A stretch of DNA of 44,503 nt from Candidatus Zhuqueibacterota bacterium (GTDB lineage Bacteria > Zhuqueibacterota > Zhuqueibacteria > Oceanimicrobiales > Oceanimicrobiaceae), in NCBI GenBank assembly GCA_029262035.1, contig JAJDAE010000294.1, positions 1 to 44,503 of the forward strand, in the 5' to 3' direction. Positions 1-44,503 of the stretch are shown piece by piece. How positions within the stretch are numbered: the stretch's first letter is position 1; each line of letters starts with the position of its first letter. The position numbers were made by a program, and so were the translations under genes. Under the pieces are notes generated by a model. The model was not told the DNA's origin and ran no database searches. It worked only from the letters and a program-made list of their open reading frames with translations.

Positions 1-650
1 CCGGTGATGTACTCAGAATCTCAGTTTGGGTCAAAGCAAGCAATCTTGTTCCTGACTCGGCAGCCGCATTCCCTGTAACCTGGGCGGCCGGCTTTACTCC
101 GGGCTTCTGGAAAGGCAACGGCAACAACGATGGTTTTAACAATGTTGATGGTTTTCCGACAGACACACAGTGGGAATTCCCGGCTGTGACTTCATTCGAC
201 TGGACGCAGTATCACCTCGATGTTACCGTGCCGGATGACCCGGAAACAAGCGCTATGTCAGTGAGGCTGCATATTTATTCGCGCTTTACAGGCAAAATAT
301 ACTTCGATGATTTAACTGTCGAAAAGTTGGATATTACCAGTGTTGAATATGACGGGGTCGCAAATGTTCCAGCGACTTACGAATTAGCCAATAACTATCC
401 GAATCCATTCAACCCGACGACCAATATTCGTTTTTCAATTCCGGAAACCGGGAATGTTAAGCTGGCTGTTTACAATATGCTAGGACAAAAAATAGCTACG
501 CTGATAAACGAAAACCGTAACGCAGGTCGTTATGAAATTACATGGAATGGCAAGGATGAGTCTGGTCAAACCGTAGGCTCCGGCATGTACTTGTACCGGC
601 TGAGAACCGAAAAAGTAGTACTGATTAAAAAAATGGTTCTACTCAAATAG
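1..650 (+). CDS. Secreted protein, 5'-truncated, with T9SS type A C-terminal sorting domain
   Basis: The reading frame is open from the window edge (first full codon at base 3) to TAA at 648-650, so only the last 215 or so residues are present. The first part (aromatic and Gly/Asn-rich, ending FDDLTVEKL) resembles the last strands of a jelly-roll carbohydrate-binding domain. That is a guess from pattern only. The final 85 or so residues are a clear FlgD-like/T9SS type A sorting domain: NNYPNPFNPTT, then VYNMLGQKI, WNGKDESG, SGMYLYRL and a terminal KKMVLLK. Such domains target proteins through the type IX system to the cell surface, where they are cleaved and anchored. The GTG at 186 is not the start, because coding continues upstream. 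The catalytic part, if any, lies outside the window. The hairpin just after the stop suggests this gene ends its own transcript. Confidence 0.85.
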   Translation, partial: GDVLRISVWVKASNLVPDSAAAFPVTWAAGFTPGFWKGNGNNDGFNNVDGFPTDTQWEFPAVTSFDWTQYHLDVTVPDDPETSAMSVRLHIYSRFTGKIYFDDLTVEKLDITSVEYDGVANVPATYELANNYPNPFNPTTNIRFSIPETGNVKLAVYNMLGQKIATLINENRNAGRYEITWNGKDESGQTVGSGMYLYRLRTEKVVLIKKMVLLK

Positions 651-663
651 TATCATGCAACAC

Positions 664-697
664 CATCAGGGGGTGGCCGTTTCGGCTGCCCCTGATG
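664..697 (+). terminator. Strong hairpin after the first gene, possible terminator
   Basis: A 9-bp perfect stem (CATCAGGGG at 664-672 with CCCCTGATG at 689-697) encloses a further 3-bp GCC/GGC pairing around a GTTTC loop. It starts 13 nt after the stop codon. The following bases are AT-rich (TTATAATTATATC) but do not form a clean U-tract, so it may be an imperfect intrinsic terminator or an mRNA 3'-end stabiliser. Confidence 0.5.
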
Positions 698-779
698 TTA
701 TAATTATATCTGTTTCAGATAATCGTAAATAAGTATAAACTTAAAAACAACAGTAAGTCATGAAATAAAGGGTTGTATC

Positions 780-3470
780 ATGCGGCGAATTAAATTGCAA
801 GATATTGTTGCAGGGTTACTTAGTCTTATAATCTCCACAAGCCTACTTGCGGGTACGACCGGGAAAATTGCAGGAAAAATTGTCGATACCGCGACAAATG
901 AGCCGGTCATCGGCGTTAACATTCTTTTGGTTGGCACTACGCAAGGCGCAGCATCGGATCTGGATGGCAACTATTATATTCTGAATATACCGCCAGGTAT
1001 ATACGAACTCAAGGCAACTGCAATAGGTTATTCATCTGTAATTGTTAACAAAGTAAAGGTGTCTATCGATCTGACAACCCGCATTGATTTCAATTTCAAA
1101 GAAGAAGCGTTCGAATTGGGTGAAGTAGTAGTGAGCGCCGACCGACCGTTGGTGCAAACGGACTTAACTTCCACAACGGCGAAAGTTGGCGGCGATGAAA
1201 TTGCCATGCTGCCCATTGAAGATATTGAAACTGTCGTCAACCTGCAGGCAGGCGTTGTCGATGGGCATTTTCGAGGCGGCCGATCTAATGAAGTAAAATA
1301 TATGATCGACGGTGTTTCAGTGGTGGATGCTTTTTCCGGTGGTTTTTCCATTCAGGCAGAAGTAAATGCTATACAGGAAGTACAGGTTTTAAGCGGTACT
1401 TTTAATGCTGAATATGGTGAAGCGCTTTCAGGTATTGTGAACCAGGTAACAAAAATTCCGGATAACTTTTATAAAGGTGATATTTCATTTTATACTGGTG
1501 ATTATCTCACAGGGAGAGATGACATTTTCAATAATATAGACGATATCTCGCCTTCGGATTTATACAATATTCAAGGGAATCTAAGCGGACCGGTTCCCGG
1601 ACTTGGTGACTTTTTGACTTTCCTGGTGTCGGGCAGACATCTCCGTGATGAAGGTTACATTTACGGCCAGCGCATTTTTAATCCCTCCGACTCATCAAAC
1701 TTCTCTGCGAATGAGCCGAACGATTGGTTTATTGGCGCTACCGGTGATGAGGCCTTTGTACCCATGAACTTTAACGAAAGAACCACTTTGCAAGGCAAAC
1801 TCAATATCGGAGTTGGCAATTCCAAAGGTATAAATTTGCATGGCTTTTATCAGAAAAGAGATTATCGGGAATATGATGGTGAAAGTCACAATTTCCAACT
1901 AAATCCTGACGGCGATTACCGTTTGTTTCAAAGAGGATATCTTGGCAGTATTAGCTATACGCACCTTATAAATAAATCAACGTTTGTAGATGTAATCGGC
2001 TCAACTTTTATTACTGAACTTAAACAGTTCGCTTTTGAAGATCCCTTAGATTCGAGATATGTCGACCCGGACAGAAGACGTGATGTTAGTGGTAATGCAT
2101 TTTTTACCGGAGGCACTCAAAATTGGCATTTTAAACATAAAACGACAACTCATACGGCTAAAATGGATCTCACCTCTCAAGTCACAAATATACATCAATT
2201 AAAAAGTGGTTTCGAGCATAAACTACATACGCTTGATTATGAAGATTTTCAAATCCGCGTGGACGCCTCCACAGGCTTTGAGCCGTCCTTACCGACACCA
2301 GGTAGTTTCGATTTCAACACCTACAAGAACCACCCCTTACAAGTAGCAGCTTATATTCAGGACAAAATAGAGTTGGATTATCTTATTGTAAACATTGGCT
2401 TGCGTTTTGATTATTTTGACCCGGACGCCCGGACTTTGAACGATCCTGACAATATTGCAGCACTCGATGGACTCTTACCGCCCTTTCCGGATTCCCTCTT
2501 TTCAAATGCAACAATCAAATCTCAATTTAGCCCGAGGATAGGAATTTCTTACCCCATCACGGATCGAGGCGCAATCCACGTTTCTTATGGCCATTTTTTT
2601 CAGGTTCCGCCATTTGAGTTTCTTTATAAAAATCCAAATTTCAGAATTCCGCTAACTGGCAATTTCCCCGAATTTGTGGGTAGAACAATTGGCAACGCTG
2701 ACTTGGAGCCACAAAGAACTACGGTCTACGAAATTGGATTGCAGCAAGCACTCACCGACGAAATTGGGATCACAATCACAGGTTATTATAAAGATATCCG
2801 TAATTTACTCGGCCAAGAACTTCATATTAAAAATGAATTTAGAAAATTTGGCAAATTTATAAATCGGGATTATGGAGAAGTCAGAGGGCTAACCTTTACT
2901 CTGGAAAAACGCTTTAGTAATGGTGTTGGCGCCAATATTGATTATACTTATCAAATTGCGGAAGGCAATGCCTCGGATCCGAATGATCAGTTTGAAAATG
3001 CCCAACAAAGCCCGCCCATTGAAGGCAACAAACAACTCGTTCCATTAGATTGGGATCGACGTCATTCTCTGAATTTTACAGTAACACTAGGCAAACCGGG
3101 AAATTATATTGCAAGTTTCATCGGGCAACTAGGCTCAGGGCTTCCTTACACCCCCGCACTGCAGAACCAGCGCACCGGTCTGGAAAACAGCGATAACCGG
3201 CCTAACTTTTTTAAAGTCGATCTATATGTGACAAAAGAAATGATGTTCAAAAATAATCGAGCTTCACTATTTATGAAAATATTTAACCTATTTGATCGGG
3301 CAAACGAAAAAGACGTTTTTGCAGACACGGGCAGAGCCGGAACCACTCTCGAACTGACACGGGCCCAGCAAGCGCCGCGTGGAGTTAATACTTTAGAAGA
3401 GTTTTTCACCAGACCGGATTTTTATACGGCTCCAAGGCAGATCGTTCTTGGTATGTCGTATTCATTTTAA
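780..3470 (+). CDS. TonB-dependent outer-membrane receptor, SusC-like, with carboxypeptidase-regulatory-like domain
   Basis: This is an 896-residue outer-membrane receptor. It has a signal peptide (about residues 1-24, ending SLLAGTTG), a carboxypeptidase-regulatory-like beta-sandwich (about 28-110: GKIAGKIVDTATNEPVIGVN, then GAASDLDGNYYI and PPGIYELKAT), and a plug domain (about 115-230, with FRGGRSNEVKYMIDGVSV and GTFNAEYGEALSGIVN). A long beta-barrel ends in an aromatic residue (MSYSF), as expected for BAM-dependent insertion. An AAAGGG Shine-Dalgarno lies 7 nt before the ATG. The family imports large ligands such as oligosaccharides with energy from TonB. The substrate cannot be read from sequence, but the mannoside genes downstream on the same strand suggest a mannose-containing glycan. 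No SusD-like gene follows. The next gene, 18 nt on, is a T9SS-sorted surface protein that may replace it. Confidence 0.9.
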   Translation: MRRIKLQDIVAGLLSLIISTSLLAGTTGKIAGKIVDTATNEPVIGVNILLVGTTQGAASDLDGNYYILNIPPGIYELKATAIGYSSVIVNKVKVSIDLTTRIDFNFKEEAFELGEVVVSADRPLVQTDLTSTTAKVGGDEIAMLPIEDIETVVNLQAGVVDGHFRGGRSNEVKYMIDGVSVVDAFSGGFSIQAEVNAIQEVQVLSGTFNAEYGEALSGIVNQVTKIPDNFYKGDISFYTGDYLTGRDDIFNNIDDISPSDLYNIQGNLSGPVPGLGDFLTFLVSGRHLRDEGYIYGQRIFNPSDSSNFSANEPNDWFIGATGDEAFVPMNFNERTTLQGKLNIGVGNSKGINLHGFYQKRDYREYDGESHNFQLNPDGDYRLFQRGYLGSISYTHLINKSTFVDVIGSTFITELKQFAFEDPLDSRYVDPDRRRDVSGNAFFTGGTQNWHFKHKTTTHTAKMDLTSQVTNIHQLKSGFEHKLHTLDYEDFQIRVDASTGFEPSLPTPGSFDFNTYKNHPLQVAAYIQDKIELDYLIVNIGLRFDYFDPDARTLNDPDNIAALDGLLPPFPDSLFSNATIKSQFSPRIGISYPITDRGAIHVSYGHFFQVPPFEFLYKNPNFRIPLTGNFPEFVGRTIGNADLEPQRTTVYEIGLQQALTDEIGITITGYYKDIRNLLGQELHIKNEFRKFGKFINRDYGEVRGLTFTLEKRFSNGVGANIDYTYQIAEGNASDPNDQFENAQQSPPIEGNKQLVPLDWDRRHSLNFTVTLGKPGNYIASFIGQLGSGLPYTPALQNQRTGLENSDNRPNFFKVDLYVTKEMMFKNNRASLFMKIFNLFDRANEKDVFADTGRAGTTLELTRAQQAPRGVNTLEEFFTRPDFYTAPRQIVLGMSYSF

Positions 3471-3476
3471 TTGTAC

Positions 3477-3482
3477 GGAGGG
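3477..3482 (+). promoter_or_regulatory. Ribosome binding site that sets a GTG start
   Basis: GGAGGG sits 6 nt before the GTG at 3489. This supports GTG 3489 over the TTG at 3471 (directly after the previous stop, upstream of this site) and over the ATG at 3510. Confidence 0.65.
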
Positions 3483-3488
3483 TTAACG

Positions 3489-6400
3489 GTGTTTCGTAAC
3501 CAAGTAAAAATGAAAACTATTTTACTCTTGCTTCCAATATTTCTCGTATCCCTCACCTGCGTCGATACTTTCGCTCAAAGAGTGGTCGATAAAACCAAAG
3601 GCGATCACAATAATACCCAAAAAGGTATCATGGATGGTAATTTGGTCTCTACAGTTTACTATAATTTTGGAGAGATCGCGGATTGGTTAAATGAGCCTAC
3701 CCGCAGTGGTGTCTGGCCGAAAGGAACGAATCACACTTATGTCGATGGCGTTGCCATTATTGTTCAGGCTGAAGCTCAGACGCCAAACGGTACTATTATT
3801 CATCCGCTGGAAACCAATTATTATGAATTCACCAGGCACGATCAGTCAACGGGTGTTACCTATGGCTGGTGGCCGCTGCCGAATTATTCTAATCCCTTTC
3901 AATCTTCCCCGGCACAAAGTAACAAATCTGAAACCTGGCCGGACTCATGGCCAGACCGGCCACCTGATTGGGATCGTACCTGGAATGGCTTTTTTGGTAA
4001 AGGCGTTCAAAACGCCGATCTTGAAACTTACTTTGTTATGGATGATCATGAAGACCGAGAATATATATTAAACCATAACTTCCATCCCGATGCCGAAGAC
4101 CTTGACCGCGGTGGTTTGGGTATGCAGGTTCGCGTACGCGGTTTTCAATGGTCGCAGGTACTTGCCGAGGATGTTATTTTTTGGCTGTATGAAATCACCA
4201 ACATGGGTACCACTGACTACGAGAAAACGCTCTTTGGGCAATATGTTGATTGGGGCATTGGCGGACACGACAACTCTTCTAATAATGCTGGTGATTTTGA
4301 TGAAGTGCTTGATATTTCATTTGCATGGTCAACAGTTCCGTTTGGTACACCGGGCAACTGGAGTCCGGTCGGACTTTCTGCCTATGCATTTTTAGAAAGC
4401 CCTGGTATTTCAAATGATTTTCGTGATAATGATCAAGACGGATTAACTGACGAACGTAGAGATAATGAAGCCGCAAATTTTATAGAAAGTCCGCTTGATG
4501 ACCCATTTCTTGTGAATGCATTTCAGGATACCACGACTTTCAGAGAATTTTATAATTTCCCCTGGAAGCCGCACTGGGATGCTGATGAAAATGGTAACTG
4601 GCGCTCCTTTACAGATTTTGATGACAGTGGTGATTGGACTGAAGGCGAGCCTTTAAATGACGATGTCGGCACAGATGGTATTGGCCCATTTGACGAAGGT
4701 TACAATGGCTCTGATCCTGACGGTACTGAAGCAAATGGTCGGCCAGAGCAGGGCGAACCCAATTTTGGCATACTGGACAAAGACGAGTCGGATCAGCTCG
4801 GCTTAACAGGATTTTTGATCTTTCCGACGCACACTCCGTTTGATCTGGATAATGACGAAGAAAACTGGGGCGCACTTTCTGCATTGCCAACACCGCAGTC
4901 CCAGTCTTTGATTGGCGTCAATCTCTCAAATTTCTTTTCAAGCTACCTGTTTAATATGTTAGGCAGAAATACTAATAGCATCGTTAATGGCGGAACCAAT
5001 GAAGTTGGCCAAACCGAACGATTTTCTATGGCTCTGATATTCGGCATTGATCAGGACGATCTTTTTCGCAGAAAACGCACGGTTCAGCAAATATTTAATG
5101 CGAACTATCGCTTTGCCAAACCGCCTGACAAACCAATCGTCAAGGCCGTGGCTGGTGACAAAAGAGTAACGCTGTATTGGGATAACCGTGCAGAACTAAC
5201 ATTTGATGCCTTTTTTCAAAAGTTCAATTTTGAGGGCTACCGAATCTATCGTAGTACCGAGCCGAATTTCCTGGAAAACAAACTTATTACTGATGCTTTT
5301 GGTAAAGCAACATTCAGAAAACCACTCGCACAATTTGACTTGGTTGACAATGTTAAAGGGTTGCATCCGATCAATGTTAATGGCGCGTTATTTGATCTGG
5401 GCAAGGATTCAGGTTTGCGCCATTCTTACATAGACACAACGGTTCAGAACGGCCAAACATATTACTACGCCGTTGTTGCATACGACCAGGGATTTACAAC
5501 CACAACCATTGAAGGCGAATTCCTTGGGATTCCACCCACAGAAACAACCAGCATTATCAAACTCAATATTAACGGTGAGCTCGAAACAGATATCAATACT
5601 GCTGTTATTACACCGAGGGCGCCAGGTGCCGGATATGTAGCCCCGGAAATAGATCTGGTTCCACCCTCTGGACCGGGCACTGGGACTATCTCGATAAACG
5701 TACTCGATCCGGACTCTTTACAAAATAACCACGTCTATCGGCTTGAATTTGAAGACTTTTCAGCATTTCATGATAATCCGAATCCATCATACAGTTTAAT
5801 CGACTACTCTGAAAATGATACTCTTATAGAACTTACGACCTTGAAAGCAGAGGATGAGCAAACACCCGTCATGGACGGTTTTGCCATTGATATAAAAAAC
5901 GATGCAAAGGTTATTATAGATAATGGAAACTCCGGGTGGACTAAGGGTGAAAGCAATTACATTGTTCGTATCGGTTTTGATGACCGTTTTGCACCTGCTT
6001 ATCAAGCCAGGCGTGTGGCTTACCCAGCTAATTTTGAAATTGTTTTCCAGGAAAATGGAGAAGGTGATTTGGGCTTCCCTAAAACTTCTTTCAGTCAACC
6101 CAACCCATCAAATATAATCGTTAGAAATCTGACTGAGAACATCGACAACTTGCAATTTATTTTCAGGGATGTTAATGAAGACAGCCTCTTCAATGCCGGC
6201 GACGCCCTTTTCTTTGTAGCGGGTGATTCAGCCGGTAAGGCGGCAACTTCATTTGCAGACCTGAGCGTTGGTTGGTCAGTCACTTTTATAAAAGATACGA
6301 CTTTAGCAGAGCCTGATCAAAAAGTACCGCAGCCTGGAGATATATTTTCAGTCATAACTAAAAAACCATTTCGTACAGGCGAATTGTTCGAATTCACAAC

Positions 6401-6752
6401 GTCTGCTCCATCATTTAGCAGAGAAAAAGCAGTATCCAGTTTGAACCAGATTGCGGTTGTACCTAATCCTTATGTTGGGGCTGCATCTTGGGAGCCTCAG
6501 ACATCGAGCGTCGGGCGTGGCGAAAGAAGGATTTATTTTATAAATCTTCCCAGCGAATGCACCATCCGAATTTATACTGTTAGCGGCCATCTGGTACAGA
6601 CACTCGAGCACCGGTCGAGTCGCGACGATGGACAGGAGTCATGGAACCTGGTATCTCAGGATGGAATGGACATTGCTTTTGGCATTTACGTTTATCACGT
6701 TGACGCACCTGGAATTGGTAAACAAATTGGCAGGTTTGCCATTATAAAATAA
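3489..6752 (+). CDS. Large secreted surface protein with FN3-like domain and T9SS-type C-terminal domain
   Basis: This protein has about 1087 residues. The GTG start at 3489 is chosen for its well-spaced GGAGGG site; an ATG at 3510 would keep the same signal peptide core (KTILLLLPIFLVSLTCVDTFAQ). The first half is rich in W, N and D and contains Asp/Asn-rich calcium-loop-like stretches (DNDQDGLTDE; DFDDSGDWTEGE). A fibronectin-III-like segment lies near residues 550-680 (KPIVKAVAGDKRVTLYWDN, then GYRIYRSTEPNF and TYYYAVVAYDQG). The C-terminus is a sorting-domain variant (VPNPYVGAASWE, RIYTVSGHLVQTL, GIYVYHVDA, FAIIK). I recognise no enzymatic motif. It lies 18 nt downstream of the TonB receptor, so the two are probably co-transcribed. 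A reasonable inference is a surface ligand-binding partner of the receptor. A structural or adhesive role is also possible. Confidence 0.75.
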   Translation: MFRNQVKMKTILLLLPIFLVSLTCVDTFAQRVVDKTKGDHNNTQKGIMDGNLVSTVYYNFGEIADWLNEPTRSGVWPKGTNHTYVDGVAIIVQAEAQTPNGTIIHPLETNYYEFTRHDQSTGVTYGWWPLPNYSNPFQSSPAQSNKSETWPDSWPDRPPDWDRTWNGFFGKGVQNADLETYFVMDDHEDREYILNHNFHPDAEDLDRGGLGMQVRVRGFQWSQVLAEDVIFWLYEITNMGTTDYEKTLFGQYVDWGIGGHDNSSNNAGDFDEVLDISFAWSTVPFGTPGNWSPVGLSAYAFLESPGISNDFRDNDQDGLTDERRDNEAANFIESPLDDPFLVNAFQDTTTFREFYNFPWKPHWDADENGNWRSFTDFDDSGDWTEGEPLNDDVGTDGIGPFDEGYNGSDPDGTEANGRPEQGEPNFGILDKDESDQLGLTGFLIFPTHTPFDLDNDEENWGALSALPTPQSQSLIGVNLSNFFSSYLFNMLGRNTNSIVNGGTNEVGQTERFSMALIFGIDQDDLFRRKRTVQQIFNANYRFAKPPDKPIVKAVAGDKRVTLYWDNRAELTFDAFFQKFNFEGYRIYRSTEPNFLENKLITDAFGKATFRKPLAQFDLVDNVKGLHPINVNGALFDLGKDSGLRHSYIDTTVQNGQTYYYAVVAYDQGFTTTTIEGEFLGIPPTETTSIIKLNINGELETDINTAVITPRAPGAGYVAPEIDLVPPSGPGTGTISINVLDPDSLQNNHVYRLEFEDFSAFHDNPNPSYSLIDYSENDTLIELTTLKAEDEQTPVMDGFAIDIKNDAKVIIDNGNSGWTKGESNYIVRIGFDDRFAPAYQARRVAYPANFEIVFQENGEGDLGFPKTSFSQPNPSNIIVRNLTENIDNLQFIFRDVNEDSLFNAGDALFFVAGDSAGKAATSFADLSVGWSVTFIKDTTLAEPDQKVPQPGDIFSVITKKPFRTGELFEFTTSAPSFSREKAVSSLNQIAVVPNPYVGAASWEPQTSSVGRGERRIYFINLPSECTIRIYTVSGHLVQTLEHRSSRDDGQESWNLVSQDGMDIAFGIYVYHVDAPGIGKQIGRFAIIK

Positions 6753-6768
6753 CGAAGTGACTGCTGGT

Positions 6769-6796
6769 TTGAATAAAGAGTGCACTTATCTATAAA
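6769..6796 (+). promoter_or_regulatory. Possible promoter before the PorV-like gene
   Basis: TTGAAT (6769-6774) and TATAAA (6791-6796) are 16 bp apart in the 84-nt gap between two genes of the cluster. The match is fair, not perfect, and could mark an internal promoter for the downstream genes. Confidence 0.3.
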
Positions 6797-6836
6797 AATA
6801 TTTGACTATTTAGCTTAACCGAATAGAGGTAGAATC

Positions 6837-7874
6837 ATGCGAAAAAAATTTATTTCGTTATTTTATACTTTCCTGATAATCCCGGTTTCTGTTTTTGGAC
6901 AGGGTTTAATTACAGATGTTTCTAAATCAGGTACTTCTGCAGCCTCTTTTTTGGAAATAGCCATCGGTGCGCCGGCAGTGGGCATGGGCGGCGCATTTGT
7001 TAGCGTTGCCAACGATGCCACGGCTCTGTACTGGAACGTTGCAGGCACGGCAGAACTCGAAGAAAATGAAGTCTTGGTGCTGCACAATAACTGGATCGCA
7101 GGTACAAATCTTGACTTTTTAGGAGTCGTGTTCACTTTAGGAAATTTTGGTAATATCGGTGCAAGTTTGATCCTGCTATCAATGGATGAAATGGCGGTCA
7201 GAACTGTGCAACAGCCCGAAGGAACCGGCGAATTTTTTGCTGCCGAAGATATTGCCGTCGGACTTTCTTATGCAAAAAAATTAACCGACCGCTTCTCCAT
7301 TGGATTTACATCAAAATTCATACAACAAAAAATTTGGCATGAAACGGCAACCGCCTTTGCTATTGACGCCGGTACAACCTTTAAAACAGATTTATTTGCT
7401 GGTATGACAATCGGCGCCTCCATTTCAAACTTCGGCTCAAAAATGGAACTTTCCGGACGGGATACCCGGCGTTTCGGTCGCATCGACGAGACCAAACTTG
7501 GATCTAACGAACGGATTCCCTTTAACGTGGAACTTGATTCATGGAATTTGCCATTATTATTTCAGTTTGGCGTTTCAACAAATGTTATTCAGATTGAAAA
7601 TCACCGTTGGACGGTTGCGATGGACGCACTCCATCCCAGCAATGATTTCGAAAGCGTAAATGTCGGCACTGAATACGCCCTGAATGATTTTGTTTTTTTG
7701 AGAGGGGGTTACCAATCCCTCTTCCTGGACAATGTTGAGGGAGGGTTGTCATTTGGCGCAGGTTTAAAAGCGAATATGCTCTTTAGTGATGCCACTATTA
7801 AAATTGATTATGCTTTCCGCGAAATGGGAAGATTAGAGAATATTCATATCTTTTCTATAGGGGCGGCATTTTAA
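6837..7874 (+). CDS. PorV/PorQ family outer-membrane barrel protein
   Basis: This is a 345-residue protein with a signal peptide (KKFISLFYTFLIIPVSVFGQ). The family hallmark follows at the mature N-terminus: SAASFLEIAIGAPAVGMGGAFVS and then NDATALYWNVAG, which is the conserved Gly-rich start of PorV/UPF0164-type barrels. Alternating beta-strands run to a terminal aromatic residue (IGAAF). In Bacteroidota, PorV receives type IX cargo in the outer membrane and PorQ is a related protein. Many FCB genomes carry several paralogues near T9SS cargo genes. Three proteins in this window carry type IX sorting domains, so a cargo-handling role fits. The exact paralogue cannot be assigned. An AGAGGT site precedes the ATG. 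The stop TAA shares one base with the next ATG (TAATG), indicating translational coupling. Confidence 0.8.
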   Translation: MRKKFISLFYTFLIIPVSVFGQGLITDVSKSGTSAASFLEIAIGAPAVGMGGAFVSVANDATALYWNVAGTAELEENEVLVLHNNWIAGTNLDFLGVVFTLGNFGNIGASLILLSMDEMAVRTVQQPEGTGEFFAAEDIAVGLSYAKKLTDRFSIGFTSKFIQQKIWHETATAFAIDAGTTFKTDLFAGMTIGASISNFGSKMELSGRDTRRFGRIDETKLGSNERIPFNVELDSWNLPLLFQFGVSTNVIQIENHRWTVAMDALHPSNDFESVNVGTEYALNDFVFLRGGYQSLFLDNVEGGLSFGAGLKANMLFSDATIKIDYAFREMGRLENIHIFSIGAAF

Positions 7875-9484
7875 TGGTGAATGAAATAAAAACAAAACTC
7901 ATTTTATTGATTCCGTTTCTGTTCTCTACGCTAGCTTTCTGTAGCTTTGCCAGCGGCAGTGATTCAAAAGTCATCTCATACTCCGGTTTAAACAATTCAA
8001 AATTCGACACCCTCATAGTTGCCAAAGTCGGAGAAATTGAAATTACCGCAAAAGAGTTTCTTTTAAGTTACGAATACGGGCCGGCTTTTGTAAAACGCAG
8101 CAAGGATTCTAGAAAACGCTACCTTGATTTTATGATCAATGAGAAACTCCTTGCCTTAGATGGATATTCACACAACCTGGATTCCACCAGAATCGTGACA
8201 GAAACATTACAGGAAATCGAAGGTGATTTGGCTACCGAAGAACTCTACAAAGAAGATATTTTGAGTCAGGTCACAGTGAAAGATGAGGAAATCGCGGAAG
8301 GCGTAGAATGGGAGAAAATCCACCTCTCAATAAAATGGTTGTACGCCCCATCTTTTGACGAAATCAGCGGTTTACAAAAACAATTAAGTGATGAAATGAG
8401 TTTTGATTCCCTATTTACGCAGCAGTTAAGTGACTCGGTGTTTTTGGAAGACCGCTTTATGGAAACGACTAAATTTAGATTGCAAACCAAAAATCCAACG
8501 TTAGCTGCCGTCATTGACACGCTTCAATTTGCGGTAACTTCAGCATCCATCGGTACTGCTGACGGTTGGTATATCATCAAGATTACTGATTTGTGGAAAA
8601 ACGCGATAACCACCGAATCGGAACAAAATAGACTGCGTTATAATGTTAATCGTGCTCTGGTTAAGCTAAAGGCTGACGTTCTCTCCAGTCAATACGTTCA
8701 ACAAATGATGCTCGACCACACTCCTGTTATCAAACGTCACACATTTGATTTACTGAGAGCATATATCGGCAAGTCTATATTCCCAAAAGAAAAATATTCT
8801 GACTGGAACCTAACTAAAAAATTAATGGCTGAATTTGGTCCTATTGATAGTGTAAAAATTGATGACCACTTTGATAAAACATTGGTTCAGCTTAGCGATC
8901 AGAATATTTTATTAAATGACTTTTTGATATGGCACAGAACCAGGAGCACGAATATCCGATTCAGTTCTGCTTCTCCAAAAAGTTTTTTTGTTTCACTCGA
9001 ACAATTTATTTGGCGTATGGTGAGGGACAAACTTCTCGTTAAAAAGGCTGTTGAAGGAAATTTAAATAAGAGACAAATCGTTACAACGCAAAAACAATGG
9101 TGGCAGGACAAAAGTGTTTATTCTATTGCAAAAACCAATTTAGCAAAAAATATAAATCTTGATCATAATGCCATCCATAGCTTTTATCAGGAAAATAAAA
9201 ACAATTATTCTGATAAGAATAACAAGCCCTTTCCCTGGGAGAAAGTAAAAGTAGACGTGAAAAAAGATGCTTACAACTCTGAATATAATAAAAAGTTGTT
9301 TCACTACATTTTAGCATTAAGAAAAAAATATAAAATTGAAGTTAATGATTTTGGGTTAAATCAATTGTCGATAGATATTGAAGAACAGCCGAATGCAATA
9401 GATATTTATACAGCAAAAAAGGGTGGGACATTTCCACGCCCGGCTTATCCAACCATCGATTATGATTGGCGCGCCTGGCATTGA
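7874..9484 (+). CDS. SurA/PrsA-like parvulin peptidyl-prolyl isomerase (periplasmic chaperone)
   Basis: This is a 536-residue exported protein with a signal peptide (KLILLIPFLFSTLAFCSFA). A SurA N-terminal-like segment follows (VAKVGEIEITAKEFLLSYE, then RYLDFMINEKLLALDGY), then long helices and a rotamase-like stretch at about residues 145-240 that ends GWYIIKITDLW, the expected end of a PpiC domain. The domain is degenerate: the usual conserved His and 'GGDLG' loop are not obvious, so a chaperone role is more likely than efficient isomerase activity. Its start overlaps the PorV-like stop by one base, which links it to outer-membrane protein biogenesis. It may assist folding of the receptor and barrel encoded just upstream. 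The C-terminal 100 residues are basic and unusual, and I cannot assign them. Confidence 0.7.
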   Translation: MVNEIKTKLILLIPFLFSTLAFCSFASGSDSKVISYSGLNNSKFDTLIVAKVGEIEITAKEFLLSYEYGPAFVKRSKDSRKRYLDFMINEKLLALDGYSHNLDSTRIVTETLQEIEGDLATEELYKEDILSQVTVKDEEIAEGVEWEKIHLSIKWLYAPSFDEISGLQKQLSDEMSFDSLFTQQLSDSVFLEDRFMETTKFRLQTKNPTLAAVIDTLQFAVTSASIGTADGWYIIKITDLWKNAITTESEQNRLRYNVNRALVKLKADVLSSQYVQQMMLDHTPVIKRHTFDLLRAYIGKSIFPKEKYSDWNLTKKLMAEFGPIDSVKIDDHFDKTLVQLSDQNILLNDFLIWHRTRSTNIRFSSASPKSFFVSLEQFIWRMVRDKLLVKKAVEGNLNKRQIVTTQKQWWQDKSVYSIAKTNLAKNINLDHNAIHSFYQENKNNYSDKNNKPFPWEKVKVDVKKDAYNSEYNKKLFHYILALRKKYKIEVNDFGLNQLSIDIEEQPNAIDIYTAKKGGTFPRPAYPTIDYDWRAWH

Positions 9485-9530
9485 TCCACGGCTTATTTTT
9501 AATTACACTTAAATTCTAACCATTTCAAAC

Positions 9531-10862
9531 ATGATTAAAATCTTCTCAAAGGCTGGAAGGCGATCAAACAAATTGAGGCCACGACCTGCTGCATTTTGCT
9601 TCATAAGTCTGTTTATCCTTCTGTCAAATTGTAACCACAATGCTACCGAACACGACAACACTATAGTATACTGGTCAGCCAACAATCAATACGAACAAGA
9701 TCTGGCCAAAGTCGTCGTGGCGGAATGGAATAGCTTGCATCCTGACATGCCCGTTAAACACCAACCTATTCCCGAAGGTCAGTCCAGTGAAGAAGTCATT
9801 TTGGCGGCGGTCGTGGGCAAAAACACGCCCGATGTTTACTCAAACATGTGGCCGGGAGATGTGCAACTTTATGTCAATGCAAAGGTATTGGTTCCCATCA
9901 GCAATTTTGCTGACTTTGACTCTACCATGAACTCACGGTTAAAAGGCGACCTTCTAGAAGAAGCACGTTCTGAGGATGGTAAGGTTTATCAGGTGCCATG
10001 GAAAACCAATCCGATTATGATGCTTTACAACAAAAAAGTATTCGAAGAGAACGGTTTCCCTGATCCTGCCAGAACTTATTCTGAATTTATAGAACAAGCC
10101 AAAGTTCTTACTGCTGATTTGGACGGAGATGGATACACTGATCGCTACATGAGCATTCGCGACATTCGCGCGCTGTGGTGGCAACGCTTTTTTGACTACT
10201 ATACTTTATATCTTGCCGCCTCCAACGGACAGACGCTGGTCAAAAACAGAAAACCTGTTTTCAACAACAAAGCCTCCGTGGATGTTTTTGATCTTCTACA
10301 AACCATGTTTCGTGAGAAATATTTCCCACTGGAAAAAAGTACGAGTCGCGGAGATCTTTTTCTGTCTGGCAGAGTCGCAACGCGCTTTACAGGACCCTGG
10401 GAAATTACTCATGCCGAAAAACACAAACCTGAAGGATTTGAGTATGATTTTGCACCAATTCCGGTTCCTGATGGTCATACCGGGCCGACATATACTTACG
10501 GCGACTTTAAAAATATTGTCCTTTTTGAGACTGAAAATAATCCCCAAAATACCTGGGAATTTGTTAAATTCATGATATCCCGCAAAAATGATCACCGCCT
10601 CCTGACCATGACAAGCCAGCTACCCATTCGCAAAAATATTCTAAATGATCCAATGTACCTGGATTACTTTGAACAAAACCCCATGATGGTTAGATTTGCA
10701 AAGCAGGCTGAATTTGTGCGCGGTATCGACGTCAATAAAGACATGAAAGAAATTTTTGACGCCATATCCCAGGAATATGAAGCCTGTGTGGTTTATGGCA
10801 CCAAAACACCGGAAAAAGCTGTAAAAGATGCTTCGCAACGAGCAGAGTTAATATTACAATGA
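9531..10862 (+). CDS. Sugar ABC transporter substrate-binding lipoprotein (family 1)
   Basis: This is a 443-residue extracellular solute-binding protein. The N-terminus has a basic region, a hydrophobic core (FCFISLFILL) and a Cys at about residue 34 in LLSNC. Asn at -1 is atypical for a lipobox but tolerable. The mature part has the pattern of family-1 sugar-binding proteins: TIVYWSANNQYEQDLAKVV, TPDVYSNMWPG, PWKTNPIMMLYNKKVFEENG and the late ITHAEKHKPEGFEYDFAPIPV region with YTYGDFKNIVL. No Shine-Dalgarno is evident in the 46-nt gap before the ATG. Its stop overlaps the next permease by 4 nt (ATGA), which fixes the operon order of binding protein, MalF-type and MalG-type permease. Neighbouring mannosidases and phosphorylases suggest a manno-oligosaccharide ligand (inference). 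Confidence 0.9.
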   Translation: MIKIFSKAGRRSNKLRPRPAAFCFISLFILLSNCNHNATEHDNTIVYWSANNQYEQDLAKVVVAEWNSLHPDMPVKHQPIPEGQSSEEVILAAVVGKNTPDVYSNMWPGDVQLYVNAKVLVPISNFADFDSTMNSRLKGDLLEEARSEDGKVYQVPWKTNPIMMLYNKKVFEENGFPDPARTYSEFIEQAKVLTADLDGDGYTDRYMSIRDIRALWWQRFFDYYTLYLAASNGQTLVKNRKPVFNNKASVDVFDLLQTMFREKYFPLEKSTSRGDLFLSGRVATRFTGPWEITHAEKHKPEGFEYDFAPIPVPDGHTGPTYTYGDFKNIVLFETENNPQNTWEFVKFMISRKNDHRLLTMTSQLPIRKNILNDPMYLDYFEQNPMMVRFAKQAEFVRGIDVNKDMKEIFDAISQEYEACVVYGTKTPEKAVKDASQRAELILQ

Positions 10863-11743
10863 AGTTATTTAATCCCAAAACATCGAACGGTGACCGGGCA
10901 GGCTACTTACTTGTGCTGCCCTACCTTTTGCATTTCAGTTTTTTCGTTGCATTCCCCGTTGGCTTTTGTCTGATTTTAGTCTTCCATAAATGGGACATTG
11001 TCTCCGAAATGCAATGGGTAGGATTGAATAATTTCAAACGCCTTTCCCAAGATAAACTTTTTTTTAAGTCAATTTTAAATACACTCACTTTTTTAATCGT
11101 ACATATACCGTTACAGATTGGCCTTGCCCTGCTTCTTGCTGAACTTTTGAACCAAAAAATAAAATTCCGGGCATTTTTTCGGGCAGCCTATTTTATGCCT
11201 GTAGTTGTTTCAGGCGTGGTTATCACAATGTTGTGGGATCAATTATATGCCCAGGATACCGGTATCATCAATTTGTTGCTTGCTAAACTCAGCCTGCCGA
11301 AATTATCCTGGTTAACCAGCCCGAAGCTGGCGATGCCAAGTATCGCTATAATGGCAACCTGGAAAAATGTCGGTTTGTACATCGTACTATTTTTAGTAGG
11401 CTTACAAACCGTGCCGCGGTATTTGTACGAAGCAGCCGACCTAGAAGGCGCATCGCACTGGTACAAATTTACGCGCATCACTTTGCCGATGATAAACCCA
11501 ACGATCTTCCTGGTTGTGATCTTGTCAACCATTGGCGGTTTTTCATTATTTATCGAGCCCTATATTATGACCGGTGGCGGCCCCATGAATTCAACGCTCT
11601 CGGCTGTGTTATATATTTACAACCAGGGTTTCTTTTTCTACCACATGGGGTACGCAGCGACTTTGGCATTTTTCTTTGCGGCCATTATCTTTGTTGTCAT
11701 CATACTTCAGAAAAGATTTGTCGAACAAGAATCCGTTTATTAA
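10859..11743 (+). CDS. Sugar ABC transporter permease, MalF/UgpA type
   Basis: This 294-residue inner-membrane protein has about six membrane segments. The ABC permease EAA loop sits near residues 190-210 (YLYEAADLEGASHWYKFTRI followed by TLPMINPTI), which docks onto the ATPase. The N-terminus (RAGYLLVLPYLLHFSFFVAFPV) is typical of MalF-like sugar permeases. The ATG overlaps the stop of the binding-protein gene by 4 nt, and the second permease begins 1 nt after its stop, so the three are one translational unit. The ATPase is not adjacent. The MalK-type gene at 21713-22813 on the opposite strand is the likely partner. Confidence 0.92.
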   Translation: MKLFNPKTSNGDRAGYLLVLPYLLHFSFFVAFPVGFCLILVFHKWDIVSEMQWVGLNNFKRLSQDKLFFKSILNTLTFLIVHIPLQIGLALLLAELLNQKIKFRAFFRAAYFMPVVVSGVVITMLWDQLYAQDTGIINLLLAKLSLPKLSWLTSPKLAMPSIAIMATWKNVGLYIVLFLVGLQTVPRYLYEAADLEGASHWYKFTRITLPMINPTIFLVVILSTIGGFSLFIEPYIMTGGGPMNSTLSAVLYIYNQGFFFYHMGYAATLAFFFAAIIFVVIILQKRFVEQESVY

Positions 11744-11744
11744 T

Positions 11745-12554
11745 ATGAAAAAATTTTTATTCTATTTGTCCCTCCTGTTTTGGACTGTCCTATTTATTTA
11801 CCCTTTTTTATGGATGCTTTCTGCCACACTTCGTCCGGAAAATGAAATCTTCAATTTTAGTATCATTCCGTCTGAAATGAGTCTTTCCAACTATTCACAG
11901 GTGTTTGATAAAATCCCGATCCTCAGAGCATTTTTCAACAGTATGTTCGTCGCAATAATGGTTACCGCAGGTGTTCTGGTATTTTGTTCGATGATTGGCT
12001 ATGCACTAAGCAGACTCAAATTTAAGGGGCGGGAGTTTGTATTTTATATTGTGCTGTTCACGATGATGATTCCGTTTCAGATTATTCTAATCCCGCTTTA
12101 CCTGCTCATGGTAAAATTCGGGTGGGTTAATTCTTACCTTTCACTAATAGTACCGTGGATGGTGACCGCTTTTGGCGTCATTCTATTTCGGCAATATTTT
12201 CAGAGCATTCCGCAAGCCCTCCTTGATGCGGCCAGAATAGATGGCTGTAACGAGTTACAAATCATTTTCCGGATCATTTGGCCAAATTCCATACCGACAT
12301 TAATTACGGTAGGCATCTTAACTTTTATGACAATCTGGAACGAAGTCCTATGGCCCTTGATTGTTATCCGGGAAACAGATATGATGACCATGCCGCAACT
12401 AGTCACCATATTTGCCGTAGGCGGACAGGCAGAAGACCAACTCGGGGTGCAGTTAGCCGCCGCTACTTTGCTGGCTTTGCCGGTCATCGTTGCCTATCTT
12501 TTCTTCCAGAAATATTTTATCGCAAGCATGGCTTCATCCGGATTAAAATCATAA
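11745..12554 (+). CDS. Sugar ABC transporter permease, MalG/UgpE type
   Basis: This protein has 269 residues when started at ATG 11745, one base after the previous stop. That start gives a normal N-terminal membrane segment (KKFLFYLSLLFWTVLFIYPFLWML). An upstream in-frame ATG at 11676 lies inside the previous gene and adds a non-hydrophobic tail, so I rejected it. There are six predicted membrane segments. The EAA motif appears as ALLDAARIDGCNELQIIFRI and then IWPNSIPTL, typical of MalG-type permeases. The protein pairs with the MalF-type permease to form the translocation channel for the sugar bound by the lipoprotein encoded two genes upstream. Confidence 0.92.
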   Translation: MKKFLFYLSLLFWTVLFIYPFLWMLSATLRPENEIFNFSIIPSEMSLSNYSQVFDKIPILRAFFNSMFVAIMVTAGVLVFCSMIGYALSRLKFKGREFVFYIVLFTMMIPFQIILIPLYLLMVKFGWVNSYLSLIVPWMVTAFGVILFRQYFQSIPQALLDAARIDGCNELQIIFRIIWPNSIPTLITVGILTFMTIWNEVLWPLIVIRETDMMTMPQLVTIFAVGGQAEDQLGVQLAAATLLALPVIVAYLFFQKYFIASMASSGLKS

Positions 12555-12562
12555 AGGAAAAC

Positions 12563-13849
12563 ATGAGAGAACCAAGAAAATTATTTGCAGGTTTTTTTTT
12601 TATTTTGATATGTTTTACAGCTGTTGCGTGTAAGCCTCAAACAGATGACAAGCAACTCACATTTACAAATCTCGCCCATCTTGATCATTTATACGAAGAC
12701 ATCCAAATCGATGGCCGGGATATGGCAATTATCCACGTTTATGCCGAATACCCCGATTATAAATGGGTAGATGCAAATAACGAAGGTGTCGCCTGCGTGG
12801 ATGACGCAGCCAGGGCAGCCATTGTCTACCTGCGCCACTTTGAAATAACCGGTAACCGGGAAAGCTTAAATAAAGCTAAAAAACTAATAGATTTTTGCCG
12901 TTACATGCAGTTGGATAACGGACAGTTTTATAATTTTATATTTGAGGATTTATCAATAAACAAAACCGGCAAAACCAGTTTTAACAGTTTCGGCTGGTGG
13001 GCAGCCCGTGCTGTCTGGGTTTTGGGTGAAGGTTATCGCGTATTTCAGCAGCAAGATCAAACTTATGCAGAAGTCCTAGCGCAACACCTGCGTGCAAGCT
13101 TTCCGCAAATTCAAGCTTTGTTGAACAATTATCAAAACGTCACAACAGAAGCGGGTTTTGCTATGCCGCAATGGCTGGTAAATGGCGCTGCCTCCGATGC
13201 GACTTCCGAGCTCATGCTTGGACTGGCCGCCTATGTTCAGACATCTCAAGACAGCATGGCAGGTAACTTTTTACGAAAGTTGGCTGACGGCATTGCTTTA
13301 AAACAAATACAAGATAAACAATCCTCTTTTTACGGTGCCCACTTGGCCTGGCGTAATATATGGCACGGCTGGGGTAACAGCCAAACACAGGCACTGGCCA
13401 TGACTTCTGAAGCGTTGGCAGAAAAACCTATTTTGCAAACAGCTATTACTGAAGCTAAATATTTCTATCCAAAATGGCTGCAACGCGGCTTTCCAAGAGA
13501 AATCACTTTTACTAAAACAGACACGGCTGAAGTAACACAATTTGATCAAATTGCTTATGCTTTCCGGCCTCCCATAGTTGGCTGTCTGCTACTCCACCGT
13601 CTAACGGGTGAACCTTTTTATGCTGAACTCGCTGGTGAAATGGCAACCTGGTTTTTCGGCAACAACGCGGCGGGCACGCAAATGTATGATATGCAAACCG
13701 GCCGCTGCTTCGATGGCATTTTATCCGAAACTGAAATCAACCGTAACTCCGGCGCTGAATCAACCATTGAAGCACTATATGCGATTATTGAAGTGGAAAA
13801 TAATCCGATAGCCCAAAAGACGCTATTAACCTATTTGAATTCCAAGTGA
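12563..13849 (+). CDS. Lipoprotein with (alpha/alpha)6-type fold, putative glycan-active protein
   Basis: This protein has 428 residues from ATG 12563, which has AAGGA 4 nt upstream. Longer in-frame starts would overlap the permease and lose the lipoprotein signal. The signal ends in TAVAC with Cys at about residue 23. The body is helical and repeating, with DGRDMAIIHVYAEYPDYKWV and then CVDDAARAAIVYLRHFE near residues 75-95, and FGWWAARAVWVLGEGYRV. It also contains repeated aromatic/Gly turns (WRNIWHGWGNSQTQAL). I associate the C-V-D-D-x-A-R-A pattern with alpha-helical toroid domains found beside glycosyltransferases and GH130 enzymes, but I cannot name a CAZy family or its catalytic residues. 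Location (envelope lipoprotein) and position between the ABC permeases and GH130 suggest processing or binding of the imported glycan. Confidence 0.55.
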   Translation: MREPRKLFAGFFFILICFTAVACKPQTDDKQLTFTNLAHLDHLYEDIQIDGRDMAIIHVYAEYPDYKWVDANNEGVACVDDAARAAIVYLRHFEITGNRESLNKAKKLIDFCRYMQLDNGQFYNFIFEDLSINKTGKTSFNSFGWWAARAVWVLGEGYRVFQQQDQTYAEVLAQHLRASFPQIQALLNNYQNVTTEAGFAMPQWLVNGAASDATSELMLGLAAYVQTSQDSMAGNFLRKLADGIALKQIQDKQSSFYGAHLAWRNIWHGWGNSQTQALAMTSEALAEKPILQTAITEAKYFYPKWLQRGFPREITFTKTDTAEVTQFDQIAYAFRPPIVGCLLLHRLTGEPFYAELAGEMATWFFGNNAAGTQMYDMQTGRCFDGILSETEINRNSGAESTIEALYAIIEVENNPIAQKTLLTYLNSK

Positions 13850-13858
13850 GGGAAGAAG

Positions 13859-14821
13859 TTGATATCAAATAACGAAAATCCGTTAGGCCTGTTCAAACGA
13901 CATGAGAAGAATCCCATTCTAACTGCACAAGAATGGCCCTACCCTGTGAATACGGTTTTTAACGCGGCCGCCACCCGGTTTAACGGGCAAACTCTGTTGC
14001 TCGTGCGTGTGGAGAACCTGCGCGGAATGTCGCACCTTACTGTGGCAAGAAGCCAGGACGGATTGCATGATTGGAAAATCGACTCAAAACCAACGCTGGC
14101 GCCTGACCCGGATAATTATCCGGAGGAACTGTGGGGCATCGAGGATCCACGTATTGTTTATTTGGAATCGATGCAACAATACGCCATTACCTACACCGCA
14201 TTTTCGCGCGGCGGCCCGCTGGTCGCATTGGCTCTCACAAAAGACTTTGAACAGTTTAAGCGATGCGGCGCCATTTTACCAATCGAAAATAAGGATGCCG
14301 CTTTTTTCCCGAGACAAATCAATGGTAAATGGTATCTAATTCACCGGCCCGTTCCGGGTGATGCTAACAGCACCGCGCATATATGGCTGGCCGAGTCTGA
14401 AGACCTGGTGCATTGGGGCAAACATAAATTGTTGATGATGGCACGCCAGGGCGGCTGGTGGGACGCTCATAAGATTGGCCTGGGGCCGCCACCCATCGAA
14501 ACTGAAGAAGGTTGGCTGGTATTGTATCATGGTGTGCGCGTTCACGCTTCGGGGTCGATCTATCGCCTAGGCTTGGCTTTACTGGACCTTGAGAATCCTG
14601 CAAAAGTAATACGCAGATCGAAAAGTTGGGTTTTCGGACCCACTACAAACTACGAACGAACCGGCGATGTGGCCAATGCCAATTTCCCTTGCGGGGTCGT
14701 GCTGAATCATGAAACCAAGCAACTGTTTTTGTATTATGGCGCTGCCGATACCTGCATGGCCGTTGCCACAGCAAATCTCTCTGAACTACTTGAATTTCTA
14801 CGGTATGATAGCCAGACATGA
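13859..14821 (+). CDS. GH130 family enzyme 1 (beta-mannoside phosphorylase or beta-mannosidase)
   Basis: This is a 320-residue cytosolic-type protein with no signal peptide. The five-bladed propeller family is recognised by FKRHEKNPILTAQEWPYPVN, TVFNAAATRFNGQTLLLVRV, the GIEDPRIVY motif carrying the general-acid Asp (about residue 100), and GGWWDAHKIGLGPPPIET followed by GWLVLYHGV. It starts with TTG at 13859, directly behind GGGAAGAAG and 9 nt after the previous stop; no later start preserves the conserved N-terminus. GH130 members cleave beta-mannosides by phosphorolysis (giving mannose 1-phosphate) or hydrolysis. The distinction rests on phosphate-binding basic residues that I could not align with confidence. 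The last four bases overlap the start of a second, different GH130 gene. Confidence 0.88.
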   Translation: MISNNENPLGLFKRHEKNPILTAQEWPYPVNTVFNAAATRFNGQTLLLVRVENLRGMSHLTVARSQDGLHDWKIDSKPTLAPDPDNYPEELWGIEDPRIVYLESMQQYAITYTAFSRGGPLVALALTKDFEQFKRCGAILPIENKDAAFFPRQINGKWYLIHRPVPGDANSTAHIWLAESEDLVHWGKHKLLMMARQGGWWDAHKIGLGPPPIETEEGWLVLYHGVRVHASGSIYRLGLALLDLENPAKVIRRSKSWVFGPTTNYERTGDVANANFPCGVVLNHETKQLFLYYGAADTCMAVATANLSELLEFLRYDSQT

Positions 14822-16071
14822 TAAATATAAAACGAACCGGCATTGTAATTGAACCGAACAGCAAACGCGTGTTACTCCGAACCTTCACTCCGGGGGATGA
14901 AGTGCGTGCACAAAGTCTAATTGCTCGTATTTCCACTTTGACCGAAACTGAAGTAACAGATCATCTGCAAAATATCAACCAAGAATTTTCGCACCGCCAT
15001 TCACATTTAAAAGACTTCTTTTTATCTCGATTCGAGGCCGTACAAAAATTTCTACCAACAGCCGCCATTACCAGCGCGGGTAAGCAACAATTACTCGGCG
15101 CTTGCTTTTCGATGGAATATTCAGTGGAGTCTGCGGCACTCTTTAATCCGTCAATGGTTTGGCATCCGGACCAATCCCATCTCGCAGATGGTACACGCAG
15201 ATTTATTGTAAGCCTGCGTGCAACCGGAGAGGGCCACATATCCTCCATTGTTTTCACAACCGGAACCATTGATTCCAATTGTAAGATTAAATTAGACAAA
15301 CGCAGTTCCTTTGTTTCGGGAGCAGCAAGTTTAACAATGTCTGAAACCGGCTACGAGCTTTCATTCGATGATGATGTGCCGCTTGGTGAGCGAGTTATTT
15401 TTCCAAAGACTGAAGACGAGTCGAACGGTATCGAGGACGCCCGGTTTGTTGAATTCAAGGATGAAAACGGCTCGACAACCTACTTCGCGACCTACACAGC
15501 TTATGACGGTCATGAGATTTATCCGAAGCTTTTAAAGACGCAGGATTTCATACACTTCCAAAGTATAAAGTTGCGCGGTCAGGATGCTCAAAATAAAGGC
15601 ATGGCTTTGTTTCCTCGAAAGATTGCTGACCAATATGCCATGATTGGCCGCCAGGATGGTGAAAACCTGTATATTATGTTTTCGGATTCTCTTTCTAAAT
15701 GGAAGAAGAAACAATTGCTTTTGAAACCGACACACGTTTGGGAATCCGTACAATTAGGCAATTGTGGTTCCCCCATCGAAACTAAAGCAGGCTGGTTGTT
15801 GTTGACGCATGGTGTAGGTGCAATGCGCGTATACAGCATAGGCGCTATTTTACTCGATCTGAACGACCCTTGCAAAGTTATCGGGCACCTGCAACAACCG
15901 TTGCTTTCTGCAAACCAAAAGGAAAGAGAGGGTTACGTGCCAAACGTGGTTTATAGTTGCGGCGGGCAAATTCATCAAAACAAACTAATTTTGCCGTACG
16001 CCATGTCTGACACTGCCTGTAGTTTTGCAATTGTTGATTTAAATGATTTGCTCAGTCAATTAACCCTTTAA
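14818..16071 (+). CDS. GH130 family enzyme 2, longer subgroup with N-terminal extension
   Basis: This is a 417-residue GH130 protein of a longer subgroup. An approximately 95-residue helical N-terminal extension comes first (VLLRTFTPGDEVRAQSLIAR, with a HRHSHLKDFF segment). The propeller then begins with EYSVESAALFNPSMVWHPDQ, RFIVSLRATGEGHISSIVF and NGIEDARFVEF, the last carrying the equivalent of the catalytic Asp (IED). The late region has LGNCGSPIETKAGWLLLTHGV and SIGAILLDLNDP. The extension and the 'RATGEGHISS' block mark a subgroup different from the preceding GH130, so the pair probably acts on different linkages or chain lengths. The ATG overlaps the preceding TGA by 4 nt, indicating coupled translation. 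No signal peptide is seen, so it acts in the cytoplasm on imported oligosaccharide. Confidence 0.85.
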   Translation: MINIKRTGIVIEPNSKRVLLRTFTPGDEVRAQSLIARISTLTETEVTDHLQNINQEFSHRHSHLKDFFLSRFEAVQKFLPTAAITSAGKQQLLGACFSMEYSVESAALFNPSMVWHPDQSHLADGTRRFIVSLRATGEGHISSIVFTTGTIDSNCKIKLDKRSSFVSGAASLTMSETGYELSFDDDVPLGERVIFPKTEDESNGIEDARFVEFKDENGSTTYFATYTAYDGHEIYPKLLKTQDFIHFQSIKLRGQDAQNKGMALFPRKIADQYAMIGRQDGENLYIMFSDSLSKWKKKQLLLKPTHVWESVQLGNCGSPIETKAGWLLLTHGVGAMRVYSIGAILLDLNDPCKVIGHLQQPLLSANQKEREGYVPNVVYSCGGQIHQNKLILPYAMSDTACSFAIVDLNDLLSQLTL

Positions 16072-16072
16072 A

Positions 16073-19000
16073 ATGACGATGTTCGTTCGACTTTGTTTAA
16101 AACTCTCCCTTATTTTTAGCTTCCAAGCATTGGGTATTGCGCAGCAAATTACCATTCCCAGAATTGAGTTGATGCCAAATCAACCTTCGCCGTACGAAAT
16201 GCGGAACTGGAAACAAGTTGCAGCCGGTTTCGATTCTCTGGTTTTCGATCTTACACGCACAGGACAATACCTACCGCTGATCTGGAAAACCAGCAATACA
16301 GTTAACTACCCGGAACATGGCAGTTTTGGTATCGAAACTATAGTTGGTTCGCCACGGCAACAGTTTTCTGAGGCCATTACGGTACTACCATCAGTCATAA
16401 GTGCCAGTCTGGTCGGCATAGATAAATCCGCACAGAACAACGAAAACTGGGTACTGCAATGCGAAGAATATTTCAATCGCCGGCCGGAAGAAAATATTTA
16501 TCTCAATCACCCGGTCGCGCAGAGCGGAGAGGATTGGTGGTATGAAACTATGCCGAATATTTTCTTTTTTCAACTCAATGCACTATATCCACACACCGGA
16601 CATTTTGATGAACAACTTGAAACCATTGCCGGGCAGTGGCTTTCTGCGGTTAAAGCCATGGGCGGTTCGGATACTCCCTGGGATGTACCCGCCATGAATT
16701 ATCGCGCCTGGTCTTTTCCTACCATGAGGCCGTTGAACAGCGGTGTACCAGAACCGGAAGCAGCCGGCGCCATCGCCTGGATTTTGTATCATTCATTCAA
16801 ACAAACCGGCAACGAAAACTACCTTAAGAGCGCTGAATGGGCTCTTGAATTTCTCAACAGCCGGGTTTCTAATCCCTCCTATGAGCTACAATTACCTTAC
16901 GGCGTCTATATCGCAGCAAAAATGAATGCAGAACTTGGTACAGAGTATAATATTGCAAAAATGGTCAACTGGTGTTTTGATGTGGGCCCTTTGCGCAGCT
17001 GGGGCGCGATTGTTGGCACATGGGGCGGCTACGATGTGTCCGGACTTATAGGTGAAGTTTCGACAAACGATTATGCATTTTTAATGAATGGATTTGAGCG
17101 GGTTGGTGCGCTGGTGCCGATGACACGCTACGATGACCGTTTCTCTCGTGCCACCGCGAAGTGGGTACTTAACCTTGCGAATGCATCACGTTTGTTTTAC
17201 CCGAACTACCTGCCGCCGCAAAACCAAGATAGCGAAGAATGGTCGTTTGTGTATGATCCGGCGTCTTATATCGGCCATGAGGCCATCCGCAAAAATCAAT
17301 ACAACCAAAGTCCTTATGCTACCGGCGATGCTGTTTCAGGAGGCTGGGGATACACCAATCTTGCTTTGTATGGCTCAGCACATGTTGGAATATTAGGCGG
17401 CATCATCGATACCACAAATGTGCCGATGATACTCAAACTGGATTTGTTAAAAACTGATTTTTATCGAGAAAAAGCATACCCCACTTTTCTCTTGTTTAAT
17501 CCCTATTCGCAAACCAAAGCCGTTCAAGTCGATGTTGGCAGCGAACCGAAAGACCTGTACGACGTTGTGTCAAATACGTTTTTGGCCAGAGCTGTTGCCG
17601 GCAGCACAGAGGTTTCGATTGCTCCAGATGTGGTTATTCAACTTGTGTTGGCGCCTGCTGGCGGAAGCGTTTCGTTTGAATTAAACAAGATGCTAATCGA
17701 TTCCATTTATGTGGATTATAATGCAGGTCAAACTGTCGAAAATTTTCCACCCAGAATTAAAAGTCTGGCAGCATCGCAAAAATCGATTTTTATCGGACAA
17801 ACAACAACTTTATTTTGCACCGCCGAAGATCGTGACGATCTTGAGCTGACGTACAACTGGAAAGCTACAGGCGGTCAAATCACGGGAGAATCCGATGTTA
17901 TAGACTGGCAGGCACCGGATACAGCCGGCGTATACACGATTAGATGCACCGCATTTGACGACGGAGGCGAGGCAGACACCCGCACTGTTTCGGTTACTGT
18001 AATCAACAATCACCTGCCGGTTATTGACAAAATAGTTGCAGAGCCCGCAATTATTGATGTCAATGGTTCCACCATACTCACATGTTTTGCCCACGACGAA
18101 GACGGTGACAGTCTGAGTTATTCCTGGTATGACCAGCAGGATGAATTGTTTGCCATGGGTGCGCAATTGAACTGGCAAGCGCCGTCTTTACCTGGTTTTT
18201 ATAAAATGACGTGTCTTGTGGAAGATGAAGATGGCGGACAAGCCGAAGACAGCGTATTTGTTACGGTGGGCAGACAGGCCGCTTTTTTCCCGTTTAACGG
18301 CAATGCCCAGGATGACGGGCCTTTCGAAAACAACGGCACTATAAAGGGTGCTGTTCCGGCAGCGGACAGATTTGGGAACCCCGCCAACGCCTTTTATTTT
18401 GACGGCGAAGATGATGCCGTGCAAGTGGCCAATCACCCGACATTAAATTTTCAGCATGAAATTTCAATCAATTTTTGGATGAACATGCCGCAATATCTAC
18501 CACGGGAATCGTTTCCAATTTCACATGGCAGTTGGCAGAACCGCTGGAAGGTATCCATCATTCCGACAAAAAAAATGCGATGGACCATCAATACGGAAAG
18601 CGGCATCGCTGATTTGGATTCAAAAAATATTATTTTCCCGGATTCAACTTATAATGTTCATGTTTCTTACGACATGAGTATTATGAAAATGTACCTGAAC
18701 GGCGAGTTGAGCAGCTCAAAATCATGGACCGGCCAGTTGAAGCAAACCACGCTCGATCTAACCATCGGCCAGATGTTACCAGGCAACAACCAGTATAACT
18801 TCGAAGGCATTTTGGACGATCTTCATATCTACAACCGCGTACTCACCGATGAAGAAATTCGTGACTTGTTTGATGCTCTGCCGACTACGGCCCAAACTTC
18901 ACCGAAAATCACTCTTCCGAAACAAAACCAGCTTTATACGAATTATCCCAATCCATTTAATCCGCACACAATCATCCGTTACGACCTGCGACAGGCAGCA

Positions 19001-19198
19001 CATGTTCAGCTTCAAATTTATAATGTACTCGGACAGCATGTGCGAACTCTGGTAAATCAACGTCACGTTCCAGGGACAAAACAGGTTATGTGGGATGGCC
19101 GTGATGAAACCGGAATACACGCACCAAGCGGCATTTATATTTATAAACTCAAAGTGAATAGTTTTGTGGAAATCCGAAAAATGTTACTTCTCAAATAA
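16073..19198 (+). CDS. Secreted 1041-residue multidomain protein: helical catalytic-like domain, two PKD/Ig-like repeats, LamG, T9SS sorting domain
   Basis: The N-terminus is a signal peptide (LCLKLSLIFSFQALGIAQQ). Residues of about 30-540 form a large helix-rich domain with many W, Y and acidic residues (DWWYETMPNIFFFQLN; WDVPAMNYRAWSFP; PEPEAAGAIAWILYHSF; WGAIVGTWGGYDVSG), resembling an (alpha/alpha)6 toroid glycosidase or lyase. I cannot match it to a CAZy family. Two similar Ig/PKD repeats follow (about 563-642 and 648-735; TTLFCTAEDRDDLELTYNW and TILTCFAHDEDGDSLSYSW), then a LamG/concanavalin-like domain (about 743-935) with YFDGEDDAVQV. A T9SS type A domain ends the protein (NYPNPFNPHT, IYNVLGQHVRTL, SGIYIYKL, KMLLLK). 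The ATG lies 1 nt after the GH130 stop; a second ATG at 16079 is possible. It is a candidate surface enzyme for the initial attack on the polymer. Confidence 0.75.
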   Translation: MTMFVRLCLKLSLIFSFQALGIAQQITIPRIELMPNQPSPYEMRNWKQVAAGFDSLVFDLTRTGQYLPLIWKTSNTVNYPEHGSFGIETIVGSPRQQFSEAITVLPSVISASLVGIDKSAQNNENWVLQCEEYFNRRPEENIYLNHPVAQSGEDWWYETMPNIFFFQLNALYPHTGHFDEQLETIAGQWLSAVKAMGGSDTPWDVPAMNYRAWSFPTMRPLNSGVPEPEAAGAIAWILYHSFKQTGNENYLKSAEWALEFLNSRVSNPSYELQLPYGVYIAAKMNAELGTEYNIAKMVNWCFDVGPLRSWGAIVGTWGGYDVSGLIGEVSTNDYAFLMNGFERVGALVPMTRYDDRFSRATAKWVLNLANASRLFYPNYLPPQNQDSEEWSFVYDPASYIGHEAIRKNQYNQSPYATGDAVSGGWGYTNLALYGSAHVGILGGIIDTTNVPMILKLDLLKTDFYREKAYPTFLLFNPYSQTKAVQVDVGSEPKDLYDVVSNTFLARAVAGSTEVSIAPDVVIQLVLAPAGGSVSFELNKMLIDSIYVDYNAGQTVENFPPRIKSLAASQKSIFIGQTTTLFCTAEDRDDLELTYNWKATGGQITGESDVIDWQAPDTAGVYTIRCTAFDDGGEADTRTVSVTVINNHLPVIDKIVAEPAIIDVNGSTILTCFAHDEDGDSLSYSWYDQQDELFAMGAQLNWQAPSLPGFYKMTCLVEDEDGGQAEDSVFVTVGRQAAFFPFNGNAQDDGPFENNGTIKGAVPAADRFGNPANAFYFDGEDDAVQVANHPTLNFQHEISINFWMNMPQYLPRESFPISHGSWQNRWKVSIIPTKKMRWTINTESGIADLDSKNIIFPDSTYNVHVSYDMSIMKMYLNGELSSSKSWTGQLKQTTLDLTIGQMLPGNNQYNFEGILDDLHIYNRVLTDEEIRDLFDALPTTAQTSPKITLPKQNQLYTNYPNPFNPHTIIRYDLRQAAHVQLQIYNVLGQHVRTLVNQRHVPGTKQVMWDGRDETGIHAPSGIYIYKLKVNSFVEIRKMLLLK

Positions 19199-19204
19199 AG
19201 GACC

Positions 19205-21664
19205 ATGATGAGAGAAAGATTTGAACTTAACCAAAATTGGAGATTTAAAGTTCATACCAATTCTGTTGAAAATGCTGAACTGCCTGAAAACATCAAATCA
19301 CAGGAATGGCTGTCAGCCACCGTGCCCGGCACCATTCATACAGACCTGTTAAATCATGATTTGATTGCCGATCCATTTTATCGCGATAACGAGCGCAACG
19401 TGCAATGGGTGGACAAATTTAATTGGGACTACTGCACAACATTTTCCTTGCCAGCTTCCTTTTCAGTTAAACACGAAATCCGCCTGATCGCTGAAGGTCT
19501 CGACACAGTAGCGGATATTTTTCTAAATGGTAAAAAAATCGCTCATACTGAAAATATGCATATCCGCCATAGTTTTGAAATCAAATCACTCTTAAACGCA
19601 GGTGAAAACGAACTAAAAATTCTCTTTTTCTCACCCACAACTCACGCAAAACAGCTTGAGAAAAAATATGGTCAGCTCTGCAATACTCACGAACCCCACC
19701 GGCTGTACATGCGAAAAGCGCAATATTCTTTCGGCTGGGATTGGGGAGCCGTGCTGGCTACATCCGGTATCTGGAAAGCCATTTATCTGGAAGGCGTGAA
19801 CGAAACACCTATCGACCAATTTCAAATTGAGACACAACTTGCTGAAAATTTACAATCTGCCCGGGTTATGGTCGCAGTTGCAACCCAGCGATTCGGCGAA
19901 GAGTCAACAGATTGCAGCATAGAAGTTGAGATAGATGGTATTACCAAAAACATTAACCTGCGGGATGAAACGGCTGAATGCAAATTTAAAATAAACCATC
20001 CCAGACTCTGGTGGCCAGCCGGTTTTGGTGAACCCTGTTTGTACACCGCAAAATTAAGGCTGTACGCAGATGGCGTCCTGCAGGATGAACAGGAAAAACG
20101 GTTTGGTATCCGTAAACTGGAGTTGGTTCGCAATAAAGATAAGGCGGGTGAGTCCTTTTACTTTAAGATAAACAACCAACCGGTTTTCTGCAAAGGGACT
20201 AACTGGATTCCAGCGGACAGTTTCCTACCGCGAATAAATGATGAAAAATATCGGGACTTGCTCGGCATGGCCAGAGATGCAAACATGAATATGATTCGCA
20301 TTTGGGGCGGCGGCATCTACGAGCAAGATATCTTCTACGATTTGTGTGATGAACTCGGATTGATGGTCTGGCAGGATTTTATGTTTGCCTGCGGCGCTTA
20401 TCCTGAGTATGAGGCCTTCCAGGAAAACGTCAAACAAGAAGCCGAATTCGTCATCAATCGTTTGCGGCACCACCCCAGCATTGTTTTATGGTGCGGCAAT
20501 AATGAAAATGAATGGATTTGGCACGACTTTGCCGGTAACAGCTACGCCCGTATGCCGGGTCTGACGTTATTTCGTGATTTAATTGCGGGAATTTGCGCAA
20601 GGCACGATCCGAGCCGGCCGTATTGGCAAAGCACACCTTTTGGCGGGAACGACCCAAATTCCGAACTGCAAGGCAACCGCCATCAGTGGGATATATGGAG
20701 TCGGTGGCAGGATTTTACTATGGTTGAAAATGACCGAAGCCGATTCATTTCCGAATTCGGGTTTCAGGGGCCGGCAAATTTATCAACCTTTCAAAAGATT
20801 ACTTTGCCTGAAGACCGGCATCCGCAAAGCGAAGTCATGGAATTTCATAACAAACAGATCGAGGGGCCTGAACGGATTTACCGTTTCCTTGCAGGGCATG
20901 TCATCATGCCGGTTTCTTTTGAAGACTATATTTATAAAGGACAAATGCTGCAAGGGGAAGCACTGAAAACCTGCCTTGAACATTGGAGGCGAAATAAATT
21001 TCACACTGCCGGTAGCATTATTTGGCAGTTAAATGATTGCTGGCCGGTGACCAGTTGGGCGATCATCGATAGCGATTTGCTGCCAAAGGCAGCCTATTTT
21101 TACGTTCGCCGGGCTTTTTCACCCCTATTGGTTTCGTTCAAACAAGTCGACAATACTGTTGAGATATGGCTTACAAATGACCGCTTAGATGACGTGTCCG
21201 ATATTTCTCTAAGTTTGCAATGTCTCGATTTTGATGGCAAAAATATTTTCTCAGAAACACTTCCGGTCCGCACAGCCGCCAACAGTTCGTCCGTCGTACA
21301 CAAAACTGATCTAACCAGTCTGGAAATTAATTCTGTGAATTGTTATTTGAAAGCACAAATTCAAGTGGCAGAAAATGTCGTTTCAGAAAATCGTTTCTTC
21401 TTCAAACGGTTTAAGCATCTTGATTTGCTTGAAACTGAAATTCAGCAAACGCTTGAACAAATTGATGACCAGCAATTTACGCTATATTTGCAGTCAAAAG
21501 CGTTTGTGAAAAACGTTCAGGTGGAAACAGATTTAAAATGTGCGCTTTCGGATAATTTTTTTGATTTGGACGCCAATTATAGAAAATCGGTGACTATCCA
21601 CTTAAAGGAGAGCAAAAGCTGTAATTTGGCTGATTTTGGAATCAGGCATCTTTTAACTCATTAG
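19205..21664 (+). CDS. Beta-mannosidase, glycoside hydrolase family 2
   Basis: This is an 819-residue cytosolic-type enzyme that releases mannose from the non-reducing ends of beta-mannosides. The N-terminal sugar-binding domain begins FELNQNWRF and SATVPGTIHTDLL, with IADPFYRDNERNVQWVDKF, the typical beta-mannosidase opening. YSFGWDWGAVLATSGIWKAI follows. In the TIM barrel, the acid/base Glu is in WCGNNENEW (about residue 434) and the nucleophile Glu in ISEFGFQ (about 517); WQLNDCWPVTSWAIID also fits. Two adjacent ATGs exist. AAGGA is only 2 nt from the first and 5 nt from the second (19208), so initiation one codon later is likely. It sits 6 nt after the secreted multidomain gene and closes the + strand cluster. 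No clear terminator is visible in the 48-nt convergent gap. Confidence 0.93.
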   Translation: MMRERFELNQNWRFKVHTNSVENAELPENIKSQEWLSATVPGTIHTDLLNHDLIADPFYRDNERNVQWVDKFNWDYCTTFSLPASFSVKHEIRLIAEGLDTVADIFLNGKKIAHTENMHIRHSFEIKSLLNAGENELKILFFSPTTHAKQLEKKYGQLCNTHEPHRLYMRKAQYSFGWDWGAVLATSGIWKAIYLEGVNETPIDQFQIETQLAENLQSARVMVAVATQRFGEESTDCSIEVEIDGITKNINLRDETAECKFKINHPRLWWPAGFGEPCLYTAKLRLYADGVLQDEQEKRFGIRKLELVRNKDKAGESFYFKINNQPVFCKGTNWIPADSFLPRINDEKYRDLLGMARDANMNMIRIWGGGIYEQDIFYDLCDELGLMVWQDFMFACGAYPEYEAFQENVKQEAEFVINRLRHHPSIVLWCGNNENEWIWHDFAGNSYARMPGLTLFRDLIAGICARHDPSRPYWQSTPFGGNDPNSELQGNRHQWDIWSRWQDFTMVENDRSRFISEFGFQGPANLSTFQKITLPEDRHPQSEVMEFHNKQIEGPERIYRFLAGHVIMPVSFEDYIYKGQMLQGEALKTCLEHWRRNKFHTAGSIIWQLNDCWPVTSWAIIDSDLLPKAAYFYVRRAFSPLLVSFKQVDNTVEIWLTNDRLDDVSDISLSLQCLDFDGKNIFSETLPVRTAANSSSVVHKTDLTSLEINSVNCYLKAQIQVAENVVSENRFFFKRFKHLDLLETEIQQTLEQIDDQQFTLYLQSKAFVKNVQVETDLKCALSDNFFDLDANYRKSVTIHLKESKSCNLADFGIRHLLTH

Positions 21665-21712
21665 AGTTAACTTTCATCCATCGTGTTGTGTAGTTTTGGG
21701 ATATCTATTTTA

Positions 21713-22813
21713 TTATATTATGAATTTTTCGCTGTCTTTTTCAAAAAAATGTGCTTTTGACATATTTATGACAAGGTCAATGGCTTCCCCGCTACCAGTA
21801 CTTAATTCAGCACCAAGCCGTGCAATAATTGAATTGCTGCCGGTTGTGGCATACAGATAGCTTTCATTTCCCATCGGTTCAATTACCTCAACAGAGAGTT
21901 GGGTGGTGGCTTTTTCTTCGAGCAGTATTGGCGTATCATTCTCATGAATATCTTCAGGCCGAATACCAAATACAACTTGTTTATCCACATAACGAGAAAG
22001 GGTTGATTCGTGCTTTTGTGGCACCTTAACTTTTAACCCGCCTTCTTCAAACCAGAGACCGCCATTTTGATGAATTCTACCTTCAAGTAAATTCATAGAT
22101 GGGCTGCCAATGAATCCTGCGACAAATTTATTTTGTGGCTTATTATACAAGTTAAGCGGCGTATCCACCTGCTGAATAATACCATCTTTCATCACGACAA
22201 TACGATCGCCCATCGTCATGGCCTCAACCTGATCATGCGTAACATAAATCATGGTCGTTTGCAGTTTTTGATGCAACTTGGAAATTTCAGTACGCATCTG
22301 CACACGTAGCTTGGCGTCGAGATTTGACAGTGGTTCATCAAAGAGAAAAACTTGTGGATTTCTCACAATGGCCCGGCCTACAGCCACTCGCTGCTGTTGT
22401 CCACCGGAAAGAGCTTTTGGTTTACGTTGCAACAACTCACCAATACCCAGTATTTTAGATGCTCGCTCCACTCTGTTTTGGATCTCTTGTTTTGAAAATT
22501 TCCGCAACTTCAGGCCGAAAGCAAGATTGTCATAAACAGTCATATGCGGATATAGTGCGTAGTTCTGAAACACCATGGCGATGTCCCGATCTTTAGGTGG
22601 CACATCGTTCACCAATCGGTCTCCGATAAAAAGGCTGCCCTCGCTGATGTCTTCCAGGCCAGCAATCATGCGCAACGTTGTAGACTTACCGCAGCCGGAT
22701 GGACCAACAAGTACAACAAACTCTTTGTCAGCAATCTCAATATTAAAATCACGAACAGCTGGTACTTCCGAGGAATAATATTTGTATACATGTTCAAGCA
22801 CAACACGAGTCAT
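21713..22813 (-). CDS. Sugar ABC transporter ATP-binding protein, MalK/UgpC/MsmX type
   Basis: This is a 366-residue ATPase. Walker A GPSGCGKST is near residue 37, then the Q-loop (FQNYALYPHMTVYDN), the signature LSGGQQQR, Walker B QVFLFDEPLSNLD and the H-loop TMIYVTHDQ. The C-terminal extension contains the TOBE/regulatory fold (GIRPEDIHEN near residue 290), as in MalK/MsmX proteins that energise CUT1 sugar importers. It is encoded opposite to and converging on the glycan cluster, about 9 kb from the two permeases that lack their own ATPase. It therefore most likely serves them and may be shared with other importers. It has its own promoter candidate upstream (22848-22876), so it can be expressed independently of the cluster. 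Confidence 0.93.
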   Translation of the reverse strand: MTRVVLEHVYKYYSSEVPAVRDFNIEIADKEFVVLVGPSGCGKSTTLRMIAGLEDISEGSLFIGDRLVNDVPPKDRDIAMVFQNYALYPHMTVYDNLAFGLKLRKFSKQEIQNRVERASKILGIGELLQRKPKALSGGQQQRVAVGRAIVRNPQVFLFDEPLSNLDAKLRVQMRTEISKLHQKLQTTMIYVTHDQVEAMTMGDRIVVMKDGIIQQVDTPLNLYNKPQNKFVAGFIGSPSMNLLEGRIHQNGGLWFEEGGLKVKVPQKHESTLSRYVDKQVVFGIRPEDIHENDTPILLEEKATTQLSVEVIEPMGNESYLYATTGSNSIIARLGAELSTGSGEAIDLVINMSKAHFFEKDSEKFII

Positions 22814-22847
22814 GGCTCTGCCTTTTTTTTATATAAAAAGTACTCTA

Positions 22848-22876
22848 AATGTAATAAAAATATATCTTTTTGTCAA
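22848..22876 (-). promoter_or_regulatory. Sigma-70-like promoter for the MalK-type ATPase gene
   Basis: On the - strand, TTGACA (22876-22871) is followed after exactly 17 bp by TACATT (22853-22848). The transcript would begin about 30 nt before the ATG at 22813. The -35 is a perfect consensus and the -10 matches 4 of 6. Confidence 0.5.
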
Positions 22877-22969
22877 TGCGATAAACATCTTTTTACAAAA
22901 CTTTTTCTTGCATTTAAGCTTCTATTATTGTTTTTTTAAAAAAAATCAACCTTCGCCCAATAAGCTAAA

Positions 22970-25900
22970 ATGACATATATAGACGCCAAGAGAATCAGAG
23001 ATTTAATTTCCGAAGAACAAGTTCTGGATCAAAATAAAGTTGAACAAATCATAACTACTTTTGGCTTTGAAAATTGGCGCAGCATTCATAAAAGCTTACT
23101 AAGAATTTGTAAAACCAAACAGATCAGAGAAAAGTTTTCAGTATTCATTCCTACTTTATTTCAGATTTTAGCCGATGTTGCCAACCCCGATGGGACACTG
23201 ATTAATTTTGAACATTTTTCAGCAAACCATACAGACCAACTTAGCCTTTTTGATTACTTATCAAAAAATCCCAGGGCTTTAGAACTGCTTAGCGTACTTT
23301 TCGCTGGCAGTCAATTTCTCACAGATATATTGCTCAGGAATCCGAATAAATTTGAGCGCATTATAGATAAAAAAGTTATGGTTCGGCTTAAAAGCAGGCC
23401 AGAGATATACTCACAAGCAAATGAGCTGGTATCTTCCGCGAAGAGTGTTGCTGAAAAATTAAACAGCCTGCGAAAATTTCAAAAATGGGAACTTCTACGA
23501 ATTGGTTCAGCCGATCTTTTTGGTTTTATAAACATACAATCTGTGACGACGCAACTCTCCAATCTTGCCAGGGTATGTATCAGAATCTGTCTGGAAATAT
23601 CAGCAGAACAAATCGGGCTTCCCAAAAATAAAGACTTTTCTGTACTGGCATTGGGTAAACTTGGTGGACGAGAACTCAATTATAGCTCAGATATTGATTT
23701 ACTGTTTATTTCAAAACAACGGGATGAAAAATTCCCCAAACTGGCCAAAAGACTGATTGAGGCTCTATCAAAATCGACGGCTGAGGGTTTCTTATACCGT
23801 GTGGATATGCGGCTACGGCCTTGGGGGAATATCGGCGCCTTGGTGCCTACCCTCGAAGAAAATATTGCCTATCTAAAAACCCAGGCAAAAATATGGGAAA
23901 AACAAGCGCTTTACAAGGCGCGTGCTGTCGCCGGGGACGAACTTTTAGCCATTGAATTTCTTGAACTGACCCGGCCGATAATATTCGAAATCGCCCGTGA
24001 AGATCTTCTCAAAGAAATCAAAGTAATGAAAGGGAAAATTGAAACTAATCTTAAACAAAAGAAGAATAAGGGCTGGGGTGAAGTAAAAACCGGCAAGGGC
24101 TCTATACGTGACGTAGAATTTTTAACCCAATATTATCAATTGAATCACGGGAAAGGACACCCGGAAATTCAAAGTAGAAACACGCTTGATGGGTTAGCAA
24201 GGTTGACCGCAACTAAAATCCTGACTGCTGACGACTATCGTACCCTTTCGGAAGGTTATATTTTTTTACGTTCTGTTGAGCATCATCTGCAAATTATGCA
24301 GTATCAACAAACACATCAGATGCCCCGGGACAAACGAGAACTTACATTTTTAGCCAGAAGACTTTCCTTTCAAGGTACAAATGTTAATCAGCAATTATTA
24401 GACAGATACCAGGAACACAGCAGGGCTATCAGAACGGTTTACGATGCCCACATAAATACATCTGATAAAAGCAGAATACAAACCAAGTTGGTCACTTCCA
24501 CCGAACAACCATTACCCCCTTCAGATGCCGATTATCTGGTTTCCTTTAATCCACAAGAAAGGGAACGGCACTCCGAACTATTTAAAAAACTATCCCAAGA
24601 CAAGCTAATATCTGTGGAAACTACCCGTCTAAGTGAACAGAAATGGAGAGTAACTGTAGTCGGCCATGACTACCCCGGCGGTTTATCAATTATCTGCGGA
24701 CTATTTTTTGAATATGGAATTAATATTCTTGAAGGTTCAATTTTTACGTACACACCAAAAGAATCACAAGAAAAAAACACACGTACCCGGCGCGGCCGAA
24801 AAAACAGGAGATACATTGACAGGGAGGTAAGAAAAAGTTTTAAGAAAAAAATTGTTGATATTTTTACTGTTTCAGTTATAAATGAAGATAAGAGTCTCTG
24901 GGAAAAATATGAAAACGAGCTCAATAAACTTGCTACTCTATTGCGTGAAAAAAAGCGAGATCTTGTACAGGGAGAATTAGCACGGCGCACTGCTCTTGTT
25001 ATTGAAAAATACACTCCCGAAGCTAATGCTATGCTACCCGTTGAAATTGCCATCGACAATAATTCTTCTGAAAAATATACTGTTTTAAGAATCGATGCTC
25101 CTGATACAATCGGTTTTTTATTTGAGTTCAGCAATGCCCTGTCTCTACTTGGCGTAAACATCGCTAGAGTTTTTGTAAATTCTATGGGCAACCGGGTTCA
25201 TGACACACTCTTTCTTACTGACATGAACAATAAAAAAATAATTTCTCCGGAAAAACAACACCAACTCCGGACAGCAATTGTGTTGGTAAAACACTTTACA
25301 AACCTTTTACCGTTATCGCCAAATCCGGAATCAGCAATACTACATTTTCGTGAATTCATCTTAAATTTATTTACCGAAGAAGAATGGAGAGACTCTCTAA
25401 GCTCCCTTGAAAAGCCGGAGGTTCTGGATGCATTGGCAAAACTCCTGGGAGTTAGTGATTTTCTTTGGAATGATTTTTTGAGGATGCAGCATAAAAATCT
25501 TTTTCCAATCATCAAAGATTTGCAAGTTCTTCAATACCCAAAAAACAAAACAGAACTGGAGAAGGAGCTTCTTGAAAAGCTGGCCGACACAGAAAACTAC
25601 GACATGAAAAAAAACATCCTGAATCAATTCAAAGATCGGGAGATGTTCAGGATTGATATGCGTTATATTCAGCAAAAGACTAAAAACTTCGAAGACTTCT
25701 CAAAAGAACTTTCCGACCTGGCAGAAGTTGTAGTTGCAACCGCAGCCGGGCTATGCCAGAAAAACCTAAATTTAAAATTTGGAGCGCCCAGACTGGTTGA
25801 TAATTCGGAATGCAAGTTTAGCATTTGCGCACTTGGCAAGTTCGGCGGCAGAGATTTGGGATTTGCTTCTGATATTGAGCTCATGTTTATCTATGAGGAT

Positions 25901-26662
25901 ATAGGGCACACCAACGGCATTCAATCCATCACAAACGAACAATATTTCCAAAAACTCATAAAAGAATTTCTCAAAACTATAATATCAAAACGCGATGGCA
26001 TTTTCGAAATTGATCTCAGACTCAGACCTTACGGAAAACATGGGAACCTTGGCGTTTGCATTCCAGCCTTTCGGGAATATTATGCTCCCGGCGGGCCTGC
26101 CTGGGATTACGAAAAACAGGCTCTGGTAAAAATGAGACCAATCACGGGTGATCATAATTTCAATAAATTCATCTTGGGAATTAGGGATGAGGGTTTATTT
26201 AAATCCCCTTCCCTGGATGTACCAACTATGCGTGCAATGCGAGAGAAACAAATTCGCCAGCTCGTAACCGGAGGTACAATAAATGCCAAATTCAGCGCCG
26301 GCGCTCTTGTTGATCTTGAATACCTGGTGCAACATTTACAAATTCAACATGCATGGGGAAAACCGACTTTACGCTGTTCGAACACGACAGATGCCATAAC
26401 AGCCCTTCATAAAGCACAGCTGTTATCTAAAAAAGATTGTACCCTTTTAAACAAAGCTCATCTATTTTTGAGAAAACTAATTGAAGCGCTTCGAATGGTG
26501 AGAGGTAATGCAAAAGAACTCACTGTCCCAAACCCGGATTCAAAAGAATTTTCCTTTTTGGCAAAATCAATGGATTATTCAAATGACATTTCAAAATTAC
26601 AAACAGAGCTTAATGAACATACATCAAAAATAATTGAATTAAATAAACGACTCCTGGCATAA
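22970..26662 (+). CDS. glnE: GlnE-type glutamine synthetase adenylyltransferase/deadenylase with internal ACT domains
   Basis: This 1230-residue protein is longer than the usual 940-1000 for GlnE. Each half holds a nucleotidyltransferase core and a helical domain. The first core has LGKLGGRELNYSSDIDLLF (about residues 227-245), then RVDMRLRPWG and KGSIRDVEFLTQYYQL. The second has LGKFGGRDLGFASDIELMF (about 953-971), then EIDLRLRPYGKHGNLGV and GALVDLEYLVQHLQI. Between them lie two ACT-like segments: VTVVGHDYPGGLSIICGLF (about 560) and VLRIDAPDTIGFLFEFSNAL (about 704), separated by a basic stretch. GlnE adenylylates and deadenylylates glutamine synthetase in response to nitrogen status. ACT domains usually sense amino acids, as in GlnD. 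The second metal motif reads DIE rather than DID. No Shine-Dalgarno precedes the ATG, and no glnA or glnB is in the window. Confidence 0.8.
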   Translation: MTYIDAKRIRDLISEEQVLDQNKVEQIITTFGFENWRSIHKSLLRICKTKQIREKFSVFIPTLFQILADVANPDGTLINFEHFSANHTDQLSLFDYLSKNPRALELLSVLFAGSQFLTDILLRNPNKFERIIDKKVMVRLKSRPEIYSQANELVSSAKSVAEKLNSLRKFQKWELLRIGSADLFGFINIQSVTTQLSNLARVCIRICLEISAEQIGLPKNKDFSVLALGKLGGRELNYSSDIDLLFISKQRDEKFPKLAKRLIEALSKSTAEGFLYRVDMRLRPWGNIGALVPTLEENIAYLKTQAKIWEKQALYKARAVAGDELLAIEFLELTRPIIFEIAREDLLKEIKVMKGKIETNLKQKKNKGWGEVKTGKGSIRDVEFLTQYYQLNHGKGHPEIQSRNTLDGLARLTATKILTADDYRTLSEGYIFLRSVEHHLQIMQYQQTHQMPRDKRELTFLARRLSFQGTNVNQQLLDRYQEHSRAIRTVYDAHINTSDKSRIQTKLVTSTEQPLPPSDADYLVSFNPQERERHSELFKKLSQDKLISVETTRLSEQKWRVTVVGHDYPGGLSIICGLFFEYGINILEGSIFTYTPKESQEKNTRTRRGRKNRRYIDREVRKSFKKKIVDIFTVSVINEDKSLWEKYENELNKLATLLREKKRDLVQGELARRTALVIEKYTPEANAMLPVEIAIDNNSSEKYTVLRIDAPDTIGFLFEFSNALSLLGVNIARVFVNSMGNRVHDTLFLTDMNNKKIISPEKQHQLRTAIVLVKHFTNLLPLSPNPESAILHFREFILNLFTEEEWRDSLSSLEKPEVLDALAKLLGVSDFLWNDFLRMQHKNLFPIIKDLQVLQYPKNKTELEKELLEKLADTENYDMKKNILNQFKDREMFRIDMRYIQQKTKNFEDFSKELSDLAEVVVATAAGLCQKNLNLKFGAPRLVDNSECKFSICALGKFGGRDLGFASDIELMFIYEDIGHTNGIQSITNEQYFQKLIKEFLKTIISKRDGIFEIDLRLRPYGKHGNLGVCIPAFREYYAPGGPAWDYEKQALVKMRPITGDHNFNKFILGIRDEGLFKSPSLDVPTMRAMREKQIRQLVTGGTINAKFSAGALVDLEYLVQHLQIQHAWGKPTLRCSNTTDAITALHKAQLLSKKDCTLLNKAHLFLRKLIEALRMVRGNAKELTVPNPDSKEFSFLAKSMDYSNDISKLQTELNEHTSKIIELNKRLLA

Positions 26663-26694
26663 TCCTTCAACCAATTTTATCGTTCAAAATAAGG

Positions 26695-27339
26695 CTAAAA
26701 AGAAAAGCAAAGATATTTAATTGTTCTACCCTCCTCTAAATGCATCTCTTCATATTTGGTACGAATTTCTGTTATACTGCTATCGAGTCCGTTATCTTCA
26801 TAAATATTACTTGAACTCACGTGCACTTTAAGGTTCATCTCTTTAACAATTTCATAACACCTTTCGTAAAATACCAGGTCATCAGTTTTCAAATGAACTT
26901 TCCCCGCTTTTTTAAGAATTGATTGATAAACTTCTAAGAAATGAGGCGATGTAACTCGTTTCCTTACACCCCTCTTTTTAGGAAAAGGGTCGGGAAATGG
27001 AATCCAGATTTCGGCGATGGAGTGCTCACCAAAATAACTCGTTAATTCTTTGGCAGAAGCTCTTAAAAAAGCCACGTTCTGAATTTCTTGTTTTAAGACG
27101 GTATTGGCTCCCGTCCAAATTCGATCACCTTTAACATCCACACCGATGAAATTTTTATTCGGAAATCTTTCAGCAAGTCTAATTGAATAATCTCCCCGGC
27201 CACATCCGACTTCAAGTACTACTTCGTTTTCATTTTCAAAATATTCAGCAACCCAAGATTGTCTGTCTTCCGGGATCTCGCAAAAAACATTCGGCAATTT
27301 ATCTACTAATGAAAATTTTTTTAACTTTTTTCTCGCCAT
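26695..27339 (-). CDS. trmB: tRNA (guanine-N7-)-methyltransferase
   Basis: This 214-residue SAM-dependent enzyme makes m7G46 in tRNA variable loops. The motifs match TrmB: VLEVGCGRGDYSIRLAERF (SAM-binding loop), NFIGVDVKGDRIW, EIWIPFPDPFPKKRGVRKR (the characteristic PDPxxKxxxxxRR-like block) and GKVHLKTDD. The start at 27339 (MARKKLKKF) is chosen because GGAAG sits 4 nt before it; an in-frame TTG at 27357 would add six residues without a ribosome site. It converges on the GlnE gene with only 32 nt between stops and no evident terminator. Confidence 0.92.
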   Translation of the reverse strand: MARKKLKKFSLVDKLPNVFCEIPEDRQSWVAEYFENENEVVLEVGCGRGDYSIRLAERFPNKNFIGVDVKGDRIWTGANTVLKQEIQNVAFLRASAKELTSYFGEHSIAEIWIPFPDPFPKKRGVRKRVTSPHFLEVYQSILKKAGKVHLKTDDLVFYERCYEIVKEMNLKVHVSSSNIYEDNGLDSSITEIRTKYEEMHLEEGRTIKYLCFSF

Positions 27340-27714
27340 TACACTTCCAATCAGCAAAGCTATTAATTAAGGGTTAAAGTTAAAAAAAACAGTAAATAAA
27401 ACAAATTGAATATAAATCAATTTACCTTCTGATTTTATACCAACTTATACCCCGTAATTGGTTCTTTCCTTTTCGAACATTACCCTGACAAATATAAACC
27501 ACTTATTTTTCATTTCCATTGACAGGTCTTAAAACCAAATGGATACGCTATATTGACCTCCATGCGCAACGGTCTAAAAATGCGAACATTCTGCCACTTA
27601 ATTGGCGATTTGTTGAATTATAGTTATCATGAATTACAGGTAATTGAGAATTTATTATTTTCATGATATCATACCAATCGACTAACTATTTTCCAAAAGA
27701 CAGTAAATTTTATC
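27340..27714. other. Intergenic stretch of about 375 bp with no supported gene
   Basis: This AT-rich stretch lies between trmB (-) and the tRNA promoter (+). It contains a TTGACA box at 27519-27524 without a convincing -10, and an inverted TCATGA-containing repeat (27626-27632 with 27661-27667). Reading frames are short (34 and 38 codons) without ribosome sites. It must hold the trmB promoter, but I could not single one out. Confidence 0.5.
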
Positions 27715-27743
27715 TTGACTTTTAGTCACAAATAAATTATCAT
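27715..27743 (+). promoter_or_regulatory. Strong sigma-70-like promoter of the tRNA gene
   Basis: TTGACT (27715-27720) and TATCAT (27738-27743) are separated by exactly 17 bp. Transcription would start about 3-4 nt before the mature tRNA 5' end at 27753, leaving almost no leader. Confidence 0.7.
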
Positions 27744-27752
27744 TAACATCTT

Positions 27753-27826
27753 GGCGGTGTAGCTCAGTTGGCTAGAGCAGCGGAATCATAATCCGCGAGT
27801 CCGGGGTTCGAGTCCCTGCACCGCTA
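27753..27826 (+). tRNA. tRNA with CAU anticodon (elongator Met, or Ile2 if lysidine-modified)
   Basis: A 74-nt cloverleaf folds cleanly. The acceptor stem GGCGGTG/CACCGCT closes with a G-U pair, followed by discriminator A. The D stem is GCTC/GAGC, the anticodon stem GCGGA/TCCGC around loop ATCATAA (anticodon CAT in DNA), and the T stem CGGGG/CCCTG with loop TTCGAGT. CCA is not encoded (the bases after A73 are CTA), so CCA must be added post-transcriptionally. It is not the initiator: pair 1-72 is not mismatched, and the three G-C pairs of the initiator anticodon stem are absent. Met elongator is the simpler reading. tRNA-Ile2(CAU) cannot be excluded without comparing all CAU tRNAs of the genome. 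Confidence 0.92.
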
Positions 27827-27859
27827 CTATATTTCTTAAAAACGTCCCCACAAATTATC

Positions 27860-28147
27860 ATGACCCAAAGAAAAAAACTCACGCACCAGGAAATAACTAA
27901 AAAGCTCAACGAGTTAGATGGTTGGTCTTTGAAAACGGATAGACTTACGAAGTCATTCGTGTTTTCTTCGTTTGTTGACGCGTTTGCTTTTATGACAAAG
28001 ATTGCGCTAATAGCAGAAAAAATGGATCATCATCCCGAATGGTTCAATGTGTACAATAAAGTTGATATAGCACTAAGTACACATGATGTAAGTGGAATAA
28101 GTATTTCCGACTTTGAATTGGCGGCAAAAATAGAAAACATTTTATAG
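27860..28147 (+). CDS. Pterin-4a-carbinolamine dehydratase
   Basis: This 95-residue protein is the normal family length. The active-site signature is present: [20 protein letters not shown] with the paired His, then STHDVSGIS with the third His and the downstream Asp of ISDFE. The enzyme dehydrates 4a-hydroxytetrahydropterin, normally recycling cofactor for aromatic amino-acid hydroxylases. In bacteria lacking a hydroxylase it may have other roles in pterin metabolism. The ATG is 33 nt after the tRNA, with no terminator between and no Shine-Dalgarno, so it may be read from the tRNA promoter or from a TATATT box at 27828-27833. Confidence 0.93.
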
Positions 28148-28297
28148 TAATCTTACCACAGCCCTCCCTGCTGGCAGTCACGCCCAATAGAAAACATCCT
28201 TTATTTAAATTTAAAAAACCTTTCGTTTTCTAAATTTCTCCCGATAAAATTATACTTATACTAACACGTTGTAAATAAAAGCGGCTAAGTCTGACAA

Positions 28298-30040
28298 ATG
28301 CAAATTTCGATTTTAGTCTTAACCAACGACGCCTCCATCTGGAAGGATTTTCTTCAAATAGATCATGCATTTTTGAATAAACAGAGAATCATGAATCTGA
28401 AGAAAGTATTCGAACTCGTTCAAAAAAAACGATTTGATTCACTATTCATAGATATGGAATTGTTGGACGGTAATGCAGCAAATACGGTTTATCAATTGCA
28501 ACAGAGCAATTTTGAAATACCTATTGTTATGATTCTTAGTGAAGAAGATGAAGCGCAGGCCATTGAAATGCAAAAGGCAGGTGCACAAGATTTTATCTTG
28601 AAATCAGAAATTGAAGAAAAAATTGTACTCAGAACAATTAGATATGCGACAAACAAAAATCAATTACTAAATCAGTTACAGAAATCACGAGACCTTGAAC
28701 ACCACCTTGCTTACCATGACTTTTTAACCGGATTACCAAACAGATTGCTCTTTCATGATAGACTTAACCAGGCTGTAAAAAAAGGTAAACGCTCAAAAGA
28801 CGAGGTTGCACTATTTTTCCTAGATCTCGATGGATTTAAAAAAATAAACGATACTCTGGGTCACAGCTTTGGCGATGAATTACTCAAAATGGTGGCATCA
28901 CGACTAAAAAGAGCCATTCGTGAAAGCGATACCGTGTCCAGGTTTGGGGGAGATGAATTTACTGTCTTACTCCAAAATGTTAATTCCGTCCCAGATACAA
29001 AAACCATCGCAAAAAAAATCTTAGAGACTTTATCAAAGCCTTTTACAATTAATGAGCGAGAACTCTACATTACAACGAGTATCGGTATTAGTCTGTTTCC
29101 AAGGGATGCCAGTGACTCCGAAACCCTTGTAAAGAAAGCGGATGTTGCAATGTATCGAGCCAAAGCAGCCGGAAAAAATCTCTATATGCATTACACATTT
29201 TCAATGGACGAATCTCTTTTTGAAAGCCTTACTCTTGAAAATAGTTTACGCAAAGCCATCAAGCAGGATGAATTGGTAGTTTACTACCAGCCACAAATTG
29301 AAGTAAACACAGGAAAGATATATGGACTGGAAGCCCTGGTAAGATGGCAGCATCCTGATTACGGTATTATCCCCCCGGATAAGTTTATTACACTTGCAGA
29401 AGAAATAGGTCTGATAACAGAAATAGACGAATGGGTACTAAGAAGGGCTTGTGAACAAACTAAAATATGGCATTCTAATGGGTTTAAGAATTTAAAAATC
29501 TCAGTAAATTTGTCCGGAAAAAACTTTAAACAAAAAAATCTTTTTAAAAGATTCGACAGAATCCTAAAAGATACAGAGTTCCCGGCAGAACATTTGTGGG
29601 TTGAAATTACAGAAAAAAGTATTGTTTCAGATATTGAGCATACGATTGAAATTCTAAACCAGCTCAAAAGCCTAGGATTAAAAATAGCGCTAGATGATTT
29701 TGGTATTGCTTACTCCTCACTCAATTACCTTAAACGCCTTCCAATAGATATGCTGAAAGTCGATCGGTCATTTGTGGGTGGTATACCGGTAGATCGCGAT
29801 GATAGTGCCATTTCGACAGCAATTGTAGTTTTGGCAAAAAGTATGATGTTACAAGTAATTGCCGAGGGTGTTGAAACAAAAGACCAGCTTATGTTTTTTA
29901 AAGCACTTAATTGTGAAGGCATGCAGGGGTATTTGTTCGGTAAACCCCAAACAGCGGCTTCTACTACCAACCTACTTAAATCAAATCTTAATTTTACAAG
30001 TCATTTTAACCTCTCGCCGCAACCTACCGTAGTTAAATGA
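28298..30040 (+). CDS. Response regulator with atypical receiver, GGDEF and EAL domains
   Basis: This is a 580-residue cytosolic protein. The receiver (about 1-120) keeps the phospho-acceptor Asp (LFIDMELLDG) and the Lys (FILKSE), but the acidic pair at strand 1 is replaced (VLTNDAS in place of the usual V-E-D-N), so phosphorylation is doubtful. A GGDEF domain (about 145-300) has an intact active site (SRFGGDEFTV) with PNRLLFHDRL. The EAL domain (about 318-565) has YGLEALVRWQHP and the catalytic-type blocks WVEITEK, LDDFGIAYSSLNYLK and AEGVETKDQL. Such hybrids make and/or degrade cyclic di-GMP. The stop overlaps the start of the following kinase by 4 nt, so they are co-translated. No Shine-Dalgarno is evident upstream. 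Confidence 0.9.
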   Translation: MQISILVLTNDASIWKDFLQIDHAFLNKQRIMNLKKVFELVQKKRFDSLFIDMELLDGNAANTVYQLQQSNFEIPIVMILSEEDEAQAIEMQKAGAQDFILKSEIEEKIVLRTIRYATNKNQLLNQLQKSRDLEHHLAYHDFLTGLPNRLLFHDRLNQAVKKGKRSKDEVALFFLDLDGFKKINDTLGHSFGDELLKMVASRLKRAIRESDTVSRFGGDEFTVLLQNVNSVPDTKTIAKKILETLSKPFTINERELYITTSIGISLFPRDASDSETLVKKADVAMYRAKAAGKNLYMHYTFSMDESLFESLTLENSLRKAIKQDELVVYYQPQIEVNTGKIYGLEALVRWQHPDYGIIPPDKFITLAEEIGLITEIDEWVLRRACEQTKIWHSNGFKNLKISVNLSGKNFKQKNLFKRFDRILKDTEFPAEHLWVEITEKSIVSDIEHTIEILNQLKSLGLKIALDDFGIAYSSLNYLKRLPIDMLKVDRSFVGGIPVDRDDSAISTAIVVLAKSMMLQVIAEGVETKDQLMFFKALNCEGMQGYLFGKPQTAASTTNLLKSNLNFTSHFNLSPQPTVVK

Positions 30041-32310
30041 TCGCCGAAAAAAATAAAATATTTATCATAGGGATATTTACCATCACCCTGACCTTCACCT
30101 TGGCTATTTCACTTAATTATAGAATACCGAGAGAGATATTACTTGCTTATAACTGGTTCACTTTGGCAATAACTCTTTTTATCAGTTCTTTTTTCCTTAT
30201 TAATTACATCGTAAAAAAAAACAGGCTATTTTCTACAATGAGCCTTTTCTTTTCGTGTATCGTTATCTTGGAAATAATATTCCATCTAACTCCGAAGGAA
30301 AAATTCGGCCTATTCAAAAGCTTTGCGATGAACCAACAATTAGTTCTCGCATACCTTTCTGCAGCAATCTGTTTGATCGCTTCGCAGGACACAATTATTA
30401 AAACTAAACCGAAAATTTCATATTCCTTTTTAATGCTTACTTTGGGTATAATTAGCTGTTCTTTTTTAATTAATGAGGTCGGACTTACTTTTTTTAAGTA
30501 TAACTGGCTACCAATTTTACCCCTCACACTTTTACCCATCGCCTTTATTCGCATTAAGAGAAGTAAATATTGGGCAGATTATTTCTTACAGTATTGGTTT
30601 TTGCTGTTTATAGGGATTTTATTCTCAGCCCAATTACTCATTGGACTGTCAAGTATTTTAAATAATAACCAGCTTCTATACTCTGCCGATTTTTTTAAAG
30701 GTATCTCTTATATCGTTATTTTGTGTGGCATCTTTTTTCAATTTTATAAAACGCTCGGGAAATCAGAGCTTCAGGCAAATAATTTATTTCTAGCGACGGA
30801 AGAAGTGCGGCAGGAAATTGAGGAAAGAGAATGGACCGAAGAACTACTTAATGAGTCCAGGTTATTTTCAGAAAGTATTGTTGAGTCAATCAATGAGCCT
30901 TTGCTTGTTTTAGACTCTGAGCTAAAAATTATAAAAACCAATCACTCATTTTATACATTGTTTAATTTAAATCCAAAACAAACGTTAAATCGCTTTCTAA
31001 ACGAAATTGGTAAGGGTGAGTGGAACAATCAGGAGCTTTTAAGCAATTTAAAATCAGTTATTAACGACGATGTACATATTAAGAACTATGAAACTTCTAT
31101 TAAACTCCAGCATAAATCTAAGACGATTTTGTTAAATGCCCGAAGGATAGCCCAGAAAGATATTAAGACAAATTTACTTATTTTAACAATAAATGATATT
31201 ACCGATTTAAAGAAAGCTCAGGAAAATGCACGGCTTTTGGCAAGAGGTGTAGAATCTGCTTTAGAAGCAATCATTTTGACTGACCACAACGGTTCTATCA
31301 ACTACGTGAACCCCGCTTATCTCAATTTAACAAGTTTCACTTTTACAGAATTAAAAGGGAAAAAACTTAACACATTAATTAGCGATTTAAATGAAATAGA
31401 TTTTAAAAATTTGCTTTTATCCAATCAATCCGAAAATAAAATTTGGACAGGAGAAGCCACAGGTTATAAGAAAAACGGCTCTGCGTATGAAGTTTACATG
31501 ACAATAGCCCCGGTCTATGATGAGTTTCAAAAACTTGAGGGATTTGTGTCAATACAAAATGATATAACTGAACTTAAGAAAGCTAAAGAAGATTTGGCGC
31601 AACGGGCGACAGAGTTAGCACGCTCAAATGCCGAATTAGAACAGTTTGCCTATGTCGCATCTCACGATTTACAAGAACCATTACGAATGGTATCAAGTTT
31701 TTGCCAGCTACTCAAAAAACGCTATTATGACAAATTGGATAAAGATGCAAATGAATTCATAGATTTCGCAGTCGATGGTGCCAAAAGAATGCAAACACTC
31801 ATCAGCGATCTTCTGCTTTATTCGCGTGTAGGAACCCGAGGCAAACCATTTGCTAAAACAGACTGCAACGACATAATAAATAAAGTTTTAAAAAATCTAC
31901 AAATTTCAATTGAAGATTCAGATGCGACAATAAACATAAAAGATTTACCGACAACGGTAGCTGATGAAACTCAACTCGTTCAGTTATTTCAAAATATAAT
32001 CGGGAATGCTATTAAATTCAGAAATTCAAAAAGCCCTGAAATATCAGTTGCTTCAAAAAGAAAAAACGGTCAATGGCAATTTTCAATAAAGGATAATGGT
32101 ATTGGCATAGCTCCAAAATATCAAAACAAAATCTTTACAATTTTCCAAAGGCTGGAAAATAAAGAAAATTACCCGGGAACCGGTATCGGTCTCGCAGTAT
32201 GCAAAAAAATCATAGAGCGTCATCGTGGTAAAATTTGGGTAAAATCAGAGCCGGGAAAAGGCTGTGCTTTTTATTTCACACTACCTGCCTTAGAAGGAAT
32301 AAATCAATGA
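30037..32310 (+). CDS. Membrane sensor histidine kinase with multi-pass N-terminus and two PAS domains
   Basis: This is a 757-residue kinase. The first 240 residues contain about eight hydrophobic segments without a large periplasmic loop, like an integral-membrane sensory (MASE-type) domain. PAS 1 (about 280-395; NEPLLVLDSELKIIKTNHSF) and PAS 2 (about 400-525; ALEAIILTDHNGSINYVNPAYL) follow, each ending in an 'xxDITxLKKA' linker. The HisKA domain carries the phospho-acceptor His in YVASHDLQEPLRM, the sequence style of phytochrome-like (Cph1-type) kinases. The ATPase domain has N, G1 and G2 boxes (FQNIIGNAIKF, DNGIGIAPKYQ, GTGIGLAVCKKI). Genes on both sides overlap by 4 nt. It probably phosphorylates the Rcp1-type receiver encoded next. 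The signal is unknown, and no cofactor site is obvious in the PAS domains. Confidence 0.9.
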   Translation: MIAEKNKIFIIGIFTITLTFTLAISLNYRIPREILLAYNWFTLAITLFISSFFLINYIVKKNRLFSTMSLFFSCIVILEIIFHLTPKEKFGLFKSFAMNQQLVLAYLSAAICLIASQDTIIKTKPKISYSFLMLTLGIISCSFLINEVGLTFFKYNWLPILPLTLLPIAFIRIKRSKYWADYFLQYWFLLFIGILFSAQLLIGLSSILNNNQLLYSADFFKGISYIVILCGIFFQFYKTLGKSELQANNLFLATEEVRQEIEEREWTEELLNESRLFSESIVESINEPLLVLDSELKIIKTNHSFYTLFNLNPKQTLNRFLNEIGKGEWNNQELLSNLKSVINDDVHIKNYETSIKLQHKSKTILLNARRIAQKDIKTNLLILTINDITDLKKAQENARLLARGVESALEAIILTDHNGSINYVNPAYLNLTSFTFTELKGKKLNTLISDLNEIDFKNLLLSNQSENKIWTGEATGYKKNGSAYEVYMTIAPVYDEFQKLEGFVSIQNDITELKKAKEDLAQRATELARSNAELEQFAYVASHDLQEPLRMVSSFCQLLKKRYYDKLDKDANEFIDFAVDGAKRMQTLISDLLLYSRVGTRGKPFAKTDCNDIINKVLKNLQISIEDSDATINIKDLPTTVADETQLVQLFQNIIGNAIKFRNSKSPEISVASKRKNGQWQFSIKDNGIGIAPKYQNKIFTIFQRLENKENYPGTGIGLAVCKKIIERHRGKIWVKSEPGKGCAFYFTLPALEGINQ

Positions 32311-32753
32311 GCGTCGATTCTTTTGAACGTCCAATAGAAATTCTTATGGCCGAGGATAATCCGGGAGATATCCGTCTTACCCGTGAAGCCTTAAAAGATG
32401 GGAAAGTTAGTAATTCTCTGAATGTTGTAAATAATGGTTCTGATGCATTGGCCTATTTACGAAAACAACCACCGTTCGAAAACATGAGCCGTCCGGATCT
32501 AATTTTATTAGATTTAAATCTTCCTAAAATCAACGGCATCGAAGTATTGCAGGAAATCAAAACTGATGAAACTCTAAAACTGATACCGGTTGTAATATTG
32601 ACAACATCAAAATCAGAGCAGGATATCACTTCTTCATATCAAAACCATGCAAATTGCTATATCACAAAACCCGTTGACTTAGATCAATTTATGAGCGCAA
32701 TTAATGCGATAGATAATTTCTGGCTTTCAATTGTAAGATTACCTACGGAATAA
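32307..32753 (+). CDS. Rcp1-type single-domain response regulator
   Basis: This 148-residue receiver has no output domain. ATG 32307 overlaps the kinase stop by 4 nt and begins just before the first strand; a longer in-frame start at 32235 lies within the kinase ATPase domain and is rejected. The active site is complete: acidic pair in LMAEDNPGD, acceptor Asp in LILLDLNLPKING, Thr in VVILTTS, and Lys in CYITKPVDLDQF. The style (AEDNPGDIRLTREAL; DETLKLIPVVILTTS) is that of Rcp1 receivers paired with phytochrome-like kinases. It probably passes the phosphate or docks onto the adjacent cyclic di-GMP protein. Confidence 0.92.
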   Translation: MSVDSFERPIEILMAEDNPGDIRLTREALKDGKVSNSLNVVNNGSDALAYLRKQPPFENMSRPDLILLDLNLPKINGIEVLQEIKTDETLKLIPVVILTTSKSEQDITSSYQNHANCYITKPVDLDQFMSAINAIDNFWLSIVRLPTE

Positions 32754-32755
32754 AT

Positions 32756-34513
32756 ATGCAAAACCACATCACAAAAATACTTTTAGTAGAAGACAATAGT
32801 GGCGACGCCTACCTTATCAGGGAAGCTCTACATACCACAAGAAATCTAAATTTTGAATTAACTCAGGCCGATAATCTTAGTGAAACGCTAAGAATTTTGA
32901 GCAAACACGAGATTGACATTGTGCTACTGGATCTGTCTCTTCCTGATAGCAGTGGCTTTTCAACTTTCTCACACGTGCATTCTCACGCAACCCAAATCCC
33001 CATTATCGTTTTAACGGGATCAGATGACGACGAACTCGCGGCTCGAACGATGCAAAGCGGTGCTCAGGATTATTTGATAAAGGGCACCTTTACTGAAGAC
33101 CTGCTCGCCCGCTCAATTAGATATTCCATTGAACGCCACAATCTTCTGATAGAAATGGAAAAAGCCAGGCTTCACGAACAACATCTGGCATACCATGATG
33201 TTCTCACATCGCTGCCTAATCGTCTTTTATTCTACGACCGTCTGGAGCAAGCACTTATCCACGCAAAACGTTATTCCGGCATGCTGGGAGTTTTGTTTTT
33301 AGATTTAGATGGCTTCAAACAAATCAATGATACCAAAGGTCATAGTCATGGTGATAGGCTTTTACAAATTGTTGCACAAAGGCTAAAAAAGAATGTACGT
33401 GAAAGCGATACAATTGCAAGACTTGGAGGAGATGAATTTATAATTTTACTAAAGGGTATAACCACGATTGATGATGTATTTAAAGTTGGGATGAAGGTGC
33501 TTGAAGTAACCCCCAAACCACTCTTACTCGATAACGAAAGCATAAATATTACATGTAGTATTGGCGCAAGCATCTTCCCATGTGATGGTGATACAACAGA
33601 AGACTTGATAAAAAAAGCTGACTTTGCAATGTATAAGGCCAAGTCCTTAGGCAAGAATACTTTTCACCTTTATAATTCAGAAGTCGATAAAAAAAACTCT
33701 AAACGCCAATCACTTGAAAACAAATTACGACATGCTATTGAAAGTGATCATTTACTACTTTATTTTCAGCCACAGGTCTCTTTGAGAACAGGGGAAATCT
33801 CAGGACTAGAGGCGCTGGTAAGATGGGATGATCCGGAACTAGGTCTTATTTTACCCTCAGAGTTTATACCCCTTGCTGAAGAGACAGGTCTGATTCTACC
33901 GCTTGGTGAATGGGTTTTGAAATCGGCTTGCACGCAAAACAAAATATGGCAAACTGCAGGGTATAAACAACTTCCAATTTCAATTAATCTTTCTGCACGG
34001 CAGTTTCGCGAAATAAGTATTGTTCAAACTATTCATAACGCATTGCAGGAAGTGGAACTAGAACCAAAATTTCTTAAAATAGAAATAACGGAAACCCATG
34101 TTATGCAAGACGTAGATTATACGATTTCTACACTTGAGATTCTTCGGGAAATGGGAATACACGTTGCCTTAGATGATTTTGGAACCGGGTACTCTTCCTT
34201 AAATTACTTAAAACGCTTACCAATTGACCAGTTAAAAATAGATAAATCCTTTATAAACGACATTCCGGAAAACCTGCACGATGCAACAATATTGACTGCA
34301 ATTTCGACCATGGCACAAACTCTTGGCATTAAAGTGGTTGCTGAAGGTGTTGAAAATGAGAGCCAATTGCACTTCCTCCAATCAATAGAGTGCGATACAA
34401 TACAAGGCTACTATTTTAGTCGACCACTCCCCACCCACGAATTACTAAAATTGATTGATTCAGAAAAAAAACTAATATTGAACCAGCCCAAGGAAGAAAT
34501 AGTAGTTGTCTAG
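32756..34513 (+). CDS. Response regulator with REC, GGDEF and EAL domains
   Basis: This 585-residue paralogue of the protein at 28298-30040 begins 2 nt after the Rcp1-type gene. Its receiver is canonical (KILLVEDNSGDAYLIREAL; IVLLDLSLPDSSG; IVLTGSDDDE; DYLIKGTF), so it can accept phosphate. The GGDEF motif is intact (ARLGGDEFIIL), with NRLLFYDRLEQAL. The EAL domain has SGLEALVRWDDPE, LKIEITETHVM, ALDDFGTGYSSLNYLK and AEGVENESQL, all expected for an active phosphodiesterase. The net direction of cyclic di-GMP turnover cannot be predicted. This is the last gene of the four-gene signalling unit. Confidence 0.93.
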   Translation: MQNHITKILLVEDNSGDAYLIREALHTTRNLNFELTQADNLSETLRILSKHEIDIVLLDLSLPDSSGFSTFSHVHSHATQIPIIVLTGSDDDELAARTMQSGAQDYLIKGTFTEDLLARSIRYSIERHNLLIEMEKARLHEQHLAYHDVLTSLPNRLLFYDRLEQALIHAKRYSGMLGVLFLDLDGFKQINDTKGHSHGDRLLQIVAQRLKKNVRESDTIARLGGDEFIILLKGITTIDDVFKVGMKVLEVTPKPLLLDNESINITCSIGASIFPCDGDTTEDLIKKADFAMYKAKSLGKNTFHLYNSEVDKKNSKRQSLENKLRHAIESDHLLLYFQPQVSLRTGEISGLEALVRWDDPELGLILPSEFIPLAEETGLILPLGEWVLKSACTQNKIWQTAGYKQLPISINLSARQFREISIVQTIHNALQEVELEPKFLKIEITETHVMQDVDYTISTLEILREMGIHVALDDFGTGYSSLNYLKRLPIDQLKIDKSFINDIPENLHDATILTAISTMAQTLGIKVVAEGVENESQLHFLQSIECDTIQGYYFSRPLPTHELLKLIDSEKKLILNQPKEEIVVV

Positions 34514-34572
34514 TTTATTTACCCGAATATGGTATGACTTTTTGCATGTCTTTCGTAAATAAATCATATTGT

Positions 34573-34674
34573 TCAATTATTACCACTATCTTCGCTTTGT
34601 GGGAGTTGCTCTAAGCTCTCCTCAGAAGTGCTTGAGTTCAAGTTGACATCTTTCCAGGGAATTTGTTTTTGATT
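34573..34674 (-). other. In-frame open stretch directly after a TAG stop (possible lost or readthrough C-terminal tail)
   Basis: Immediately after the TAG that ends the mannosyltransferase-like gene, the same frame stays open for 33 codons to TGA at 34575-34573. It reads NQKQIPWKDVNLNSSTSEES and then an acidic, Ser/Gln-rich end. The composition is protein-like, but an open run of this length has roughly a 20 percent chance of arising at random. Confidence 0.25.
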
Positions 34675-35784
34675 CTACTTTGCTACTAAACTTTCAAAAA
34701 TCTGATCATATTTTTTTATAATCTGCAGCCAGTCAAATTTTTGAACAACACCTCTCAACTCATTAGCGCCATTATATGTTCGATCTGCAATCAATGTGTG
34801 CATTCTTTCAACAAATTCCTCAAAATCTGTATACAAATATTTTCCATGCAAACTTTCCGGAATCAAGCCCGGATAAGCAAGACGATTGGGGAGCACCGGA
34901 TGGCAGCCACAATAAATTGCTTCTACAACACTTCCTCCAAAAAAATCTTGAATTGAGGTAACCGGCAAAATATCAGAACGCCATAACCATTTTGCATAGT
35001 CAGAAAAATGCTCTACTTCGCCATATTGAATTATTCGGTCACCAAGAAATTCCTTTGCATAAATAAACTCTTTGGGCTGTCTGCTAAAACATTCTCCCAA
35101 AATAGCCAAATTGAAATCTAAATCCCGTTCGGCTAAGATAAACAATGCTTGAAAAAAATCGCTGGGATTTTTATCAAATTCCCAACGGTGGTTCCACAGC
35201 AAAAGAGGGGGAGCCTCTTCTGTGGTAACATTTTTATGGGTATCAAACTGAGCAAGGTCCATGCCTAAAGACAAAACTTGTCCCTTATCCCTTATTAAAT
35301 CAATCATCTCAAGATTGCGATAATCGGGGAAATGGTTAAGAAAAAGGCCAAGAGCTTTGAGGTAACTTTGCATATGGAATTGTGAATTAAAGAGAACCAA
35401 ATCGGCAACAAGTGTGCTGGTAAAATTTATAAATCCGTAATGTTTATCCCTATTTTGGATAACATCACGATCACCGGGCGACCAGGGATAACTCAATTGA
35501 TTTTCGTGAAAATATACAGCCGTTGGAATGTCTGAAGTTTTATTTCTTGTTAGAGACAAAAAGGTTGAAAAGTCCAGCATGTCTGTGGCTAAAATGAGAT
35601 CTGGCCGTTCTCCTTTTTCATTGTAAATTTTTGCCAATGTTACGGCGCCACCATGCATTCTCCATTTCCAGAAATTACCAGGGAGCCCCAAGATTTCTAT
35701 CTCATGCTCACTATGACGTTGATAACCTTCAGCCCAAAATTTATGTGAACCTGTAAGGTACGGTTCAAGAATTAGAATTTTCAA
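34675..35784 (-). CDS. tRNA-queuosine alpha-mannosyltransferase-like glycosyltransferase (GTDC1/QTMAN family)
   Basis: This 369-residue GT-B glycosyltransferase has the family's distinctive N-terminal DUF3524-type domain: ILILEPYLTGSHKFWAEGY, LPGNFWKWRMHGGAVTLA, ATDMLDFSTFLSLTR, VYFHENQLSYPW, and DKHYGFINFTSTLVADLVLF followed by NSQFHMQSYL. These blocks resemble animal GTDC1, shown to mannosylate queuosine in tRNA-Asp. The C-terminal half carries nucleotide-sugar-binding features (LLWNHRWEFDKNPSDFFQAL; DFFGGSVVEAIYCGCHPVLP, the E-x7-type motif). It starts with TTG at 35784, since no in-frame ATG lies between an upstream TAA and the conserved start. In bacteria the acceptor is not established to my knowledge, so tRNA mannosylation is an inference. 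No queuosine synthesis gene is in the window. Confidence 0.8.
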   Translation of the reverse strand: MKILILEPYLTGSHKFWAEGYQRHSEHEIEILGLPGNFWKWRMHGGAVTLAKIYNEKGERPDLILATDMLDFSTFLSLTRNKTSDIPTAVYFHENQLSYPWSPGDRDVIQNRDKHYGFINFTSTLVADLVLFNSQFHMQSYLKALGLFLNHFPDYRNLEMIDLIRDKGQVLSLGMDLAQFDTHKNVTTEEAPPLLLWNHRWEFDKNPSDFFQALFILAERDLDFNLAILGECFSRQPKEFIYAKEFLGDRIIQYGEVEHFSDYAKWLWRSDILPVTSIQDFFGGSVVEAIYCGCHPVLPNRLAYPGLIPESLHGKYLYTDFEEFVERMHTLIADRTYNGANELRGVVQKFDWLQIIKKYDQIFESLVAK

Positions 35785-35941
35785 AACTCTACTATCCAGA
35801 CAATGAAAAATATTTTTGAATTAAATTGGCAGAAGCGAACTGCAATCTTATTATTTGAATAAAAACAAATTGCTAAAACTGCGAAAAAATCACCCAAAAT
35901 TAAAAATTTTTATAAATACAGCACTGTTTTAAAGAACATAT

Positions 35942-35974
35942 CAAAAAAAAACCCCGGGGTTAAACACCGGGGTT
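35942..35974 (-). terminator. Rho-independent terminator of the cold-shock gene
   Basis: A perfect 8-bp GC-rich stem (AACCCCGG at 35950-35957 with CCGGGGTT at 35967-35974, 9-nt loop) is followed on the - strand by a run of eight T. It ends the cold-shock transcript 21 nt after the stop. Confidence 0.9.
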
Positions 35975-35995
35975 ATAGAAAAAACGGTAGAAATT

Positions 35996-36196
35996 CTATC
36001 CTTTTGTTACGAGAGTTGCGTGAAGACCCTTTGGACCGGCCTCACTTTCAAACTGTACCTCGTCGCCCTCATTTAAAGTCTTGTATCCCTCCGACTCAAT
36101 CGCTTTATAATGCACAAAAATATCATCGCCATCCTCCCTGACAATGAAACCATAACCTTTAGCATTATTAAACCATTTAACTGTACCAGTTTCCAT
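35996..36196 (-). CDS. Cold-shock domain protein, CspA family
   Basis: This 66-residue single cold-shock domain has both RNA-binding motifs: [15 protein letters not shown] (RNP1, KGYGFI) and [10 protein letters not shown] (RNP2). It ends [11 protein letters not shown]. The family binds single-stranded RNA and DNA, melts mRNA structure and often acts in cold or stationary-phase adaptation. AGAGG lies 5 nt before the ATG. It is monocistronic, with its own promoter candidate and a strong terminator. Confidence 0.96.
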
Positions 36197-36219
36197 AAAA
36201 ACCTCTACATTTAATTAAA

Positions 36220-36249
36220 GTATTAACGTACAGCCTTTGTAGCCTTCAA
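36220..36249 (-). promoter_or_regulatory. Possible promoter of the cold-shock gene
   Basis: On the - strand, TTGAAG (36249-36244) and TAATAC (36225-36220) are 18 bp apart, giving a leader of about 15-20 nt before the ATG at 36196. The short leader is unlike the long 5' UTR of E. coli cspA. Confidence 0.4.
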
Positions 36250-36440
36250 AAATTACACAACTAGTAAACATTGCATACCACTCCATACAATTTACATTTA
36301 TAAATTTTTGGTAGACCCAAGAAATTTGAGTTATGTTAAATACATTGAAAGGCGTTTAAAGAAGTGTACCTTACTTAATTCTTTTAACGATATAGATTAG
36401 AGAGATAAAATGCAAGGATTTTTTTGATTGCACATTTCAA

Positions 36441-36469
36441 TTTACTTTTTTTGGAAAAATTTTTATATT
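36441..36469 (+). promoter_or_regulatory. Possible promoter giving a leaderless esterase transcript
   Basis: TTTACT (36441-36446) and TATATT (36464-36469) are 17 bp apart. The expected start of transcription falls on or within 2 nt of the ATG at 36478, and no Shine-Dalgarno lies between. Confidence 0.35.
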
Positions 36470-36477
36470 CACGTATT

Positions 36478-37248
36478 ATGAAATTAGAAAGCACTTTTTA
36501 CGGTAGCGCAGCAAATAGTATAGTGATTTTGCATGGTCTGCTAGGTGCTTCTACAAACTGGACAACCATTGCAAAAAGACTTGGTGAAGAATATAGCGTC
36601 ATCGTACCATCACTTAGAAATCATGGGAATTCGCCACATGGGAGCCATAGTATTGAACTCATGCGCAATGATGTTTATGAACTATTAGAGGGTGAAGAGG
36701 TTGAAAAGACCTTATTAATTGGTCACTCAATGGGAGGTATGGCAGCGATGTCTTTTGCGTTAGCCTATCCGGAGAAACTAATGGGGTTAATAATAATTGA
36801 TATTACACCTCAAGCCGGCTCATCCCAAATGAGTCTTATTTTTGATAATTTACTCGGGCTTGAACTTAACAAAATCAAAAACAAGGACGACGCTGACGCT
36901 AAATTAAGTGAATCTATAAATGACAAAGCCGTGCGTCAATTTTTACTACAAAATTTAAAACAAAAGCAAGGTAACTACTTCTGGAGATGTAACCTTGAAG
37001 AATTAAACAGCTTCATCCGTGATAAAAATACCTACATACTTGATTCAAACCGTCAGTACTCCGGGCCGGTATTATTTATCGGAGGGGGGAAATCAGACTA
37101 CAGAATAGACCAAAAAGAAGCTCTCATAAAAAATCATTTCCCCAATTATAAATTAGAGATGATCCCGGATGCGGGACATTGGGTTCACTTTGAAGCAAGA
37201 GAGTCCTTCCTGGAAATGGTTGAGAAATTTATTACAACTTACTGTTAA
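36478..37248 (+). CDS. Alpha/beta hydrolase, YbfF-like esterase
   Basis: This is a 256-residue cytosolic hydrolase. ATG 36478 begins KLESTFYGSAANSIVILHGL, the normal family start; an in-frame TTG at 36424 adds an unrelated tail. The oxyanion-hole segment is ILHGLLGASTNWTTIA, the nucleophile elbow GHSMGGMAA, and the catalytic His lies in DAGHWVHFEARESF. PSLRNHGNSPH is typical of the YbfF/ABHD11-like acyl-ester hydrolases. The substrate is unknown. It converges on thiI, with only 2 nt between the two stop codons. Confidence 0.9.
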   Translation: MKLESTFYGSAANSIVILHGLLGASTNWTTIAKRLGEEYSVIVPSLRNHGNSPHGSHSIELMRNDVYELLEGEEVEKTLLIGHSMGGMAAMSFALAYPEKLMGLIIIDITPQAGSSQMSLIFDNLLGLELNKIKNKDDADAKLSESINDKAVRQFLLQNLKQKQGNYFWRCNLEELNSFIRDKNTYILDSNRQYSGPVLFIGGGKSDYRIDQKEALIKNHFPNYKLEMIPDAGHWVHFEARESFLEMVEKFITTYC

Positions 37249-37250
37249 CG

Positions 37251-38441
37251 CTAAAATTTTGATGCTTCAATACTTGCAGCTCTAAATTCTTTTATCTCAG
37301 ATTGTTCAATAGCCCTATCCAACAAAACATCCATTTCAAGGCTCTTTTCAGCAAGATATAATTCCTTTGGGCTGGCTTTGGTTGCAGGGTTCTTTGGTAC
37401 GAACAATGAACAGCAATCCTCGTAGGGTTGAATAGAAATATCAAAAGTCCCAATTTCTTTTGCACGCTCAATAATTTCATCTTTATCAAAGCCGGCCAAT
37501 GGCCGCAAAATTGGCAAACCGGTTACTTCGGCAACCACTCGAATGTTACTGATTGTCTGTGAAGCCACTTGCCCAACATTTTCTCCTGTAACCAACGCTT
37601 TTGCATTTTCAATCTTTGCAATTCTTTCTGAGAGTCGAACCATATATCTCCGATACAACAGAACACGAAGTGCAGACGGGGCTTTCGCCATTATTTCCTT
37701 TTGTATGTCAATAAAAGGGATAAAATAGGCCTTTGCATACAATTGGAACCGTGTAAGCTGTTCAATAATCTTTTCCGTATTCTCTTGAGATGCAGGGTTG
37801 GTGTAGGGCTGACTGTGAAAATGGGCATAGATTAATTTCACGCCTCTTTTCAAAATCATATAAGAAGAAACAGGTGAATCTATTCCTGAAGAAAGCAAAC
37901 TCACTGCTGCTTCATTCGTGCCAACGGGGAGACCACCCAGACCTTTAACTTTTTCTAAATATAGTAAAGCACCCTTTTCTGCAATCTCAATAAAAAGGGT
38001 CTCATCCGAATTTCCGAGGTCAACTTTTTTCCCGGACTTTTCCACAATAAATGCGCCAACTTGTTGGTTAATTTGAACCGATGTCAACGGATATTCTTTT
38101 TGCGCCCGTTTCGTTCTGACTTTAAAAGAACCAAAAGTTAATTCTTTAAGAAGCTTCCACCCTTCCTCTTTCAGAGTCTCGATATCTTTATTTACAAATA
38201 GCCCAAAACTAAAATGGGAGACACCGAAAACAGTAGCAAGAGATTTTTGAACCTCTAAAGTGTCACATGAAGCAGATAGATAAATTACTATTCGACCACG
38301 CAGACGGTTAATTTCCCTAAAACTTTTACGAGGACAAGCTCTTCTAATATTATTGACCAGTTGTTTTTCAAAATAAACTCTGTTATTTCCTTTAAGAGCT
38401 ATTTCGCTATAATGCACAACTATAATTTTCATTACTGCCAT
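37251..38441 (-). CDS. thiI: tRNA 4-thiouridine synthetase ThiI, short form without rhodanese domain
   Basis: This is a 396-residue protein. An N-terminal ferredoxin-like/THUMP region (IVVHYSEIALKGNNRVYFEK; FKVRTKRAQKEYPLTS) is followed by a PP-loop adenylation domain with LLSSGIDSPVSSYMI near residue 185. The canonical SGG of the PP-loop reads SSG here. YEDCCSLFVPKNPATK near residue 342 holds the conserved cysteine region. ThiI adenylates U8 of tRNA and transfers sulfur to it, and in some organisms it also supplies sulfur for thiazole synthesis. There is no C-terminal rhodanese domain, as in Gram-positive ThiI, so a persulfide donor acts directly. It starts 18 nt after the TPR-like gene, so the two are probably one operon. 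ATG 38441 follows AGGA closely, and ATG 38432 is an alternative start. Confidence 0.92.
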   Translation of the reverse strand: MAVMKIIVVHYSEIALKGNNRVYFEKQLVNNIRRACPRKSFREINRLRGRIVIYLSASCDTLEVQKSLATVFGVSHFSFGLFVNKDIETLKEEGWKLLKELTFGSFKVRTKRAQKEYPLTSVQINQQVGAFIVEKSGKKVDLGNSDETLFIEIAEKGALLYLEKVKGLGGLPVGTNEAAVSLLSSGIDSPVSSYMILKRGVKLIYAHFHSQPYTNPASQENTEKIIEQLTRFQLYAKAYFIPFIDIQKEIMAKAPSALRVLLYRRYMVRLSERIAKIENAKALVTGENVGQVASQTISNIRVVAEVTGLPILRPLAGFDKDEIIERAKEIGTFDISIQPYEDCCSLFVPKNPATKASPKELYLAEKSLEMDVLLDRAIEQSEIKEFRAASIEASKF

Positions 38442-38459
38442 TTTCCTACAGATCCAAAT

Positions 38460-39182
38460 CTAAATTCCAGCCATCAACTTTTTGGCTTTCGTAAGGTTCT
38501 TGTTTTTTTTCAAAGCATTTCTGAGCATTTTTTGGGCTCTTTCAATGTGACCAAGCTGAAGATAATACTGCGCTACTGAATAGTAAATTTCATCAAGTCC
38601 TTTGCCGTTACCAAACCGCTCAACTAATTCATAAGCATTTTTCCCGAAGTGTTTTTTTGCTTTATTGGGGTTTTCCAATAACACAGTTAACAACAAAAAA
38701 TTATGTTTATTATGTACGATTAATTTTTTTAAAACTTCAATTCCATCATCAAATAACGAATCAATATATTCAATTTGTGTTTTATAGTTATCAACATTCC
38801 TTTCATAGGCGGCTTTATCTTCAACATAGTGCTCCATCACATATTTCAGTTCTCGAACGACCAAGACCTTGTGGAAAAGGAGTCCTATATTGTTAACCAG
38901 CGCTTGTTCATACTCGATGGGAGTAAATTTGTCAGAATCCTCAAATTTATTTTTTTGTGGATCGATAACCCGTTTATACAACAAATGGCAATCTTCTTTT
39001 GTCCGATACAAAACATCAGAGAGATCGCGCATTTGCTGGAAAGGCACCTTTGAGGTACGACTTAAAAACCCCCTATTGGATTTAAAAATATCACGAGCCT
39101 CAAGGTATTGCATTACGATATTTTTGATTTTCCATTTTTTAATATTAACCAAGTAAGGTTTTACAAATTCTTTTTTTTGCAT
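38460..39182 (-). CDS. TPR-like helical protein of unknown function
   Basis: This protein has 240 residues when started at ATG 39182, which has a near-perfect AGGAGG 4 nt upstream; an ATG at 39251 lacks such a site. No signal peptide is seen. The body is almost all helical and charged (MRDLSDVLYRTKEDCHLLYK; YVMEHYVEDKAAYERNVDNY). The C-terminal 70 residues look like two TPR-like helical hairpins (LDEIYYSVAQYYLQLGHIER; AQKMLRNALKKNKNLTKAK). I do not recognise the family. Co-transcription with thiI is likely from the 18-nt gap, but a functional link is not evident. Confidence 0.7.
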   Translation of the reverse strand: MQKKEFVKPYLVNIKKWKIKNIVMQYLEARDIFKSNRGFLSRTSKVPFQQMRDLSDVLYRTKEDCHLLYKRVIDPQKNKFEDSDKFTPIEYEQALVNNIGLLFHKVLVVRELKYVMEHYVEDKAAYERNVDNYKTQIEYIDSLFDDGIEVLKKLIVHNKHNFLLLTVLLENPNKAKKHFGKNAYELVERFGNGKGLDEIYYSVAQYYLQLGHIERAQKMLRNALKKNKNLTKAKKLMAGI

Positions 39183-39186
39183 TTCT

Positions 39187-39192
39187 CCTCCT
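39187..39192 (-). promoter_or_regulatory. Strong ribosome binding site deciding the TPR-like gene start
   Basis: AGGAGG on the - strand, 4 nt before the ATG at 39182. It is the best Shine-Dalgarno in the window. Confidence 0.8.
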
Positions 39193-39243
39193 ATGAGAGC
39201 ATTACGATCGGATTTGCACCCAAATTTCTCCAAGCCAATCGCT

Positions 39244-39375
39244 TCAAACATCTTCCAGCAACTCAGTCCGCTTCTTTTTCAGTTCAATTAAAATTCCAAC
39301 GCCTAAAACCAAACTACCTAAACCGCGTATCACAAAAACGACAACATAAGATACATCTTTCTTTATCTTCTGCAA
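39244..39375 (-). CDS. Possible small membrane protein (43 residues, TTG start or frameshifted ATG)
   Basis: A 43-codon frame reads LQKIKKDVSYVVVFVIRGLG and then SLVLGVGILIELKKKRTELL. That is a basic N-terminus, one hydrophobic helix with a central Arg, and a charged tail, so a typical small single-pass membrane protein. The only in-frame initiation codon near its start is TTG at 39375. However, an ATG one frame away lies 12 bases upstream (ATGAAAATAATTTGACTTG). Deleting one T from its ATTT run would fuse MKII to the frame, so a sequencing or natural frameshift is possible. No Shine-Dalgarno is clear. It lies between the subtilase terminator and the TPR-like gene. Confidence 0.35.
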   Translation of the reverse strand: MQKIKKDVSYVVVFVIRGLGSLVLGVGILIELKKKRTELLEDV

Positions 39376-39454
39376 GTCAAATTATTTTCATTTAAACACC
39401 CGGTTTTAGCGTTAAAAAATGAATAATAAACTTTACCATTCATCACACCAAGCC

Positions 39455-39499
39455 CCTAAAAAACAAAAACCCCCATCAGTAATCTAGATGAGGGTTTTT
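39455..39499 (-). terminator. Rho-independent terminator of the subtilase operon
   Basis: A 13-bp stem (39465-39477 with 39487-39499) has one G-U wobble on the - strand and a 9-nt loop, and runs into a T-rich tract (TTTTTGTTTTTT). It lies 25 nt after the subtilase stop. The other strand would have a C-A mismatch, which supports - strand use. Confidence 0.85.
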
Positions 39500-39523
39500 G
39501 CACTTCATTACTTAAATAAAGAA

Positions 39524-41503
39524 CTATTTCTTTTTTCGACGAAACAATCTCAGAGCAAAAACCGGGAGCATGAAAAAACCAACGTTAAGTGCGACACTCA
39601 AAGAATTTCCAATTGTATCATTTTCCAAATCTAAAGCAACGGCGGGCTGTCCACAACAGCCACCACCACTTGAAGACTCAGCAATTGAAAAAGTGAAATT
39701 GCTGTCCTTTGTCATATTGCCGGCATCATCTGTCGCAGATACATAATATAAAACTGTACTTCCCAGGGTCTGACCAGGGATTTCCCCTTTGTACTTGTCC
39801 TGACCAGAACCGGTCATGGCTACAGTCACAGCCTCCTGGCCTGTTACCTGGTATGTCAGCGTAGTGCCTTGCACCGCCGAATCATCAAGAACCTCTGCCT
39901 CAACCTTATAAGGACCGGTTTCATCGAGAGTATTTCCCAGCCGGGTAGTTCTTGCAATAATTGGGCTCGTGGATAGTGCTTTAAAAACATTCAACCTGCC
40001 ACCGGTGGACACCTTATCGGCGTATTTAGATTTCCTGTCAACCGAACCCAAAAGCCGAATAATAAGTTGATTTACCGACAAATTTGGATATTGAGATAAA
40101 ACTAACGCTGCCGCGCCACTAACGTGCGGAGTTGCCATAGAGGTACCACTTAAAGAGGCATACTGGCCTCTGGCCACAGTGCTGAAAATATTATTTCCCG
40201 GGGCTGACAACTCTACTGTTTTTTTACCATAGTTTGAAAATCCTGCCAACTGGTCACTGCTTGTGTTGGCAGCAACAGATACAACATTGGGCACTTCATA
40301 ATTTGCAGGATAAGTGGGGGCTTTATCATTATTACTGAAATCATTGCCGGCGGCTGCCACAAAAAGAACCCCCTTCTGATGTGCAAATTTGATGGCGTCT
40401 TCCAAAGCCTGAGACTTACCACCGCCGCCCCAGCTATTACTCAACACCTTTGCACCCATATTAGCGCCATAAATTATTGCACCCACGGCATCATCGGTGG
40501 TACCGCTGCCGTTACCGGCCAAGAACTTTAGCGGCATAATGGAAACGTTCCAACAAACACCAACAACACCCTTACCATTGTTTCCAACAGCGCCGATTGA
40601 ACCCGAAACATGGGTTCCATGATCATTATCGTCAAAAGGATTATTATCATCATTGTTGAAATCCCAGCCACGATAATCGTCTACAAAACCATTACCGTCA
40701 TCATCGATCTTATTATTTTCTTTGCCATCGCCAGACTCGCCCGGATTTCTCCAAATATTGGCTTTCAAGTCACTGTGGTCGGTATCCACGCCCGTATCAA
40801 TTACACCAACGATTATTGACTTGTCACCTGTTTGAACATCCCAGGCTTGCGGTGCATCGATCTGGCGCATGCCGTACAAACTGGAATATCTGCTATCGTT
40901 AGGGTCGACAGACATTTTATATACATAATTAGGTTCGGCATAAACCACGTCCGGATGCTGGTTACATTCTTCAATCGCTTCAAAAACATTTCTATTTGTG
41001 TTACATTTATAAATGCCAATTTCATCATATCGTTTTTGAATTTGAATACCGGCATTTGTCAACACGTCATTAACGCTTACTTCACCAATCTCAGTTTTGA
41101 ATTTTACGATTAATTCACCAGCTCTGAAATCGGCTGTTTCGGCTTGTTGCGCCATTGCAGGTTCCGGCTCCGGAGTTGTTGGGCTTTCGGCTGCTTCTTC
41201 AGGGAAAGCACGGACACTTTGTGTCGGTTCAATGTATTCGATAAACGAAATATTGCTGCACAGCTTAACCACTTCGCTCACACTTTGCTCTGATGACAGC
41301 TTAAAAACATCGACATTGATTTCTGGATGGGACTTTATCTTCGTAAGTCCGAGCTCCTTTGTCAATGAATCAATCTCAGAGGGACTTGCATCCTTCCGAA
41401 ATTTAATGAACACTTCCTGTGCATTGGTTAAGCCCGTGGCAAAATTGGGGGCAATTATTGCACAGATTGTTAAAACCAGTACAAGCTTAAAAAGATCACG
41501 CAT
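39524..41503 (-). CDS. Secreted subtilisin-family (S8) serine protease with doubled propeptide and C-terminal membrane tail
   Basis: This is a 659-residue exported protease. The signal peptide (KLVLVLTICAIIAPNFATG) is followed by two propeptide-like repeats: about 30-105 (EVFIKFRKDASPSEIDSLTK to IEYIEPTQSV) and about 127-200 (GELIVKFKTEIGEVSV to VVYAEPNYVYK), joined by a Pro/Glu-rich linker. The catalytic triad is clear: Asp near 235 (GVIDTGVDTDHSDL), His near 295 (DHGTHVSG) and Ser near 454 (SGTSMATPHVSGAAAL). An acidic D/N-rich loop before the His probably binds calcium. A beta-rich domain precedes the C-terminus (SSSGGGCCGQ, a hydrophobic helix, then RRKKK), which resembles tripartite sorting signals rather than a T9SS domain. 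AAGGAGG lies 5 nt before the ATG. It is last in its operon, before a terminator. Confidence 0.92.
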   Translation of the reverse strand: MRDLFKLVLVLTICAIIAPNFATGLTNAQEVFIKFRKDASPSEIDSLTKELGLTKIKSHPEINVDVFKLSSEQSVSEVVKLCSNISFIEYIEPTQSVRAFPEEAAESPTTPEPEPAMAQQAETADFRAGELIVKFKTEIGEVSVNDVLTNAGIQIQKRYDEIGIYKCNTNRNVFEAIEECNQHPDVVYAEPNYVYKMSVDPNDSRYSSLYGMRQIDAPQAWDVQTGDKSIIVGVIDTGVDTDHSDLKANIWRNPGESGDGKENNKIDDDGNGFVDDYRGWDFNNDDNNPFDDNDHGTHVSGSIGAVGNNGKGVVGVCWNVSIMPLKFLAGNGSGTTDDAVGAIIYGANMGAKVLSNSWGGGGKSQALEDAIKFAHQKGVLFVAAAGNDFSNNDKAPTYPANYEVPNVVSVAANTSSDQLAGFSNYGKKTVELSAPGNNIFSTVARGQYASLSGTSMATPHVSGAAALVLSQYPNLSVNQLIIRLLGSVDRKSKYADKVSTGGRLNVFKALSTSPIIARTTRLGNTLDETGPYKVEAEVLDDSAVQGTTLTYQVTGQEAVTVAMTGSGQDKYKGEIPGQTLGSTVLYYVSATDDAGNMTKDSNFTFSIAESSSGGGCCGQPAVALDLENDTIGNSLSVALNVGFFMLPVFALRLFRRKKK

Positions 41504-41553
41504 AGGGTCCTCCTTCCAGTTAACATCCTATGTTATTAAAAAATAGTGGATTA

Positions 41554-42447
41554 CTATTCCACTTGGTTAATTAAAGTTCCAATTTCATGAACACTAACCT
41601 CAACTGTATCTCCGGCCTTAATTGCGCCTACTCCGGCTGGAGTCCCTGTAGCGATTACATCTCCGGGCTCTAATGTACAAAACTTTGAAAGGTATGAAAC
41701 AAGCTCAGCAAAACCAAAAATCATTTTTGAAGTAGAGTTTTGCTGTTTCAGTTCTCCATTTACTTTTACGGAAATATTTAAATCATTGGGATCATTTATT
41801 TTTTGTTTTGGTACGAGAAAAGGACCGAAGGGGCAAAAAGTATCAAAACTTTTCGAGCGGAACCAAGGTCGTCCTGCATCAGTATCCCTTTTTTTCATTT
41901 CCCTGGCTGTAACATCATTAATCAAACTGAAGCCGGCGATATAATCAAAGGCCTTTTTTTCTGAAATATGACTTGCTTTTTTGCTGATTACAAGGGCAAT
42001 TTCACCTTCATGATCGACTCTTCCTGCATCAGCCGGCAGCATAATTTTACTTTCATGACCAATAATAGATGATGGGGCTTTCGAAAAAAACAACGGCTCC
42101 TCGGGAACTTTATTGCCCAACTCCTCTGCGTGCTCTTTATAGTTGCGCCCGATACATAATATCTTTTGAGGCCGGCCAACCGGTGGCAAAAATATAATTG
42201 GCGGCTTTATTTTTAGGTCGTCGAGAGGTCTGACTTTCTCCAGGTCAGAAATCAATTCCTGAAACGTATTCAGATGGAAGAAATCGGCCTCAACCATAAC
42301 TTGTAGAAAATTTAGCTCAGGGCCCTGGCCTTTATTTTTTAAATGTTTATATAGTTCCCATGCCTGTGAAAAGTCATAGAATGCGTCGTTGTACTCAATC
42401 CCGATTCGGGTTAAACCATCTTTATGCAGAAAAGAGAATGCCTTCAT
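41554..42447 (-). CDS. Fumarylacetoacetate hydrolase (FAH) family protein
   Basis: This is a 297-residue protein with a short N-terminal domain and the FAH barrel: KILCIGRNYKEHAEELGNKV, EPLFFSKAPSSIIGH, and VDHEGEIALVISKKAS with the metal-ligand Glu residues. AGFSLINDVTAREMKKRD carries the metal Asp, and GDVIATGTPAGVG closes the fold. Members cleave or decarboxylate acylpyruvates and related 2-keto acids (acylpyruvase, oxaloacetate decarboxylase, catechol-pathway enzymes), and sequence alone does not choose among these. AAGGGAAA precedes the ATG. It sits between a small cysteine-motif gene and the subtilase on one strand, 50 nt from the latter. No catabolic partners are nearby, so a housekeeping metabolite-repair role is possible. 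Confidence 0.9.
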   Translation of the reverse strand: MKAFSFLHKDGLTRIGIEYNDAFYDFSQAWELYKHLKNKGQGPELNFLQVMVEADFFHLNTFQELISDLEKVRPLDDLKIKPPIIFLPPVGRPQKILCIGRNYKEHAEELGNKVPEEPLFFSKAPSSIIGHESKIMLPADAGRVDHEGEIALVISKKASHISEKKAFDYIAGFSLINDVTAREMKKRDTDAGRPWFRSKSFDTFCPFGPFLVPKQKINDPNDLNISVKVNGELKQQNSTSKMIFGFAELVSYLSKFCTLEPGDVIATGTPAGVGAIKAGDTVEVSVHEIGTLINQVE

Positions 42448-42463
42448 TAGAATTTCCCTTTAA

Positions 42464-42637
42464 TTATTTTGTACGTCCCTTCACTTCCGAAAAAGCACTA
42501 CATTGGTTAACGGGTAATTGTGGATACCTTACAAAATTATTATCAATTTTTGAATGTTCACAGAGGATAAATGTACTGTCTTTATCGCTTTTAATTTCTT
42601 TCTTAAATTTGCAAACAGCACAAAGACCAATGTTCAT
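42464..42637 (-). CDS. Small 57-residue protein with CxxC and further Cys/His, probable metal- or Fe-S-binding
   Basis: The protein begins MNIGLCAVCKFKKEIKSDKD, continues STFILCEHSKIDNNFVRYPQ, and ends LPVNQCSAFSEVKGRTK. The pattern CxxC, then FxxCEHS, then a D...YPxLPVxxC block is one I recognise as recurring in short uncharacterised bacterial proteins ('ST-F-LC---S--D-RF-KYP-LPV--C'). Four Cys and one His could bind zinc or an iron-sulfur cluster. The ATG directly follows the TAA of the GT9-like gene (TAAATG), so translation is coupled, and the FAH-family gene starts 17 nt after its stop. There is no Shine-Dalgarno of its own. Function is unknown; short length is the likely reason automated calling would miss it. 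Confidence 0.75.
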   Translation of the reverse strand: MNIGLCAVCKFKKEIKSDKDSTFILCEHSKIDNNFVRYPQLPVNQCSAFSEVKGRTK

Positions 42638-43819
42638 TTAAATATTTTCGACTATGTCGCCAAAGTCAAGGTAATCATCCATTGTTTGATCCGAAATATC
42701 AAATGACTTTTCTTTATTAAAAATCTTGGCTCGAAGCGCCGTTTTTGCTGCCTCAATTACCTTGCTGGTCTTGATTGTTGTAATATCTTCATTTTTTGAA
42801 TTAATGGCAATGAATTTATCCTTACCAGGCTTCCAAAATTCTTCTTCCAAGCCGCCAAACAAACCTATTACCGGGCAACCGACCGCATAAGCAAGATACA
42901 TAAAGTCGATATTTGTGCAAACCATTAAACTGCAATACTGCATTAAAGCGGCCTGCTCTAGCAAATTGTATTCATCAGTTCGAAAGGGTTTAAAAGGCAA
43001 TCCTGCCTCAACTTGGGTTGCGATAGCGCTATCTCGCGAATTACAAAAAATTACAACTTTTGCCTCGATACGGGAACTAAAGTGCCGGGCAAATTCAACG
43101 TAATTTTCAATGGGCCAGGTTCGTTCTCCGTTCTCCGGGCTTAAGGCAATCCCAACCACCAATTCATTGGGTTTAATGCCGTTATAAAGTAAAATATCTT
43201 CGGCTGTCTTTTTAACTTTCTTACCCAAAGGCAATCGATTTACCGAATGATATCTTTTAATCCCGATATGGCGTAAAACCGATCTGAAGTACTCAGATGG
43301 ATGCTGCTCTTTATCTGATACGGGCGCCAAAAGGTTATATGGCAAATAATCTATCTCACCTTTTGGGATCCCCAACTCAGAACCTAAAATATACTTTGCT
43401 TTGCTAAAATGAGCGAGGAGCGCATCGAAGTAAGAATGGCCACTGGTGTTAAATACAATTACAAAATCAAACCCGGTCTTCAGCATTTTCATAAAATCAA
43501 CCAACTCACCAATAGACCAGGATAAAGGCTTACGATAAAATGGCTTAACTTCGTCGCAAACGCTAAACTGATCTTTTAAAGCAACTAATTCACCTTCAAA
43601 AAGAGCCGTGATTTTTGCAGCAGGAAATTGTCGGCGGACCGCCTTAAATGCAGGCAAAGATAGCACAATCTCATGAAGACGCTCATTTCCACAAATTATC
43701 AAAATGGTATTGACATCTTTACTTGTAAAGCTTTCCGGTGGGATCAGTTTTTGGGTGAGTTTCTTTTCAGCTGTTTTGACAATAAATCCCCGGAGAGCCC
43801 TTTTAAAACCGGCACTCAT
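42638..43819 (-). CDS. Glycosyltransferase family 9 (heptosyltransferase-like) protein
   Basis: This protein has 393 residues from ATG 43819, which has GGGAG about 5 nt upstream; the TTG at 43837 would start before that site. The GT-B fold is recognised by ILIICGNERLHEIVLSLPAF and KAVRRQFPAAKITAL, then VVGIALSPENGERTWPIENY, VEFARHFSSRIEAKVVIFCN, LMVCTNIDFMYLAYAVGCPV and IGLFGGLEEEFWKPG. This is the layout of ADP-heptose:LPS heptosyltransferases. The usual Gly/Asp-rich N-terminal loop is altered (CGNERLHE), so donor or acceptor may differ. It follows a group-1 glycosyltransferase by 57 nt, suggesting lipopolysaccharide core or other envelope-glycan synthesis at the membrane face. Confidence 0.85.
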   Translation of the reverse strand: MSAGFKRALRGFIVKTAEKKLTQKLIPPESFTSKDVNTILIICGNERLHEIVLSLPAFKAVRRQFPAAKITALFEGELVALKDQFSVCDEVKPFYRKPLSWSIGELVDFMKMLKTGFDFVIVFNTSGHSYFDALLAHFSKAKYILGSELGIPKGEIDYLPYNLLAPVSDKEQHPSEYFRSVLRHIGIKRYHSVNRLPLGKKVKKTAEDILLYNGIKPNELVVGIALSPENGERTWPIENYVEFARHFSSRIEAKVVIFCNSRDSAIATQVEAGLPFKPFRTDEYNLLEQAALMQYCSLMVCTNIDFMYLAYAVGCPVIGLFGGLEEEFWKPGKDKFIAINSKNEDITTIKTSKVIEAAKTALRAKIFNKEKSFDISDQTMDDYLDFGDIVENI

Positions 43820-43876
43820 CCTTTCTCCCTGATTCAATTATAAATTTATTCCATCTTCCCTGTTTTTGACAATAGC

Positions 43877-44503
43877 TTACAAATCTAATAATTGCTGAAT
43901 TTTTTGCACAACACTCACAGCGCTATGATGGCGCTGAACCCAATCTCTACCGCTTTTACTCAGTCGGGTTCTTAATTCGGTTGACCCGATAAGGTCTACT
44001 AATTTTTGCTGTAAGTTCAATTTATCAATCACCACAAATGGGTGGTCAGGATATTTTTCTTCAAAACCTTGCACCAAACATGAGCACGTTGGGATTCCCA
44101 TAGCCAGCGACTCAAGGGAGTTCAAACCATAGCCCAAATCACCAATCTGGTCAATAAATATCTGGCAGCCGGATTTCATTTTTTGACTTTCCGCATAGGA
44201 AACATTTTCTATTAAGACTAATTCAACTGGATATTTTTTTTGAAGTTCCTTGATAACTGAAATAATAAAATCGCTGCCTTTTGCAGCGCGATTGGTTGGT
44301 GCATGGCCGACTCGTATGACTTCGCTTTTCTCAGAATAGTTTGCGGTAAATTCATCTACATCAAAAGGGAAAAAGACATGCTCAATTTTTGGATGCAGTT
44401 CTAAATGGTCGAATTCCAGAGTAACATTCAGGTCGATAAGTGAATCAATTGCCGGGATAACACCACGCGTCCTCAAATCGCTGCCGGTATAACAGCAGAT
44501 TAC
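43877..44503 (-). CDS. Glycosyltransferase (GT-B, group 1-like), 5'-truncated by the window edge
   Basis: The frame is open to the window end, with 208 residues present. The visible start VICCYTGSDLRTRGVIPAID includes a 'GSDLRxRG' stretch common in GT-B glycosyltransferases. Later come KIEHVFFPFDVDEF, VIRVGHAPTNRAAKGSDFII, FIDQIGDLGYGLNSLESLAM and GIPTCSCLVQGFEEKYPDHP, a C-terminal nucleotide-sugar domain with the E-containing donor loop (NSLESLAMG). The TTG at 44476 is internal and not the start. It heads the visible part of the operon leading to the GT9 gene, consistent with envelope polysaccharide or lipopolysaccharide synthesis. Confidence 0.82.
   Translation of the reverse strand, partial: VICCYTGSDLRTRGVIPAIDSLIDLNVTLEFDHLELHPKIEHVFFPFDVDEFTANYSEKSEVIRVGHAPTNRAAKGSDFIISVIKELQKKYPVELVLIENVSYAESQKMKSGCQIFIDQIGDLGYGLNSLESLAMGIPTCSCLVQGFEEKYPDHPFVVIDKLNLQQKLVDLIGSTELRTRLSKSGRDWVQRHHSAVSVVQKIQQLLDL

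Follow-up and report, generated by a model that had tools for sequence, protein, structure and literature searches.

A gene in the window (the whole 44,503-nucleotide stretch of DNA analysed here, from a Candidatus Zhuqueibacterota bacterium) encodes what is, judged by its domains (QTMAN_N followed by a GT4-type C-terminal domain), a full-length member of the family of animal tRNA-queuosine mannosyltransferase (QTMAN, or GTDC1). The family is widespread in bacteria, and in Chloroflexota we do not find it in genomes without queuosine genes, an absence suggesting that queuosine with an added sugar may extend beyond animals. Direct support comes from family membership, fold, a host genome with TGT, QueA, and QueG, the absence of the family from all 57 sampled Chloroflexota with neither TGT nor QueA, and a tight pairing with one type of TGT, with the pocket GGSLG, in QueA-less Chloroflexota. 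From these we infer activity, queuosine at position 34 (Q34) in tRNA as the acceptor, mannose as the sugar, tRNA-Asp as the substrate, and any effect on decoding. We give an even chance to a cytosolic retaining GT4/GT-B enzyme that would modify queuosine at tRNA position 34, most likely in tRNA-Asp, by attaching a hexose to its cyclopentenediol, as animal QTMAN does; the hexose would most likely be alpha-mannose donated by GDP-mannose.

Table 1. Features of the window discussed in the text.
Feature	Coordinates	Strand	Remarks
QTMAN-family glycosyltransferase gene	34675..35784	-	369-codon ORF, TTG start; QTMAN_N 1.3e-58
QTMAN_N domain (PF12038)	35260..35781	-	Pfam; invariant S13 H14, W39KWR42, H93EN.Q96, Y99P100, N133S134
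GT4-type C-terminal domain (Glycos_transf_1)	34780..35235	-	Pfam, residues 184-335
Cold-shock protein, upstream neighbour of QTMAN gene	35996..36196	-	CSD 1.5e-27
Alpha/beta hydrolase	36424..37248	+	Pfam; context
ThiI, tRNA uracil 4-sulfurtransferase	37251..38441	-	TIGR00342 3.4e-112; context
TrmB, tRNA m7G46 methyltransferase	26695..27357	-	NF001080 8.3e-66; context

In a Pfam scan, QTMAN_N (titled 'tRNA-queuosine alpha-mannosyltransferase N-terminal' in Pfam) matches residues 2-175 of the protein over the entire profile (1-168 of 168), scoring 198 bits where the cut-off is 25; it presumably forms the acceptor-side Rossmann domain. The original prediction singled out four N-terminal blocks, YLTGSHK, WKWRMHGGA, YFHENQLSYPW, and NSQFHMQSYL, as resembling GTDC1/QTMAN. 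All four are literally present in the translation, and the resemblance is borne out (E 1.3e-58) by comparison with Pfam's curated profile, not with an animal sequence. The C-terminal half exceeds the Pfam cut-offs for Glycos_transf_1 (PF00534, 9.3e-9) and Glyco_trans_1_4 (PF13692, 1.6e-7), and contains W197NHRW201..D204K205 and D280-FFG-x4-E288 (EX7E-like), which we take to fit the GT4 donor-site motifs. Across 21 proteins of the phylum and a wider set of 28, invariant residues include S13 H14, W39KWR42, H93 E94 Q96, and N133 S134 and, in the C-terminal half, W197NHRW201, D204 K205, F282 G283, and R301 L302; N95 is invariant among the 21 and nearly so among the 28. No NCBIfam equivalog exceeds its cut-off for this protein, the nearest models, BshA (TIGR03999, 23.8 against 273.7 bits) and EpsE (19.2 against 400 bits), falling far below theirs.

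The protein is predicted to adopt a retaining GT-B glycosyltransferase fold (AlphaFold2 from 28 aligned proteins; mean pLDDT 92.8, pTM 0.90), and Foldseek and VIA-align match GT-B/GT4 enzymes over residues 1-369 of the model. VIA-align Z scores reach 32.1 for sucrose-phosphate synthase, 27.2 for PimB' (3oka), and 25.9 for PimA (2gej), the latter two being GDP-mannose enzymes; MshA, BshA, and SenB also appear, as does 9v0l, which is a tetrahydrobiopterin glucosyltransferase (Z 25.9, rmsd 2.9, 307 aligned). The list is a mixture of UDP-sugar and GDP-sugar enzymes, and because all GT4 rows lie this close in fold, the fold does not allow a choice of sugar or acceptor. BshA, MshA, PimA, PimB', and other GT4 enzymes have the full-length retaining GT-B fold in common with the predicted model, but share 12-18% identity with the protein in most listed rows, and enzymes of this type are not, as a family, known for the QTMAN_N blocks. 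A PDB sequence search with the protein alone found no match at E 0.001, and one with the family profile found generic GT4 chains only, over the C-terminal half, and no QTMAN entry.

Between the cold-shock gene and the QTMAN gene lies a GC-rich stem followed by a T-run, recognised by eye (the stem scan missed it on account of a long loop); since these separate the two genes, the QTMAN gene looks monocistronic. Its downstream neighbour is a convergent gene for a GGDEF-EAL response regulator. TrmB and ThiI, which the original prediction placed in the same DNA, are indeed encoded in the window (Table 1), but as housekeeping genes they are uninformative on queuosine. Elsewhere in the window, a PAS histidine kinase and two GGDEF-EAL response regulators are encoded in a single run at 28298-34513. 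Positions 9531-22813 hold ABC sugar-uptake genes (solute-binding protein, permease, and MalK-like ATPase); next to these genes is one for a GH2 enzyme resembling beta-mannosidase (19205-21664), and the region is likely a sugar-use locus. Within 3471-9484, a PorV/PorQ-family gene (6837-7874; NF033709, 7e-63) lies between genes for two long proteins that have no Pfam match (3471-6752 and 7874-9484), with a TonB receptor adjoining.

A scan of a genome collection confirmed at least 570 of at least 587 candidate stretches as relatives, and 80 loci were kept. The kept loci represent KSB1, Neomarinimicrobiota, Chloroflexota, Balneolota, Bacteroidota (Saprospiraceae and Lewinella relatives), relatives of Desulfuromonas and Geomonas, Verrucomicrobiota, one Planctomycetota, Krumholzibacteriota, and Bacillota; cultured carriers include Geomonas, Balneola, Phaeodactylibacter xiamenensis, and Portibacter marinus. 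Among the matches listed, metagenome-assembled genomes, with KSB1 prominent, provide the closest named relatives, and the top match, at 57% identity, is labelled Anaerolineae. Of 53 genomes from the gene's own phylum, each at least 90% complete, 28 carry the family, with one full copy per genome and, in G017, an additional fragment at a contig edge; it was found in none of 14 control genomes.

The phylum holds three clearly different QTMAN subfamilies, one replacing another by family of genomes (loci L012, L014, L016, and L018-L027 compared with L001-L009), and two of the three have long branches, of 1.4-1.6 changes per column. This diversity bears on the most serious alternative, that the enzyme glycosylates Q34 with another sugar, on another hydroxyl, or in another tRNA than animal QTMAN does (for example, a non-mannose hexose, or tRNA-Tyr, -His, or -Asn), and that the bacterial subfamilies may differ among themselves in these respects. 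Window-type proteins have WKWRMHGGA, YPWSPxDRD, and DFFG where the other subfamilies of the phylum have WKWRLRxSALYFA, YPxP, and ENFG (WKWRMRGAALYLA), so that the differences lie around conserved acceptor-side blocks, together with a 5-residue insertion. The subfamilies also replace one another at one copy per genome, and the fold matches mix UDP- and GDP-sugar enzymes. Nevertheless, the QTMAN_N signature blocks are conserved in all subfamilies and no difference among them is tied to specificity, and we regard this alternative as unlikely, though worth serious weight.

The original prediction called for a search of the gene's own genome for tgt and queG or queH. This search finds tgt (510 bits) and queG (386 bits), as well as queA (415 bits), and no QueH; with a TGT pocket, GGLSIG, that is preQ1-like, the host is equipped to put queuosine into tRNA. 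In this organism a preQ1-type TGT would charge tRNA with preQ1, and QueA and QueG would then make Q. Across the 53 genomes of the phylum, tgt is found in 50, queA in 53, queG in 49 (any match; 31 over the cut-off), and QueH in 19. Carriers of the family have queA in 28 of 28 and tgt in 27 of 28 cases, the exception (G045) being 91% complete, and non-carriers have queA in 25 of 25 and tgt in 23 of 25; because queuosine genes are near-universal here, co-occurrence within the phylum is a test without power. Eight genomes (G023, G024, G028-G031, G037, and G038) each have two QueA homologues over the cut-off, the second scoring lower than the canonical one (mostly 305-329 bits; 389-396 in G037 and G038). 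Among 50 named carriers, picked for spread from the 80 kept loci, 47 have a QueA match (44 over the cut-off), and the QueA search found none in the other three, which belong to other phyla and include at least one partial genome of 1.4 Mb.

Queuosine is patchy in Chloroflexota, which gives the co-occurrence test power there. In a sample of 300 genomes, drawn evenly and with matches counted at E <= 0.001, the family is present in 38, QueA in 173, and TGT in 239. Carriers make up 10 of 169 genomes with both TGT and QueA, 27 of 70 with TGT alone, 1 of 4 with QueA alone, and none of 57 with neither (hypergeometric probability 1.8e-4); with kinship ignored, Fisher tests give 2.6e-4 for 'TGT or QueA' and 0.002 for TGT. 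Omitting two weak QTMAN_N matches (G286 and G340, 43 and 48 bits) leaves 8, 27, 1, and 0 carriers in the same four classes. One genome counted as having QueA, G368, has a weak match only (7.8e-44). The original prediction would be undermined by genomes that carry the gene and lack both tgt and queuosine synthesis or salvage; among the 57 Chloroflexota without TGT and QueA no such genome is found, again with kinship ignored, and to that extent it holds up, but the own-phylum comparison adds nothing and three named carriers have no QueA match. Two further observations count against an acceptor at Q34: G399 has the family and QueA with no TGT match, and QueA is negatively associated with the family (11 of 38 carriers, 162 of 262 non-carriers). 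Together with the crossed counts, this association indicates that the family goes with TGT and not with QueA.

Members of the very large GT4 family mostly serve envelope glycans and glycolipids, and an ordinary enzyme of that kind, merely sharing the N-terminal fold, would match the usual role of the family; the two weak QTMAN_N matches may be such envelope-type relatives. The gene surroundings point elsewhere. Among 76 proteins flanking 42 carrier loci, alpha/beta hydrolases lead the Pfam families with 5 occurrences, ahead of gyrase A (4) and ATPase domains (3), and the commonest 25 of 109 families, below which single members could hide, include no glycosyltransferase or polysaccharide export family, which speaks against siting in envelope-glycan clusters; in favour of an envelope role, 2 of the 76 match an NAD-dependent epimerase. 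The neighbourhoods of the 80 loci likewise show no recurrent queuosine gene and no linkage to queuosine genes. What recurs looks like inherited context: a similar alpha/beta hydrolase within 8 kb of the QTMAN-family gene at 13 loci, not counting the window, and a membrane protein at 10, both mostly in Saprospiraceae, and TyrRS and SmpB at 8 each (Neomarinimicrobiota and relatives), names that come partly from reading the sequences, with a Pfam scan for the hydrolase only. The apparently monocistronic gene among housekeeping genes, the failure to find the family in 72,556 plasmids and 50,697 phage records, the 0 of 57 carriers among TGT- and QueA-less Chloroflexota, and the BshA and EpsE scores far below cut-off all argue against an envelope role, which we consider improbable. 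Less probable still is that the acceptor is not tRNA but a small molecule, which could be a free deazapurine or pterin such as queuine or preQ1: the fold matches include small-molecule GT4 enzymes (BshA, MshA, SenB, and 9v0l), but all GT4 folds score alike and a shared fold does not establish function, and a tRNA acceptor accounts better for the dependence on TGT.

The protein resembles animal QTMAN (GTDC1), as assessed through the Pfam profile, not an animal sequence, in having the full QTMAN_N and GT4 C-terminal domains, in a genome that supplies Q34, and in being a soluble single-gene enzyme. It differs in that the bacterial host makes Q itself, that window-type proteins form bacterial subfamilies of their own, and that its sugar and acceptor are predicted. 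QTMAN and QTGAL were reportedly identified by one earlier study. A QTMAN enzyme would be expected to transfer mannose to the allylic 3-hydroxyl of Q34 in tRNA-Asp; published work gives the allylic position (PMC12518689) and GDP-mannose as donor (PMC8654956). Mannosyl- and galactosyl-queuosine are attributed to animals and gluQ to bacteria, as 'only known in bacteria' (PMC12710937). GluQRS (YadB), the glutamyl-queuosine tRNA-Asp synthetase, would be a bacterial precedent for further decoration of Q34, on tRNA-Asp; unlike the window's protein, to which it is unrelated, it resembles an aminoacyl-tRNA synthetase and adds glutamate. The QTMAN_N domain already has its name in Pfam. The literature searched, which includes portions of these three papers, PMC11705514, and PMC11570991, yielded no bacterial manQ and no function for the family in bacteria, and we found no mention of DUF3524 there.

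If bacterial QTMAN homologues make sugar-decorated Q, the modification predates animals or crossed into them. Deleting a single gene in culturable Geomonas or Balneola, for instance, would then allow the effect of the modification on decoding to be studied, and pre-glycosylated Q could come from Q-bearing bacteria. A broader reading, which we advance tentatively and with somewhat less than even confidence, is that glycosyl-queuosine is not an animal invention, that the bacterial family makes it (in KSB1, Neomarinimicrobiota, Chloroflexota, Bacteroidota, Balneolota, Desulfuromonas/Geomonas-type lineages, Verrucomicrobiota, Planctomycetota, and Bacillota), and that QueA-less Chloroflexota have a salvage module of a GGSLG TGT and QTMAN, often with a second TGT-like paralogue. 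This module would take up a queuine-like base and glycosylate it after insertion, in parallel to the animal salvage route.

The main TGT was read in all 70 Chloroflexota with TGT and no QueA. The pocket GGSLG occurs in 29, of which 27 are carriers; put otherwise, it is found in 27 of 27 family-positive and 2 of 43 family-negative genomes (Fisher 2e-17, kinship ignored). No carriers occur among the 32 genomes with GGLAGDE, which fits the queuine rule, the 5 with preQ1-like GG[LV][AS][VIL]G, or the 4 with GDCLG; six TGTs from the 10 carriers that have both TGT and QueA are preQ1-like, as is the TGT of the window's genome. Most GGSLG enzymes have IVHGG, with H at a position where the others (GDCLG types excepted) have Q, and they have DEL in place of DEC. 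QueC exceeds its cut-off in 43 of the 300 genomes, with a single carrier overall (G308) and none of the 27 QueA-less carriers, which therefore look like TGT-only salvagers. The possibility that QTMAN simply tracks queuine salvage was rejected: 32 genomes with the queuine signature have no family member, so queuine salvage alone is no predictor. The published queuine TGT signature is GG[LS][AS]G (PMC11570991), and GGSLG falls outside it, which counts against Q34 as the acceptor; the GGSLG-TGT/QTMAN pairing also flags an apparent salvage route with a substrate that the published pocket rule does not predict. Of the 25 rows from QueA-less Chloroflexota in a 74-protein tree of the family, 23 form one fully supported clade, a different subfamily from that of the window's protein, and because this clade dominates, the pairing amounts to many fewer independent events than the genome count implies.

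Fifteen of the 70 genomes, 14 of them QTMAN carriers, also encode a second, TGT-like paralogue (about 280-320 bits) whose pocket is GGWPLD; the 8 of 15 that were read (L230-L237, for example L232:1968-3086, minus strand) keep TDSGGFQ and FDSA(L/M)PTR. In four QueA-less Chloroflexota (L226-L229), TGT has IVHGG together with the pocket GDCLG and differs in this from both preQ1- and queuine-type enzymes.
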